DNA of 64,000 nucleotides. Source: Candidatus Anammoximicrobium sp. (GTDB taxonomy: Bacteria; Planctomycetota; Planctomycetia; Pirellulales; Pirellulaceae). This document shows, piece after piece, positions 1-64,000 of the stretch. The translations under genes and the position numbers were made by a program. The notes beneath the pieces were generated by a model, which had not been told where the DNA came from, did not search any database, and saw nothing but the letters and a program-made list of their open reading frames with translations. The stretch is taken from assembly GCA_012515235.1 (NCBI GenBank), contig JAAYYU010000019.1, positions 1 to 64,000 of the forward strand, written 5' to 3'. How positions within the stretch are numbered: the stretch's first letter is position 1; each line of letters opens with the position of its first letter.

Positions 1-160
1 CTGGCGAGCAGCGTGGTGGCGAAGCAGCCGATTTCGTGGAGATATCTGGTCTTGAACACCGCTCCACGCTGGCGAGCAGCGTGGTGGCGAAGCAGCCGAT
101 TTCGTGGAGATATCTGGTCTTGAACACCGCTCCACGCTGGCGAGCAGCGTGGTGGCGAAG
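1..160. repeat. 68-bp tandem direct repeat, about 2.35 copies, truncated by the left window edge
   Basis: Unit ctggcgagcagcgtggtggcgaagcagccgatttcgtggagatatctggtcttgaacaccgctccacg occurs identically at 1-68 and 69-136; a third partial copy at 137-160 then diverges. Confidence 0.95.
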
Positions 161-358
161 AGGAGGCGATCCCGTCCCAAAGTCGCTGTAGGCTCCACCT
201 TGCGAGTCAGCGAGTGCCTTGGCTTGCTGCCGGGTTCCGCTGAAAAGCCAAAATGGCCCTTTCTTTCTTGTTCTTGTGTTTGGGGGCTACATGCCAGGGG
301 GAAGTTGTTTCGGCGTCCGTTGCCGCGGAGTGTGATGGCTACTTTGACCAGGCGACAG

Positions 359-2272
359 TTATTTCTCGAACGATGCGAACTCGCACTTCTCCCGATTACT
401 AGCTTGGGGCGAACTGGGCGAAACTGTCTGCTGGGCGTCCTGTTCGAGACGCTGGCCGGGCGTCTCTGATCCGGACGGAGCGCCGTGCGGTTGCAGCACC
501 GCATCCACGCTGATTTCCGGCAGGACAGCGTGCGGCGTCACGTAACGGCAGCGGACGGCCGAGGGGCGGTCGCCCGGCGGCACGGCGTCGTTGACCTCGT
601 AGAACGTCGGCGGTTCATACGTCCACCCGGCTGCCAGACGCCGTTCCTCCTGCCGAATCTTCCACCGCACGTAAGGCCCGCCCAAGGCCGCCGACAGCCG
701 CGAAGTCCAGCCGAACTCGCGGTGGATCTCGTCCAACAGACTCGACATCCTCGCAGACAGCGTCGGATTCTTCAGGTAATACCGCCGCACCGCTGCGACA
801 ATCGCCGGCCAGCTGGCCGTGATCCCTTTGGTTTCCATCGCAAAACGCCGCCGGATTCTTGCATTGGGGTGGCTTTTGTAACGCTTCCAGCCGGCCAAGA
901 CGGTGCCTAGCATCCGTACGATGCTCGGACCGTTCACCGCGAAATCGCGTTCGAACGCCCGCACGAGCAATTCGGATTCAAGGCCCGCAGCGAGATGGGC
1001 GTGACGGTAATTGAAGCGCGACTGACCGTGGGTATCGGCCAGGGGACATTCGGCCTCGTCCACCAGACGGCCTTGAGCGCAAAACTCGGCGTGCAGCGGC
1101 GTGCCGGGCAAAGGCATGTACAGCATGAATTGATGGAAGTCCGTGTTGTGCCGAACCGCGTAATCGATGACCGAATCGATGTTGTCGGGCGTGTGGTCTT
1201 CCAGTCCGATGATCGTCGAGCCCAAGACGCGGATCCCGTGTGATTGGAGCTGGCGCACCAAGGCGAACGTGTCCACGCCTTGGACCTTCGCATACTGACT
1301 GTTCTCGCCCTCGATGCCCATCCAGACCCAGGAGACGCCCAAGCCCGCCAGCTGTCCGACGTCGTACGACGCGAGCACGCCGGCCGAACTGAACACGTAC
1401 AGAATCCAGGATTTGTCGTTCTGTTCCATCAATTCCAACAGCCGCAGGGCGCGGCGGCGATGAAACAAAAAGTTCTCGTCCATGACGAAGAACGAGCGGG
1501 TGCCGAGCGTTCCCTCAATCTGCCGCATGACGTCAAACAGTTCGTCGCCCGTGCGGTAGAAATCAAACCACTTCCCCTTGCCGCCGAACATCGCCGACGT
1601 GGCGCAAAAATTGCAGCCCACCGGACAGCCCACGGACGGAATCAGGGTGGCGGCCACATCGGCCGGATGTTCCCGGACCGCAATTCCCAGGCTGCGCGTG
1701 CCGATCCGCGTGGGAATCACGGGGTGCCGGATCGGTTGGTCCGGGTCTTCTCCCAGGAAGCGGCGAAACCACTGCACGCCCTCGCCGCGGACGATCCAGT
1801 CCGCATCGATCCGTTCTTCGAGATCGGGGAGATTGGCCACGTGGCCTCCGACCACGATCGCGGCCGCGGGCTGGTGCTGACGGACCAGCTCGCACATCCG
1901 CTTGACCTTCAACACATTGGTCGTGATGCTGCTGATCCCCACGATATCGTAACGGCGACTGCGGATCTCTGAGGTAAAGCGGTCCAGGCTGGGAAAGTCG
2001 AGCAACGTGCAGGGCGCGGCGAGGTTGGCCTGGATCAGCATCAATCCCCAGGAGCGGTGGAACATCCGCAGCGAGAACGGACCTTGCACCCGCGTGACCT
2101 GGTTGTGGTACAGTTCCATCGGGTTGATGAGCCGGCTGCCGTACTCGTCATCCTGCGCGTAGGGGCCGAAGACGCTGGTCAACAGCACCTGGGCCCGGCG
2201 TCCCAGAGGATGAGGCAGAACGCGTTGTGCGCCGGTCGATTCCGCGTCGCAGACACTTCCTGTGGCGTCCAT
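359..2272 (-). CDS. B12-binding domain radical SAM protein
   Basis: ORF with cobalamin-binding-like N-terminal half (VVGGHVANLPDLEERIDADWIVRGEG) and radical SAM motif CPVGCNFC (Cx3Cx2C). Start taken at internal Met (MDATGSV) at 2272; ORF extends to 2341. Confidence 0.85.
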   Translation of the reverse strand: MDATGSVCDAESTGAQRVLPHPLGRRAQVLLTSVFGPYAQDDEYGSRLINPMELYHNQVTRVQGPFSLRMFHRSWGLMLIQANLAAPCTLLDFPSLDRFTSEIRSRRYDIVGISSITTNVLKVKRMCELVRQHQPAAAIVVGGHVANLPDLEERIDADWIVRGEGVQWFRRFLGEDPDQPIRHPVIPTRIGTRSLGIAVREHPADVAATLIPSVGCPVGCNFCATSAMFGGKGKWFDFYRTGDELFDVMRQIEGTLGTRSFFVMDENFLFHRRRALRLLELMEQNDKSWILYVFSSAGVLASYDVGQLAGLGVSWVWMGIEGENSQYAKVQGVDTFALVRQLQSHGIRVLGSTIIGLEDHTPDNIDSVIDYAVRHNTDFHQFMLYMPLPGTPLHAEFCAQGRLVDEAECPLADTHGQSRFNYRHAHLAAGLESELLVRAFERDFAVNGPSIVRMLGTVLAGWKRYKSHPNARIRRRFAMETKGITASWPAIVAAVRRYYLKNPTLSARMSSLLDEIHREFGWTSRLSAALGGPYVRWKIRQEERRLAAGWTYEPPTFYEVNDAVPPGDRPSAVRCRYVTPHAVLPEISVDAVLQPHGAPSGSETPGQRLEQDAQQTVSPSSPQASNREKCEFASFEK

Positions 2273-2953
2273 GATCGGTGCCTTGCCTTTCTCGCCGCTT
2301 CGCGCGGCCCGCCCAGTATACCCGCCGCGGCCCACGCTCAAGAAGCGGTCGTCCGGGGCAGAAACTTCCCCCGCCGTCGCCGACGCAACGGCGCACCGCG
2401 GGCGTCAGCCTGGCGGTTCTTCGGCCATCAGCCGGTATCCACCACTGTTCCGCAACTCCGCCCTGCACCAAGACGTCGTGATGGACTCCGGTCAGGCTTC
2501 GCACATCCTCTGCCAGACCGGAACTGGATGGACTGGCTCGCCAAAGCGGCGGATCGCACGGCCGCACTTGGCCGGCAGTCTGCAGCTGGCCGTCGATCAT
2601 CGTCAGCCAGCGCCGATAGACTTCCTTGGGATGGATGCTCTCCACCTGCTTCTGCAACTCGGGCCCGTCGCGCACGGCCACCGTGACCGCCTCGCGCGGT
2701 TCGGTGCTCACCGGCGTTTGCCGCGCAGAGAGACTCCACGAGCCAGACAGCCTGCACACCGTCTCCCGTTGCTGGGCGACGGCCGCCCGGCGAAGCCAGA
2801 TCAAAATCTGTCGAGCCAACGGCCCATCGAACGCTGCGATTCCAACGGGTGAACAAACCGGCGAATCCCCGGTGCATCCGGCAGCCCTTGTCGCGGTCCG
2901 GCTTTCCGATCGCGATCTGGCCGGGATGAGATCAGCAGACTCAGAGCAACGCC

Positions 2954-3805
2954 TCAGACGCCCGACGAAGCCAGGAATCCGCCGTCGACCGGGACGGTGA
3001 TGCCCGTGACAAAGCCGGACCGCTGGTCGTCCAGCAGCCAGCACACACAGCCCAGCAGATCGTCGGGTTCCCCAAACCGGCGCAGCGGCGTGTGACCGAT
3101 GACGTTCTGGCCGCGAGCGGTGCGGTTTCCCGCCTCGTCCAACAGGATCTTGCGGCTGCGATCGTTCAGAAAGAACCCTGGCGCGACCGCGTTCACCCGG
3201 ACACCCGCCGGAGCCAGATAGGCGGCCAGCCACTGCGTGAAATTCACCACCCCGGCCTTGGCCATGCCGTAAGCGGGCACGCGGGACAGCGGGCGATAGC
3301 TGTTCATGGAGGCAAAGTTGACGATGGCGCCGCGGCCCTGCCGGGCCATTTCCCGGCCGAATATCTGGCAGGGAATCACCGTGCCCATCAGGTTCACCCG
3401 GAGCACATCCAGAAAGCGGTCGAGGTCCAGATTGAAAAAGCCGCGCAGGCCCTCCGCTCCGAGCGGGCTGATTTCCTCCGGCGCAAACTCGGTGATCGTC
3501 GTCACCGCCTGCATCTGGTTACCCCCGGCTCCGTTGACCAGCAACTCGCACGGACCCAATTTCTCCGAAATGGCCTTGCACGCGGCGGTGAGTGCTTCGA
3601 CATCGGTCACGTCCGCCGCAATCGGCAGCGCGGCGCCGCCGGTTGCGCGAATGTCTGCAGCTACCGAAGCCAACTTGTCGAACGAGCGTCCCAGCAAGGC
3701 GACCTTGGCGCCCAGTCGGGCCAGTTCTTTGGCGACGGCGGAGCACAGCGTCCCTCCGGCGCCAGTCACGACGGCGGTCTGGTCTTGGAAGCCGGCGTTA
3801 CCCAT
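2954..3805 (-). CDS. SDR family oxidoreductase, probably D-mannonate (fructuronate) reductase type
   Basis: SDR signatures VVTGAGGTL, NGAGGN, YGMAKAG and VDGGFLAS; immediately downstream of uxaC on the same strand. Confidence 0.85.
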   Translation of the reverse strand: MGNAGFQDQTAVVTGAGGTLCSAVAKELARLGAKVALLGRSFDKLASVAADIRATGGAALPIAADVTDVEALTAACKAISEKLGPCELLVNGAGGNQMQAVTTITEFAPEEISPLGAEGLRGFFNLDLDRFLDVLRVNLMGTVIPCQIFGREMARQGRGAIVNFASMNSYRPLSRVPAYGMAKAGVVNFTQWLAAYLAPAGVRVNAVAPGFFLNDRSRKILLDEAGNRTARGQNVIGHTPLRRFGEPDDLLGCVCWLLDDQRSGFVTGITVPVDGGFLASSGV

Positions 3806-3828
3806 TGCATGTCCTCATCGTCTTTCCC

Positions 3829-5085
3829 TCAGCGTTTTTCGGTTACATCCAGAAACAGCCAGCGGCGTGCGTTCTCGTAAGCGACCGCGCGGACCAGCGG
3901 GCCGAGCAGTTGGTCGTCCTCGGGCAGCGTGCCGGCTTGCACTTGATCCCCCAGCCAGTCGCACAACACGCGGCGGAAGTACTCGTGCCGCGTCATCGAC
4001 AGGAAACTGCGCGAGTCGGTCGTCATGCCGATGAACGCCGACAGCAATCCGTAACTGGCCAGCGCGTCCAGCTGCTGGCGGATGCCCAACGCGTGGTCGT
4101 TGTACCACCACGCCGGACCGAACTGGATCTTGCCGCGCAGGCCGTCCTCGGCAAACGAGCCGGTCAGCGTCGCCAGGGCGGCGTAGTCGGCGGGATTCAG
4201 GGGATACAGAATCATTCGCGGCAGGCACGCGTCCTTCTCCAGATCGTCCAGGAATCGGCACAGGCCCGGAATGTCGCACGAGCGGCCGATCGTGGCATAG
4301 CCGCCCGCCGGCCCGGCCAAGCGGCGCAGGCGGCTGCTCGTCTGGCGTTGCGCGCCGATGTGCAACTGCATGATCCAGCCGCGCTGTCGATAGGCACGTG
4401 CGAGGAACCGCAGATTGTCCGATCCGAAATCGTCCAGGGCGTGGTCGGCCAGGCGGCAGCCCGCCTGCTGAAACACATCCAGTCGCTGTGCCACCAGGGC
4501 GCGGTCGACCGTTTCGCAGTCGTCCACGCGCAGCGACGGCAGCACGCGCGCCGCAAAATCGGACTGCGCCAGCCGGGCGTGCGAATCCAGATCGTCCTCC
4601 AGCCGATCGGACGTACACAGGCATTGAACGTTAGCTCGCGTGATCAGCCTGCGGGCCGTGTAGCCCGGCGAACGAAGCAGGGCGTTGCAGGTCTCCCACA
4701 CGCGATCTGCCGACTCGGCGGACAGCCGTTCCGTGATGCCAAAGTACCGTTTCAGTTCCAGCGCCGTCCAGTGGAACAGCGGGTTGCCCACCGTCTGCGG
4801 CACGGTCGCCGCCCAGGCGTCGAATTTCTCGCGGTCCGTCGCGTCGCCCGTGATCAGCCGCTCCGGCACGCCTGCGATCCGCATCGCCCGGTGCTTATAG
4901 GGATCGCTGGCCAGCCAGACCTGCGTCAGGCTCTCAAACGGGCGGTCGTCCGCCAGCTCGTGCGGATCGAGGTGGCAGTGGTAGTCGATGATCGGCAGGC
5001 CCTCGGCAAACTCGTGGTACAGCCGCCGGGCCGTCTGGGTCTTCAGCAGAAAATCGTCGTGGATGAATTCGCTCATACAGGCCAT
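3829..5085 (-). CDS. uxaC: Glucuronate isomerase (UxaC), compact form
   Basis: DYHCHLDPHELADDRPF, FHWTALELKRYFGI, GKIQFGPAWWYNDH, GMTTDSRSFLSMTRHEYFRR are UxaC-family sequences; 418 aa. Confidence 0.9.
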   Translation of the reverse strand: MACMSEFIHDDFLLKTQTARRLYHEFAEGLPIIDYHCHLDPHELADDRPFESLTQVWLASDPYKHRAMRIAGVPERLITGDATDREKFDAWAATVPQTVGNPLFHWTALELKRYFGITERLSAESADRVWETCNALLRSPGYTARRLITRANVQCLCTSDRLEDDLDSHARLAQSDFAARVLPSLRVDDCETVDRALVAQRLDVFQQAGCRLADHALDDFGSDNLRFLARAYRQRGWIMQLHIGAQRQTSSRLRRLAGPAGGYATIGRSCDIPGLCRFLDDLEKDACLPRMILYPLNPADYAALATLTGSFAEDGLRGKIQFGPAWWYNDHALGIRQQLDALASYGLLSAFIGMTTDSRSFLSMTRHEYFRRVLCDWLGDQVQAGTLPEDDQLLGPLVRAVAYENARRWLFLDVTEKR

Positions 5086-5247
5086 CTCTCAACGATCATA
5101 CAATGTCTCCCTTGCTCGATGCTAGCTGCACGTAACCCGGATTGAGCACGGAAGCCCACGCTCACAAGATTCCCGACTTCTCCCAGCGGGCAACCATGAA
5201 ATCCTGGGGCGACAGGAATGAAACTTAAGCGGCCACATTCGTCCTGC

Positions 5248-8200
5248 CTAGCGGTCACCAGCCGTCTGCTGCGCCACCAGGGCCTGAAATTCCGCCACGT
5301 CGTAGATTTTCTGGGCACCTTGGGGATCCTCGACGACGTAGACCAATTCCTTCTCGGCCTCGGCGCTGCTGGTTTCGATCTTGCCGTCGGCGGTGATGCG
5401 AGCCCATTGATCGTTGGGCAGAAACACCGTCGTGGCCAAGATGCGGCCAGTCCCGATATCCCAGTAGCGCAGCGTCTGATCGGTATTGAACGACAGTAAG
5501 TGCTGGCTGTCCGCGGACCAATACACGGCAAAACATCGCGAATTTCCCTGCAGATCGTGCGAAAAGCGGTTCGCCTCGACGTCCCACAAGCGAATTGCCG
5601 AGGGCGTATTGACGGCAAACCACCTGCTATTCGAACTCCAGCGATGCCTGTCACGTCGCCAAAACTCATACGGGACATTTTCATAGAACACACCGGGACC
5701 AGGACGTGGGATGGCATCGTGTCCGAAGATTTGCACCGCGTGAAAGTGCCCTTCCGCGTCAACCCCGGTAGTCAGCCACTTACTGTCCGGGCTCCACTCA
5801 AGGAAGTGACGGCTTGTGTTTCCGACTTCGAGCACCCTTTCGCCCGCCGTGTCGAAAAGCTGAAGCGGGCCCTGCTCCGGCATGACGGCAATCTGTTGGC
5901 CGTCGGGACTCCACGCGAACTGGCGTGCGGGACCTTCGCCAGAGTTCAGGACGGGACCCGCCGTCGCGTCGGCATTCCACAAGTGGACGCAATTGTCTCC
6001 GCGACTGAGCGAGGCGAATCGTCCGCCATCCGCGTTCCAGGCAAGTTGGTCCACCGAACCTTCATGCGCGACGACCGCTTGCACGTGAGTGCTCTCCTCG
6101 ACATCCCAGACATCGATCGTCTTATCCGCGCCGCTACCAACCAATCGTTTGCCGTCCGGGCTCCAGGCCAGAATTGTCATGGCCGGCTCCCGGCGTGGCC
6201 ATTGTGCAAGCAGTTCTCCGTCATTCACGTTCCAAACCCGGACCATTGTCTCATGGGCGGAAGCCAAACGCCCACCAGGCCCCCAAGCCAGAGCGGTCAA
6301 TCGGTCGGAGAGTTCTGGCAAGACTGGCACGGGCCGGCCATCGCCGTGCCAGAGGAGACAGTTCGGCGCACTCGCTCCTTTCGTTGCCAACCACTGGCCG
6401 TCCGGACTGGCGCCGAGCAATGTAAATGCCGGCGAGCCACCCGCGTTGATCGTCGACCGGGGGCTTTTCGCTCCGACGTCCCAAAACCGAATTTCGTTTT
6501 GAGCAGGGATGTCCACGATCTGATCCCCCTGCGGACTGAACGCCCAGGTGCCTCTGACACGCCAATCTGGTTCGACGATCTCATACGAATTGTCGTCGAT
6601 ACACCAACTCCTAACCTTCATGGGTTCCGACCAATCCAGAAATACCAGACGCTGGTTAACGGGATTCCAGGCCCATTTTAAGAGAAAGGTTTCTAGTTCA
6701 ACGGATTGCCGTGCAAGTTTCCAAGTTTTGGTGTCCCACGCGAATATGGTGCTGCGTTTCTGAGGAATTCGGATGTTTTCGGCCGCAAAGTAGCGACCGT
6801 CGGGACTCCATGTGGTATTCGACGGATTGAGGCAATTGGCGAGATTCCCAGCCTCCTCGATTACGGGGCCCTGTTTTCCATCTGGAGCCCTGAGTCTTGC
6901 GGGAACACTTCGCCCTCCGTCGATCAACAGCAGCCATTTCCCATCACGGCTCCAGCCGCACAGCCAGTCGTACGTTTCGCAGTCCCACGAATGAATCAGA
7001 CTTCCATCAACGCTCCAAATCTCAACCTTCCCGCCAGCGCGATGAGTCGCTAAGTGGCGGCCATCTGGACTCCAGGCCCAACTCGGCTGGTCTTTACCGC
7101 GCGAGGCCAAGACAGGTCCGGCCTTGCCCGACTCGACCTCCCATAGACGAACCTGGCCATCACCGTAGCGGATAGCGAGCCATTTGCCGTCTGGGCTGAA
7201 CGCGGCGTCCATGCACTCTGTGGGACGGTGCGAGAAGACATAGACGAGCCGGCAGGTCGCCGCCTCATACACAAGTACGGACTCGAGCGACCGGCAGGCG
7301 ACCAAGCGGCCATCCGGACTCCACGAGACGCTCCGCACTTCGCTGCGCGGCGACCGGGTGTCGATGTGCCATCGGCCCACGCCCGGCGTCTCGAATCGTC
7401 GAGGAAGCAGGCTCAGGCTGGGCTCCTCGTCGGCGATCGGGAAGGACTGTCGGCGCGCGGCGACGGCTGGCGGCGTCACGCGATGTCCCGTGTCGTCGGG
7501 AGCCGCCGACGGTTTGGTGCCTATTTCGCCCTGTACACCTGAAAGGTCGACTTCCACTTCGCCGTTCGGCCTGACGGTCGCTTTGCTTCCGGCGGGAACC
7601 TCGACCACGGTTTCGCGACCGGATCGGTCGCGGATGCGGAGGACGATCGTGCCGGCCAACAGCGCCACGCCGCACAGGGTGAGGGCGATCAGAGCGGCGG
7701 GGCGGCTGCGAATCCGTGACGGGGCGGTAGCCGGAACTGCGTTCGTCGCTTGTTCCACTCCCTTCGACTCCTCGCTCCGGAGTATCGGGACGAGGGGAGT
7801 TGCGGCGGCGCCGTCGGGCGTGGTGCCCGTCATGGCGGACGAGAGAAGAGGGTCGGTCCCCGTGCGGGATGGTTGTCGCCCGTGGATGCTTGACAGCCCA
7901 CCGTCGGACCCTATGCACAGCCGCGCGACATCGGCGCCGACGGCAAATGGCGTCAAGGCTTCGGCGACTTCCTTCGCGGTGGCATACCGTTGCGTCGGAT
8001 CCTTGGCCATCATCCGCTCGATGATCGCCGCCAGCTCGGGTGGAACGTCTGGGCGGGCGACTTGGACCGAAGGCGGCGCGTCGCGCAACTGGGCCGCCAT
8101 TTTGTCCATGTGATTCTTGTATTGGGGGCCGGCGAACGGCGGCCGGCCGGCCAGCAAGGTGTACAGAGTGCAGCCCAAGCTATAGATGTCCGCCCGGATG

Positions 8201-9081
8201 TCGACCGAGTGGGCATCGGAGATCTGTTCCGGAGCGACGTAGTCGGCCGTACCCATCGCTGCACCGGTCTTCGTCATGTCCCCTTGATCCGGCTCCGCAG
8301 GACGCTCGGCATGGAGCAGTGCCAGTCCCAAGTCCAGGATCTTGACTTGCCCGGTTGGCGTGAGTATCACGTTCGAGGGCTTGACATCCCGATGGATCAG
8401 ACCGTTGTCGTGGGCACACTGCAGCCCCAACGCCACCTGACGTGCCAACTCGCAGGCGTCCGGGATCCGCAGGGCCCCGCGATGCCGCACCAGTTCGGCC
8501 AGATTCTTGCCCTCCACGTATTCCATGACCAGAAACCGGGTGCCGTCGATTTCCCGTGCGTCCATGGCGCGAACCAGATGGGGATGATCCACTCGGCCGA
8601 CGGCCTTCATCTCACGCTCGAAGCGAGCGACGCTGCGCGGGTCGGCCATCTGTTCCCGCCTCAGGACTTTCACGGCGACCAGTTTGTCCAGCCGCGTATG
8701 TCGAGCCTTGTAGACCGTCCCCATGCCGCCTTCGCCGAGCTTTTCCAATACCTGGTATTCCGCCAAATCAATTGGTGCTATCGGCTCGTCGGCAGCCTGG
8801 CGGAGCGATGGGTCGCAGGCATTGGCCGCTGTACCGACCAATGCTTGAATCCGCGCGATCGCTGCTTGGTGTTCGGGTTCCGCGCCGTACGAATCTTCCA
8901 TGCGGACCGCTCGCAAGCGGGCGACCAGATCGTCGTCGCCATCGTTCAGCGTCCGCAGTGTGTCCGTGCAACGGGCGCAGGACGCAAGGTGCTCGGAGAC
9001 GGTCTCCGCCACGTCGTCAGGAAGCGTCCCGACCAGGTAGCCAAATAACTCTTCGTGGCTCAGACAACTCGGGTTGGGCAT
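5248..9081 (-). CDS. Serine/threonine protein kinase with N-terminal zinc-finger anti-sigma-like region, TM helix and C-terminal WD40 repeats
   Basis: HLASCARCTDTL (zf-HC2-like), kinase motifs GEGGMGTVYKARH, HRDVKPSNVIL, DLGLAL, hydrophobic segment ALIALTLCGVALLAGTIVL, then many WSPDGRxLA repeats. Confidence 0.92.
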   Translation of the reverse strand: MPNPSCLSHEELFGYLVGTLPDDVAETVSEHLASCARCTDTLRTLNDGDDDLVARLRAVRMEDSYGAEPEHQAAIARIQALVGTAANACDPSLRQAADEPIAPIDLAEYQVLEKLGEGGMGTVYKARHTRLDKLVAVKVLRREQMADPRSVARFEREMKAVGRVDHPHLVRAMDAREIDGTRFLVMEYVEGKNLAELVRHRGALRIPDACELARQVALGLQCAHDNGLIHRDVKPSNVILTPTGQVKILDLGLALLHAERPAEPDQGDMTKTGAAMGTADYVAPEQISDAHSVDIRADIYSLGCTLYTLLAGRPPFAGPQYKNHMDKMAAQLRDAPPSVQVARPDVPPELAAIIERMMAKDPTQRYATAKEVAEALTPFAVGADVARLCIGSDGGLSSIHGRQPSRTGTDPLLSSAMTGTTPDGAAATPLVPILRSEESKGVEQATNAVPATAPSRIRSRPAALIALTLCGVALLAGTIVLRIRDRSGRETVVEVPAGSKATVRPNGEVEVDLSGVQGEIGTKPSAAPDDTGHRVTPPAVAARRQSFPIADEEPSLSLLPRRFETPGVGRWHIDTRSPRSEVRSVSWSPDGRLVACRSLESVLVYEAATCRLVYVFSHRPTECMDAAFSPDGKWLAIRYGDGQVRLWEVESGKAGPVLASRGKDQPSWAWSPDGRHLATHRAGGKVEIWSVDGSLIHSWDCETYDWLCGWSRDGKWLLLIDGGRSVPARLRAPDGKQGPVIEEAGNLANCLNPSNTTWSPDGRYFAAENIRIPQKRSTIFAWDTKTWKLARQSVELETFLLKWAWNPVNQRLVFLDWSEPMKVRSWCIDDNSYEIVEPDWRVRGTWAFSPQGDQIVDIPAQNEIRFWDVGAKSPRSTINAGGSPAFTLLGASPDGQWLATKGASAPNCLLWHGDGRPVPVLPELSDRLTALAWGPGGRLASAHETMVRVWNVNDGELLAQWPRREPAMTILAWSPDGKRLVGSGADKTIDVWDVEESTHVQAVVAHEGSVDQLAWNADGGRFASLSRGDNCVHLWNADATAGPVLNSGEGPARQFAWSPDGQQIAVMPEQGPLQLFDTAGERVLEVGNTSRHFLEWSPDSKWLTTGVDAEGHFHAVQIFGHDAIPRPGPGVFYENVPYEFWRRDRHRWSSNSRWFAVNTPSAIRLWDVEANRFSHDLQGNSRCFAVYWSADSQHLLSFNTDQTLRYWDIGTGRILATTVFLPNDQWARITADGKIETSSAEAEKELVYVVEDPQGAQKIYDVAEFQALVAQQTAGDR

Positions 9082-9265
9082 GACTGCTCCTCTTCATCCC
9101 CCAGGGATGCCGTCTTACGTCGCGTTGTCGACAATGTTTTCACGCGGGATGGCCCGTCCACGTAATTCCGTGTCCCGGCAAGGCCATCTGGTATTCGCAC
9201 GTCAAGAACAACGGGGAGATTACCCACGACTTTCTTGAACCACGGGACGCGGCCGGGCCGACCGG

Positions 9266-9892
9266 TCAGATTTCCTCCGGCAAGTCGTGGACGACGTTGC
9301 GAATCTGACGCAGAACACGATATTTGGCCTTGTACACGGCCGGGACGCTCATTCCCAGTTCCCGGGCCACGTCGGCCACCTCCTGCCCGTCGACCGTCAG
9401 TCGCCAAAAAGCCTGCCAGGTGCGATCCTGAACCCCGGCGCGGGCCAACTCCATGACGCGCTGCGTCAAGAACGCCTGATCGTCGCCACGGGGGGCTGTG
9501 TCGGACGCATCCCATTCCGGATCGGGGATTTGCGTCCATCGCTGCTGAGCGTCCGTCCCGCCCTGAGCTTGGTCGCGCCGGCGGTGGAAGTGGTCGCGGA
9601 TCTTGTTCTGGCAGATCGTCCACAGCCAACCGCGGAAACTGTCACCCGGCCGATTCCGGCGAAAGCCGCCGACGTTGGCCAACACGGCAGCGAACACGTC
9701 TTGCACGACGTCCGCCGCGTCCTGGGGCTGCAGTTGCGACCTTCGGCACCAACGGTAGACGACCGGGCCGTACAGCTGGGCAAACTGCTGCCAGCCAGCC
9801 GGATCCTGCGTCCGCAGTCGCTCGAGCAGGGTTGTGGATACCGATGACGGCTCGAAGGAAGGCCGGACGCTCGCACTGCTATTGTGGCTCAT
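9266..9892 (-). CDS. ECF-family RNA polymerase sigma factor
   Basis: Region 2 DAADVVQDVFAAVLANVGGFRRNRPGDSFRGWLWTICQNKIRDHFHRR and region 4 EVADVARELGMSVPAVYKAKYRVLRQIR. Confidence 0.9.
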   Translation of the reverse strand: MSHNSSASVRPSFEPSSVSTTLLERLRTQDPAGWQQFAQLYGPVVYRWCRRSQLQPQDAADVVQDVFAAVLANVGGFRRNRPGDSFRGWLWTICQNKIRDHFHRRRDQAQGGTDAQQRWTQIPDPEWDASDTAPRGDDQAFLTQRVMELARAGVQDRTWQAFWRLTVDGQEVADVARELGMSVPAVYKAKYRVLRQIRNVVHDLPEEI

Positions 9893-10187
9893 TACACGAC
9901 TCCGCGGGATGATTCACAAAGGGGAAACGGGTTCGGATCGGGGCTTAATCCACTGTTTCGATCTGCTTGTCCAGAATACGTCACACCAGTATACTGTTAA
10001 CTCAATCTAGCCGGCAACAGACGGACGAATCTGGGGAGCGACTTATTCCCGTTCTTTCGACGATTCCGCAAAAGGCTGAAGAAAGATCGCGGGTAGTCAA
10101 TCCGTTGTTCTCGTGAGGCGGAGAGGGATGCAGCACGCGTCGTCCCACCGCCGACACCGAAACCACCTGATACGAAAGGCTGACGTT

Positions 10188-13100
10188 ATGTTTCGCCGGA
10201 CAAAAAACCATCCTTGGAAAAGGTCTCAATTCCTGACGCGTCGCCACCAGCTGGAACACCTGGAGACGCGGCTGATGATGGCCCAGATGGCGTGGGACGG
10301 CGGCGGAGACGGGACGAACTGGACGCACGCACCTAATTGGTCAGGAGACACGTTGCCGGGGGCCAGCGACGATGTGACGATCGACGTGGCCACGAATCCC
10401 ACGATCCGCATTGCCAGCGGTGCCCAGTCGATTCGGAGTCTGGTCAGCAATGAAGCCCTCAATATCACGGGCGGGAGCCTGCGAGTGGCCGACACCGCCG
10501 AAGTCAACAACGCTCTTACGCTCGGCGGCGTCACGCTGTTTGGCGGAACCTGGGACGTTTCCGCGGGAATTCAGGTCACGGGCACGGGGACTTTGGACGG
10601 GACCACGGTCAACAGCAACGTCAGCGTCCAGGAGGCCACTTCATTGACGGTGAAAAACGCCGCGGCGTTGAACGGCGAGTTGACGCTGGGGGCGAATTCA
10701 AACCTGATCGCCGGGGCACAGGTCACGTTGGCGTGTCCGGCGGTGTCAACGTTGGAGAACGTCAATCTGACGGCTACGGATGGTGCGGTGATTCATTGCG
10801 ATTTTGTTCAGACGGTCATAAACGTGAATCTGGCAGCCGGCTCGGGCGGTCAGATCTTGTTTCCCGCAGCCACGAGTTACACGAGTCAGTACATCGGCAA
10901 CCGTGTCGAAGCCAGCGGCGTGGGAAGCAAGATCGGTCTGCCGGCTTTGGCAACCTTTGTGGGCGCAGAAAAAAGCACGAGCCAAACTCAGATTTGGGCG
11001 CACAACGAGGGAGAAGTGGTTCTGGCAGGACAGTTCAGCGGCAACACCACCTGGACACTCGACGCCACCGGCGGGAAATTGGATGTTGCGAACGTGACGA
11101 AATTGGCTGACGCCACGCTTAACGTGAGCGACGGAGCATCGTTGTCGTTTGAACGCGTCACGACGCTCTCCTCGGTGAATCTGAATGCTACGACGGGCGG
11201 GCAGATCCTGTTTCCCGTAGCGACCAGTTACACGAGTCAGTACATCGGCAACCGTATCGAAGCCAGCGGCGTGGGAAGCAAGATCGGTCTGCCGGCTTTG
11301 GCAACCTTTGTGGGCGCAGAAAAAAGCACGAGCCAAACTCAGATTTGGGCGCACAACGAGGGAGAAGTGGTTCTGGCAGGGCAGTTCAAAGACAGAACCG
11401 TGTGGATATTGGAGAACGCCGGGAGCGAATTCGACGTGCGTGGGGTGACCAGCCTCAGCGGCGCGTCCCTCACCGCCGCGAACGGTGCCTCCTGGCTGTT
11501 TCCGGAGGGTTGGGCTCCGGAATTGGGCGCCGGCAATTCGCTGTCCACGAGCGGCGGCGGGAGCTTCATCAATCGGGCGACGCTGGCCATTGCGGGAACG
11601 TCGCTGGCGATCAATACCGATGCGTTCACCAACGAAGGCACGCTGAATCCGCTGGCGGGCGGCGTGTTCGATTTCAACGGCAGCTTTTCCATTGATGATC
11701 CCGGCATCCTCACGTATGTTTCAACCGGTCGCATCTCGGTGGCTGGCGATCTGCTCGGCAGCACGCAGAACGCGGAGCAGTTCGCTCCGCAGGCGGAAGT
11801 TCGCTTCGACGGCGCGGGAAATGACACGAATCCGCAGCGGTGGGAAGCGATGAGCCGCGATCTGGGGCCGTTCGAAAGTGGATTCACCCGCAATTTTGCG
11901 TTTGGAACCGTGAAGCTGGCGAACAACACGTATGTCCGGCTGGTCGACGAATCCAGAAACACGGCCAGCGGCGCAGCCCCGATTGTCGACGAGGCCGTTT
12001 ACGTCGATACGCTCGACGTTCCGGCGGGAACCACGTTGGACTTGAACGGCTTGCACCTGTACGCCCGGACGCTGCAGGGTGACGGTACGATCCTCAACGG
12101 GACGGTACGGACGGACATCACCGACGACGAAATGGCCGACGTGTCGTTGCTCATTACCTGCGATTACCTTGAGCCGAACGTCGGCCAGAACGTTACTTTC
12201 ACCGTGACACTGAGCAACGCCGGCCCCAGCAAGGCCACGGAGGTTGCCGTTGCCGACCTCTTGCCGGCGGGTTTGCGTTTCGTCCGCGACACGAGTTCGC
12301 AAGGGGAGTACAACCCGACCACGGGCGTTTGGTCGGTGGGTACCGTCACCATGGGCTCCTCCGCGACTTTGCAGATCGCCGCGGAAGTCACCGGCACCGG
12401 CACGATCACCAACACCGCCGAAGTGACGGGCGCCGACCAGCCAGATCCCGACTCGACGCCCGGCAACCACGACCCCGACGAAGACGACCAAAGCAGCGTC
12501 ATCTTGGAACCACAGGTCGCCGACCTTTCGCTGGTCAAGACCTGCAATGACGGCACGCCGTTCCTGGACCAGAACGTGACTTTCACCGTGACCCTGGAGA
12601 ACGCCGGCCCCAGCGAGGCCACGGGGATCGTAGTCACCGACCTCTTGCCGGTGGCGCTGCGTTTCGTCAGCGCCACGAGTTCGCAGGGCACTCACAGCCC
12701 GGTCGCCGGCATATGGTCCGTAGGCACGGTCGCCGTCAACTCCAGCGCCACGCTGCAGATCGTCGCGACCGTTACCGGCACCGGCACCATCATCAACACG
12801 GCCGAGGTAACGGCGGCCAACCAGCACGATCCCGACTCAACGCCTAACAACCGCGAGCCCAGCGAAGACGACCAAAGCAGCGCCAAAATCGAGGTGGTGC
12901 ATTCGCACCCCTGGCGCAATCCCGCGCAGGCCGAGGATGTGAACGGCGACGGTCTGGTGACACCTCTGGACGTGCTGATCATGATCAACCGGCTCAATGC
13001 GTCCGGCCCAGGCGACTTGCCCGTCCCGCTCCCGGTCGATGTAAATCCACCACCGTACTGGGATGTCGATGGCGACGACGCGGTCAGCGCGTCGGATGTG

Positions 13101-13325
13101 TTGGCGGTCGTCAACTTCATCAACAATCACGCAGCCTCTGGGCTGGCTGCGTCGGAGGGCGAAGCGAATGCCGACGCAGGTCTGACGACGAACAGCCCCA
13201 TCGAAACGTCGCCGTTCGCGCCACAGCATCTACCATTGGCCGCCGGGCAGGCCAGCCGGGATAAAGACGCCGTCCTGGTCGATCAGGTGTTCACCGAATT
13301 GGCCGAAGGTAACCTGCATGCCTGA
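10188..13325 (+). CDS. Large secreted/surface protein with autotransporter-like repeats, two DUF11 domains and a C-terminal dockerin-like domain
   Basis: Start at ATG 10188 (ORF opens at 10113). Planctomycete-type N-terminus RRHQLEHLETRLMMA; two ~120-aa repeats NVTFTVTLxNAGPSxATxxxVxDLLP...NTAEVT; EF-hand/dockerin-like DVNGDGLVTPLDVLIMINRLN and DVDGDDAVSASDVLAVVNFIN. Confidence 0.88.
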   Translation: MFRRTKNHPWKRSQFLTRRHQLEHLETRLMMAQMAWDGGGDGTNWTHAPNWSGDTLPGASDDVTIDVATNPTIRIASGAQSIRSLVSNEALNITGGSLRVADTAEVNNALTLGGVTLFGGTWDVSAGIQVTGTGTLDGTTVNSNVSVQEATSLTVKNAAALNGELTLGANSNLIAGAQVTLACPAVSTLENVNLTATDGAVIHCDFVQTVINVNLAAGSGGQILFPAATSYTSQYIGNRVEASGVGSKIGLPALATFVGAEKSTSQTQIWAHNEGEVVLAGQFSGNTTWTLDATGGKLDVANVTKLADATLNVSDGASLSFERVTTLSSVNLNATTGGQILFPVATSYTSQYIGNRIEASGVGSKIGLPALATFVGAEKSTSQTQIWAHNEGEVVLAGQFKDRTVWILENAGSEFDVRGVTSLSGASLTAANGASWLFPEGWAPELGAGNSLSTSGGGSFINRATLAIAGTSLAINTDAFTNEGTLNPLAGGVFDFNGSFSIDDPGILTYVSTGRISVAGDLLGSTQNAEQFAPQAEVRFDGAGNDTNPQRWEAMSRDLGPFESGFTRNFAFGTVKLANNTYVRLVDESRNTASGAAPIVDEAVYVDTLDVPAGTTLDLNGLHLYARTLQGDGTILNGTVRTDITDDEMADVSLLITCDYLEPNVGQNVTFTVTLSNAGPSKATEVAVADLLPAGLRFVRDTSSQGEYNPTTGVWSVGTVTMGSSATLQIAAEVTGTGTITNTAEVTGADQPDPDSTPGNHDPDEDDQSSVILEPQVADLSLVKTCNDGTPFLDQNVTFTVTLENAGPSEATGIVVTDLLPVALRFVSATSSQGTHSPVAGIWSVGTVAVNSSATLQIVATVTGTGTIINTAEVTAANQHDPDSTPNNREPSEDDQSSAKIEVVHSHPWRNPAQAEDVNGDGLVTPLDVLIMINRLNASGPGDLPVPLPVDVNPPPYWDVDGDDAVSASDVLAVVNFINNHAASGLAASEGEANADAGLTTNSPIETSPFAPQHLPLAAGQASRDKDAVLVDQVFTELAEGNLHA
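10851..11376 (+). repeat. Internal near-identical ~175-bp direct repeat (period 351 bp) within the dockerin protein gene
   Basis: cagatcYtgtttcccg...gtggttctggcagg at about 10851-11030 and 11202-11381 differ at only a few positions (e.g. AATSYTSQYIGNRVEASG vs VATSYTSQYIGNRIEASG). Confidence 0.9.
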
Positions 13326-15477
13326 TGCGTCCTACCAGCAGTTCACTGCGTAACGAGTGGCGGTCGTCCGGCGTCCATATCAGTTCGTCGGGTGCAGCCA
13401 TCGGACGCTTTGCACGAAAATGGGCATCTCCCTTTTTTGCGGTCACCGTCAGCTTCGCGGTCCACTCGCTCAACTGAGGCAAGTTCATCTTGCGATCGCC
13501 CCGGTACCAGTCCTGGAATTCGCCGCGGCTGGCGAGCGATTTGCCGGCGTCGATCAGGGCCAACGGTTCCCGCAGAGCTTGCACGTGCCGGGAAACGGCC
13601 GGCCGGTCGCCGGCGTCCAGCGCGCTGCTGGCTTCGGCCACGTGCTCCACCCAGCGCAGCAGGCCGAGCATAATCTTGTGCTGGGCCAGGTAGTTGCTCT
13701 CGAACAACGCGCGGCTTGAGCCGTCCAGCCTGGCCGCGATCGATTCGGCCTCCGCGCCGGCTTGTTCCACCTGCGCGCGTTGGACTTGCACTCTCTTCAG
13801 CAGCCCCGCCGTCTTGCCGTCGGACTTGCCGCCGGGCTTGCCGCCCTTTTCCAGCCGCGCGGCCAGCGTCTTGGCCAGCCGGACGCCCGTGTGGACGCAT
13901 TCGCCGTCCAGCAGCGCTCGCTTGCCCGTCGCCGGGTCGGCGACGAAACTCGCGAAGTGCTTGCGGTAGGCCGCCTCGGCGGCTTTCGCCTGCGCGCCAA
14001 ATCGGGCCTCGCACCATTGGGTTAGAAACCGGTCCGGATCGAAGCTTGGGAAATCGCGCAGCATCCGCGCGCTGGCGTCGACGCCCAGCACAAACTCGCG
14101 GACGTTGGACACGTTCAGCATGGCGTAGTGCGTCGAGCCGCGTTGGATCGCCAGCTTGAAGATCTCGTGCGTCTTCTGCGGCGAGACGCCCTGGACCAGG
14201 TGCGGGCCGCTGCCCCAGAGCTGATGGTGATAATAGATGCCGTATGGCCGGCCCGGCTCGCGCGCCACGGTGTGAAAATCGCTCTGCAATTCCCACCCCG
14301 GACTGTTGTCCGAAAAGATCACCGCCACGCTCGGTGGAAACCTCAAGTGCCCCGCGGCATGCAGCGCCGCGCCTTCCATCCACAGCGTCGTCGTCGCCAG
14401 CGGCTCCGGCCGCAAGTCCGCGTTGCGGATGATTTCCCATTGCGTAGCCATCGCGTCCGAGATCAGATTGCCGCGGCCTTCGTCGGACTTCGGCACACCG
14501 GGATCGGCCAGCCAGACCGGCCGGTCGGCGATGCCGCGCAAGCCGAGTTGCCAGATGACTTGCGGAGCGAACTTTGCCCACCGACCGGCGTACTCGCGCC
14601 AGACTTCCAGGAACTTGTCCCGCTGTTGCGTGATCGCGAACGGCACCGACTGGCCGCGGTCCTTCCAGAAGTTGTCGAACCCGAACGCACTGACGCCCAG
14701 CGGCTCGACGTGGTGCATGGTGACAAACAGCCCTCGCCGCGTGGCGTCCTCGATCAGCCGCGCCTCGGCCGGATTGCGGATGTCCACAAACGACGCCGGA
14801 ATCACCACGTTGTACTGCAGCCGCAGCAGGGCCTCGAAGACGCGGGCCGAGACCGACGGCGAGACGACGCGGTGGTAGTACGGATAATCGAGCCGCCGCT
14901 GGCCCCCGTCCAGCCGGAACTCCGTGAGCAGATCCTCGTCGTTGATGAACCAGCCCCGGAAGCGGAACGTCGGCTCGTCCGCCGCCAGCTTGACGTCGTC
15001 CCACGCCAGCGTCGCCCGACGCTCCGGCGGCCGCGAGGCCCAGAAGTACATCGGGTCCACGCCCAGATAGCGCTCGATGAACGCGTACAATCCGAACATC
15101 GTCCCGCGCTCGTCGCTGCCGGCGACGATCAGCCGCGAGCCGACGTTCTCCACTCGATACGCTTCCCATTTGCCCTTCAGCCCTTCGCCGAATCCGGGGG
15201 CGAATCGCTCCAGCAACGCCGCGGACTCCGGCCGGTCCAGCGAGGCCAGCACGACGCACGCCGGGCCGCAATCCTCCCCGCGCCGCACGATGGCCGGCGT
15301 TTGGCCGGTGATTTTCCGGATATCGCTGACCAGGTCTTCCGCCGCCAGCCGCACGCATTCCGGCTCGCTGGCGGGTACGAGCACACGGGCCGTCTGCGTC
15401 GGCGAGGCTAGTTCAAATGCGGCCGGCGCGGCGGCCGGAAACGACAGGAGGGCAAGCGTGCAAGCGAGTTGCATCAT
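13291..15477 (-). CDS. Glycoside hydrolase, GH115-like (alpha-glucuronidase-type)
   Basis: GH67/115-like N-terminal domain (RLIVAGSDERGTMFGLYAFIERYLGVDPMYFW), FRFRGWFINDEDLLTEF, WQLGLRGIADRPVW; signal peptide MMQLACTLALLSFPAAAPAA. The ORF upstream of 15477 is likely not translated (it overlaps the next gene). Confidence 0.75.
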   Translation of the reverse strand: MMQLACTLALLSFPAAAPAAFELASPTQTARVLVPASEPECVRLAAEDLVSDIRKITGQTPAIVRRGEDCGPACVVLASLDRPESAALLERFAPGFGEGLKGKWEAYRVENVGSRLIVAGSDERGTMFGLYAFIERYLGVDPMYFWASRPPERRATLAWDDVKLAADEPTFRFRGWFINDEDLLTEFRLDGGQRRLDYPYYHRVVSPSVSARVFEALLRLQYNVVIPASFVDIRNPAEARLIEDATRRGLFVTMHHVEPLGVSAFGFDNFWKDRGQSVPFAITQQRDKFLEVWREYAGRWAKFAPQVIWQLGLRGIADRPVWLADPGVPKSDEGRGNLISDAMATQWEIIRNADLRPEPLATTTLWMEGAALHAAGHLRFPPSVAVIFSDNSPGWELQSDFHTVAREPGRPYGIYYHHQLWGSGPHLVQGVSPQKTHEIFKLAIQRGSTHYAMLNVSNVREFVLGVDASARMLRDFPSFDPDRFLTQWCEARFGAQAKAAEAAYRKHFASFVADPATGKRALLDGECVHTGVRLAKTLAARLEKGGKPGGKSDGKTAGLLKRVQVQRAQVEQAGAEAESIAARLDGSSRALFESNYLAQHKIMLGLLRWVEHVAEASSALDAGDRPAVSRHVQALREPLALIDAGKSLASRGEFQDWYRGDRKMNLPQLSEWTAKLTVTAKKGDAHFRAKRPMAAPDELIWTPDDRHSLRSELLVGRIRHAGYLRPIR

Positions 15478-15521
15478 CGTTTTTCGTCCTCTGGTTTTCA
15501 GAACGACAGCGTCCTTCTTCT

Positions 15522-18500
15522 TCACGGCCCCAGACACAGCAGGCGGCCGTCGCGGGTGGTGACCAGCAGGCGTCCGGCGGCGGCGGCCAAGCCGTCCCAG
15601 GCGGGCGGGGGCAGGTCCGCGCGAGACAGCGCGCGGCCGTCCTCGGTGGAGGCGGCGAGCAGGCCGCCTTGCGAGCCGGCCAGAAAGACGATGTTTCCGG
15701 CCCACACCATGCCTGCCACCGTCTGAGTCGGCGGGGCGGCCTCGAACAGTGGCACGGACCACTTGGCGTTCTTGGCCAAACGCTGGCTGCGGTAAACCTC
15801 GCCCTCGCGTTTGCTGAAATTCTGGCTCGCCGCCCAGCCGGTGATCCAGGTCGTGTCGAATGTCTCGCCGCCCGCCAGATCGAAGTCCCGCCGATACAAG
15901 GTCTTCAGGTCGTCCAGGCAACTGACCAGCGTCTGGCCGCGGAAGACGGCCAGCGGACGCATCGCAGACCGGTCGCCGCCGTGCCGCGGCTGATGGCGCG
16001 GCGCGTAGGTCCAGCAGCCGCGGTGGACGACGACCCCCAGGTCGTCGGTCCTGAGCACCGCAAACGCGTCCGCCGCTTGGCACGTCATCTCGCCGGACGA
16101 GCGGCGGAACAGCCAGCGGGACATGGCCACCGAGTCGCCTTCCAGATTCAGCAGATCGAAGTTGTCGTATTCCAGGGCGTTACAGGCGTAGAAGTTCTTC
16201 GTGGGGACCGTGTCCAGCCGCTGGACCCAACGTACCTGGCCGCTGGCACAGTCCGCCGCAAACACCAGGATGCCGCCGTCCGCCAACGGCTGGCGGCCCG
16301 CGGCAAAGTAGACCGTGTCGTCCACCGCCAGCACGCTGCCCGGCACCGGCCAGGGCGATTCGATTTGACCGTACGCCACGATCCGCTCCTCGTGCGGGGC
16401 CGCGCGCAAACGCCAAACCAGCCGGCCGTCGTCGGCCCGCAACGCATACACCCAGCCGCTCTTGGTGCCGAACAGGCACAGCCCGCGATGGATCGTGGGC
16501 GGCGTGTCGATCCGGCCGTTGGCCGTGTATCGCCAGCGCGGCTGACCGTTCTGCAGGTCCACCGCGATGACCTCGTGCGCATCGCTGCGGGCCACGTACA
16601 CCAAGCCTCCGGCGGCGACCGGCGCCGTCACCGGCCCGTGGATGAACGGATTCTCCCGCCAGTCGTCGGCGACGACGCCCGATGGCCAGTCGCCCAGTTC
16701 GGCGGACCACAGGACGCGCAACTCCGCCGACACCGCGCTGCCTGTCGCGCTGGAACGCCACGCATCGTGCCGGTAACACGGCCAGTCGTCCGCCGCCGCA
16801 GGGGGCGGAGCGTCCGGCGGGGCGACGCCCGTCTCGGGCACGAAATCGGCGGGCGACAGGTCCTGCAGTTCGGGCCCGCGCGGAGGCTGCGGAGCCAGCG
16901 CCGAGTAGCCGCGCAGCATGGGCCAGCACACGCAGTGCTTGGGCGTGACGTAGATCAGCCCGTTGGCGGGCACCCAGCCGGCGTCCCGGCCGCAAGCCGC
17001 TTTGCTGATCCGGTTCGCGTCGTACTGCCCGGTGGCCAGGTCGGTCAGATCCAACTCGCCGGCCACGTAGTATTTGCACGTCGCCACCGGCGGGAAGCAG
17101 TGGCAGAAGCCCGCCTTCCAGCTCTGTTGGACTTCGCCGGTCAGCGGATCGAGCCCGACGCATTTCAGGTGCTCCAGGATCCAGAGCGCGTCGCCGGCGA
17201 ACATGGCCCGGGCCTGCTTCATGTGCTGCTGGCCCGGCACATAGACGCGACTCCACAATTCCCGCCCGTCGTCGGCGGACCAGACGTGGATCGCGTTGCC
17301 CTCCTTGTCGTCGTTCAGCGTCGAGACTTCGAATACCAGCAGCTTCGGGTGGCACACGGTCCGGCGGACCAGGGGCAGCCACGGTTCGCCCGTCTTCTTC
17401 CAGCGCACGTTGCCGGTGGCCAGGTCCAGGCCCGTGGCCGACACGGCTTCTCCGCGGCGCACGGCGCCTTCGAGCAGAAACACCCCCTCGTCGCCGGCCA
17501 CGACGCAACGCGGCTCCGAGGCTTCGTAAGCCCACCGCAGCTGTCCAGACTCCCTGTCCACCGCGCGGATCGAACGTGCGTCCACGGCCAGCAGCGTCTG
17601 GCCGACGACCATCACGTCGGCCGGCTTGCCGGCTTCCGGATACTGGCGGAGCGGCGCACCCGTCGCCCCGTCCAGAGCCGTCACGGCGTCATCGGCGAAA
17701 ACCAGCAACTGGCCGCCCGTCGCGATGGGCCGCACGCTGCCGGGCACGCGCTGAAAGCCGAAGCCGCCCTGCGCCGGCGACGGCTTCAGGTCGCGCCGCC
17801 ACAGCCGCAACCCGTTGAAGGCGTCCCGCGTCCACACGCCGCCGTAGTAGTTCCGCCCGGCGGCGCTCACCAGACTGCTGATCTCCTGGGCCGGCCCCGC
17901 AACCCAGCGGACGCGCCGCGGCGGGCCGACCAGCGTGTCTTGCGAAACCGCGTTGCCGTCCGCCCCGTGCCGCGACTCCGGCCATTCATCCATTTCGGCG
18001 GGCCAAGGCTTTCGGGCCACGAGCCAGCCCTCGGCATCGGCCGGCGGGTTCCCGATCTCGAATCCGGCCGCGCGAAGGGCCGCGTCGGAAACACGGCCCG
18101 TCGCGGCAATCAAAACGCCCCGCGGGCACAGCACGCGAAACAGTTCGTCGGCCGGCGACGCTTCAGCCACGCCCGGGGCGACAATCAGCAGATTCACGAG
18201 ATTCTCCGTGAACGGCAGGCGGTTGCCCGCCGGCAGCAGATCGGCCGACACGGGGCCGTAGGCGTTTTCTTCCGTCAGTTGCCGGCGAAGGGCCGCGACC
18301 GCGGCGGGGTCGCCGGCCAGGATTTGCACCAGGAATCGGCCCGTCGCGGCGAGTTCGGCGGCCACGAGTTTTTCATCGCCGCCGATCTGGACCGCCAGAC
18401 CGCCCTTGATCTCGAGCGGATCGACGACCGCGCCAAGCCGCGAGCCGGGCTCTGCGGCAGAGGCGACCAGGGAGCTTGCCAAGAGGTACGCGGCCGCACA

Positions 18501-18554
18501 TGCCGCCGTCCACGAAGAGCGTCGAAACCCGATCGTCCCGTTGCGTTGGACCAT
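15522..18554 (-). CDS. PQQ-binding-like beta-propeller repeat protein, secreted
   Basis: Signal peptide (AAAYLLASSLVASAAEP); repeated WRYTANGRIDTPPTIHRGLCLFGTKSGWVYALRADDGRLVWRLRAAP-type blades. Confidence 0.82.
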   Translation of the reverse strand: MVQRNGTIGFRRSSWTAACAAAYLLASSLVASAAEPGSRLGAVVDPLEIKGGLAVQIGGDEKLVAAELAATGRFLVQILAGDPAAVAALRRQLTEENAYGPVSADLLPAGNRLPFTENLVNLLIVAPGVAEASPADELFRVLCPRGVLIAATGRVSDAALRAAGFEIGNPPADAEGWLVARKPWPAEMDEWPESRHGADGNAVSQDTLVGPPRRVRWVAGPAQEISSLVSAAGRNYYGGVWTRDAFNGLRLWRRDLKPSPAQGGFGFQRVPGSVRPIATGGQLLVFADDAVTALDGATGAPLRQYPEAGKPADVMVVGQTLLAVDARSIRAVDRESGQLRWAYEASEPRCVVAGDEGVFLLEGAVRRGEAVSATGLDLATGNVRWKKTGEPWLPLVRRTVCHPKLLVFEVSTLNDDKEGNAIHVWSADDGRELWSRVYVPGQQHMKQARAMFAGDALWILEHLKCVGLDPLTGEVQQSWKAGFCHCFPPVATCKYYVAGELDLTDLATGQYDANRISKAACGRDAGWVPANGLIYVTPKHCVCWPMLRGYSALAPQPPRGPELQDLSPADFVPETGVAPPDAPPPAAADDWPCYRHDAWRSSATGSAVSAELRVLWSAELGDWPSGVVADDWRENPFIHGPVTAPVAAGGLVYVARSDAHEVIAVDLQNGQPRWRYTANGRIDTPPTIHRGLCLFGTKSGWVYALRADDGRLVWRLRAAPHEERIVAYGQIESPWPVPGSVLAVDDTVYFAAGRQPLADGGILVFAADCASGQVRWVQRLDTVPTKNFYACNALEYDNFDLLNLEGDSVAMSRWLFRRSSGEMTCQAADAFAVLRTDDLGVVVHRGCWTYAPRHQPRHGGDRSAMRPLAVFRGQTLVSCLDDLKTLYRRDFDLAGGETFDTTWITGWAASQNFSKREGEVYRSQRLAKNAKWSVPLFEAAPPTQTVAGMVWAGNIVFLAGSQGGLLAASTEDGRALSRADLPPPAWDGLAAAAGRLLVTTRDGRLLCLGP

Positions 18555-18654
18555 GCGCAGACTCCTGCCAGGGGTTGATGTAGGCCGCCAGTATACTGTG
18601 CTGCAGCCCCCATCTCCACTACGGGCAGAGACACGGGGCCCGGCCTCGTTCCGG

Positions 18655-19932
18655 CTATCCTGTCGAGGTCACGTCCGTTTCCGGAATCCGCTTGACGGGG
18701 CCCAGCCAGAAGAACAGCGACAGGCAGGCGATCATCGCCAGACTGCCCACGACCCAGAAGACCGGCGCGTAGCCTGCCCTGTCGACGACCTTGCCGACTG
18801 CAAACGTAAACGCGGCGCCGCCCAGACTGGCCGCCATCAGCGTGGTGCCGACCGCCGAACCCATCGTCTCCGCCGGAAACACGTCGGCGTGCAGCGCCAG
18901 GATGTTGGCGCTCCACATGCCGAAGCCGAACGTGGCGACGCACACCCAGCCGATGGCCGCCGCGGGCGTCGCCGCGCCGACCACCTGCAGACCGCCCATC
19001 ATGGCCAGGGCCCCGACCAGCATCACGCTCTTGCGGGCCCGTGTGACGCTGTGCCCGCGCCCCAGCAGCGCGTCGGACACCGCGCCGCCGGCCATTTTGC
19101 CCAGGTCGACCGTCAAGTACGGAATCCAGCCATAGAAGCCGATCTCCTGCAGCGAGAACCCGCGGCCTTGACTCAGGTAGTCGGGCAGCCAGAACACGTA
19201 GAACCACCACACCGGCGTGGCCACCATCCGCGTCACCAGCAGGCCCCACAGCTGCCGCGTGCCGACGATCCGCCGAAACGGCTCGCCAAAGACGGGCGGC
19301 TTGGCTCGCACGGGTCCAAGTTCCCTCGCCGCCTTTGCACGATCCTCCGCAGACAGCCACGGGTGCTTCTCCGGCGAGTCATAGATCAACAGCCAGGCCG
19401 CCAGCCAGCCGAAGCCCGCCAGGCCCGTCACCACGAACGCCGCTCGCCAGCCGAAATTCAAGGCCAACAGGGCGACCAGCGGCGGCGCCGCCACCGCGCC
19501 CACCGCCGACCCGCTGTCGAACACGGCCATCGCCAGCGCCCGCCGGTGCTGCGGAAACCAGCACGCCACCGCCTTGGTCCCCGCCGGCCAGTTCCCCGCC
19601 TCGCTCAGGCCCAGCAGGCCCCGGAAAAGCCCCAGCGTCCACGGCCCGCGGGCCAAGGCGTGCAACACGGCGGCCAGCGACCAGGCGACGATCGACACGC
19701 CAAACCCGATCCGCGTGCCGATCCTGTCGATCCACATCCCCACCGGAATCTGTGCCAGCGCATACGCCAGCATGAACACGGTGGTGATCATCCCGTAGTC
19801 GGAGCTGCTCAACCCCAGTTCCCCGCGCAGCGTCGGCAGCAACACCGACAGCGCTTGCCGGTCCACGTAGTTGATCACCGTGGACAAAAACAACAGCGCC
19901 AGAACCAGCCCGCGCAGCGTTCCCAGTCGCAT
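18655..19932 (-). CDS. MFS transporter, hexuronate (ExuT/ACS)-like
   Basis: Hydrophobic 425 aa; STVINYVDRQALSVLLPTLRGELGLSSSDYGMI and GNWPAGTKAVACWFPQHRRALA resemble anion:cation symporter/ExuT family. Confidence 0.85.
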   Translation of the reverse strand: MRLGTLRGLVLALLFLSTVINYVDRQALSVLLPTLRGELGLSSSDYGMITTVFMLAYALAQIPVGMWIDRIGTRIGFGVSIVAWSLAAVLHALARGPWTLGLFRGLLGLSEAGNWPAGTKAVACWFPQHRRALAMAVFDSGSAVGAVAAPPLVALLALNFGWRAAFVVTGLAGFGWLAAWLLIYDSPEKHPWLSAEDRAKAARELGPVRAKPPVFGEPFRRIVGTRQLWGLLVTRMVATPVWWFYVFWLPDYLSQGRGFSLQEIGFYGWIPYLTVDLGKMAGGAVSDALLGRGHSVTRARKSVMLVGALAMMGGLQVVGAATPAAAIGWVCVATFGFGMWSANILALHADVFPAETMGSAVGTTLMAASLGGAAFTFAVGKVVDRAGYAPVFWVVGSLAMIACLSLFFWLGPVKRIPETDVTSTG

Positions 19933-20678
19933 TAGAAATAGCCGCCCTTCTCCGTGATCTCGTGAATGGTCTGGCCTTCGGCCACCCAGCCGAAGATCTT
20001 CTGCTCGTTAACGCGGATTTCTTCGGCGCGGAGCAGCACGTCGTAGGCGATGTCGCGGGGGACGCAGAGCACGCCGTCGATGTCGGCCAGGATCACGTCG
20101 CCGGGCTTGATCGTGACGTCGCCCAGCTTGATCGGCACCTGGTAGTGCGTGATCTGGCAGCGGCTGAGGCTGCCGTTGGACGTGCGATAGCGATAATACA
20201 CGGGGAAGTCCTGCGCCAGGATCTGATGCGTGTCGCGGATGCCGCCGTCGATACAGGCGGCGCGGACCTGCTTGGCCTTGGCCGTCGCCGTCATCACGCC
20301 GCCCCAGAGGGTCGCCTTTTCGTCGCGGCTGGTGTCCCACACCACAAAGGCGTCCGCGTGCATTTCGTCCAGCATCTGGGCGCGGAACGTCATCTCGCCG
20401 CGAATGACGCAGTGAGGCGAACTCTTGACGGTAAAGGCGATGCCGGCCACCGTGTCCTGGTCGCGGAGCGGCACGATGTCGTACGGCAAGGCTTGTTCGA
20501 GCAGGCAGAATTCCCGCAGCACGTCGTTGATCGCGCCGGTGTACAACTGCTCGTAGCGTTGCAGCAGTTCCGGCACCGGCACGGGAAACGGCTTGCTGGA
20601 GATGCTCTCGCGCTCGGCGATCAGCGCCTCCAGTTTCATCATCTTGGCTTCTTGCTGAAAGAGATTCTCTTGGGGCAT
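19932..20678 (-). CDS. RraA family protein (RraA / HMG aldolase-like)
   Basis: GAINDVLREF, GVMTATAKAKQVRAACIDGGIRDTHQI, KPGDVILADIDGVLCVPRD. Stop codon overlaps the MFS start (TAATG). Confidence 0.88.
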   Translation of the reverse strand: MPQENLFQQEAKMMKLEALIAERESISSKPFPVPVPELLQRYEQLYTGAINDVLREFCLLEQALPYDIVPLRDQDTVAGIAFTVKSSPHCVIRGEMTFRAQMLDEMHADAFVVWDTSRDEKATLWGGVMTATAKAKQVRAACIDGGIRDTHQILAQDFPVYYRYRTSNGSLSRCQITHYQVPIKLGDVTIKPGDVILADIDGVLCVPRDIAYDVLLRAEEIRVNEQKIFGWVAEGQTIHEITEKGGYF

Positions 20679-20728
20679 GTTGGTTTCCGTTCTCGGGGTT
20701 CAGGGGTCAAAGAGGCGGCATCCGGCCC

Positions 20729-21493
20729 TCACGGCAGTCCCATGCCGCCGTCGACGAACAAGTTCTGGCCGGTGATGTAGCGGCCGGCTTCGGAGCACAA
20801 CAGCACGGCCAGGCCGGCACAGTCGCCGGGATCGCCGATGAATCCGGCCGGGATCTTCTGGAGTACGCGCCGTAGATACGACTCGTCGGCCAGCACCTGC
20901 TCGTTGCGCACCGTGGCGATCGCTCCGGGCGCCAAATTGTTGATCGTGATTCCGTCGGGGGCCAGTTGCGGGGCCAGATTGCGGACGAGATTCTCCAGGC
21001 CGGCCTTGGTGGCCGAGTACACGAGCATTTCCGGGTGCGGACGCGCTTGCTGGACGCTGCCCAAGGTCACGATCCGGCCCCACTTGGCGCGCTGCATGTC
21101 GGGCACGAACTGCTGAATCAGCCAGAGACTGGCCCCCAAGTTGACATCCAGCTGCTGGCGATACTCCTCCCGCGTGATCTCCGGCCAGGGCTTGCGAATC
21201 TGGACGGACGCATTCAGCACCAGGACATCTACGGGACCGAGCGCGGCCAGCGTGTCGGCGCGGATCTTCGCCGCGGCCTCCGGCTCTGCCAGGTCGGCGA
21301 CGGTCACGCCGCTGCGCACGCCGAAAGCTTCGACCTCTTGGCAAACCGCCTCCGCCTTGGCGACGCTCCGCGCGCAATGGACCATCACGTCGGCTCCGAA
21401 TTCGGCCAACGCCACCGCAATCGAACGGCCGATGCCCTGGCTCGAACCCGTCACCAAAGCCCGCTTGCCTGCCAGACTCAATTTCTCTTTCAT
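20729..21493 (-). CDS. SDR family oxidoreductase
   Basis: ALVTGSSQGIGRSIA, YSATKAGLENLVRNLAPQLAPDGITINNLAPGAI, GQNLFVDGGMGLP. Confidence 0.9.
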   Translation of the reverse strand: MKEKLSLAGKRALVTGSSQGIGRSIAVALAEFGADVMVHCARSVAKAEAVCQEVEAFGVRSGVTVADLAEPEAAAKIRADTLAALGPVDVLVLNASVQIRKPWPEITREEYRQQLDVNLGASLWLIQQFVPDMQRAKWGRIVTLGSVQQARPHPEMLVYSATKAGLENLVRNLAPQLAPDGITINNLAPGAIATVRNEQVLADESYLRRVLQKIPAGFIGDPGDCAGLAVLLCSEAGRYITGQNLFVDGGMGLP

Positions 21494-21802
21494 CCGTCGA
21501 AACTCCCGACGCGCTGTTTCGAACCTGCCGCGCGCTCCATTTTCCGCACGCCGGCCCGCGCCGCAACCGGGGGCAGCCGAGGCGGAGAAAAGCTTCCGTT
21601 GCGAACAGGCTGCTCGGCGGTCCGGGTCCCGTGCGGCCCCGGAGCCAGAAACCGGCTCCCCCGGGGATTCCGCCGCGTTCGCTTTGACCTATAATCCGGG
21701 CGTCGGTTCGAAGCCCTCGGACCCGCCTCGCGGCTGATCGGTCAAGCGAACCGTCCGGCGGACTCACGCACGTTTCCCGCAAATCCTGAAGGAGCCCCAA
21801 CC

Positions 21803-22999
21803 ATGTCTGAACCTACCTCGCGACGGTCCTTTCTGAAAACGAGCGGCTTCGGTGCAGCGGCCCTGAGCTGGGCGGCGGCCGCCCGAGCCGCCGAGCCGGC
21901 AATCCAGGGATTCGAGAAGGACCAGGCCGGCCCGGCGCCGGCAGGGTCCTGGAAGCCCGTCTCCGACCGAAAGATCCGCATGGGCATCGTCGGGTTCGGC
22001 GTCTGCCGATTCGGCCCGCAGTTCTCGCTGCAGCATCATCCGAACGTCCAAGTGGTGGCGGTCAGCGACCTGTTTCCGGACCGCTGCCAGGCGCTGGCTC
22101 AGGCCTGCCAGTGCAAAAAGACCTATCCCTCGCTGGAGGAAATGGTCAAGGATGACTCGATCGAAGCCATCTTCGTGGCGACCGACGCGCCCAGTCACTG
22201 CCGCCATTGCATCGAAGTGCTCCAGCACGGCAAGCACGTGGCCACGGCGGTGCCGGCGGTCTGGGAGAATCTGGAGGACGCCGACCGGCTGTTCGAAACG
22301 GTCAAGAAAACGGGCTTGAACTACATGATGTTCGAGACGTCGTATTTCCATGCCGATCTGTACGCGATGCGCCAGATTTACGCCGCCGGCGGTTTCGGCA
22401 AACTGGTCTACAGCGAAGGCGAGTATTTCCATTACGCCTGTGCCGTCATCCCGTCGTACAAGGACTGGCGGATCGGGCTTCCGCCGCAATGGTACCCGAC
22501 GCACTCGAACGCCTACTATGTGGGCGTGGCCGGGGGGAGTTTCACCGAGGTCTCGTGCCTGGGGATGCCGAGCATCCGGGATGAATTGCAGCCGCAAAAC
22601 AACCGCTACAAGAACCCCTTCGGGACCGAGATCGCGCTGTTCCGGACCAGCGAAGGCGGGATGTCCCGGATGGCCGTGAGTTGGGACACCGCGGGCCACG
22701 GCGGCGAAGTCGGGCGCGTCCGGGGGCAGAAGGGCTCGATGGTCGGCATGGCGTACCAGGGCCTGGAGAAGACGCTCCCGGACCTGGCCCGGCCCGCGCT
22801 GCCGCCCGGCGTCGAACCCGGCGGACACGGCGGCTCGCACGGCTACCTGGGCCACGAGTTCGTCATGTCGATCCTGGAGAACCGCCAGCCGCTGGTGAAC
22901 GTCGCGGCTGCCCTGAACATGACCGTCGCCGGCATCGTCGCCCACCAGTCGGCCCTGAAGGACGGCGAACGCATGAAGATCCCGCAGTACAAGTTGTGA
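21803..22999 (+). CDS. Gfo/Idh/MocA family oxidoreductase with Tat-type leader
   Basis: RRSFLKTSGFGAAALSWAAAARAAEP leader; GIVGFGVCRFG Rossmann motif; substrate-side VWENLEDADRLFETVKKTGLNYMMFET. Confidence 0.9.
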   Translation: MSEPTSRRSFLKTSGFGAAALSWAAAARAAEPAIQGFEKDQAGPAPAGSWKPVSDRKIRMGIVGFGVCRFGPQFSLQHHPNVQVVAVSDLFPDRCQALAQACQCKKTYPSLEEMVKDDSIEAIFVATDAPSHCRHCIEVLQHGKHVATAVPAVWENLEDADRLFETVKKTGLNYMMFETSYFHADLYAMRQIYAAGGFGKLVYSEGEYFHYACAVIPSYKDWRIGLPPQWYPTHSNAYYVGVAGGSFTEVSCLGMPSIRDELQPQNNRYKNPFGTEIALFRTSEGGMSRMAVSWDTAGHGGEVGRVRGQKGSMVGMAYQGLEKTLPDLARPALPPGVEPGGHGGSHGYLGHEFVMSILENRQPLVNVAAALNMTVAGIVAHQSALKDGERMKIPQYKL

Positions 23000-23040
23000 G
23001 CCGTCGCCCGGTCGTTCCGGGACGCTTCACGAGGCCGCCA

Positions 23041-23073
23041 GCCCGGCCCGTTCCGCCAAGCCGGGCCGGTTTT
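23041..23073. terminator. Rho-independent-terminator-like hairpin downstream of the Gfo/Idh/MocA gene
   Basis: GCCCGGC...GCCGGGC followed by CGGTTTT, in the short convergent intergenic region. Confidence 0.55.
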
Positions 23074-23078
23074 CCGAT

Positions 23079-24266
23079 TCACGGGACCGGCGGAAGCTCC
23101 CCCAGCGGATCGTAGCCGGCGATCGCAAAAGGCGACATGCGCCAGCGGTCGCCGGCCACTTCGAAGTACGGCTCGACGATCGCTTGCTGGATGCGTTGCT
23201 CGTCGGTCCGGGACGGGTCGTAGCTGACGCGGACCTGAGCCGGCTCGTCTCCGGGCCAGGCCTCGACTTTCACATAGCCCGGCACGGCGAACATGTCGTC
23301 GCGGTCCAGGAAGTAGAACAACAGGTTGGCGTTGCCGCGGCATGCCAGGTTGCTGACGCTCAGCTTCACCGTGGCCAGCTCGGCCGGCGCCTCGCCACGC
23401 GTCTTGACGAACGAGGGCAGGGGCCACAGGTACGACGCGGCCACCGCGGCGGACGTGCACAGCAGCACGGTCAGGATGATCGCGATTTGCGGCCAGTTCG
23501 TCCGCCAGGGCAGCGGCGGGCCCCAGCTCAAGGGCCGTGTCTGGCGGTGCGGGCAACTGTCCACGCATTGCAGGCAGGCGATGCAGCGCGCGTGAGTCAC
23601 TTGGGTGACTTGATCCACGGGGATCAAGACGGGACAGGCTTTCGCACACAACCCGCAATCCCGGCACGCCTGGGCGTCGCGCCGCACGCGGGCCAGAGCG
23701 AAACGCGAAAACGGGTTCAACACGGCCGCCAGCGGACAGAGCCAACGGCAGAACGGCAGCGTCAGGAACAGCGATGTGACCGCGACGGCGCCGGCCACCA
23801 CGTAGGTCCAAACGGTAATGTCTTCGCCGTGCCGGCTGATCAAAGCGTAACACGGATCGAAGCCGCGAAAGATCAATTCACCGGCCCGCCAGGTGAACCA
23901 CAGAATGACCGCCAGCAGCGGGTACTTGAGCAGCGCCAGGCGGCGGTCCAACCACAGCGGAACGCGGAGTTCGGGCAGCCGCAAGCGGCGAGCCGCCGCC
24001 CCTAGCCACTCGGAGATCGTCCCGATCGGGCAGGCGTAGCCGCAAAAGGCGCGGCGCATCAGCAAGGTCATCGCCAGCACGCCGCCCAGGATGAAGAAGT
24101 TCGCCGTGCCCAGCGAACAGACCATGTTGCCTTCATGGACGTACGTGGACAACGCTTCGACGCCCCCGAACGGGCACCAGCGTTCGCAGTTGCCCCCGAC
24201 GACGTAGACGCCGACCAGGACCAGCAGCAGAAAGCCGAATTGAACGAATCGCCGCGTCCGTGCCAT
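23079..24266 (-). CDS. 4Fe-4S binding membrane protein (NapH/NosR-like) with C-terminal HMA-like region
   Basis: CGYACPIG and FCRWLCPLAAVLNPFSR membrane Cys motifs; two ferredoxin motifs CRDCGLCAKACPV and CIACLQCVDSCP; start at MARTRRF (24266). Confidence 0.85.
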   Translation of the reverse strand: MARTRRFVQFGFLLLVLVGVYVVGGNCERWCPFGGVEALSTYVHEGNMVCSLGTANFFILGGVLAMTLLMRRAFCGYACPIGTISEWLGAAARRLRLPELRVPLWLDRRLALLKYPLLAVILWFTWRAGELIFRGFDPCYALISRHGEDITVWTYVVAGAVAVTSLFLTLPFCRWLCPLAAVLNPFSRFALARVRRDAQACRDCGLCAKACPVLIPVDQVTQVTHARCIACLQCVDSCPHRQTRPLSWGPPLPWRTNWPQIAIILTVLLCTSAAVAASYLWPLPSFVKTRGEAPAELATVKLSVSNLACRGNANLLFYFLDRDDMFAVPGYVKVEAWPGDEPAQVRVSYDPSRTDEQRIQQAIVEPYFEVAGDRWRMSPFAIAGYDPLGELPPVP

Positions 24267-24316
24267 GAGGTCTGCTCCTGCGGAGGCGATGGTTCCCAGA
24301 CCGCGCGGTTCCATTC

Positions 24317-24417
24317 TGGAGTGCGGCGCCTTGTCGCCGCTTTGGACGGGGGCGTCCAGCCCGCGGCGGCCAGGGTTCCGGCGCCAGTTCCGAGCGGCGA
24401 CGAGGCGCCGCACTCCA
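24317..24417. repeat. Inverted-repeat element A, copy 1 (101 bp)
   Basis: Left arm tggagtgcggcgccttgtcgccgc..., right arm ...gagcggcgacgaggcgccgcactcca (imperfect inverted). Same arms at 61301-61457. Confidence 0.8.
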
Positions 24418-24447
24418 AGACAACCGCCACACTTCGAAGAATCCGTC

Positions 24448-25293
24448 CTACTGCGCTCCCGATGCGCACTTGCCGCGCATCGGACAGCCGGCGCAACTGC
24501 TGCCGCCGCTGCACTTCGACTCGGGCACCTTGGACTCGGTCCGCAGCGCGGCCGTGAAGTCGGCGCGGGACGCCAGCGCGGCGAACTCCGGGCTGGTCCG
24601 GGCGTGTGACTTGAAGCCTTCCAGGCGACTCGGCGCCGACGCCTCGAAACAGCGGACCAGCATCCGGCAGGCTTGCTCCGCGTTGCCAAGCGCCGCGTAG
24701 CAGCGGGCGGCGGCGTAGATGGCGCCCGGACCCGCGTTGCCAGCCAACTGAACGGACTGGGCCGTCGTTTTGGCTTCGGCCACCTTGCCCTGCCGCGCCA
24801 ACGCCAGGCTGTGAATGGATCGAGTCGTGGAGTCGTGCTTGTCGGCCGCCAGACCGCCCAACACTTCAGCCGCCTCCGCCGGCTTGTTCATCGCTAACTG
24901 AGTTTCCGCCAGCAGCAACGCCGACGACCCGGTGTTCAACTTGGCATGCATCTGTTCGGCAACCGCCAGCGCTTCGCCGTGCAGCCGGTTGCTGATGTAG
25001 AACGAGTGCAGCGCACGAGCCATGTACTCCCACTGCGCCAGGTTCTTTTCCTTCGGCAAGCTGTTGCGCATCATCACCACTTGCCGCACCATCGCGTACT
25101 GCTGGCGATAGTCCTGATTCGTCTGGTCGGCGCGAACCGCGGCGGCAAATTGCTGCAGGGCACCCGGCAAGTCGCCGGCCGCCAGCCGCGTTTCGCCGGC
25201 GCGGAATGCGTCCTCCGCTTTCTCGGCCGCCGCGATCCACCCCGGCGCGACACACACCGACACCGACAACCAGACAAGCACTCGCAATCGCAT
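24448..25293 (-). CDS. Secreted TPR-containing protein with Cys-rich C-terminal tail
   Basis: Signal peptide MRLRVLVWLSVSVCVAPGWIAAAE; TPR-like helices; C-terminus KCSGGSSCAGCPMRGKCASGAQ. Confidence 0.75.
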   Translation of the reverse strand: MRLRVLVWLSVSVCVAPGWIAAAEKAEDAFRAGETRLAAGDLPGALQQFAAAVRADQTNQDYRQQYAMVRQVVMMRNSLPKEKNLAQWEYMARALHSFYISNRLHGEALAVAEQMHAKLNTGSSALLLAETQLAMNKPAEAAEVLGGLAADKHDSTTRSIHSLALARQGKVAEAKTTAQSVQLAGNAGPGAIYAAARCYAALGNAEQACRMLVRCFEASAPSRLEGFKSHARTSPEFAALASRADFTAALRTESKVPESKCSGGSSCAGCPMRGKCASGAQ

Positions 25294-25764
25294 GGATTCT
25301 TCCTCCCGCTTACAGGCTCAATCGTCAATTTCCATCGTCCTAGCTTCGCCTCTGCCGCCCGACTTTGTCAACCCGGATTCCACACGGAAGACGGGTCTCC
25401 GACCGTCCTGTGTCAACCGGCGGCGATAGCGCGCAATTCTTTCACACTGCCCTGGCCTGAAATGCTGGCAGTGCCTGCGACTGCGCGCTGCAGCCGCAGG
25501 CCGCGGCCTTGGGTTATCGTCCTTGATCGCCACGTTTCCCAACCTTTTCGCGTTGATTTTGCCAGAGTCTGGGGGCGTCAGCGTGCCGAAAAAATGCACG
25601 CGCAGCGCTAGCACGCATGGACCGCGACTCCCGCACGGATACAATCGACCTTGTGCCCAGCGGGCCGTGGCACGGCTTGCGGGCCAAAGCCTCAGGGGGT
25701 TCGGGCTCGCGGTGCTTTCCGGCGGTTGGGCGGAAGACTCGATCCAGCGACAGGAGAAGGATGT

Positions 25765-26880
25765 ATGAGCCAGAAACAAGTCCGGGTGGCGATTGTCGGT
25801 TTGGGCTTTGGCGCGGAGTTCATTCCGATCTATCAGAAGCATCCCGGCGCCGAGATGTACGGCATCTGCCAGCGCAACGCGGAACGGCTCGCAAAGATCG
25901 GCGATACCTTCGGCGTCCCGCAGCGGTTCACGCGGTTCGAGGACGTGTTGGCCGATCCCAAGGTGGACTTCGTCCACATCAACTCGCCGATCCCCGACCA
26001 CGCCTGGATGTCGATCGCAGCCCTGAAGGCCGGCAAGCACGTGCTGTGTACGGTGCCGATGGCCACGACCGTCGAGGAATGCCGCCAGATCGTCGAGTTG
26101 GTCCAGCAAACCGGCTTGAAATACATGATGGCCGAGACGGTCGTGTACTCGCGCGAATTCCTGTTCCTGAAGGAACTGTACCAGCAGGGCGAGTTGGGAA
26201 AGATCCAGTACCTGGCGGCGTCGCACCCGCAGGACATGGACGGCTGGCCCGAGTACTGGGAGCGGATGATCCCCATGCACTACGCGACCCACGTCGTCAG
26301 TCCCTGCCTGGGGCTGATGAACAGCCGCGCCGAGTACGTGTCCTGCTTCGGTTCGGGCACGGTCCGGGACGACATCCGCAACAAGTCGGGCAACCGCTTC
26401 GCGGTCGAATCCTGCCATCTCGCGATCAAGGACTCCGACGTCGTGGCGCACATCTGGCGGTTCCTGTACGACACGGCCCGGCAGTACCGGGAAAGCTTCG
26501 ACGTGTACGGCACCAAGAAGAGCTTTGAATGGACGCTGGTCGAGGGCCAACCGCACATCCTGCACACGGCCAAGCAGCCCGAGCCGGAAATCCCGTCGCC
26601 CGTGACGGTCCCCGACTACGCGCATCGGCTGCCGGAACCGATTCGTCCGTTCACGCGTTCGATTCAGGACTCCGCGCATCTGTCGTTCATCCAAGGAGCC
26701 GGGCACGGCGGTTCGCACCCGCATTTGGTGAACGAATTCGTCACGGCGCTGCGGGAGGGGCGCGACCCGTGGCCCAATGCGGTCCAGTCGGCGAACTGGA
26801 CCTGCGTGGGGCTGTGCGCCCACGAATCGGCGCTGGCCGGCGGCCAGATCGTCCGCCTGCCGGACTTCACGCTGGCCTGA
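25765..26880 (+). CDS. Gfo/Idh/MocA family oxidoreductase
   Basis: VRVAIVGLGFGAEFIPIYQKHPGAEMYGICQRN Rossmann start; KHVLCTVPMATTVEEC; start ATG 25765 after aggagaagg. Confidence 0.9.
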   Translation: MSQKQVRVAIVGLGFGAEFIPIYQKHPGAEMYGICQRNAERLAKIGDTFGVPQRFTRFEDVLADPKVDFVHINSPIPDHAWMSIAALKAGKHVLCTVPMATTVEECRQIVELVQQTGLKYMMAETVVYSREFLFLKELYQQGELGKIQYLAASHPQDMDGWPEYWERMIPMHYATHVVSPCLGLMNSRAEYVSCFGSGTVRDDIRNKSGNRFAVESCHLAIKDSDVVAHIWRFLYDTARQYRESFDVYGTKKSFEWTLVEGQPHILHTAKQPEPEIPSPVTVPDYAHRLPEPIRPFTRSIQDSAHLSFIQGAGHGGSHPHLVNEFVTALREGRDPWPNAVQSANWTCVGLCAHESALAGGQIVRLPDFTLA

Positions 26881-26947
26881 GCTTCGCGGTCAGGCCGCGC
26901 TGGCGGGAGGCCGCAACCGCGTCACATCCGCGCCACACCGTTGTGGA

Positions 26948-27595
26948 TCAGAGCCCCTTGGCTCGTTCGATTCCGCCCAAGGCGAACTCGGTGATCGTGT
27001 CGGCCAAGGACAGCAACGCCGACTCGGTGCGCGGCGCCGGGTAGCCGAAGCGGCGCAGGACTTCCCGCCCCTGCTCGTGCATGACGCACAAGGCCAGCAC
27101 GAAATTGGCGCACTGGCCCCGCCGTCGCGGCTCGTCACGGTCCGCCAGCAGCGCGGCGATCACCCGCTCCAGCGATTGCCGCACCGGCCGCATGACCCGG
27201 GCGACCAGCTCGTCCAACGCCGGCGTGGGGTCCCGCAGTTCCCAGGCAAACAGCCGGCCCGCGTAGGGGTGCGCGGGGCGGCGCAGCAAGAACAGCCTCA
27301 AGGCATACCGAATCCAATTCCGCAACGCGGTGCGTGGATCGTCCCCCGGCGCCAGTTCGGGGACCGGCTCGACGTCGACCAATTGGCGGTGCGCCAAAAC
27401 CAGCACCTCGCGGTACAAGGCCTCCTTCGTCCCGAAGTAATGGCTGACGGCCCCCAGGTTGGCCTTGGCGTCCGCACAGATCTCCCGCACCCTGGTTTCC
27501 TTGAACCCGTGGCGTGCGAACGCGGCCGCGGCGGCCGCGAGCAAGGCGGCGCGGGTCTGAACAGCGTCTCTTCGCTTGGGCTGCCGGCTGGGCAT
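26948..27595 (-). CDS. TetR/AcrR family regulator, CecR (YbiH)-like with DUF1956-type C-terminus
   Basis: HTH FARHGFKETRVREICADAKANLGAVSHYFGTKEALYREV; divergently placed from a ybhGFSR-like operon; start MPSRQP at 27595. Confidence 0.85.
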   Translation of the reverse strand: MPSRQPKRRDAVQTRAALLAAAAAAFARHGFKETRVREICADAKANLGAVSHYFGTKEALYREVLVLAHRQLVDVEPVPELAPGDDPRTALRNWIRYALRLFLLRRPAHPYAGRLFAWELRDPTPALDELVARVMRPVRQSLERVIAALLADRDEPRRRGQCANFVLALCVMHEQGREVLRRFGYPAPRTESALLSLADTITEFALGGIERAKGL

Positions 27596-27641
27596 GCGGG
27601 CGACCTTCCCGGCCAGCGGAGCTGGCCGAAAACCCTTTCGT

Positions 27642-27669
27642 TTGACATGATCTCCGGGGAAATTATACT
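27642..27669 (+). promoter_or_regulatory. Sigma70-type promoter for the HlyD/ABC operon
   Basis: TTGACA (27642-27647), 16-nt spacer, TATACT (27664-27669), 55 nt upstream of the ATG at 27724. Confidence 0.65.
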
Positions 27670-27675
27670 TCAGTA

Positions 27676-27697
27676 ATGTCACACAAGTGTATGACAT
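27676..27697. promoter_or_regulatory. Operator-like imperfect palindrome, candidate TetR/CecR-family binding site
   Basis: ATGTCACACAAGTGTATGACAT, immediately downstream of the -10 box in the divergent intergenic region. Confidence 0.6.
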
Positions 27698-27723
27698 AAG
27701 ATTCGGGGCATCAAGAAACGCCG

Positions 27724-28785
27724 ATGCAGAAACGCGCCGTTCTTCTGCTCATCCTGGTCGTCGCGTCGGCCGCCAGCTTTACGTGGTGGCGGTCCCGCAG
27801 GCCCTCGGCGCAACCGGAATGGCTGACGCTTTACGGCAACGTGGATCTGCGCACGGCGCAGCTCGCTTTCGACGGCGACGCACTCGTGACCGCGATGCGG
27901 GTCGAGGAGGGCGCGCGGGTCGAGGCCGGCCAGATCCTGGCGACGCTCGATTCGTCGCGGCTGCAGGCCGAACGGGACGAGGCCCAGGCCCTGGTCGAGG
28001 CCCAGGAGGCGGTCGTCCGCCGACTGGATTCCGGTACACGCCCGCAGGAGATCGAACAGGCCCGGGCGCGGGTCGCCTCCTGGGAAGCCCGGCTGGCCAA
28101 CGCGGAACAGAATCTGCAGCGGAGCCAGCAGCTTGCTCCCAGCGGGTTGAGCCAGCAAGAGTTGGACGCGGTCCGGACGCAAGTCCGCGTTGAGCAAGCG
28201 GGGCTGGATGAGGCGAAACAGGCCCTGGCCTTGGCTCTGGAAGGACCGCGGCAGGAGGACCGCGACGAAGCGCGCGCCCGCCTGGAAGCGTACCGTGCCC
28301 GCGTGCGGTGGCTCCAGCGCCGGATCGCCGACACCGAGCTGCGCGCCCCGTCCGCGGGCACGATCCGCAGCCGCCTGCTGGAGCCGGGCGACTACGCCAG
28401 CCGCGGCCGCGCCGTCTATACGCTGGCGCTCACCGACCCGAAATGGGTTCGGGCGTACGTGCCGGAGCCGAACCTGGGGCGGGTTCGGGAGGGAGCGCGG
28501 GCCTGGGTCAGCACGGACTCCTTCCCCGCAGATCGGCTGGAGGGCTGGATCGGGTTCATCTCGCCGATGGCGGAATTCACGCCCAAATCGGTGGAGACGA
28601 CGGAACTGCGCACCCAACTGGTGTACGAGGTCCGGATCTTCGTGAACGATCCTGACGACCGGCTGCGTCTGGGCATGCCGGCGACGGTGGTGGTCGCTGA
28701 CGGGACTCCGCCCGCCGCTGGGCCGGCGTCTGCGGTGCAGTCCAAGCCCGAACCCTCGGCCCTGCCGAAAAGGCTGGAGCCATGA
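27724..28785 (+). CDS. ybhG: HlyD family secretion protein (membrane fusion protein), YbhG-like
   Basis: N-terminal TM anchor; long coiled coil; APSAGTIRSRLLEPGDYASRGRAVYTLALTDPKWVRAYVPEPNLGRVREG. Confidence 0.85.
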   Translation: MQKRAVLLLILVVASAASFTWWRSRRPSAQPEWLTLYGNVDLRTAQLAFDGDALVTAMRVEEGARVEAGQILATLDSSRLQAERDEAQALVEAQEAVVRRLDSGTRPQEIEQARARVASWEARLANAEQNLQRSQQLAPSGLSQQELDAVRTQVRVEQAGLDEAKQALALALEGPRQEDRDEARARLEAYRARVRWLQRRIADTELRAPSAGTIRSRLLEPGDYASRGRAVYTLALTDPKWVRAYVPEPNLGRVREGARAWVSTDSFPADRLEGWIGFISPMAEFTPKSVETTELRTQLVYEVRIFVNDPDDRLRLGMPATVVVADGTPPAAGPASAVQSKPEPSALPKRLEP

Positions 28786-30626
28786 TCCCCGCTGCAGCCG
28801 AATCTGTTGCCGAGCGTTTTGGCGAAGCTGTGTTGTGCCTGCGGGATCTGCACAAACGCTTTGCGGTGCGGGACGGGCCGCCGGTCGAAGCGTTGCGGGG
28901 CGTTTCCTTGGACGTGCGCGGCGGCGAGGTGGTCGGACTGGTCGGCCCGGACGGAGCCGGCAAGACGACGCTCCTGCGGATTGCGACAGGGCTGCTGGTG
29001 CCTGACCGCGGAACGGCGACCGTCCTGGCCCTCGACGCGGTCCGCGATACGTTGCAGATCCGCCGCCGCATCACCTACATGCCGCAGAAGTTCGGCCTGT
29101 ACGAGGACTTGACCGTGCAGGAGAACCTCGACCTGTATGCCGACCTCCAAGGCGTGCCGCCGGTCGCCCGGACGGACCGCTACGCCCAGCTTCTGGAAAT
29201 GACGGGGCTGGCCAAGTTCGCCGGCCGGCTCGCGGGCAGGCTCTCCGGGGGCATGAAACAGAAGCTCGGCCTGGCGTGCGCTTTGATCAAGAGCCCGGAA
29301 CTGTTGCTGCTCGACGAGCCGACCGTCGGAGTCGATCCGGTGTCCAGACGCGAGCTGTGGCGGATCGTGTACCAGATGGTCGCGCAGGAAGGAATCGGCG
29401 TGCTGGTGGCCACGGCGTTCCTGGATGAGGCGGAAAAGTGCCATCGCGTCGTCGTACTGCACGAGGGCCGGAAGCTGGACGAGGGTGCCCCGGCGTCGTT
29501 CCGCGAGTGGATTCGCGGTCACACCTTCCTGGTGCGGCCGCGGCCGGGCGTGCGGCCGCGGGCCATTCAGGGCCGCTTGGCCGGACAGCCCGGCATCATC
29601 GACGCCACCATCCGGGGCGGGCGGGTGCGGGTGGTCACCGAGCAGCCGGACAGCGCCGCCGTGGCGCGGGCGATGCCGGACGGGCTGGCTGCCGAGATCG
29701 AAACGGCCAGTCCGACGTTTGAAGACGCCTTTCTGAAATGGCTGGCCGATGCGCAATCCCGTCCACGTCCCGCTGTCTTCCCCGCCGCCCAGACAGGGAC
29801 CGGCTCCGCTCCCCGCCCGCGCCAGGGCGGGCCGCTGGCCGCTCCCGCCGCGGCTGCCGACTGTGTCGTCCACACGCGCGGCCTGACCAAGCGGTTCGGC
29901 CGCTTCACCGCCGTCTCGGAGATCAGTTTCGACGTCCAGCGCGGCGAGATTTTCGGGCTGCTCGGCCCCAACGGAGCCGGCAAGAGTACGACCTTCCGCA
30001 TGTTGTGCGGGCTGTCCAAAGCGTCCGGCGGCGAAGTGCGCGTCGCGGGCCGCGATTTGCGCCGCGCGGGCTCGTTTGCCCGCCAGCGGCTGGGGTACAT
30101 GGCCCAGCAGTTTTCGCTGTACGGCCAGCTCTCGGTGCTCGAAAACCTGCGGTTCTTTGGCCGGGCTTACGGGCTGACCGGAAGGCGGCTGGCGGAGCGG
30201 ATCGAGTGGGCGCTGGAGGAATTCGCCCTCCGCGGCCAGCGTGACACGGCCTCGGGCAAGTTGCCCGGCGGTTACAAACAGCGGCTGGCGATGGCCGCGG
30301 CCATGCTGCACGAGCCGGAGATCCTGTTTCTCGACGAGCCGACCAGCGGCGTGGATCCGCTGGCCCGCCGCGATTTCTGGCGGCGCATCAACAGCTTTGC
30401 CGAGGCCGGGGTGACCGTGATCGTCACCACGCATTTCATGGAAGAGGCGGAGTTCTGCGACCGGATGCTGATCATGTCGCAAGGCCGCGAGTTGGCGACG
30501 GGGACCCCCGCACAGATCCGCGCCCTGGCGCGCTCGGCGATGCATCCTGACCCGACGATCGAGGATGCGTTCATCGCCTTGGCCGAAGGCGCCGGCCAGC
30601 CTCCCGCACCGGAGGGCTCGCCATGA
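28782..30626 (+). CDS. ybhF: ABC transporter ATP-binding protein with two fused NBDs, YbhF-like
   Basis: Two Walker A motifs (GPDGAGKTT, GPNGAGKST), two Walker B motifs (LLLLDEPTVGVDP, ILFLDEPTSGVDP); overlaps the upstream gene. Confidence 0.92.
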   Translation: MIPAAAESVAERFGEAVLCLRDLHKRFAVRDGPPVEALRGVSLDVRGGEVVGLVGPDGAGKTTLLRIATGLLVPDRGTATVLALDAVRDTLQIRRRITYMPQKFGLYEDLTVQENLDLYADLQGVPPVARTDRYAQLLEMTGLAKFAGRLAGRLSGGMKQKLGLACALIKSPELLLLDEPTVGVDPVSRRELWRIVYQMVAQEGIGVLVATAFLDEAEKCHRVVVLHEGRKLDEGAPASFREWIRGHTFLVRPRPGVRPRAIQGRLAGQPGIIDATIRGGRVRVVTEQPDSAAVARAMPDGLAAEIETASPTFEDAFLKWLADAQSRPRPAVFPAAQTGTGSAPRPRQGGPLAAPAAAADCVVHTRGLTKRFGRFTAVSEISFDVQRGEIFGLLGPNGAGKSTTFRMLCGLSKASGGEVRVAGRDLRRAGSFARQRLGYMAQQFSLYGQLSVLENLRFFGRAYGLTGRRLAERIEWALEEFALRGQRDTASGKLPGGYKQRLAMAAAMLHEPEILFLDEPTSGVDPLARRDFWRRINSFAEAGVTVIVTTHFMEEAEFCDRMLIMSQGRELATGTPAQIRALARSAMHPDPTIEDAFIALAEGAGQPPAPEGSP

Positions 30627-31765
30627 ATACGTGGCACACGTTCCAACGCAGCCTGATGCGGCTGCGCGGATTCCTCCGCAAGGAATCCCTGCAGATCCGC
30701 CGCGACTTCAGCAGCATCGCGTTGGCGCTGGTGATGCCCGTGGTCTTGCTGTTCCTGTTTGGCTTTGGAGTCTCGCTCGACGTCAAGAACGTGCCGATCG
30801 CCGTGGTCCTCGACGACCGTGGTTCCGAGGCCCATGACCTGGCTGAGCGATTCGCGCTGAGCCCGTTCTTCGATCCGGTCCGCGTCGACCGGCTCGCCAC
30901 GGCCCGGCAGTTGCTTGACCGGCGGGCCGTCGATGCGATTGTCCACGTCCAGTCGGATTTCTCGGAGCGGCTGGCGCACCACGCCGCGGCCCCGGTCCAG
31001 GTCATCGTCAACGGCACCGACTCCAACCAGGCCCACCTGGTGCAGGGCTATGCGCTGGGCGTGTTGAACCTCTGGTCGCGGCAGCGGGCGGCGCGAGGGC
31101 TGCCGGTCCGCCCCCCGGCCGTCATGATTCAGCAGCGGGTCTGGTTCAACGACGCCGTCAACAGCACCCATTTCCTCGTCCCCGGCCTGGTCGCCCTGGT
31201 GATGACCCTGATCGGCGTCTTGCTGACGGCCCTGGTCATCGCGCGGGAATGGGAGCGGGGCACGATGGAAGCCGTCCTGGCCACGCCCCTGCGGGCCGGC
31301 GAGATCATGGTGGGCAAGCTGCTGCCGTATTTTCTTCTGGGGATGATGGGGTTGGGGCTGAGCGTAGGCTTGGGCCGCGTTGTGTTCGGCGTGCCGTTCC
31401 GGGGCTCGCCCAGCGTGTATCTGCTGCTCTCGACCCTGTTCCTGCTGGCCTCGCTGGGGCTGGGGTTGTTCATCTCCGCCGCCGCACGCGTCCAGTTTGT
31501 CGCCGCCCAGGCATCGATCATCGTCGGTTTCCTGCCCGCGTTCTTTCTGTCCGGGTTGCTCTTCGATCTGGAAAGCACGCCTTGGCCGATTCAAGCCATC
31601 AGCTACGCGATCCCGGCCCTGTACTTTGTCTCGGCCAGCCACACGATTTTTCTGGCCGGCGACGTGTGGTCCGTGCTGGGCTGGGACGCGCTGGCCCTGG
31701 CCGGGATGGCCTTCGTGCTGATCGTGCTGGCCAGGTCGCGTCTGGGCCAGCGTTTGGAGGGATGA
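30623..31765 (+). CDS. ybhS: ABC transporter permease (ABC-2 type), YbhS-like
   Basis: SLRMRGFLRKESLQIRRDFSSIALALVMPVVLLFLFGFGV-type N-terminus, six-TM ABC-2 pattern; 4-bp overlap with the ATPase gene. Confidence 0.85.
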   Translation: MNTWHTFQRSLMRLRGFLRKESLQIRRDFSSIALALVMPVVLLFLFGFGVSLDVKNVPIAVVLDDRGSEAHDLAERFALSPFFDPVRVDRLATARQLLDRRAVDAIVHVQSDFSERLAHHAAAPVQVIVNGTDSNQAHLVQGYALGVLNLWSRQRAARGLPVRPPAVMIQQRVWFNDAVNSTHFLVPGLVALVMTLIGVLLTALVIAREWERGTMEAVLATPLRAGEIMVGKLLPYFLLGMMGLGLSVGLGRVVFGVPFRGSPSVYLLLSTLFLLASLGLGLFISAAARVQFVAAQASIIVGFLPAFFLSGLLFDLESTPWPIQAISYAIPALYFVSASHTIFLAGDVWSVLGWDALALAGMAFVLIVLARSRLGQRLEG

Positions 31766-31768
31766 GGC

Positions 31769-32902
31769 ATGGCTCCCACCCTGGTCCGCGTCGGGACGCT
31801 CGTAATCAAAGAGTTTCTCGCCATCCTGAAGGACCCGAAGAGCCGCATCGTGGTGATCGGTCCGCCGATTATCCAATTCTTTGTGTTCGGATACGCCGCC
31901 ACCTTCGACCTGAACAACGTGCGGTACGCCGTGCTGGACGAGGACCGCAGCGCCGAGTCGCGGGAACTGCTGGCCCGCTTCCAGGGTTCGCCCACCTTTC
32001 GCCTGGTGGGCGGACTGGACAGCAGCAGCCAGGTCGGTGACTTGATGGACCGGCAGGGCGCGCGCCTGGTGCTGCACATCCCGCCGACGTTCAGCCGGGA
32101 TCTCCACGCGGGGCAGTCGGCGCAAGTCCAGGTGATCGTGGACGGCCGGAACTCCAACGTGGCCAGCGTGGCGCTGGGGTACGCCAGCGCGATCGTCGCC
32201 CAGTACAACGCCGAGCACGGCGGGAATTTCGCCGGGCGTGCGCCCGCCGCCGCGGAGCCCTCGCTGCAGTTGGTCAGCCGCGCCTGGTTCAACGCCAACC
32301 TGCAGAGCCGCTGGTTCATCATCTCGGCCCTCGGCGGCCTGATCGCGATGATCGTCGTGCTCCTGTTGAGCAGTCTGTCGGTCTCGCGCGAGCGCGAGTT
32401 CGGGACGTTCGATCAACTGCTCGTGGCCCCCTTCCGCTCCGGCGAAATCCTGGTCGCGAAAGCGCTGCCGCCAATGGTCTGCGGGATGTTCGACGCCTTG
32501 CTGCTGGCCGCCGCCGCGGTTCTCTGGTTCGGCGTGCCCTTCCGCGGCAGCCTGCTGGCGCTGGTCGTGGCGTTGAGCGTCTTCATCTGTTGCGTCGTCG
32601 GGGTCGGCCTGTTCATCTCGTCGCTCTCCGCGACGATGCAGCAATCGTTGCTCGGCTCGTTCATCTTCATCATGCCCAACGTGATCCTGTCCGGGTTCAC
32701 CACCCCCATTGCGAACATGCCGCGCTGGCTGCAGTGGGGCACGCTGATCAATCCCTTGCGCTACATCGTCACGGCCTGCCGGGAAGTCTTTCTGCAGGGC
32801 GGCACGCTCAGTACGATCTGGCCGCAGCTGTGGCCGATGGCGCTGATCGCCGCCGCCACGCTCGCCTCCGCCAACTGGCTCTTCCGCCACCGGACCGCGT
32901 GA
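31769..32902 (+). CDS. ybhR: ABC transporter permease (ABC-2 type), YbhR-like
   Basis: ABC-2 permease, KEFLAILKDPKSRIVVIGPPIIQFFVFGYAATFDLNNV; SLLGSFIFIMPNVILSGFTTPIANMPRWLQW. Confidence 0.85.
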   Translation: MAPTLVRVGTLVIKEFLAILKDPKSRIVVIGPPIIQFFVFGYAATFDLNNVRYAVLDEDRSAESRELLARFQGSPTFRLVGGLDSSSQVGDLMDRQGARLVLHIPPTFSRDLHAGQSAQVQVIVDGRNSNVASVALGYASAIVAQYNAEHGGNFAGRAPAAAEPSLQLVSRAWFNANLQSRWFIISALGGLIAMIVVLLLSSLSVSREREFGTFDQLLVAPFRSGEILVAKALPPMVCGMFDALLLAAAAVLWFGVPFRGSLLALVVALSVFICCVVGVGLFISSLSATMQQSLLGSFIFIMPNVILSGFTTPIANMPRWLQWGTLINPLRYIVTACREVFLQGGTLSTIWPQLWPMALIAAATLASANWLFRHRTA

Positions 32903-32952
32903 ATCGCGTGACAGGAACGGAATACCTGACGCGCCCGGCCGACCTCGCTACG

Positions 32953-34377
32953 TCAGTCCAGTCTGGATGCCTCCCGGCCCTCCCCGTTCCATCGGTGCTC
33001 GAATTCCGTCATCGTCTCCGGCCCCCGATGCCGCCGTTCCCAGGATGCTTGCCACAGCGAATACGCGCCGGACAGCACGACGCCCAAACCGCCGGCCAGC
33101 AGCAGGACGCCGGGCGGGACGGAAGCCGCGGCCAGGACCATCCCGGCAGCCGAAGCGAGCAATCGGATCGCACCGTTCAGGAACACCATCACGCCCATAT
33201 AGCGGCTGGTGTCCTCGCCGGGCGGAGCGAAGTAGGTGACCCCGACCTGCCACCACATGATCCACCAAGCCCCCTGGACGCTGCCGCGGAGAAGCCGGCC
33301 CAGCACGGGCAGCGCGACCAACGCCGGCGGGAACACGGCGGCGCACACCGGCGTAGCAGCCAGGAGGATCGCGTCCAGGCCCCAGAGCCCCCGAATCCAG
33401 GACCAGGAAATCCACGGATTGGTGCGGTCCAGAACACGGCCCAAGGCCCCCGTGGCAGCAAACGCCGCCAACGCCGGGACCGCGTGCATCAGAACACTGC
33501 AGCCCACGTAGCCGAACCCCAAATCGCGACTCAAAAACACCCAAATCAGCGGCAAATAGAGCATTTGGCAGAAGCCGTCCAGGAAACAGCCCAGCAGATA
33601 ACGGCGAAAGCGGCCGTTGCCGGCGGTCAGCACCCTCAACGCCTCGCGAAAACTGCTGCCGATGCCCCGCGGCAGATCGCAGCGGCGGATGCTCAAGTCC
33701 TCCTCCACCCGAATCTGACGAAAACAGAGGAAGCTGGCCAGATTCAATAACCCTGCCAGGACCATCAGCATCTGGGCCATGTGGTCGGCGGACCATTGCA
33801 AACCGCCGCCTCCCAGCAACCCCGGTTCGACGCCGCTGGCCGGGCGGGCGTGCCCGGCTCCCCAATGCAACAGCCAGGCCGACAAAACGCTGGAAACCAC
33901 AAACGCCAGCGACGACCACTTCCGGACTTCGCCCACGGCATGCCCCCGGTGATCGACCGGATAATTGAGCCGCAGGATCGAGGTGATCGCGGGCCGGGCG
34001 ATGATTTCCAGCATCGCCCCAAATCCCAGCAGCGTCAGAAACCAGAACGCGCTGCCGGTCGCGGCCGCCATGCTAACGGAACAGATGCCCGCCAAGACGC
34101 CGGGGATGAAGACAAAGGGCATCTTGGCCCGCCGGGCCATCCGGACGCCCAGATACAGACTGGCGATCATCCCGATGCCCGCGAATAGCTCGCGCAGCGG
34201 CAAATGCCAATTCGCCGCCTGGAAGGCTTTGATCGCCACGATGGGCGCGTTCAGCAGAATGCCCCCCGCCGTCGCGTCCAACAGCGCGTAACCCAAGTGC
34301 AGTCGGAACGTCCGCCGAGCGTTGCCCGACAAGGGCGGACCGCAAAAGAACTCGACGGCAACGCTTCGCCTGGCCAT
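32953..34377 (-). CDS. MFS transporter
   Basis: 474-aa multi-TM protein with MFS-type pattern; 6 bp downstream of arsR. Confidence 0.75.
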   Translation of the reverse strand: MARRSVAVEFFCGPPLSGNARRTFRLHLGYALLDATAGGILLNAPIVAIKAFQAANWHLPLRELFAGIGMIASLYLGVRMARRAKMPFVFIPGVLAGICSVSMAAATGSAFWFLTLLGFGAMLEIIARPAITSILRLNYPVDHRGHAVGEVRKWSSLAFVVSSVLSAWLLHWGAGHARPASGVEPGLLGGGGLQWSADHMAQMLMVLAGLLNLASFLCFRQIRVEEDLSIRRCDLPRGIGSSFREALRVLTAGNGRFRRYLLGCFLDGFCQMLYLPLIWVFLSRDLGFGYVGCSVLMHAVPALAAFAATGALGRVLDRTNPWISWSWIRGLWGLDAILLAATPVCAAVFPPALVALPVLGRLLRGSVQGAWWIMWWQVGVTYFAPPGEDTSRYMGVMVFLNGAIRLLASAAGMVLAAASVPPGVLLLAGGLGVVLSGAYSLWQASWERRHRGPETMTEFEHRWNGEGREASRLD

Positions 34378-34383
34378 GCTCGG

Positions 34384-34794
34384 TTATCCTTGCGAGTGAC
34401 TCGCCGGCACCGAAGCCGAAGCCGGCTCCCGCTGCCCTCGTCTTCGCTGGGCTTCCCGAATGACCGTCGCTCGCTCGCGTTCCTGCTCCGAATGCTCGCC
34501 GGAAATCAGCCGGATCAGTTGCTTGACGAGCGTCGGCTTGAGGATGTAGTAGCAGCGCAAAGAACCATTGACGTAGCGCTCGATCAGCCGCGCCTCGCGA
34601 AGCGCCGCGATGTGCTGGGACAGGTGCGGCTGAGGAATGTCGATCAGGCCGTTGATGTCCGTTACGCAGCGAGGCCCTTCGCAAAGAGACTCCAGGATCA
34701 TCAGACGCACCGGATGGGCCATCGTGCGCAGCAGGCGAGCCCGCTGCTCCCAGGACCCAAGTGCGGGTTCGTTGTCAGGGGATTCTTCCTTCAT
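34384..34794 (-). CDS. ArsR/SmtB family transcriptional regulator
   Basis: RTMAHPVRLMILESLCEGPRCVTDINGLIDIPQPHLSQHIAALREARLIERYVNGSLRCYYI winged helix; start at MKEESP (34794). Confidence 0.9.
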   Translation of the reverse strand: MKEESPDNEPALGSWEQRARLLRTMAHPVRLMILESLCEGPRCVTDINGLIDIPQPHLSQHIAALREARLIERYVNGSLRCYYILKPTLVKQLIRLISGEHSEQERERATVIREAQRRRGQREPASASVPASHSQG

Positions 34795-34901
34795 GGGCGT
34801 ACTATAGCGGATGGAGTCGTGTCGCTCCAGGGTCGTTCGCAAAAGGCCTCCCCGCGCGATTGCCGTCTGCTCCCACGAAGAGCAGCAGAACGTCCTTCCG
34901 T

Positions 34902-36071
34902 TCATCCGGATGCCGGTTGGCCCGCTTCGGCTGCGGCCGGCGTACCCATGGACGCAGCCCTGCGCTTGACAGCCGCCAGGTACATCGCCAAGGGGCGGTA
35001 GATCAAGTGCATCCACTTGCCGATCCCCACCTCGACATCCAGCATGGCGACCATGGCCATCACGTGAACCAGGTACATGCCGTACGTGGGCCAAGGCCAT
35101 CCGGCGTATCGAAACACGTGCACCAAAATCCCCGTCACGGCACCGGTCAAGATGAAGCCAGGAAACAGCCAATCGCTCAACTGGGAGTGCTTGTGGACGG
35201 GTTCCCGCTTGCGGAATCGTCCCACCAGCATCGCCACGGAGCCGTAGATCAACGCCAAAGTCGCAACATAACCAAGCCAACGCTGCGGATGATACAGGGG
35301 GTAGATCGCGTCGGTCTGAAACCAGCCCAGCAATCCGACGATCAGTACGAGCATCGTCAGATACCCGGAAACCAGCACCAGATGCTGGACCCACTGACCG
35401 ACGTGACGCGGGCCGCAATCCCGCCATCGTTTCTGGGTGAAGAAATGGAGCAGCAGGGTTTTCCATTCCGCCAGATAAGCGGCGAGCGGAATGGTGGTCG
35501 GACTGGCCCCGGCCCCCAACACAAACCGGCTCATCGTCCACGCGCCGGACATCACGCGATATCCCAGAAAGACGAAATGGATCAACACCGCGGCCCAGAC
35601 CCACATCACGGGCGCAAATCGGTTCAATTCCACCCGCTCAGTGACGATCCAGCGAAAACCGGTCCAGAGATGGAACACGGCGAGCAGCACCAACGGAATC
35701 ATGCCCCGTGCCAGAATCGAGAGCCAGAGCCGTTGCGGCGAGGTATACAGCCGTCGGCCAAGCCCCGAACGGTCGTAGTGCGCGGTCAGCCAGCGACGCA
35801 CGCCCATCATGATCTCACCCGGGTCCGCCTGCCGCGGACAGGTCTCCGTGCACTCGCCACAGTAGTAGCAGAGCCAGGGTTCGGGCGACTCCAGAAGCTT
35901 GTCCTTCAAGCCCAGTTGCACGTAGCGGATGGTCTTTCGCGGAAAGACCGTGTCGCCTTGGGACAACGCGCAGACGGCGGTGCAGTTGCCGCAGTTGACG
36001 CATTGCATGATGTCGCTCGCACCGAAAGCGGCCAACTCGCGATGGAATTCAGGATCAACCGTTCGACTCAC
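34902..36071 (-). CDS. QmoC-like fusion: HdrC-type 4Fe-4S domain plus HdrE/NarI-like cytochrome b membrane domain
   Basis: CVNCGNCTAVCALSQ and CYYCGECTETCPRQADPGEIM, then about 6 TM helices with His residues. GTG start at 36071 overlapping the upstream stop (GTGA). Confidence 0.85.
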   Translation of the reverse strand: MSRTVDPEFHRELAAFGASDIMQCVNCGNCTAVCALSQGDTVFPRKTIRYVQLGLKDKLLESPEPWLCYYCGECTETCPRQADPGEIMMGVRRWLTAHYDRSGLGRRLYTSPQRLWLSILARGMIPLVLLAVFHLWTGFRWIVTERVELNRFAPVMWVWAAVLIHFVFLGYRVMSGAWTMSRFVLGAGASPTTIPLAAYLAEWKTLLLHFFTQKRWRDCGPRHVGQWVQHLVLVSGYLTMLVLIVGLLGWFQTDAIYPLYHPQRWLGYVATLALIYGSVAMLVGRFRKREPVHKHSQLSDWLFPGFILTGAVTGILVHVFRYAGWPWPTYGMYLVHVMAMVAMLDVEVGIGKWMHLIYRPLAMYLAAVKRRAASMGTPAAAEAGQPASG

Positions 36072-36394
36072 GATCTCGTCTCCTTGTGCGGGGCTTCCTG
36101 CACCAGGGCATACTCGAAGTAGTCCCCCTGCTGCTGGCCCTCGACCAACTTGCCGTATTTTTTCATGCTCATCAGGTGCCAAAGCGTCTCGTGGGGCGGC
36201 AGGTTCGCCTGCGCGGCGATCTGCGGCACGGTCTTGGGGCCGCTCTTGAGCGCGTCGACGATTCGCCGCCGGTCCGCCGCTTGCCGCCGATTGCGCTCGA
36301 CCAGTTCCCGTGGCACGCCTCCCCGCCGCTGTCGCAGAATCGCGATCGGCTTTTCTACTTTCACGGCGTCCTGGTTCTGGGCCGTCTCTGACAT
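36068..36394 (-). CDS. Small winged-helix-like protein inside the Hdr/Qmo-like operon
   Basis: RRRIVDALKSGPKTVPQIAAQANLPPHETLWHLMSMKKYGKLVEGQQQGDYFEYAL looks wHTH-like; start MSETAQ (36394). Confidence 0.65.
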   Translation of the reverse strand: MSETAQNQDAVKVEKPIAILRQRRGGVPRELVERNRRQAADRRRIVDALKSGPKTVPQIAAQANLPPHETLWHLMSMKKYGKLVEGQQQGDYFEYALVQEAPHKETRS

Positions 36395-36548
36395 GGCTTT
36401 CTCCTCACGCGGCCGTGGACTGCAACCGATCGTAGGCCGCTCGCGGAGCGAACGGCCTACGGTCATGCGTGCACGGCAGGCACCTCATCCGAACGGTAAC
36501 TCAGACCAAGGCAACCCGGCGGGCTCACGCCCGCCGTTCCCCCGGTCG

Positions 36549-38633
36549 CTACACCTCCTCCGCCGCCAACGCATCGACCATGGCCTCGAATTGATCCAGT
36601 CGCCAACCGGCCACCTGGATCGCGCCGGTCGGGCACACCGGGACGCATATCCCGCAGCCGTTGCACAGCGCCGAGTTGACCTGCGCCACGGTCACCGTTT
36701 GGCCGTCCCGCTGCGATTCGACTAACTGGACGGCCCGCTGGTAAGCGCAAGCCTCCACGCATTTGCCGTGGCCCCGGCAGCGGTCCGGATCAACGCGTGC
36801 GCGGAACGGATCGAGTTGGATCGTTCCCTGGGAAAACAACGCGGAAGCCTTCGCTGCCGCGGCTCCGGCGGCTGCGCAACTTTCCTGAATGTCCATCGGC
36901 GCCTGGCAGGTGCCGGCCACGAAGACCGCCCCGACGGCCATCTCCACCGGCCGCAGTTTCGGGTGAACCTCCTGCAAAAATCCGTCCTCGCTGCGGGCGA
37001 TTTTCAGCTGTCCGATAAGGCTTTCGATATCGCGGGGGACCATCCCGGTCGCAAGCACCACCAGATCGGCCGGGACATCCAACTCTTCGCCGAAGGTGAG
37101 CAGGTCTTTGACGCGCACGGTGAGGGCGGGCCCGTCGGCCTGCGTGCCCGCAGCGACGGAAGGCGGTTGCTCGCCGGCATACCGCAGGAAGATCACCCCG
37201 CGCCGCGACGCCTCCGTGTAGTACTCCTCCTGACCGCGCCCGTAAGTGCGGATGTCCTGGTGCAGGTCGAAGACGTTCACTTCGGGGAACCGCCGCCGCA
37301 CTTCGATCGCCGCGCGCAGCGACGCCGTACAGCAAACGCGGGAACAATGGGCATTGATCTTGCCGTTCGGACCCGGCGGATGAACGCCTTCGATCTGCCG
37401 GCTGCCGACGCAGTGAATCAGGCAAACGTTGCGGACCGGACGGCCCTGGTACTCCAAATGGCCTTTTGTCGGGCCGTCGGGGTCCAGGAGCCGCTCGAAT
37501 TCCGCCAGCGTCACGACCTGGGGAAAATGCCGGTACCCGAATTCGCCGTCGGCCGGCTGATAGGGATCAAATCCCGTGGCCAAGACGATCGCCCCCGTGG
37601 CCAGGTCCAGGTGCGTCTCGATGCTGTCGAGCGAAATGCCCTGACCGCCGACCGCCATCCGGCATTGCCCACAGCGCGTACACGCGTTCCAGTCAATGGC
37701 CGGCATCGCGGGCCGACAATTCGTGTAAGGACGATAGATGGCTTTCCGCTCGGCCAACCCGAAATCGAATTCGGAGGGAACACGAACCGGACAGGCTGCC
37801 ATCGCGGCCTCCATTTCGGCCGGCCCCAGATCCTCGACGCCCCGCGGCTTGACCCGGACGCGCAACTGGAAATTCCCGATACAGCCCGAGGCCTCGACGA
37901 TCTCCGCCTGCGTGTGGACCGTGACGTTCGGATCGGCGAGGACGGCCTCCGCAAGCTGCGTCACAAGATCGCGCGCTCGAACCTCGCTGGGGTACACCTG
38001 GTGCCACTGACTTACCCTGCCGCCCAGAAAGGGAGAACGCTCCAGCAGCGTGACCGCCAGCCCCAGACGCGACAAGTCCCGTGCGGCCCGCAAACCGCTG
38101 ACTCCGCCGCCGACGACCGTCACATGGCGGGTTGCCTGCATGGTGATCGCCGAGAGCGGTTCCAGCTTTCTTGCCTTGGCGATTCCTGCGGCCACCAGCC
38201 GGATCGCCTTGTCGGTGGCGGCCTGCGGATCGGAGGCGGTACACCAACTGACCTGTTCGCGCACGTTGACCGGCTCGTACAAGTAGGGATTCAGATCGGC
38301 CCGGATTGCAGCGGCGCGAAACGTGTGCTCGTGCAGGCTTGGCGTACAGGCGGCAATCACAATCCGGTTCAGCTTCTCCCGCTGGATGTCTTCGATCAGC
38401 AGATTCTGGCCGCCTTGGGAACACATGGCGGAGTAGTGCCGGGCAACGGCGACGCCGGGCAAACGAGCGGCCGCCTGCGCGACGCGTTCCACATCGACCA
38501 CGTCCGAAATGTTGCCGCCGCAATGACACACGTACACGCCAACTCGGGGAGCGTCTGTCTGAGCAACGCCGGAGACGGCCTCCGCAACACCGGCCAGGGC
38601 GTCCTTCTCGTTTCGGGCAGGGATTGCTTCCAT
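36549..38633 (-). CDS. HdrA-like FAD/4Fe-4S protein, long form
   Basis: VGVYVCHCGGNISDVVDVE start; FAD motif VVGGGVSGLRAARDLSRLGL; HCVGSRQ; two C-terminal ferredoxin motifs CRGHGKCVEACAY and CNGCGICVPVCPTGAI. Confidence 0.88.
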   Translation of the reverse strand: MEAIPARNEKDALAGVAEAVSGVAQTDAPRVGVYVCHCGGNISDVVDVERVAQAAARLPGVAVARHYSAMCSQGGQNLLIEDIQREKLNRIVIAACTPSLHEHTFRAAAIRADLNPYLYEPVNVREQVSWCTASDPQAATDKAIRLVAAGIAKARKLEPLSAITMQATRHVTVVGGGVSGLRAARDLSRLGLAVTLLERSPFLGGRVSQWHQVYPSEVRARDLVTQLAEAVLADPNVTVHTQAEIVEASGCIGNFQLRVRVKPRGVEDLGPAEMEAAMAACPVRVPSEFDFGLAERKAIYRPYTNCRPAMPAIDWNACTRCGQCRMAVGGQGISLDSIETHLDLATGAIVLATGFDPYQPADGEFGYRHFPQVVTLAEFERLLDPDGPTKGHLEYQGRPVRNVCLIHCVGSRQIEGVHPPGPNGKINAHCSRVCCTASLRAAIEVRRRFPEVNVFDLHQDIRTYGRGQEEYYTEASRRGVIFLRYAGEQPPSVAAGTQADGPALTVRVKDLLTFGEELDVPADLVVLATGMVPRDIESLIGQLKIARSEDGFLQEVHPKLRPVEMAVGAVFVAGTCQAPMDIQESCAAAGAAAAKASALFSQGTIQLDPFRARVDPDRCRGHGKCVEACAYQRAVQLVESQRDGQTVTVAQVNSALCNGCGICVPVCPTGAIQVAGWRLDQFEAMVDALAAEEV

Positions 38634-38638
38634 CGTGG

Positions 38639-39988
38639 TCAGACTCCAGCAGCCAAGGCGGGTTGGGGGACCGGAACGGCCGCGGCCGGCGGCGTCGGAG
38701 AGGATCGGCGGGCGCGGAGATAGGCGGCGGCTTCCGCGGCCGCGGCCCCCGCCTCCACCACGGCATCGGGGATGTCCTTCGGTCCGGCCGCCGCGCCGGC
38801 CACGAAAACGCCCTCCTCCCAAGTTTGAGTGGGCGCGAACGCCGACGGAGCACAACGCAGAAATCCGTCCTCGGCCGGCGCCGCCAAACCGGCCTCGCGC
38901 GGGTCCCAGCCCGGCACCAGCCCCAGCGCCAGAACGACCATGTCGTGCCGGCGTTCTTCCACGCGGCCGTCCTCCTCCAGCACCTCGATGCGCACCACCG
39001 GGTTCTCCTCGTCATCTTCGTCGATCCGCGCGACCTTGGCCTTGACGAATTGAATCCCCATTGCCTTGGCATTCTGGTAGAACTGCTCGAAGCCCTTACC
39101 AAAGGCGCGGATGTCCATGTGATAGATCGTCACGTCGGCCAGCGGCAGCGCCCCGGCCAGCAACATCGCCTGCTTGATCGCATACATGCAGCAAACCCGC
39201 GAGCAAGAGGCCACCCCTTTGCTCAAGTCCCGCGATCCGGCGCACTGCACGTAGGCGATGGATTCCGGGACCTTGCCGTCAGAGGGACGCAGCACGCGGC
39301 CGTACGGACCGTGCGGCGCCAGCAGGCGTTCGGCTTGCAGGGCCGTCAGGACGTTGCGCAGCGGCCCGGAGCCGTAATGCTGCTTGAAGTCCGCGGGCAG
39401 CATCTCGTAGCCGGTCGCGACGATGATCGCCCCGGCCCGCATCTGGACGGTTTGCGGCTGCTGCAAGTAATCGATCGCTCCCACCGGGCAAGCTTTTTCG
39501 CAACGGCCGCACAACAGGCAGTTGTCCATGTCCAGCACGGCGACCTGGGGAACGGCGTTGCCGAACGGAACATAAACCGCCTTGCGGGCGCCGAATCCGC
39601 CCTCGAACTCGTGCGGCAACTCGACGTCGCAAGCGTACTCGCACAACCGGCAGCCGGTACACGTCTCCTCGTTGACGTACCGCGGCTTCTTGAGCACGTC
39701 GACAAGGAAACCCGAGCCCTCGCGCTGGACGCGCTGAACCTCGGCGTAGGTGAGCGTCGTGATGTTCGCGTGGTGCTCCGCTTCGGCCATCCGCGGCGTG
39801 CAAATACAGGAACAACAATCGAGGGTGGGAAAGACCTTGCTCAAGCCGATCATCTTCCCGCCGATGCTCGGCTGCCGCTCCACCACGGCAACGCGCAGGC
39901 CCAGGTTCCCCAGGTCGATCGCCGCCTGGAGGCCGGCAATGCCTCCGCCGATCACGAGCACGTCTACGGTACTTGCTTGTTGAATCAT
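38639..39988 (-). CDS. HdrA/QmoA-like FAD/4Fe-4S protein, short form
   Basis: VIGGGIAGLQAAIDLGNLGLRVAVVERQPSIGGKM; FPTLDCCSCICTPRM; CTGCRLCEYACDV and CLLCGRCEKACPVGAI; QCAGSRD. Confidence 0.88.
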   Translation of the reverse strand: MIQQASTVDVLVIGGGIAGLQAAIDLGNLGLRVAVVERQPSIGGKMIGLSKVFPTLDCCSCICTPRMAEAEHHANITTLTYAEVQRVQREGSGFLVDVLKKPRYVNEETCTGCRLCEYACDVELPHEFEGGFGARKAVYVPFGNAVPQVAVLDMDNCLLCGRCEKACPVGAIDYLQQPQTVQMRAGAIIVATGYEMLPADFKQHYGSGPLRNVLTALQAERLLAPHGPYGRVLRPSDGKVPESIAYVQCAGSRDLSKGVASCSRVCCMYAIKQAMLLAGALPLADVTIYHMDIRAFGKGFEQFYQNAKAMGIQFVKAKVARIDEDDEENPVVRIEVLEEDGRVEERRHDMVVLALGLVPGWDPREAGLAAPAEDGFLRCAPSAFAPTQTWEEGVFVAGAAAGPKDIPDAVVEAGAAAAEAAAYLRARRSSPTPPAAAVPVPQPALAAGV

Positions 39989-40078
39989 CGTTGCTCGTCG
40001 CTGTCTGAAGTCTGGATGTGCGAAAGAAAGCCCGATCGTCGGGATGCTGGCGAAGGGCTTTGTCTCCGCCTGGGCAAC

Positions 40079-40501
40079 TCACCCCGCGACGGCGCCCGCC
40101 AGCGGCAGGTTCGCCAGCATTTCATTCATCTGCTGGACCTCTTTGAGAAACGCTTTCGAACAGACCGTACAGACGGCACACAGCCGCAGACGCTGGGTGT
40201 CCAGACCCTGTTCGGCCATCCGTTTGTGCGTCCGGGCGATCCGCGCGGAGAGCGTCTGGTACGCGCCGGGGTAGGGGCATTCATGCCCGCAACTCATCAC
40301 GAGAATCCCGCCGATGCCCTTCTCGAAAGATCGCAGATAGAACGACTCTGGAAACATCGCCGGGGCGGGCACCTTGAGGATATAGGTGTTGGCCGGGTAC
40401 TCCTGGTGAATCTGGCCCACGTTGTCTGCGCCGGGATAGGCGCACTCGCTCGTCGCCAGAATCAGAATCTTCGGAGTCCCGCCGGACGGGTTCGCTGGCA
40501 T
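40079..40501 (-). CDS. MvhD/FlpD-like hydrogenase iron-sulfur (delta) subunit
   Basis: CAYPGADNVGQIHQEYPANTYILKVPAPAMF; SCGHECPYPGAYQTLSARI; LCAVCTVCSKAFLKEVQQMN. Confidence 0.82.
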   Translation of the reverse strand: MPANPSGGTPKILILATSECAYPGADNVGQIHQEYPANTYILKVPAPAMFPESFYLRSFEKGIGGILVMSCGHECPYPGAYQTLSARIARTHKRMAEQGLDTQRLRLCAVCTVCSKAFLKEVQQMNEMLANLPLAGAVAG

Positions 40502-40517
40502 GACTCGCATCCTCGCT

Positions 40518-40772
40518 TTACTTTCGCCGAGTGATGAAAATCCGGTCGTACCCTTCACCGGCCAGCGAGCCAAGAAATTCGTGCCCTACCTTGGCCGCCC
40601 ATTTCGGCAGGTCGTTCTTGGTCGAAGCATCGCCCGACCAGACCTCGATGGTCTGCCCTACAGACACGCTGCCAATCGCCTTCTTGGCCTCCAATAACGG
40701 CCCCGGGCAGGCCGAACCTCGAGCGTCCACAACTTTGGCAGCCTGAACCGCACTTAAATCGATCGAACTCAT
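40518..40772 (-). CDS. tusA: TusA-family sulfurtransferase
   Basis: VVDARGSACPGPLLEAKKAIGSVSVGQTIEVWSGDASTKNDLPKWAAKVGHEFLG: TusA/SirA CPxP motif and fold pattern. Confidence 0.9.
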   Translation of the reverse strand: MSSIDLSAVQAAKVVDARGSACPGPLLEAKKAIGSVSVGQTIEVWSGDASTKNDLPKWAAKVGHEFLGSLAGEGYDRIFITRRK

Positions 40773-40802
40773 GATGGATCTCCTTGATGTTCCTGAATTG
40801 GA

Positions 40803-41171
40803 TTAGCAAAACGTGAGCACCACGTCGGCTTCTTCCGCCAACGACACGAACTCGGCGATGCCGCCATACTCGACGCCCTCAATGAAGTCGTCGCCCTTGA
40901 TGCCAAGGATCGGGAAAGCGGCGGAACAGGCGATGAAACGCGCGCCATTTTCTTTGGCGATTTGGAGGAACTCCGGCAGCGTTTTGGGGGCGCCCGGCAG
41001 CTGAATTCTCTCGGCGTATCCCCGACGGATAATATTCAGTCCGCTGAGCGTGAAAAACAACGTCAGCTCCATGTCCATAGCCTGTGCGCCGCATCCTAAC
41101 ATAAAGGGAGGAAACGACTTGCTGGGATCGTCCGAGCCGCAGAACACGAGCATCTTCTTGTTGTTTTCCAT
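40803..41171 (-). CDS. DsrE/DsrF-like (DsrE2-type) sulfur-relay family protein
   Basis: MLVFCGSDDPSKSFPPFMLGCGAQAMDMELTLFFTLSGLNII; FIACSAAFPILGIKGDDFIEGVEYGG. Confidence 0.8.
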   Translation of the reverse strand: MENNKKMLVFCGSDDPSKSFPPFMLGCGAQAMDMELTLFFTLSGLNIIRRGYAERIQLPGAPKTLPEFLQIAKENGARFIACSAAFPILGIKGDDFIEGVEYGGIAEFVSLAEEADVVLTFC

Positions 41172-41242
41172 CAACCCCCCCAAATCCTTTCCCGGTTGTA
41201 CAGGTGCGTTTCGAAACGGGTCTTGTCTAGATCGTCAGCAAG

Positions 41243-41271
41243 ACTATAAAGTCGCCACTATATTATGTCAA
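41243..41271 (-). promoter_or_regulatory. Sigma70-type promoter of the DsrE-TusA-MvhD-Hdr operon
   Basis: Minus strand TTGACA (41271-41266), 17-nt spacer, TATAGT (41248-41243), upstream of the DsrE ATG at 41171. Confidence 0.75.
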
Positions 41272-41281
41272 TATGATATAG
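41258..41281. promoter_or_regulatory. Operator-like palindrome overlapping the -35 box, candidate ArsR-family site
   Basis: CTATATTATGTCAATATGATATAG (imperfect 24-bp palindrome) in an otherwise GC-rich region. Confidence 0.6.
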
Positions 41282-41335
41282 CAAGAGTTTGATGTTCGCG
41301 TCCGACAAAAGGGGCCTGACCCATTTTCGCGAAAC

Positions 41336-41524
41336 GATGGGCGGAAAAACGGCCGCGGGTATTACACGGAGTTCGCCCGGCAAGTGCCTGAGGACGGTGT
41401 GATCCTGACACTCGCATGCGGAAAGTTCCGCTTCAACAAGCTGGAATTTGGCAACATTGGCGAGTTTCCCCGGTTGCTTGACATGGGACAGTGCAACGAC
41501 GCCTATTCGGCGATCAAGGTCGCC
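41336..41524 (+). pseudogene. hcp: Fragment of hybrid cluster protein / hydroxylamine reductase (hcp)
   Basis: Frame encodes [63 protein letters not shown], matching the Hcp pattern YYTEF...ILTxxCxKxRxNKL..GxIGxxPRxLDxGQCNDxYS; no flanking Hcp sequence. Confidence 0.8.
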
Positions 41525-41823
41525 GGGGCGCTGACGAACCGGAAACGGCTCGAGTGCGTCATCAAAGCTGAATCCGCGGGATGTGAGCGGCAGAGTTCTA
41601 GCCCGCCGGTAGCGGACATGACCGTCGGCTAGCGCCTTGCCGCTTACTCGGCGCAACCCCCAAGTTCAGTCTTGAGGACGCACTAGCGTCATTCCGCTCG
41701 CGGGCTTCCCGAATGAGGCTGCGAGCTTATCCGAGAACCGAATTCAACTCGCACGACGTCCTCGCCGGGCCGGCGTACGGGCCTTCCGGGATCGACGCTG
41801 GCCGGCCTTCCGCGCGCGAGGGT

Positions 41824-42858
41824 TCAGTGGCTCCGGCACTCGCTCAGCAGGGTCAGGTACTCGCCGATTTCGTCATGTGCGGCCAATTCCGTTTCCGCGC
41901 GGGCGCGGGCTGCGTTGCCCAGTCGGCGGCGGAGGTCGGCGGCGGCGACCAGGCGCCGGGCGGCCGCCTGGAACGTTGCCGGGTCGTGAAAAAAGAGCGC
42001 CTCGCGCTCCGGTTCGGCCATCGCGCGGTGTCCGGGAATATCCGCCAACAGCAGGGCCCGGGCGGTCAGCATGGCCTCGCGCACTGCGTGCGGCATGCCC
42101 TCGGAACGGCTCGCGGAAACGAACACGTCGCCTGACCGCAGGAAGGAATCCACGGTGTCGTGCGGAATCTCACCGGCGTCGTGAACCCAGGAAAGTCGCG
42201 CCACAAGCGTGCCCAGCGCGTCGGCCAGCGGCGTTTCCAGCGCCGGGCCCGCCCTGACGAACCGCAACTGCGGGAACTCCGTCGCCAGCGGCCCGAGGTG
42301 CTCGATGGGAAACAGCGGACGCTTGATTTCCCGCAGTCCCGCGAGGCTGACGAAGACCAAGGCGTCCGGCGGCAAGCCCAGCCGCGCCCGATAGTCCACT
42401 CGGGACACGGGCAGGCTGATTCCATTGGGCACGACCCGCACGCGGCCGTCGAGGCCGGGCACGTGTTCGGCAAGTTGCTGGTGCATGGCGGAGTGAAATA
42501 CGGCAATCCGCCGGGCGCCGGCCAGGGCAGCGCGAACGGCGGGACCGCGGCGGGGGTCGGCCAGCATCTCGTTGGCGTCAGTGCCGCGTACGGAAACGAG
42601 GTAGGGCGTGCCGCGGTCGCGCAGCATCCTCGCTGCCTCGGCTCCGTGCGCGGCGTGCAGAATCAAGGCCACGTCTGCACCGCCCGCCGCGGCCAGAGCC
42701 TCGGCCAGAGGGCCGGATTCGGCGGCCGAACAGCCCCCCACGTCCACGACGACCGTGTCGTGCCCGCGGGCGTCAAAGCCGCGGGCCAGGCGCGCGGCGG
42801 CGACGCTGTTGCCGCGGGCCGCCGGACGCGGGAAGGGGCTAACGATGAGGATCCGCAT
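41824..42858 (-). CDS. Glycosyltransferase family 4 protein
   Basis: MRILIVSPFPRPAARGNSVAAARLARGF; VVPNGISLPV; VFVSASRSEGMPHAVREAMLTARALLLADIPGHRAM. Confidence 0.87.
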   Translation of the reverse strand: MRILIVSPFPRPAARGNSVAAARLARGFDARGHDTVVVDVGGCSAAESGPLAEALAAAGGADVALILHAAHGAEAARMLRDRGTPYLVSVRGTDANEMLADPRRGPAVRAALAGARRIAVFHSAMHQQLAEHVPGLDGRVRVVPNGISLPVSRVDYRARLGLPPDALVFVSLAGLREIKRPLFPIEHLGPLATEFPQLRFVRAGPALETPLADALGTLVARLSWVHDAGEIPHDTVDSFLRSGDVFVSASRSEGMPHAVREAMLTARALLLADIPGHRAMAEPEREALFFHDPATFQAAARRLVAAADLRRRLGNAARARAETELAAHDEIGEYLTLLSECRSH

Positions 42859-43675
42859 GGGACGGCTCCGCCGACGTGTCCAGCCACTCCAGAACCGCGC
42901 GGACCAGGGGGGTGGCGAGATCGACCCCCGGCAAATCGGGATAGGGAATCCGCGGCGCGGAGTTGACTTCCAAAACAACCGGACCCTGCGAGCTTTCGAT
43001 CAGGTCCACGGTGCCGGCTGGCAGCCCTACCGCGGCGACGGCGGCGGCACCCAGTCCCGAGCCGCCCTCCGGCAACGGGAGCACGCGGACGTCGCCGTCG
43101 CGCTGAGGCTCGCGGCAGGCTTCGATGGCCGGCAGTTCCCGCCCTTGGGCCACCGGCACAATCCACGTCCGAGAGTGCTCGACGAACCCTTGAGCGATGT
43201 AGTCTTCGGCGGGCAGCAGTTCCAGCGATTCCCGCTCCTGCTCGCTCCGCACCACGCGGTTGCCCTGCCCGCCCCAGCCGGCGCGGGGCTTGAGGATCAG
43301 CGGCAGGCCGGCGCGGTCCAACTCCAGCCCCAGGAACGTCCGCAGCGTCGGCACGGCGGCTGCGCGCAGGGCGTGGTACGTCTCCCACTTGTCTTCGGCC
43401 AGTAGGATCGCCGCCGGCGGCGGATAGACCCGGTGTCCGCGGCGGCGCAGACCGGCGGCGATGCTGACGATCCAAGAGAGTTCTTGCCGCGACCGCAGAT
43501 CGTAGCGCAGCCAGACCCGCTCGGCCTGAGGCCGGATTTCCCGCCCCGCCGCGATCGGCTGGACGACCGTCTCCAGGCCGGCCGCCGTGGCCGCCGCGGC
43601 CAGCAGGCGGTCGCTATCCGCGTCGATCGCGTTGCCGTGAACGCTGTAGTCCAGGATCGCCAGGGACGCGCTCAT
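42839..43675 (-). CDS. ATP-grasp ligase (RimK/LysX-like)
   Basis: LAEDKWETYHALRAAAVPTLRTFL; LILKPRAGWGGQGNRVV; GPVVLEVNSAPRI; overlaps the GT gene by 20 bp. Confidence 0.85.
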   Translation of the reverse strand: MSASLAILDYSVHGNAIDADSDRLLAAAATAAGLETVVQPIAAGREIRPQAERVWLRYDLRSRQELSWIVSIAAGLRRRGHRVYPPPAAILLAEDKWETYHALRAAAVPTLRTFLGLELDRAGLPLILKPRAGWGGQGNRVVRSEQERESLELLPAEDYIAQGFVEHSRTWIVPVAQGRELPAIEACREPQRDGDVRVLPLPEGGSGLGAAAVAAVGLPAGTVDLIESSQGPVVLEVNSAPRIPYPDLPGVDLATPLVRAVLEWLDTSAEPSHADPHR

Positions 43676-44439
43676 GCGTGGCCTCCGAAGAGGGCCGGCG
43701 AACAGGGCGCCAGTTGCACCTTGGCCAGCAGCTCGCGGGCGGCAGGGGAACAGAAGGTCGCCCGCTCCACGTCGCGCTCGGTGCAGTACCAGATGCCGTC
43801 GATGGCCCCCACCTTGCGGCCGGGATGGCACATCCATTCGGTGATGCCGCCGCCGATCCCGTCAAGCTGCTCCTGCAGCCGCTCCAGAGTCCAGTAGGGA
43901 GCCGGACGGACGCCGCCGGCAAAGGCGTCCGTGGTCAGCGTCCCCAGGGCCCGGCAGGCGTCGCGCATGGCCGGATCCAGCGTTCGCAGCGGGGCACCGC
44001 ACTGCCGGGCGATCTGGGCGGCCAAAGTCAACAGCCGCGGATCTTCGCGGTGCAATTGCTTGTGGACGCTGACGTGGCACGGCGCCTGGCCGGCAAGCTC
44101 CCAAAAGCGGTCCACCTGATGCCGCCACTCGCGCTGCGCGTCGCGCAGCTCGGCGCGTCGCAGCAGTTCCTCGCGCTGGCCCCAAAATCGGCCGCTGCCA
44201 TCGGTCAGGGACGGGACGTCGGACACGGCCGCGCAGGGCTGGCCGTGCGTCAGGTTCAGGTGCAAGCCCACCGCCGCGCCCGCCGCCGCGATGGGCCTCA
44301 TGTCCGCTGCAAACGGCGGGTTGACAAAGGCATCGACCGTCGTCACCGTTCCGGCTCGGACGGTCTCGATGATTCCGGCGTCGACCTCGGGGCTCAGCCC
44401 CCAGTCGTCCGCGACGACGATCAGTCTGGGGCGGCTCAT
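43672..44439 (-). CDS. ChbG/YdjC-family carbohydrate deacetylase
   Basis: LIVVADDWGLSPEVDAGIIETVRAGTVTTVDAFVN; VGLHLNLTHGQP; CHVSVHKQLH; WMCHPG. 4-bp overlap with the next gene. Confidence 0.88.
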   Translation of the reverse strand: MSRPRLIVVADDWGLSPEVDAGIIETVRAGTVTTVDAFVNPPFAADMRPIAAAGAAVGLHLNLTHGQPCAAVSDVPSLTDGSGRFWGQREELLRRAELRDAQREWRHQVDRFWELAGQAPCHVSVHKQLHREDPRLLTLAAQIARQCGAPLRTLDPAMRDACRALGTLTTDAFAGGVRPAPYWTLERLQEQLDGIGGGITEWMCHPGRKVGAIDGIWYCTERDVERATFCSPAARELLAKVQLAPCSPALFGGHA

Positions 44440-45176
44440 CGGCGAACTCCTTCGTACAGGCGGGCCAGGAAGTAAAGCCCCTGTCCGTCGCACCGGAAAT
44501 CGGCCTCGCCGCACGCTTTCCGGGCTTCGAGATACGCGAACATGCCGGGCGTCAGACTGTCCCACTCCTGGCGCGTGAAATGACGCCGCTTCTCGGCCAC
44601 CAGATGGACGTCGAAGTCCCGTGTCAACTGGCCTGCCACACGATCGGGATTCGCGACGCTGTTGACGTACAGCACCAAGCGTCCGCCCGCGACGAGCCGC
44701 TCGGCCGCCTGGCGGATGACCGCCCGCAGCAGGTCAGTTCCGTCCGCGCCGCCGTAGTACCGCGGATCGAAGGGCCGCGGGGCCGGCTTGTGCGGCAGGT
44801 TGGCCACCACGAGGTCCAGGCCCGCGCCCACCGGCTGCAAGAGACTTCCCTGGACGAAGGAGACGTTGGCGATCCCGTTCAGCACCGCATTCTGCCGCGC
44901 GGCGGCCAACGCGTCCGAGTCCACGTCCGTGCCGACGACCGAATGGGCGCCCGCCAAGCCTGCGTACAAGCTGAGCACCCCCGTGCCGCAACCGGGCTCC
45001 GCGACGCGATCCCCGCGGCGAACCGTCAAATGCTGCAGGATGAAGCTCGTGGCGTGATCGGCCAGCAGAGCCGGAGGACCTCGCTCGACCAGGCGGCCAC
45101 AGCGCGTCGCATGGCAGCGCGTCAGGCAAGCACGCTCTTGCGTGGCCTCGGTGCCGGAGTGTTGAATGCCATCCAT
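44436..45176 (-). CDS. SAM-dependent class I methyltransferase (PrmC/TrmN6-like)
   Basis: VAEPGCGTGVLSLYAGLAGAHSVVGTDVDSDALAAARQNAVLNG; LDLVVANLPHKP; 4-bp overlap with the next gene. Confidence 0.8.
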   Translation of the reverse strand: MDGIQHSGTEATQERACLTRCHATRCGRLVERGPPALLADHATSFILQHLTVRRGDRVAEPGCGTGVLSLYAGLAGAHSVVGTDVDSDALAAARQNAVLNGIANVSFVQGSLLQPVGAGLDLVVANLPHKPAPRPFDPRYYGGADGTDLLRAVIRQAAERLVAGGRLVLYVNSVANPDRVAGQLTRDFDVHLVAEKRRHFTRQEWDSLTPGMFAYLEARKACGEADFRCDGQGLYFLARLYEGVRR

Positions 45177-45801
45177 CTTGCGTTCGACCTGGTCGCTGCC
45201 GCCTGGGACACAAGCCCGACGCCTGTTTGCCGACGGCCGGGGTGCCCGACGATCTCTCAGGCCCCAAACGCCCGCGGTTTCGGCTGAGACAGCGTTTGTT
45301 TTCCACCAAAGTCAACAGTGTTGCCGTTTCGCGGATCATTGGCAAGTGCCAAGCCGGCCATCATCGAGAACGGCGACTGGCCTTACAAAATCGGCGGTCA
45401 GTCTCGTTCACGAAATGAGTCTTCAGGATTTGTTGGGGACTGGGATTCCCGGCCCAAATCGTGCCGAATTGCAGCCAGACGGTTGCGTCAACGGCGAACA
45501 GGCTGCTTCGCTCATCCGCGGCAGTTCCCTAGGGCTCCTTTCGCGGTCTTGCGCTCTTGCCGCATGCGACCAGCATGGCGGTCCCGTCCTCGGCTTCGGG
45601 CAGCAGCGGCGCGAGTTTTCTCGGAAAAAGAAGCCACTGACCTGTGAAAGTTCCCGCCAGTGGAGCCAGGAGCAACAACGGCCGATCTCGCCAGCGCGCG
45701 CCGGACCGTTGCGTCGGCGACCCGTCCGTTGCAAAATGGACGGAGTGAACGCGCTTTTTCGACGCTCAACAGGCTGCTAACAGAACAAAGGTTGAACAAC
45801 G

Positions 45802-48800
45802 ATGACGTTCATGGGTGCTACTTGTTCGCGTCGGCTGACGTGTGGGTTGTTGGCCTTGGCTGCCGCCGGCCTGTTGTCTCCCGGCAAGCCATTGGCCGAT
45901 GATGGCGTGGTTCGCATCGGCGACCGGGAGTTGTCGGCCGTAGCGATTGGCCGACAGGTGGCAGGCTTGGTCGAAGCGGACTGGATCGATCAGGACGAGG
46001 CGTTCCGCGCGGAGGCAGCCCAGCCGCCGACTCCGACTCCGGCCTCAGTCGTCGCGCTCGGCGTCCTCACCTGGCAGGACGCCGCCGGAGGTTGCGACGG
46101 GGTAAAGACGGGCCGTTGCGGGTTCCACACGGCCAGCAACGAGACCGACCCGTGGTGGCAGGTCGACTTGGGCCGGCCCTGTTTGTTGGACCGGGTCGTG
46201 GTGTTCAACCGCACTGACGGCGCGACGGCGGCGCGGACGCGCAACCTGCGCGTGCTTGTGGCCGACCGCGTCGAGGAGCCGGAATTCGTCGAGGTCTACC
46301 GGCACAACGGCGAGACGTTCTACGGCGTGCGCGAGCAGCGGCCCTTGACGGTCGATTTCCGCGCCCGAGGCGTGACGGCCCGCGTGGTGCGCGTGGCCGT
46401 GCTCGGCCGGTGTTCCTTGGCCCTGGACGAAGTCGAGGTCTACGAGCAGGAGAAACCGGATGTCAACCTGGCCTTGGGCAAGCCCGCCGATCAGAAGAGC
46501 GTCGGGACCGCTTCCCGTGCCGAGCCCGGAGCCAAGCCGTGGGGTTCGCGGCCCGAGCCGCTCGAGGCAACCGCACCGCCGGAGACGGAGGCCTTTTCCC
46601 TCGCTCACACCCGCGCCGTGATCGGCCGCGCGGAGGCCCTCGCCGCGCGGTTCGGCCGGTTCGGCGGCGCATCGGCGCGGCTCGCGCAGCTGCGGGACCA
46701 GTTGCGGCAGGCTGACGAGCGCCGCGCGAAGTTCGCACAAGCCGGTGCCGTTGCGGAAGAGGTGCGCCGCCAGTTGTACCTGGACGCGCGCCGCATCCTG
46801 CGGCAAATCGCCTTCTGCCATCCGCTGCTGGATTTCGACAAGCTCCTGTTCATCAAGCGGCACGATCCAGGCGGCTTGTATCACATGGTTCATCAGTTCT
46901 ACGGCTTCGGCGCCAAGTCCGGCGGCGGCCTGTTTGTGCTGTGCGATCCGTTTTCCGACGAGCCAAAGCTGGTCGACGTGCTGCAGCAGGCGGTGATTCA
47001 AGACGGCCGACTGGCCGGCAGCCGCTTGGAACCCGGCAGCTTCCTGTCGCCCGACTTGTCCTTCGACGGGCGGACGATCCTGTTCGCCTATACCGAGGGC
47101 AGGGCCGAAGGGATCGAATGGTCGCCACGCGCCAGCTATCACATTTTCCGAGTGGGCGTGGACGGCACGCGGCTGACGCAACTGACGGACGGCGCCTGGA
47201 ACGAGTTCGATCCCTGCTGGCTGCCCAACGGCCGGATCGCGTTCATTTCGGAACGTCGCGGCGGCTACCTCCGCTGCGGCGGTTCCGCGCCCCCGTACGA
47301 TTCGCCGACCTACACGTTGTACTCGATGGTCGCCGACGGCAGCGGCATGACGTGCCTGAGCTTTCACGAAACGCAGGAGTGGCAGCCGAGCGTCGATCAC
47401 AACGGCATGATCGTCTACACGCGGTGGGACTACGTGGACCGCGACACGAACGTGGCGCATCACGTCTGGAGTTGCTTTCCCGACGGCCGCGATCCGCGCA
47501 GCTATCACGGCAACTATCCCGTCAAGCGGGAGACCCGGCCGTGGATGGAGATGGACGTGCGGGCCGTGCCGGGGTCGAACAAGTACGTGGCGACCGCCGC
47601 CGCCCACCACGGGCACGCCTTCGGTTCGCTGGTGCTGATCGACTACCGGCCCCTGGACGACGGCGCGATGTCCCAGGTCGAGCGGCTGACGCCGGACGTG
47701 CCGCTGCCCGAATCCGAAGGCGGCAAAAAGACGATCCGGCAGCACATGGCCTACGGCACCGCCTGGCCGCTGAGCGAAGAGGACTACCTGTGCGTCTACG
47801 ACCGGCGTGCCGCCAACCGTGGCATCTACTGGATCGATCGCTCTGGCAACCGGGAACTGCTGTATCGCGATCCGGAGATCTCCTGCCTGAGCCCGATCCC
47901 GTTGCGGTCCCGTCCCTGCCCGCCTGCGGTCCCGGACCGTACGGGACAGACGGCGGACAGCCCGAATGTGCCAACTGGCGAGGCGCTAGGCACGATCGCC
48001 GTGACGAACGTCTACGACAGCGATTTCCACTGGCCCGAAGGCACCGAAGTCGCCGCCCTGCGCGTGATCCAAGTGCTGCCCAAGACCACGCCGCCAGTCG
48101 ATCAGCCCCGGATCGGGGCCGCGACGGAAACGAACGCCCGCGCCGTGCTGGGCACGGTCCCGGTCGAACCGGACGGCAGCGCGTACTTCGAGGCTCCGGT
48201 CGGCAAGTTGATCTACTTCCAGGCCCTGGACCGCCGCGGCTTGGCCGTCCAGTCGATGCGCTCCGGCACGTACGTTCATCCGGGCGAAACGCTCGTGTGC
48301 CAAGGCTGCCACGAGCCCAAGCACCGGCCGCCGGCGGCCAACCGCGGCATCGCCCTGGCGTTGCAGCGGCCGCCCTCGAAGCTCCAACCCGAGCTCGACG
48401 GCTCGAACCCGTTCAACTATCCCCGGCTGGTTCAAGGCGTGCTCGACCGCCACTGCGTCGAATGTCACCGCCAGCGCAAGGCGATCGACTTGTCCGGCGC
48501 GCCCGGCGCCAAGCACGGTTGGACGCGGTCCTACGAGAACCTGGCGCCCAAATACGGCTTCTACTTCACGGTTTCCAACGGCACGATCAACTCCGGCGTC
48601 CACGGCGGCAGCCGCACCACGCCCGGCCGCTTCGGCGCCCGCGCCGCCCCGCTGCTGCCCTATCTGGATGAACGCCACTACGGCGTGCGGCTCTCGGACG
48701 ACGACTTCCACCGCCTGACGCTCTGGCTGGACTGCAACTCCGAATTCTACGGCGCCTACCACGATCCCCTCGCCCAAGCCCGCGGCTCCGTCGTCACGCC

Positions 48801-48813
48801 GCAGCTGGACTGA
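45802..48813 (+). CDS. HzsA-related protein: F5/8 type C-like N-terminus, beta-propeller-like middle and two CxxCH haem-binding motifs
   Basis: DPWWQVDLGRPCLLDRVVVFNRTDGATAARTRNLRV (discoidin-like); GRIAFISERRGGYLRCG; VCQGCHEPKH and HCVECHRQR. Confidence 0.82.
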   Translation: MTFMGATCSRRLTCGLLALAAAGLLSPGKPLADDGVVRIGDRELSAVAIGRQVAGLVEADWIDQDEAFRAEAAQPPTPTPASVVALGVLTWQDAAGGCDGVKTGRCGFHTASNETDPWWQVDLGRPCLLDRVVVFNRTDGATAARTRNLRVLVADRVEEPEFVEVYRHNGETFYGVREQRPLTVDFRARGVTARVVRVAVLGRCSLALDEVEVYEQEKPDVNLALGKPADQKSVGTASRAEPGAKPWGSRPEPLEATAPPETEAFSLAHTRAVIGRAEALAARFGRFGGASARLAQLRDQLRQADERRAKFAQAGAVAEEVRRQLYLDARRILRQIAFCHPLLDFDKLLFIKRHDPGGLYHMVHQFYGFGAKSGGGLFVLCDPFSDEPKLVDVLQQAVIQDGRLAGSRLEPGSFLSPDLSFDGRTILFAYTEGRAEGIEWSPRASYHIFRVGVDGTRLTQLTDGAWNEFDPCWLPNGRIAFISERRGGYLRCGGSAPPYDSPTYTLYSMVADGSGMTCLSFHETQEWQPSVDHNGMIVYTRWDYVDRDTNVAHHVWSCFPDGRDPRSYHGNYPVKRETRPWMEMDVRAVPGSNKYVATAAAHHGHAFGSLVLIDYRPLDDGAMSQVERLTPDVPLPESEGGKKTIRQHMAYGTAWPLSEEDYLCVYDRRAANRGIYWIDRSGNRELLYRDPEISCLSPIPLRSRPCPPAVPDRTGQTADSPNVPTGEALGTIAVTNVYDSDFHWPEGTEVAALRVIQVLPKTTPPVDQPRIGAATETNARAVLGTVPVEPDGSAYFEAPVGKLIYFQALDRRGLAVQSMRSGTYVHPGETLVCQGCHEPKHRPPAANRGIALALQRPPSKLQPELDGSNPFNYPRLVQGVLDRHCVECHRQRKAIDLSGAPGAKHGWTRSYENLAPKYGFYFTVSNGTINSGVHGGSRTTPGRFGARAAPLLPYLDERHYGVRLSDDDFHRLTLWLDCNSEFYGAYHDPLAQARGSVVTPQLD

Positions 48814-48930
48814 TGCCAAGCGGGGTCTGGCACGAAACCAAAACTACGGCGCTTGTTACCACCCCCCAGAGAACGAGTTCGCTCGACCCAAAGGACATCC
48901 TGCAGGCCCGACTCCACTCGGCGGGAAGCG

Positions 48931-49884
48931 TCACGCGGCGGCCAGGCATTTCTCCAGATACGCTCGGGCTCGGTTGATCTCCCCGGTCACCGCGGCCGTG
49001 GATTCCAGGATCGGAATGCCGCGGGGGACGGGGTGCATGAAGATCTCGGTGAAGCCCTGGTAGTTGAGTTGCTTCAGGGCCCGCAACAGGGGCGTGAAGT
49101 CCAGCGGGCCGCGGCCGGGCATTTGCAGTAGTTCCTGGTCCTTGGGCAGTTTTTTCATGCAGCCCAGGCCGTGCTGCCAGCCTTGGAAATGGACCAGGTG
49201 TTCGCCCAGGTCGGCGATCAGCCCGGCGATCACCTGCTCGTCCTGCGGCAGGTGGTAGGGGGCCAGGGCGATGCCCAAGTGTTTGGAGGGCGCGAATTCG
49301 GCGAAGTAGCGGAGCGAGTCGGGTTCGTTGATCAGCGAGTTGGCGTGGTTCTCGATGCCGATCGCCACGCCCAGTTCTTCGGCCAACGCCACGTGCGGCC
49401 GAAGCTTTTCCACAAACGCCTGGACGCGGTCCCGCAACGTCGCACCGTCCGCGTTGCGCGCCCCCGTGACGATCACGCGGCCGCCTAACTTTTTCAGGAC
49501 GCGCATTTCGTCCTGCAGGCCGTACGGTCCCAGGTCGTAGCGCGTGATCATGCCCAGGCCGACGCCGTGTTCGTGGAGCATCTCGGCGAACTGATCGAGG
49601 CCTATCTCGGCGACCTGTTCCCGATGGTTGGCGTGCTGTCGCGGCCAGATGTCGATGTGCGTGGCGCCCGTCTTTTTAACCTCCGGCAGCACTTCCGCCA
49701 GCGGCGTGGTGCCGTACATCGGCGAGGCCAGGATGTAGTTCAGCCGGAAGCCGGGCGTTGGTTCGGCCCCAGGCAAACGACCGTGGAGAGCTCCGGCCAG
49801 GGAAATGGTCGTGGCGGCAGTAAACTGGCGGCGCGTGATGCGGGTTTGCGTCATGGTGGAAACCTTGCGAGTTGAGTGGGTCAC
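48931..49884 (-). CDS. Sugar phosphate isomerase/epimerase (xylose-isomerase-like TIM barrel), Tat-type leader
   Basis: RRQFTAATTISLAGALHG leader; IGIENHANSLINEPDSLRYFAEF; HFQGWQHGLG; PLLRALKQLNYQGFTEIFMHP. Confidence 0.85.
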   Translation of the reverse strand: MTHSTRKVSTMTQTRITRRQFTAATTISLAGALHGRLPGAEPTPGFRLNYILASPMYGTTPLAEVLPEVKKTGATHIDIWPRQHANHREQVAEIGLDQFAEMLHEHGVGLGMITRYDLGPYGLQDEMRVLKKLGGRVIVTGARNADGATLRDRVQAFVEKLRPHVALAEELGVAIGIENHANSLINEPDSLRYFAEFAPSKHLGIALAPYHLPQDEQVIAGLIADLGEHLVHFQGWQHGLGCMKKLPKDQELLQMPGRGPLDFTPLLRALKQLNYQGFTEIFMHPVPRGIPILESTAAVTGEINRARAYLEKCLAAA

Positions 49885-49914
49885 GGGTGACCGGTGATCG
49901 CGGACACTGAATTC

Positions 49915-52725
<2,811 letters not shown>

Positions 52726-53037
52726 GTCTGGCTGCGATAAAGGGCTTGGAGGACACGGTGTTACGTAAGCGTAACATGATACTCGCTGAGGCGGCTTTGT
52801 ACATGCCCAGATGAGCCTCTTCCACGCGGCACGTCGGGACCGTGACGCAGTTCTGACAAGGCCTGCTGCGGGACGCTTTCCGAGAACCTGCGGGCCGTCC
52901 GAGCCGGCAAGGCAGGCCGCTTGCAGACGGAGCATGGGACCGAGGACCATGCTTCATCCCCCATCCTTGATCTCACGGGATTCTCGGCTGTCAGCCAACG
53001 GGAAACTGACGCGGAGAGACATCGTCACGAGCAAAAT

Positions 53038-53134
53038 GGGGTCAGGCTTACAGAATTCAATTTTGGCCGAGCAAGCTCGTACCACAGGGCGGGTGTCACG
53101 ATCGGCCAAAATTGAATTCTGTAAGCCTGACCCC
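53038..53134. repeat. Palindromic element B, copy 1 (97 bp, perfect 33-bp terminal inverted repeats)
   Basis: GGGGTCAGGCTTACAGAATTCAATTTTGGCCGA (53038-53070) and its exact reverse complement (53102-53134). Confidence 0.95.
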
Positions 53135-53429
53135 GGCAGCGAAACCGTGAGTTCATCAACAGCGCGTCAATTGGCCGCCGCGGACGGCGCGCACAGGGCG
53201 GGTTGACAGACTCGCCCATCGTCCGGTGTACTAAGAGGCGGGAAGGGCAGACGCACTCCGACTGAGCCGTGCGGTGCCAGTCGAAATCACGCACAGATCG
53301 GCGCGGCTGGGAGAGCCCTGCCGCGAGGAATGGCCGACCATCGCAGCCGCCACGTGCATCTGCCCCCTTGGAAGGCCTTCTACACAAACCCGGAATATCG
53401 CTTAACGTCTGTTAGCGAAAGGTGTTGCG

Positions 53430-53969
53430 ATGCATTTATTGCTGGCCATGCGGGCCTTCTTCGCGGTTCTATTCCGAGGCGAGGTGGCAGCGCGAGTGAA
53501 AACGGCGCTGGATCAGCGGGTGCAGCCCGTCGGCGAGCCGCCGAAACCATCGGCGCCGACGGTCCGGATCGAGCGCCCCAAAGCGCCGCCGCGCAGCGAG
53601 GCGATCACGCTGCTGGCCGCCTTGCAGCGGGAGGCGCGTTTCCTGGATTTAGCCCAGGAGTCGCTGGACGAGTACAGCGATGCGCAAGTCGGAGCGGCGG
53701 CGCGAGATGTGCTGCGCGACGCGCGGAAAGTGCTGGATCGGCTCTTTGCCCTCCAGCCCGTTTTGAATCAAGAGGAAGGTGTCTCCGTCGAAGTGCCGGC
53801 CGAATTCGATGCGGGCCGCTTTCGGTTGACGGGAAACGTGACTGGCCAGCCGCCGTTTCGCGGCCGGCTGGTCCATCACGGCTGGCAGGCGACCAAGTGC
53901 GAACTGCCGGCTTGGTCGGGCAGCGAAGCGTCCGCCCGCGTCGTGGCGCCGGCGGAGGTGGAGTTGTGA
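53430..53969 (+). CDS. DUF2760 domain-containing protein
   Basis: RSEAITLLAALQREARFLDLAQESLDEYSDAQVGAAARDVLRDARKVLDRLFALQPVLNQEEG; adjacent to Hsp70 genes. Confidence 0.8.
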   Translation: MHLLLAMRAFFAVLFRGEVAARVKTALDQRVQPVGEPPKPSAPTVRIERPKAPPRSEAITLLAALQREARFLDLAQESLDEYSDAQVGAAARDVLRDARKVLDRLFALQPVLNQEEGVSVEVPAEFDAGRFRLTGNVTGQPPFRGRLVHHGWQATKCELPAWSGSEASARVVAPAEVEL

Positions 53970-54095
53970 GACGGTGATCGGCTGTCCGTGGTCCGTGGTT
54001 GCGGGATGTGAAGCACCAATGACCGGTCACGGATGACCGATGACCGATGACTGAACACAGAACGCACAGACGCTCAACAAAGGTACGTCAAACAC

Positions 54096-55883
54096 ATGAC
54101 CGCTCGCTACGTCTTGGGCATCGACTTGGGCACGACCAACAACGTGATTGCGTATACGCCGCTGGACGCCGATCAGCCGGCGGTACAGACGCTGCCCGTT
54201 CCGCAGTTGGTAGCGGCCGGCACCATCGAGTCGCTGGGGTCGTTGGCGTCGTTTGCCTACCTGGCCCGCGAGCATGAACTTGGCCAAGGCACGTTCGACT
54301 TGCCCTGGGCCGAGGGCCGCGATTTTGCCGTCGGCGAATTCGCCCGCCGCCAGTCTGCGGAGGTCCCGGAGCGGACGATCGGAGCCGCCAAATCCTGGCT
54401 GTGCCACGGCCGCGTCGATCGCCGCGGCGACATTTTGCCCTGGAACGCTCCGGCGGGCGTGCTCAAGATTTCCCCCGTCACGGCGTCGCGCCGCTACCTG
54501 GAGCACCTGATCGCCGCCTGGGACCAGGCTTTCCCGGAGGCACCCGTCGAAGAGCAGTTGGTCGTGTTGACCGTGCCAGCGTCGTTCGATGCGGCGGCTC
54601 GGGAACTGACGCGCGAAGCGGCGCTGGCGGCCGGGCTGCCGGGCAATCTGCTGTTGCTGGAAGAGCCACAGGCGGCGGTGTACGCCTGGCTGGATGCGAT
54701 GGGCAACCGCTGGCGGAGGTCGCTCAAGCTGAACGACATGCTGCTGGTCTGCGACGTAGGCGGCGGCACGTCCGACTTTACGCTGGTCAAGGTGGGCGAA
54801 GAAAAGGGCGAGTTGATCCTGCAGCGCGAGGCGGTGGGCAACCATCTGCTGGTCGGCGGCGACAACATGGACCTGACGCTGGCGTATCATGCCGCCGAGG
54901 TGTTCGGCAACAAAGGCGTCAAGCTCGATCCCTGGCAATCGGTCTCGTTATGGCACGCCTGCCGCACCGCCAAGGAAACGCTGCTGGCCGCGGACGGCCC
55001 GAATTCACACGCGATTTCGGTTCTGGGGCGGGGCAGCAAGCTGATCGGCGGCACGGTGTCGATCGAAATGAAGCGGAAGCAGGCGCTGGAAATCCTGGTC
55101 GACGGCTTCTTCCCGCGTTGTGCCGTCGGCGACCGTCCGGTGCGGCGTCGGGCGTCGGGCTTTCAGGACATTGGCTTGCCGTTCGAGCAAGACACGGCCG
55201 TGACGCGCCACTTGGCCGCGTTTCTCCAAGACCACGGGGCAGGGCAGGGGGGGGCAGTCCAGCCGACCCACGTGCTGCTCAACGGCGGCGTCTTCAAGTC
55301 CAAGGCGTTGGCGGACCGGCTGATGCAGGTCCTGGGCGATTGGGCCGACGGCCGGAAGCCCCGGTTCCTGGAAGGCTCGCCGGACCTGGACAACGCCGTC
55401 TCGCGCGGCGCGGCTTACTATGGCTGGGCCAAGCATGCCGGAGGTGTCCGCATCCGGGGCGGCACGGCGCGGGCATACTACGTCGGCATCGAGACGGCCG
55501 GGTTGGCCATCCCCGGCGCGCCGCGGCCGTTGCGGGCCCTGTGCGTCGCGCCGCTGGGCATGGAAGAGGGGGACCAGGCCGACGTGCCCTCGCAGGAGAT
55601 CGGCCTGGTGGTCGGCGAACCGGCCCAGTTCCGTTTCTTCAGCTCGCCGATCCGCAAGCAAGACCAAGTTGGCGACGTGCTGCCGTCGTGGAGCGAAGAA
55701 GAACTGGCGGAAACCGATTCGATGGAAGCCACCCTGGACGCCGACGAGGCGATCGAGGAGCCGTACGTGCCCGTCAAGTTCCAGTCCCGCGTGACCGAGT
55801 TGGGCGTGTTCGAGCTGTGGTGCGTTTGCACCAAGAGCAAGAAGCAATGGAAGCTGGAGTTCAGCGTCCGCGAGGAGGACTGA
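54096..55883 (+). CDS. Hsp70 family protein (DnaK-like ATPase)
   Basis: YVLGIDLGTTNNVIAY; VLTVPASFDAAARELTREAALAAGL; LVCDVGGGTSDFTLVKV. Confidence 0.92.
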   Translation: MTARYVLGIDLGTTNNVIAYTPLDADQPAVQTLPVPQLVAAGTIESLGSLASFAYLAREHELGQGTFDLPWAEGRDFAVGEFARRQSAEVPERTIGAAKSWLCHGRVDRRGDILPWNAPAGVLKISPVTASRRYLEHLIAAWDQAFPEAPVEEQLVVLTVPASFDAAARELTREAALAAGLPGNLLLLEEPQAAVYAWLDAMGNRWRRSLKLNDMLLVCDVGGGTSDFTLVKVGEEKGELILQREAVGNHLLVGGDNMDLTLAYHAAEVFGNKGVKLDPWQSVSLWHACRTAKETLLAADGPNSHAISVLGRGSKLIGGTVSIEMKRKQALEILVDGFFPRCAVGDRPVRRRASGFQDIGLPFEQDTAVTRHLAAFLQDHGAGQGGAVQPTHVLLNGGVFKSKALADRLMQVLGDWADGRKPRFLEGSPDLDNAVSRGAAYYGWAKHAGGVRIRGGTARAYYVGIETAGLAIPGAPRPLRALCVAPLGMEEGDQADVPSQEIGLVVGEPAQFRFFSSPIRKQDQVGDVLPSWSEEELAETDSMEATLDADEAIEEPYVPVKFQSRVTELGVFELWCVCTKSKKQWKLEFSVREED

Positions 55884-55894
55884 CAGCGGCTCAA

Positions 55895-55924
55895 AAGCCC
55901 GGCTTTTTCGAAAAGGCCGGGCTT
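55895..55924 (+). terminator. Intrinsic-terminator-like hairpin after the first Hsp70 gene
   Basis: AAGCCCGGCTTTTTCGAAAAGGCCGGGCTT near-perfect hairpin followed by CTTT. Confidence 0.65.
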
Positions 55925-55993
55925 CTTTGGCTTCCACCGCAACCGTGTTATAATTCGTCTGGCCAACTTGGCTGAGTGGAGGCATCGACTTTT

Positions 55994-56644
55994 ATGAGCA
56001 CGCAAACGCTGGTCCGCCGTAAGCCGGAAATCGAGTACCCTGACGGCGATGGCCAGCCCATGTCCGACAACACCTTGCAGTTCCAGTGGATAATGACGCT
56101 CCAAGGAGGGCTGGATGCCTTGTTCCGCGACGATCCGAACGTGTTCGTGGCTGGCGATTTGCTCTGGTATCCGGTCGAAGGCGACAACACCATCCGGGCC
56201 GCGCCGGACGTGATGGTGGCGTTCGGACGGCCCAAGGGATATCGCGGATCGTACAAGCAGTGGGAGGAGGACTGCATCGCGCCGCAGGTGGTGTTCGAGG
56301 TGCTGTCCCCCAGTAACCGCGTCGGCGACATGGCGGACAAGCTCCAATTCTATGATCGCTATGAAGTCGAGGAGTACTACCTGTTCGATCCCGAAAAGAC
56401 CGACCTGGACGGATGGGTCCGCCGCGGAGAAAACCTCGTCAGGCTGGAAAAGGCAGACGGCTGGACCAGCCCCCGGCTGGGTGTGCGGTTCGACTTGTCG
56501 TCCGGCGACCTCCAGGTGTTTGGACCGGACGGGAGACCATTCGTGACCTACGTCGAAGTGTTCGAACAGCTGGAACGTGAACGTCAGCGGGCCGAACGTC
56601 TGGCCGCTCAACTGCGGGCGTTGGGCGTCGAACCCACCAGCTGA
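55994..56644 (+). CDS. Uma2 family endonuclease-like protein (DUF820)
   Basis: YPVEGDNTIRAAPDVMVAFG; APQVVFEVLSPSNRVGDMADKLQFYDRYEVEEYYLFDPEK: Uma2/PD-(D/E)xK-like pattern. Possible upstream ATG at 55976. Confidence 0.87.
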   Translation: MSTQTLVRRKPEIEYPDGDGQPMSDNTLQFQWIMTLQGGLDALFRDDPNVFVAGDLLWYPVEGDNTIRAAPDVMVAFGRPKGYRGSYKQWEEDCIAPQVVFEVLSPSNRVGDMADKLQFYDRYEVEEYYLFDPEKTDLDGWVRRGENLVRLEKADGWTSPRLGVRFDLSSGDLQVFGPDGRPFVTYVEVFEQLERERQRAERLAAQLRALGVEPTS

Positions 56645-56666
56645 TCCTTGTGGGAAGACGCCAGCT

Positions 56667-59501
56667 ATGTTGAACGGACTGACGGCCTCTGCCGAAATCC
56701 CACAACCCAGCCGCTTCATCGTCGGCGTCGATCTGGGCACGACCAACTCGGCCGTGGGCTACGTCGACACCAGCCGCGAGCCGTGGCGCGTGCAGACGTT
56801 TCGAATTCCGCAATTGGTCGACGTCGGGCAGGTCGAAGCGTTGGACACGCTGCCCTCGTTTCACTACCAGCCGGTGGCGGACCAGGCCACCGCCGCTGGA
56901 TTGCGACTGCCGTGGTGCCGCGAAGCACCGACGCACGCCGTGGGCGCGTTTGCTCGCGAGCAGGGCAGCCGCGCGCCGACGCGGCTGATCGCTTCGGCCA
57001 AATCGTGGCTCTGCCACTCCGGCGTCGATCGCACCGCCGACCTGCTGCCGTGGCAAGGCGCGGCGGACATCGAACGGCTCAGTCCCGTCGCGGCCAGCGC
57101 CCGCTATCTGCGGCACATGCGCGACGCCTGGAACGCGCAGTTCAAGACCGATCCGCTGGAGGACCAGGACGTCGTGCTCACGCTGCCGGCGTCGTTCGAC
57201 GAAGTGGCCCGCGAGCTGACCGTCCAGGCGGCGGCCGCAGCCGGTTTGCCGCGCGTGGTGCTGATCGAAGAGCCCCAGGCGGCGTTCTATGCCTGGATCG
57301 ACAGACATCACGCGGATTGGGAGCAGCGCGTCGAGCCGGGCCAGAAGATCCTGGTCTGCGATATCGGCGGCGGGACGACCGATTTCACGCTGATCCGCGT
57401 TCGTCGCGGCGAAGGGGACAAGGTCCAGTTTCATCGCGTGGCGGTGGGCGACCACCTGATCCTGGGCGGCGACAACCAGGACTTGACGCTGGCCAAGCAC
57501 CTGGAAGAACGGCTGGGCGGCCATCTGCAGCCGCATCAGTGGGCGGTCTTGGTCCGCATGTGCCGGCGAGTGAAAGAGGACGTGCTGACCGACGGTTGCC
57601 CGCCGCAAGTGACGTTCAACTTGCCCGGCAGCGGCGCGAAACTGATCGGCGCTTCGGTGCAGGTGGACGTCGATCGCGACGAAGTTCGCCGCCTGCTGCT
57701 GGACGGTTTCTTCCCGTTGGTCGGCGTGGAGGAAAGGCCGCACAAAGTCCAATCGGGGTTCCGCGAATTCGGTCTGCCGTACGCGCCCGATCCCGCCGTC
57801 ACACGGTATTTGGCTGCCTTCCTGAGCGTGCATCGCCATGCCGGCGAGGAGCCGGCGTCGAGCGGGCAGGGCAGGGCAGGGGGGGCCGATCCGGCGCGGC
57901 CGGATATCGTGCTGTTCAACGGCGGCGTGTTCAACTCTCCGCTGGTCCGCCAGCGACTGCTGGAGGTGATCGAGTCCTGGTTCCGCGGCGGCGATCCCGA
58001 ATGGTCGCCCCTCGTGCTGGACAACGACCGGCTGGACCTGGCGGTGGCGCACGGCGCGGCGTACTACGGCACGGTGCGGCGGGGCAGGGGGGTGAGGATC
58101 GCCGCCGGCCTGGCCCGCACTTACTACATCGGCGTGGAAAGCGAGACGCTCTCGGCCGTCTGCCTGGTGCCAGGCAACGCGGAACCCGGACAAGCGATCG
58201 ATCTGGTCCAGCGGCGGTTCGAACTGCTGGTGCATCAGCCTGCCGAGTTTCCGCTGTACGTGTCCAGCGTCCGGCTGACCGACGCGCCGGGCGAGTTGTT
58301 GCCGGTGGACCGCGAGCAGATGAAATCGCTGCCGCCGATCCGCACGGTGCTGCGGACACGGGGCAAGAAGCAGGCCGGCACGCTGGCCGTCCACCTGCAC
58401 GCGCGGCTGACCGAGATCGGCACGCTGGATCTGTGGTGCAGCGAAGTCGGCTCGGATCGGCGTTGGCGACTGCAGTTCGACGTCCGCTCGGCGACCCAGA
58501 CGGACCAAGAAGCCCGCGAAACCGCCGGCGAAGCGGAAGGGGTCATCGAGGAAGAGGCTTGGGACCGCTGCCAGCAACTGATCGCGACCACGTTCGGAGC
58601 CGATGGCGGCGACAAACCCGGCGTCCTGGTCAAGCGTCTGGCCGCCGTCTTGGACCTGGACCGCAACGAATGGCCCATGTCGCTGCTGCGGCGGATCTGG
58701 GAGACGCTGCTGGAGCACCAGGCGGGCCGGCGGAAGAGCGCCGAGCACGAAGCCCGCTGGCTGAACCTGCTGGGCTTTGCCCTGCGCCCAGGCTACGGCC
58801 TGGCGGTGGACGACTGGCGGGTCTCGGAAACATGGCGGATGGTGCAGGGCAAGCTCGTGTACCCCGCCGCGAGCGTCCGCACCGAATCGTGGATCCTGTG
58901 GCGGCGGATCGCGGGCGGACTGTCATCCGGCCAGCAGCGGGCGATCGCCGATCCGCTGCTGGCGGCCGTCCGTTCGCTGCACCGCCGGACGACAGCGGGC
59001 AGGGGCAGCACCGACGTGGGCTTCACGCCCCAGCAATCGATCGAGATGTGGCGACTGCTGGGCGGGCTGGAATTGCTGCCGGTGGGCGACAAGACGGAAC
59101 TGGGCGACAAGCTGGTCGATTTGATGTCCAAGAAGTCCATGCAGCCGGCGCGGGCGGCCATGATCTGGACGCTGGGCCGCTGCGGCGCTCGCCAGCCGCT
59201 GTACGGGCCGCTGAACACGGTCGTGGCGGCGGAAACCGCCACGCGCTGGCTGGAAAAACTGCTGGGCACCCGCGATCCGGGCGACCTGGAGACCTTCTCT
59301 GCGATGCAACTGGCGCGTCGTACCGGCGATCGCTATCGGGATTTGGATGACAAAGCACGCCGCGAAGTGGTAGATTGGATGCGGAGCGTCAGCACGCCGC
59401 CGCATCTGCTGCAGTTGGTCCAGGTGGGCGGCACGCTGGACCGCGAAGAACAGGGGCGAGCTTTTGGAGAATCCCTGCCTAAAGGCCTGCGCGTGCAGTA
59501 A
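56667..59501 (+). CDS. Hsp70 family protein with long C-terminal extension (DUF3731-like)
   Basis: FIVGVDLGTTNSAVGYV; LTLPASFDEVARELTVQAAAAAGL; LVCDIGGGTTDFTLIRV; C-terminal ~350-aa extension. Start ATG 56667. Confidence 0.9.
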   Translation: MLNGLTASAEIPQPSRFIVGVDLGTTNSAVGYVDTSREPWRVQTFRIPQLVDVGQVEALDTLPSFHYQPVADQATAAGLRLPWCREAPTHAVGAFAREQGSRAPTRLIASAKSWLCHSGVDRTADLLPWQGAADIERLSPVAASARYLRHMRDAWNAQFKTDPLEDQDVVLTLPASFDEVARELTVQAAAAAGLPRVVLIEEPQAAFYAWIDRHHADWEQRVEPGQKILVCDIGGGTTDFTLIRVRRGEGDKVQFHRVAVGDHLILGGDNQDLTLAKHLEERLGGHLQPHQWAVLVRMCRRVKEDVLTDGCPPQVTFNLPGSGAKLIGASVQVDVDRDEVRRLLLDGFFPLVGVEERPHKVQSGFREFGLPYAPDPAVTRYLAAFLSVHRHAGEEPASSGQGRAGGADPARPDIVLFNGGVFNSPLVRQRLLEVIESWFRGGDPEWSPLVLDNDRLDLAVAHGAAYYGTVRRGRGVRIAAGLARTYYIGVESETLSAVCLVPGNAEPGQAIDLVQRRFELLVHQPAEFPLYVSSVRLTDAPGELLPVDREQMKSLPPIRTVLRTRGKKQAGTLAVHLHARLTEIGTLDLWCSEVGSDRRWRLQFDVRSATQTDQEARETAGEAEGVIEEEAWDRCQQLIATTFGADGGDKPGVLVKRLAAVLDLDRNEWPMSLLRRIWETLLEHQAGRRKSAEHEARWLNLLGFALRPGYGLAVDDWRVSETWRMVQGKLVYPAASVRTESWILWRRIAGGLSSGQQRAIADPLLAAVRSLHRRTTAGRGSTDVGFTPQQSIEMWRLLGGLELLPVGDKTELGDKLVDLMSKKSMQPARAAMIWTLGRCGARQPLYGPLNTVVAAETATRWLEKLLGTRDPGDLETFSAMQLARRTGDRYRDLDDKARREVVDWMRSVSTPPHLLQLVQVGGTLDREEQGRAFGESLPKGLRVQ

Positions 59502-59502
59502 A

Positions 59503-59599
59503 GGGGGCAGGCTTACAGAATTCAATTTTGGCCGAGCAGGGTCGTTCCAGATGGCTGGACCTAGCATCGGCCAAAATTGAATTCTGTAAGCCTGACCCC
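59503..59599. repeat. Palindromic element B, copy 2 (97 bp; 32/33 matched terminal inverted repeats)
   Basis: GGGGGCAGGCTTACAGAATTCAATTTTGGCCGA (59503-59535) and TCGGCCAAAATTGAATTCTGTAAGCCTGACCCC (59567-59599); same total length as copy 1. Confidence 0.95.
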
Positions 59600-59636
59600 A
59601 GCGTTGCCAGCAGAAGGGCAGGGGAGGGGGTAAACC

Positions 59637-59834
59637 ATGAATCGCATCGTGCCCCTGGCAGGACTCGTGACGCTGTGCCCGTTTACCACACCGCGGAACG
59701 CCCGCCAGTGGCCCGGCGGCACCGGGGTATTCACCATCGAGGCCGCCGAGTTGGTCGAAGCGACTGGCGACAGCGTGCGGTTGCGAAAAGCGGATGGTCA
59801 GGTCGCGAAGTTTTTGTCCGATCGCACGACGTGA
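59637..59834 (+). CDS. Short SHD1-like protein or remnant
   Basis: 65 aa, GTGVFTIEAAELVEATGDSVRLRKADGQVAKF resembles the SHD1 motif; no further support. Confidence 0.4.
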   Translation: MNRIVPLAGLVTLCPFTTPRNARQWPGGTGVFTIEAAELVEATGDSVRLRKADGQVAKFLSDRTT

Positions 59835-60063
59835 ACATCCAAATCGATGGTCGTGCTTTGAAAACAAGTCGGCATCGTTCGAGAAGAAAGGAAGCGGACA
59901 GGAGACTTGGAGCAGAAACATGAAATGCGGGGCAGGGCAGGGGGGGGCCTGCTTTTTTGTAAAGTCGGGCGTTGGTTGAAAAGGGCCTCCTCCCGACCCC
60001 TTCCGGTTTCTGCCCCCATGCTTCTGCCAGCCTCCTCGATCTTCTTCGCGATCCAGTGGAGAC

Positions 60064-61296
60064 ATGAGCATGATTCGAAACGCTTGGATAACTGTTGTCT
60101 GCCTGGTTTCCGCCGGCGCGGCCTGGCAATCGGCCGCTGCCCAGACGGCGGCCCAGTTCGAGCAGGCTCGCCGCTACCTGGTCGAGCAGATCATCATGCC
60201 CGACGGCGTCAGAGATCCGCGGGTGCTCAAAGCCATGCGGACCACGCCCCGACACGAGTTTGTGCCGGCCGACCAACGGGCCAGCGCCTACTTCGACATG
60301 GGCTTGCCGATCGGCGAAGGCCAGACGATCTCCTCGCCCTTCATTGTCGCCTTGATGACCGAACAACTGGACCCGCAGCCGGAAGACCGCGTGCTGGAAA
60401 TCGGCACCGGCAGCGGTTACCAGGCCGCGGTGCTCAGCCCGTTGGTCAAGGAGGTGTACACGATCGAGATCGTCGAACCGCTGGGCCAGCGGGCCGATCG
60501 GACGTTGAAACGGCTGGGCTATAACAACGTCTTCGTCCGCATCGGCGACGGGTTTCAGGGCTGGGCGGAGCACGCGCCGTTCGACAAGATCATCGTCACC
60601 TGCAGCCCGGAGAAAGTGCCTCAGCCGCTCGTCGAGCAGCTCCGCGAAGGTGGCCTGATGGTCGTGCCCGTAGGGGACGCATACCAGCAGACGCTGTACC
60701 TGCTGCGGAAGAAGGACGGCAAACTGGAATCCGAGAAGCTGCAGCCCACGTTGTTTGTGCCCATGACCGGGCGAGCTGACCAGGAGCGTCAAGCCCAGGA
60801 CGCCACGGGACTGCCCGGCCTGGTCAACGGCAGCTTCGAGCAACCGCCCGGCGCCGACGGCTACGTGACCGGCTGGTACTATCAGCGGCTGGTGACGTGG
60901 GAAACCGGCGGCGACGCGCCCGAGGGCCAGCACTTCATCACCTTGCGGAGCCCCATGCCGGGCCGCATGGCTCATATCATGCAAGGCTTTGCAGCCGATG
61001 GCCGCACGGTGACCGCCATCGAGGCCTCGATTCGCGTCAAATACCGTGACGCGAGGCGGGGCCGAGGCCGGACGGAGATCCCCGCCGCCTTAGTGACGTT
61101 CTACGACGAGAACCGCAAGGAAGTCGGAATGTCCTTCCTGGGCGTGTTCCTGGGTTCGGCGTCCTGGCAGAAGCTGAGCAAAGAAATCCGCGTCCCTGCG
61201 CAGTCGCGGCAAGCCATCCTCCGCCTGGGCTTGTTCGGCGGCACCGGCGAAGTCTCCTTCGACGATGCCCGCATCGAACCCGCCGCCCGGCGGTAA
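60064..61296 (+). CDS. pcm: Protein-L-isoaspartate O-methyltransferase with predicted signal peptide and C-terminal extension
   Basis: VLKAMRTTPRHEFVPADQRASAYFDMGLPIGEGQTISSPFIVALMTEQL; VLEIGTGSGYQAAVLSPLV; leader MIRNAWITVVCLVSAGAAWQSAAAQT; C-terminal carbohydrate-binding-like region. Confidence 0.9.
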   Translation: MSMIRNAWITVVCLVSAGAAWQSAAAQTAAQFEQARRYLVEQIIMPDGVRDPRVLKAMRTTPRHEFVPADQRASAYFDMGLPIGEGQTISSPFIVALMTEQLDPQPEDRVLEIGTGSGYQAAVLSPLVKEVYTIEIVEPLGQRADRTLKRLGYNNVFVRIGDGFQGWAEHAPFDKIIVTCSPEKVPQPLVEQLREGGLMVVPVGDAYQQTLYLLRKKDGKLESEKLQPTLFVPMTGRADQERQAQDATGLPGLVNGSFEQPPGADGYVTGWYYQRLVTWETGGDAPEGQHFITLRSPMPGRMAHIMQGFAADGRTVTAIEASIRVKYRDARRGRGRTEIPAALVTFYDENRKEVGMSFLGVFLGSASWQKLSKEIRVPAQSRQAILRLGLFGGTGEVSFDDARIEPAARR

Positions 61297-61300
61297 GTTT

Positions 61301-61457
61301 TGGACTGCGGCGCCTTGTCGCCGCTTTGGCACAAACGCCGCCGCGACTCGCCGGGATGGGTTCAGATTCAGAGCGTCGGCTGAAACCGCCGTCAGACCGG
61401 AGCCAGCGGTGCGGCGCTGAGTGCGGCTCCAAAGCGGCGACAAGACGCCGCACTCCA
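61301..61457. repeat. Inverted-repeat element A, copy 2 (157 bp)
   Basis: tggactgcggcgccttgtcgccgctttgg ... ccaaagcggcgacaagacgccgcactcca; same arms as 24317-24417 with a different, longer interior. Confidence 0.85.
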
Positions 61458-61485
61458 ACCTGCGCCCGCCGCGACGGGGCTTCCG

Positions 61486-62007
61486 TTACAAATCGAAGTT
61501 GTTCTCGGCCTTGGGCGCAGCAACCTTGATCTTCAACGGGGATGTTTCCGGATTGGTGTACTCGGCCGGCACATACTGCTTCATCCCTTTGGCAATGGCG
61601 TCGTTCTCGTCGATGATATCCGCCGGCGGTGGGCCGCCGTCCGGCATGGCGACCCGGCTGAGCACCACGGTGTACTCGCCGGGAATGACGCCCTTCGCCT
61701 GGTCTGGCGGCACGCCGGGAGCCAGCGTGGCCATCTCGTACGCTCCGCTTTCGTCCGTCATCGCCGACGCCTCACGCCCTCCCGTGCTCTGGATGGTCGG
61801 AATGAAGCGGACGGAGGCGCCGGGAAGCGGCTTGCCTTCCACCGTCACGCGCCCCGTGGCGGGCACCGCGTTCCTCATGAAACTAAGGTCGCCTTTGCCT
61901 GGGCAACCGACGATCCAAAGCATGGTTCCCACAGCAAGCACGAAGGTGGCAGTCTTTTTCCCGGTGCGCATTCCTGTTGATCTCCAAAACGAAAGAAGGA
62001 ACAACAA
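61486..62007 (-). CDS. Carboxypeptidase-regulatory-like lipoprotein
   Basis: Lipobox-like MLWIVGCPGKGD; GRVTVEGKPLPGASVRFIPT...AMTDESGAYEMATL. An alternative start at 61971 is likely. Confidence 0.72.
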   Translation of the reverse strand: MLFLLSFWRSTGMRTGKKTATFVLAVGTMLWIVGCPGKGDLSFMRNAVPATGRVTVEGKPLPGASVRFIPTIQSTGGREASAMTDESGAYEMATLAPGVPPDQAKGVIPGEYTVVLSRVAMPDGGPPPADIIDENDAIAKGMKQYVPAEYTNPETSPLKIKVAAPKAENNFDL

Positions 62008-62040
62008 ACACGGTTTTCGCCTGCGGGCACCCAGGTGGCG

Positions 62041-63006
62041 TCAGAACTGGCTGATCGGCTCCCCGTCCGCAATGACGCTCAGCCGATTCCGCAGCGTGGC
62101 ATCGGCTGTCTGGCTCATGAACCGGACGGAAGCGTCGCCCAGCAAAATGTGCAGCCCGCCCGGATGAAAGCTGCCCGTATCCATCCAATCGCTCAGCCTC
62201 TTTCCGGCGTATTTTTCATTGCACTCGTAAGCAGGGTTTCCCCAGCTGACGTAATAGAATGTGTAATTCGGCGGGTGCCGCGACAGCGACAGGCCGACCT
62301 GCGTGTAGCCCCGCTGCGCCCATTCCGCGTTCGACCCGTTGCAGCAGCAACTCCGGAATGACTCCGTCATCGCGACCACGTTGCTGGTGCCGTCGACGAT
62401 GTGTTGGGTGCCGCAGGAACTGTTGTCCTCGAACATGGTCCGCGTCGTGGGGCCGTTCGAACCCCACTGGCTGCACCGGTTCCAGGCGCGGTACACGATG
62501 AAATCGTAGTTGGTCCTGCGACGATAGGCTTCATCGGCATCGCTGGGACAAACGAAGGGCGGGGGCGCATTCTGCGCGATAAAGGCTGAGTTCGCCGCGC
62601 TGACCCCGCCGCCGGCAAGCGGCGGCTGAGGGGAGATCGAAGAGTGAATGCCCGTGCTGAACGCGGAAAGAAAATCCGCTTGGTCGTACAGCGCCTGATG
62701 TTCCAGGAACGGCAGCAGCAAGACCAGACCGTTCAGATTCATGGCCGTGTAGCCCTGCGGCACCAACGTGGAGGCATTGCCACAGTCGCGGTTGGCCACC
62801 TGCGACGGCGGGAAGACTTTGTGCGTATCCAAGTAATTGTGCAGGGCCACGCCCAACTGCTTCATCTTGTTGGCGCACTGCGTCCGCCGCGCCGCCTCGC
62901 GCGCGGCCTGGATCGCGGGCAACAGCAGCGCGACCAAGATCCCAATGATGGCGATCACCACCAACAACTCGACTAACGTAAACGCCAGTTTTTTCCACCG
63001 TCGCAT
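62041..63006 (-). CDS. DUF1559 domain-containing protein with prepilin-type N-terminal cleavage/methylation motif
   Basis: KLAFTLVELLVVIAIIGILVALLLPAIQAAREAARRTQCANKMKQLGVALHNYLDTHKVFPPS; FHPGGLHILLGDASVRFMS. Confidence 0.95.
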   Translation of the reverse strand: MRRWKKLAFTLVELLVVIAIIGILVALLLPAIQAAREAARRTQCANKMKQLGVALHNYLDTHKVFPPSQVANRDCGNASTLVPQGYTAMNLNGLVLLLPFLEHQALYDQADFLSAFSTGIHSSISPQPPLAGGGVSAANSAFIAQNAPPPFVCPSDADEAYRRRTNYDFIVYRAWNRCSQWGSNGPTTRTMFEDNSSCGTQHIVDGTSNVVAMTESFRSCCCNGSNAEWAQRGYTQVGLSLSRHPPNYTFYYVSWGNPAYECNEKYAGKRLSDWMDTGSFHPGGLHILLGDASVRFMSQTADATLRNRLSVIADGEPISQF

Positions 63007-63439
63007 GGCTTGTCCCTCCGAGAGGATCAGATAATGAACGTTGCTCCGGGGATGAGATCCCCGCCTAACCAAGAAGAAGAAGGTTTCGACCTACGGAACG
63101 GTTCAACGAGAGCGGGCTTTCAGTATCTCGGGCGCACGCCCTACCTCCAACTCCAGAAGACCGCTGCTACACGCCCGTTATTTTAGCGGGCCGCCAAGGC
63201 ACAGTCTACAGAAAGGGGGAAAAAATCTGCCGCCAGAGAGACACCAAGTCCAAAGACCGGGTGGCGGCAGTTCGTGTCTTCGTTCGGGTCCTGCACGCGC
63301 CGGGCACGCATCATTGCAGTAGGGCCGAATTCATTCGGCCTTGGGTGGAATGAATTTCTGCCTACCCGGTTGCGGCCGCGGGCCGCATTCGGCTTCTTGC
63401 CAAAGAACTTCCAGGCCGACACACGACAGCCCGGGCGGT

Positions 63440-64000
63440 TCAGCGGGCCTTTCTGTGCTGAAGCTTCTCGTACAGTTCCAGCATCGCCTCGATTTCCCGT
63501 GCGGCGTGCCGATTTCCGGCGGCGTAGGCCAGGTTCAGGGCCGTTCGGGCCGCTTCAGCGGCCTCGCGGAAACGGCCCGCCACGGCGTACATTCCGGCCA
63601 GGATTCGCAGGCCTTGCACGTCCTTGTGGCCCGTCAGATCGCAGGCTTTGCGGGCCATCGCCAGCGCCTGCTCGATCTGTTCCCGCTCTGCGTGAACGTC
63701 TGCAATGCACAACGACGCCAAGCCCAGCATGGCCGGGATGAACTCGGCATCCAGTTCCACGGCGCGCCGGTAGTGGACGGCGGCTTCCTGCGGCCTGTCG
63801 TTACGCTGCAGGATGTAGCCCCAGTAATAGTTTGCGGTGGCGTCTGCCGGATTGAGGCGGAGGGCTTCGCGGAGATGTTCTACCGCCTCGTCGAACTGGC
63901 CTGTCTCCAGCAAAATCCGTCCGAGATTCAAATGCGCGATCGGCGAATTCGGCGATTTCTCGAGCGCCCGCCGACAGTGGTCCGCCGCCTCCCGATGTTT
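63440..64000 (-). CDS. TPR repeat protein, 5' end truncated by the window edge
   Basis: Frame open to 64000 (KHREAADHCRRALEKSPNSPIAHLNLGRILLETGQFDEAVEHLREALRLNPADATANYYWGYIL). Confidence 0.85.
   Translation of the reverse strand, partial: KHREAADHCRRALEKSPNSPIAHLNLGRILLETGQFDEAVEHLREALRLNPADATANYYWGYILQRNDRPQEAAVHYRRAVELDAEFIPAMLGLASLCIADVHAEREQIEQALAMARKACDLTGHKDVQGLRILAGMYAVAGRFREAAEAARTALNLAYAAGNRHAAREIEAMLELYEKLQHRKAR

Follow-up and report, generated by a model that had tools for sequence, protein, structure and literature searches.

QmoABC is known to serve APS reductase. The catalytic type of subunit in both Hdr and sHdr systems is the CCG subunit, sHdr is typically accompanied by TusA and DsrE, and TusA acts as a sulfane sulfur carrier in sulfur systems other than the one described here. 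Among published arrangements, sHdr is defined by the gene order hdrC1B1A-hyp-hdrC2B2 (PMC12345210), and the YTD cluster, yedE-tusA-dsrE-chp, contains no HdrA, MvhD or QmoC (PMC12998232). A further category, type II Qmo, combines a QmoAB pair closer to HdrA with QmoC, with or without Dsr/Apr; it is reported in some sulfate reducers, and its function is called unclear (ISME J 2023, PMC10504309).

The window analysed here, a 64,000-nucleotide stretch of Candidatus Anammoximicrobium sp., carries on its minus strand a gene set that joins elements of these systems. Open reading frame calls and profile searches, with start sites refined by alignments and DNA, give the order dsrE-tusA-mvhD-hdrA1-hdrA2-wHTH-qmoC, followed by a gene for an ArsR-type regulator:

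40803-41171, minus strand: DsrE2-like sulfur carrier (Pfam DrsE_2 PF13686, E 2.9e-23; DsrE, E 6.5e-11)
40518-40772, minus strand: TusA sulfur carrier (Pfam TusA PF01206, E 1.6e-18)
40079-40510, minus strand: MvhD/FlpD-like subunit (FlpD PF02662, E 1.4e-19)
38639-39988, minus strand: HdrA1, HdrA/QmoA-like flavoprotein, 449 aa (NCBIfam HdrA2 model, 468 bits)
36549-~38633, minus strand: HdrA2, HdrA-type flavoprotein, ~694 aa (NCBIfam HdrA2 model, 592 bits)
36068-36394, minus strand: small winged-helix protein (wHTH), 108 aa (HTH_20, 24 bits, slightly below cut-off)
34902-36071, minus strand: QmoC-like membrane subunit (NF038018, 200.6 bits vs cut-off 300)
34384-34794, minus strand: ArsR-family regulator, eighth gene (HTH_metalloreg, 63 bits)

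Profile matches thus recover all seven same-strand genes of the preliminary description in the order it gave. The HdrA, MvhD (FlpD), TusA and DsrE2 profiles that it had proposed to search all found their proteins, while QmoC matched over its full length but below the cut-off. The operon also contains neither AprAB nor a CCG subunit, as that description had claimed, and the CCG proteins of the source genome all lie on contigs other than the operon contig.

Both sulfur carriers retain their cysteines. The DsrE-like protein, which starts at the first ATG of its reading frame, has invariant cysteines in the motifs FCGSD and ACSAAFPI, both present in 16/16 close relatives; Cys22 in the CPGP motif of TusA is invariant in 75/75 aligned sequences, and this TusA is the only TusA-family match in the source genome. 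The third gene had been taken for an ordinary MvhD-like subunit and proves to encode a modified one. A C-x-x-C motif (ICTVC type; Cys135/138 in the numbering of the 164-aa reading frame) is invariant in 79/79 aligned sequences, and the other canonical [2Fe-2S] ligand positions, at which cysteine is kept in 40-58 of the 79, are eroded across the family. In sequence comparison the C-x-x-C motif is not found in ordinary MvhD or QmoB. The AF2 model (pLDDT 85), which Foldseek aligns to MvhD structures 5odh/5odc with TM 0.83-0.85, places the motif after the last strand and before the last helix, where it may be a metal ligand instead of a sulfur-exchange site.

The two flavoproteins differ in domain content. 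HdrA1 has the FAD motif and two 4Fe-4S motifs and covers positions 139-562 of the 777-position NCBIfam HdrA2 model, without the N-terminal or C-terminal HdrA domain, whereas HdrA2 (positions 1-643 of 777) carries an N-terminal Cys domain and a C-terminal dicluster ferredoxin domain; E values against HdrA in the PDB reach 2.9e-120 and 5.9e-141, respectively. In the tree they form two separate clades with support of 100 each, apart from AprAB-linked QmoA/QmoB and from HdrABC-type HdrA, and lie closer to HdrA than type I Qmo does in this tree built without a type II Qmo reference sequence. One locus (L082) encodes a natural HdrA1-HdrA2 fusion. The possibility that the HdrA-like proteins belong to an unrelated oxidoreductase clade with no tusA/dsrE linkage is not borne out: they occupy clades of their own, and tusA is kept.

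The QmoC-like protein, which matches positions 2-358 of the 360-position NF038018 model, combines an HdrC-type domain for two 4Fe-4S clusters with about six transmembrane segments (six hydrophobic segments computed). Its eight ligand cysteines are invariant, as are H230 and H355 (59/59; 389-aa numbering), and H336 is present in 57/59. The GTG start of qmoC overlaps the TGA stop of the wHTH gene by 4 nt, an overlap shared by 33/66 relatives. The winged-helix fold of the wHTH protein is supported by an AF2 model (pLDDT 85), and the gene is a near-constant member of the operon at a constant position. Kinship with DsrD was considered and rejected, DsrD not being among the 25 families listed for 54 members and Foldseek returning only general ArsR/MarR-type winged helices. 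For the wHTH protein, a role as accessory protein or local regulator, expressed together with the complex, is likelier than one as a stand-alone repressor of the operon. The ArsR-family regulator, with matches to the BigR and TsoR models below cut-off and two cysteines invariant in 9/9 aligned sequences, probably senses thiols or sulfur for the operon; its gene keeps this place in close relatives, coming after qmoC at loci L048, L050, L051 and L052, and stands ahead of dsrE at other loci.

A scan of a genome collection in which loci were chosen by HdrA1 similarity alone yielded 80 loci in about ten bacterial phyla. Counted over loci on sufficiently long contigs, linkage holds for TusA in 67/67, MvhD in 73/73, HdrA2 in 69/69, wHTH in 64/65 and a QmoC or HdrC-like protein in 64/65, with DsrE close by in 39/44. 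Conservation of gene order across about ten phyla excludes chance association. The operon first noted in a single genome is therefore real but not peculiar to one organism, and the neighbourhood survey suggested at that stage finds tusA linkage conserved. TusA, modified MvhD, two HdrA proteins, wHTH and a QmoC-type subunit, often joined by DsrE, form a conserved architecture that is well supported by these gene neighbourhoods. About eleven Desulfobacterota loci encode HdrC plus a CCG protein in place of QmoC; in Chloroflexota a YeeE/YedE (Sulf_transp) gene and a second tusA follow the operon, and ArsR or LysR genes lie near many loci. The open-access literature searched holds no description of the operon, and an earlier one in subscription papers or supplements is possible; as far as could be found, this widespread gene set is apparently undescribed.

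We also examined the genomic background. Profile search of the whole source genome gave no aprA match, so the possibility of a standard Qmo locus with aprAB nearby outside the window is not borne out. No aprA match at E<=1e-20 was obtained in 39/53 operon genomes including the source (38/52 of the others), and 13/53 have aprA above the family cut-off. The related genome G171 carries the operon on contig C48 and its aprA, together with a canonical-type qmoABC, on contig C23; the aprA loci examined carry their own QmoA/QmoB, in other clades and on contigs that differ in length from the operon contig, and AprA-adjacent Qmo loci gave no TusA or free MvhD match above 45 bits. The source genome encodes a haem-copper oxidase and has no match to ATP-sulfurylase PF01747, a model that does not cover CysDN-type enzymes. 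Its siroheme reductase, a single 742-aa reading frame with two NIR_SIR matches, was considered as DsrAB and rejected, and is read as assimilatory; the SoxY search carries no weight, the control genomes having no match. YeeE-rhodanese transporters of this genome adjoin an octahaem tetrathionate-reductase-family cytochrome and an MBL-rhodanese protein, and its Sulf_transp genes are on contigs C131 and C331, away from the operon. Contamination of the bin (7.57%) as the origin of the operon was rejected, since the tetranucleotide profile and GC of the window match the main contigs, and among the contigs sampled only C110 and C350 stand apart. The kin of the operon and of one flanking gene belong to another family of the same order, which makes acquisition by horizontal transfer likely.

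Our preferred reading, held with a probability of about 0.5, is that these genes specify a membrane complex of Qmo-like type that is separate from the QmoABC serving APS reductase and that deals specifically with protein-bound sulfane sulfur. DsrE and, by analogy, TusA would carry the sulfane sulfur and dock on the modified MvhD, where the invariant C-x-x-C could provide a thiol/persulfide contact point in place of the usual [2Fe-2S] electron port. At this site electrons would be exchanged with the flavins and clusters of an HdrA1-HdrA2 heterodimer, which would connect to (mena)quinone by way of the two 4Fe-4S clusters in QmoC and probably haem. The presence of a haem-copper oxidase favours the oxidative direction in the source organism, in which a two-electron step from thiol or sulfide to persulfide would load TusA and reduce quinone.

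In favour of such a complex we took the linkage counts, obtained from loci chosen by HdrA1 alone; the haem-copper oxidase of the source genome and of 29/53 operon genomes overall; the AprA-adjacent Qmo loci without a TusA or free MvhD match above 45 bits; the separate HdrA1 and HdrA2 clades and the HdrA1-HdrA2 fusion; the invariant TusA/DsrE cysteines together with MvhD ligand erosion and C-x-x-C gain; the 4Fe-4S motifs, transmembrane segments and histidines of QmoC and the YeeE/rhodanese sulfur context; and the lack of an aprA match in most operon genomes with a separate apr-qmo locus in G171. Against it we counted the sub-threshold QmoC score and the lack of a CCG subunit in the QmoC form of the operon.

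Sequence does not settle which way the electrons flow: in 24/53 operon genomes a haem-copper oxidase was not found. The same complex might run in reverse as an anaerobic electron sink, in which quinol would reduce TusA-bound persulfide, derived from imported thiosulfate, polysulfide or elemental sulfur, and sulfide would be formed. This is consistent with those 24 genomes, with the occurrence of the operon in Desulfobacterota, some of which have the CCG disulfide-type subunit in place of QmoC, and with the YeeE/YedE importer and TusA2 that follow the operon in Chloroflexota; we nevertheless consider it unlikely, given a haem-copper oxidase in 29/53 genomes including the source and a source genome without aprA or PF01747 matches. 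Full oxidation of sulfane sulfur to sulfite in the cytoplasm, as in sHdr, with QmoC replacing the sHdr electron outlet, would suit the TusA/DsrE pair and the shared HdrA-type flavoprotein, but the hdrC1B1A-hyp-hdrC2B2 order (PMC12345210) is absent, the QmoC form has no HdrB/CCG, and no LbpA-like gene was recognised among recurring operon neighbours, which leaves this option improbable.

Still less probable is a redox-sensing or assimilatory sulfur-supply module, in which the complex and wHTH would tune sulfur transfer to the quinone redox state outside energy metabolism: the constant position of the wHTH gene (64/65) and the ArsR or LysR genes near many loci point that way, but a set with a pair of flavoproteins, numerous clusters and a membrane subunit is a costly one, and no biosynthetic gene was recognised as a recurring neighbour. 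A Qmo variant still serving APS reductase or another APS/sulfite enzyme, with sulfur carriers added, would account for the QmoA/B/C-like subunits and recalls type II Qmo, reported in some sulfate reducers (PMC10504309), but is strongly disfavoured by the 39/53 operon genomes, the source among them, without an aprA match and by the separate QmoA/QmoB of the aprA loci examined.

The Qmo-like sulfane-sulfur complex would tie sulfur carriers to a quinone-pool membrane complex, mostly in genomes without an APS reductase match. More tentatively, it could be a TusA-persulfide (or sulfide):quinone oxidoreductase, an uncharacterised respiratory complex in about ten phyla with the MvhD [2Fe-2S] swapped for C-x-x-C and with interchangeable outlets, QmoC to quinone or, in some sulfate reducers, HdrC plus a CCG protein. 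If so, many bacteria not considered sulfur oxidisers or reducers would have energy-linked sulfur metabolism. Should the proposed quinone-linked sulfur-carrier complex itself be borne out, the sulfur energy metabolism of many bacteria is being overlooked, since the usual markers (apr, dsr, sox, sHdr) do not detect it; the conserved operon and its invariant C-x-x-C provide a clear marker.

Among known systems, the YTD cluster shares TusA and DsrE with the operon, as well as the YeeE/YedE neighbour of the Chloroflexota loci, but differs in gene content, the operon having HdrA, MvhD and QmoC. HdrABC-MvhAGD of methanogens shares HdrA and MvhD homologues and the MvhD fold; the operon, by contrast, has no hydrogenase or HdrB, and its MvhD ligands are altered. 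With sHdr it shares the TusA/DsrE carriers and an HdrA-type protein, but it contains a QmoC membrane subunit and no ordered HdrB1/B2, HdrC1/C2 and Hyp. QmoABC type I likewise combines a pair of HdrA-like flavoproteins with an MvhD-type domain and with a QmoC-type FeS/membrane subunit; there, however, the MvhD domain is fused to QmoB with intact ligands, whereas in the operon it is a separate, modified gene, TusA, DsrE and wHTH are added, aprAB is absent, HdrA1 and HdrA2 fall in different clades, and QmoC scores below the curated cut-off (200.6 vs 300). Gene content and clades thus bear out the preliminary view that the locus is neither canonical QmoABC-AprAB nor sHdr. The nearest published category, compared by its description, is type II Qmo (reference sequences from Vulcanisaeta and Ammonifex), which the operon resembles, and with which it may be identical, in having an HdrA-closer QmoAB-like pair with QmoC, with or without Apr; linkage to TusA, MvhD, DsrE and wHTH does not figure in the available portion of its description (PMC10504309), and the operon may supply a concrete context for type II Qmo proteins.

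Our preferred reading is that the dsrE-tusA-mvhD-hdrA1-hdrA2-wHTH-qmoC operon encodes a Qmo-like complex, through which electrons would be exchanged between carrier-bound sulfane sulfur and quinone, with the reaction probably running in the oxidative direction in this organism. Gene content, linkage, clade membership, cysteine patterns and QmoC architecture are seen in the sequence; we infer the direction of transfer and the docking of the carriers. The seven-gene set proposed in the preliminary description is present in full in the window, all on the minus strand, with gene starts refined from alignment and DNA.

Genes of the operon and the gene next after QmoC
40803-41171, minus strand, DsrE
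40518-40772, minus strand, TusA
40079-40510, minus strand, MvhD
38639-39988, minus strand, HdrA1, one of two HdrA-type flavoproteins
36549-~38633, minus strand, HdrA2, the other HdrA-type flavoprotein
36068-36394, minus strand, wHTH, a small winged-helix protein
34902-36071, minus strand, QmoC, starting with GTG
34384-34794, minus strand, ArsR-family gene

The wHTH stop and the QmoC GTG start share 4 nt in the window. A 4-nt overlap of the two genes recurs at 33 of 66 loci, suggesting that translation of wHTH, whose role is putative, is coupled to that of QmoC. A gene at 32953-34377 (minus strand), predicted to specify a multi-pass membrane protein that looks MFS-like on visual inspection, begins 6 nt beyond the ArsR gene in the same orientation and is therefore possibly cotranscribed with the sulfur operon.

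Relatives' loci were sampled by one scan of genome contigs with HdrA1 alone as the query, which returned 80 loci at 57-82% identity, and the remaining operon genes were located at these loci by tblastn and ORF clustering. Since the loci were picked by HdrA1 similarity, the linkage counts, taken only over loci with sufficient flank, describe the HdrA1 orthologous clade: TusA (67/67), MvhD (73/73) and HdrA2 (69/69) are linked throughout, wHTH and a QmoC or HdrC-like protein in 64/65 each, and DsrE in 39/44. No opposite-strand core gene was found among the HdrA1-selected loci, and HdrA1 and HdrA2 are naturally fused in one relative (L082). By their record titles, the loci come from Planctomycetota, Acidobacteriota, Krumholzibacteriota, Desulfobacterota, Myxococcota, Chloroflexota, Armatimonadota, Actinomycetota, Elusimicrobiota and a few other phyla. 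Its distribution within the order is patchy, as a close HdrA1 orthologue was found only in the genome of the window (G000) and one other (G557) of 200 order genomes searched. G557 carries two divergent operon copies (L162 and L163), with HdrA1 identities to the window of 82% and 58%. In a Desulfobacterales MAG (L092), a second, very divergent HdrA-HdrA-QmoC-like set lies immediately downstream of the operon (10481-14181); its HdrA proteins form long branches and their placement in the tree is unreliable.

In a tree of 92 HdrA, QmoA and QmoB proteins, built by a quick method with SH-aLRT support only, operon HdrA1 (28 entries) and operon HdrA2 (28 entries) each form a single clade with support of 100, and both clades stand apart from AprAB-linked QmoA (10) and QmoB (9) and from HdrABC-type HdrA (15). 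The whole-genome aprA search suggested in the preliminary description gave no match in G000, which is one of 39 among the 53 operon-bearing genomes without an aprA match at E<=1e-20. In 13 of the 53, mainly Desulfobacterota, aprA scores above the family cut-off, and the aprA loci fetched have canonical-type Qmo genes of their own. Both systems coexist in G171, an operon-bearing genome of the same phylum as G000, which holds aprA with canonical-type qmoABC on contig C23 and the operon on contig C48.

The cysteines kept in ordinary MvhD and in the QmoB C-terminus are partly kept in the operon MvhD (Cys44 in 40/79, Cys95 in 41/79 and Cys99 in 58/79), which has gained a C-x-x-C at 135/138 that is invariant (79/79). 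An AF2 model of the operon MvhD (pLDDT 85) adopts the MvhD fold, with target-normalised TM scores of 0.83-0.85 to 5odh/5odc, and sets the C-x-x-C after its last strand and ahead of its last helix. We infer that this motif serves as a thiol or persulfide site.

The window groups with the main genome by composition, and the operon holds the only TusA in G000. A haem-copper oxidase is present, the one siroheme reductase looks assimilatory, and no PF01747-type ATP-sulfurylase was found in this genome. A separate HdrA with HdrB/HdrC-like genes lies on contig C295. Another cluster (L188, G000:C131:39000-51000) joins a split YeeE-rhodanese transporter to an ArsR gene, an octahaem tetrathionate-reductase-family cytochrome c and a cytochrome b561. 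At L189 (G000:C331:3000-15000), a YeeE-type Sulf_transp protein that itself has three rhodanese matches adjoins an MBL-fold/rhodanese protein, and these genes likely handle persulfide.

Elsewhere in the window, a 1003-aa ORF (45802-48813, plus strand) matches the hydrazine synthase alpha middle domain (PF18582, E 2.8e-20). It has paralogues on G000 contigs C325, C415, C299 and C403, and further matches fall in other families of the order, with none in the same-family genomes listed. A Ser/Thr kinase fused to WD40 repeats (5248-9081, minus strand) lies near a gene with DUF11 repeats and a dockerin match (10113-13325, plus strand).

The preliminary view that the operon matches neither canonical system holds on comparison with type I QmoABC, the AprAB-linked Qmo, and with sHdr, the TusA/DsrE-associated sulfur-oxidising Hdr system: it departs from both in the features tested, as it does from the yedE-tusA-dsrE-chp (YTD) cluster. 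No prior description of it was found in the open-access literature searched. The nearest published category is 'type II Qmo', of which the operon is a possible member. Most loci encode a full-length QmoC that carries two 4Fe-4S motifs and conserved His in addition to about six TM segments, its haem content being putative, whereas in about eleven Desulfobacterota loci an HdrC-like protein of 100 aa precedes a CCG protein. These alternative outlets resemble the variation between QmoABC and QmoAB-HdrBC reported in PMC10504309.
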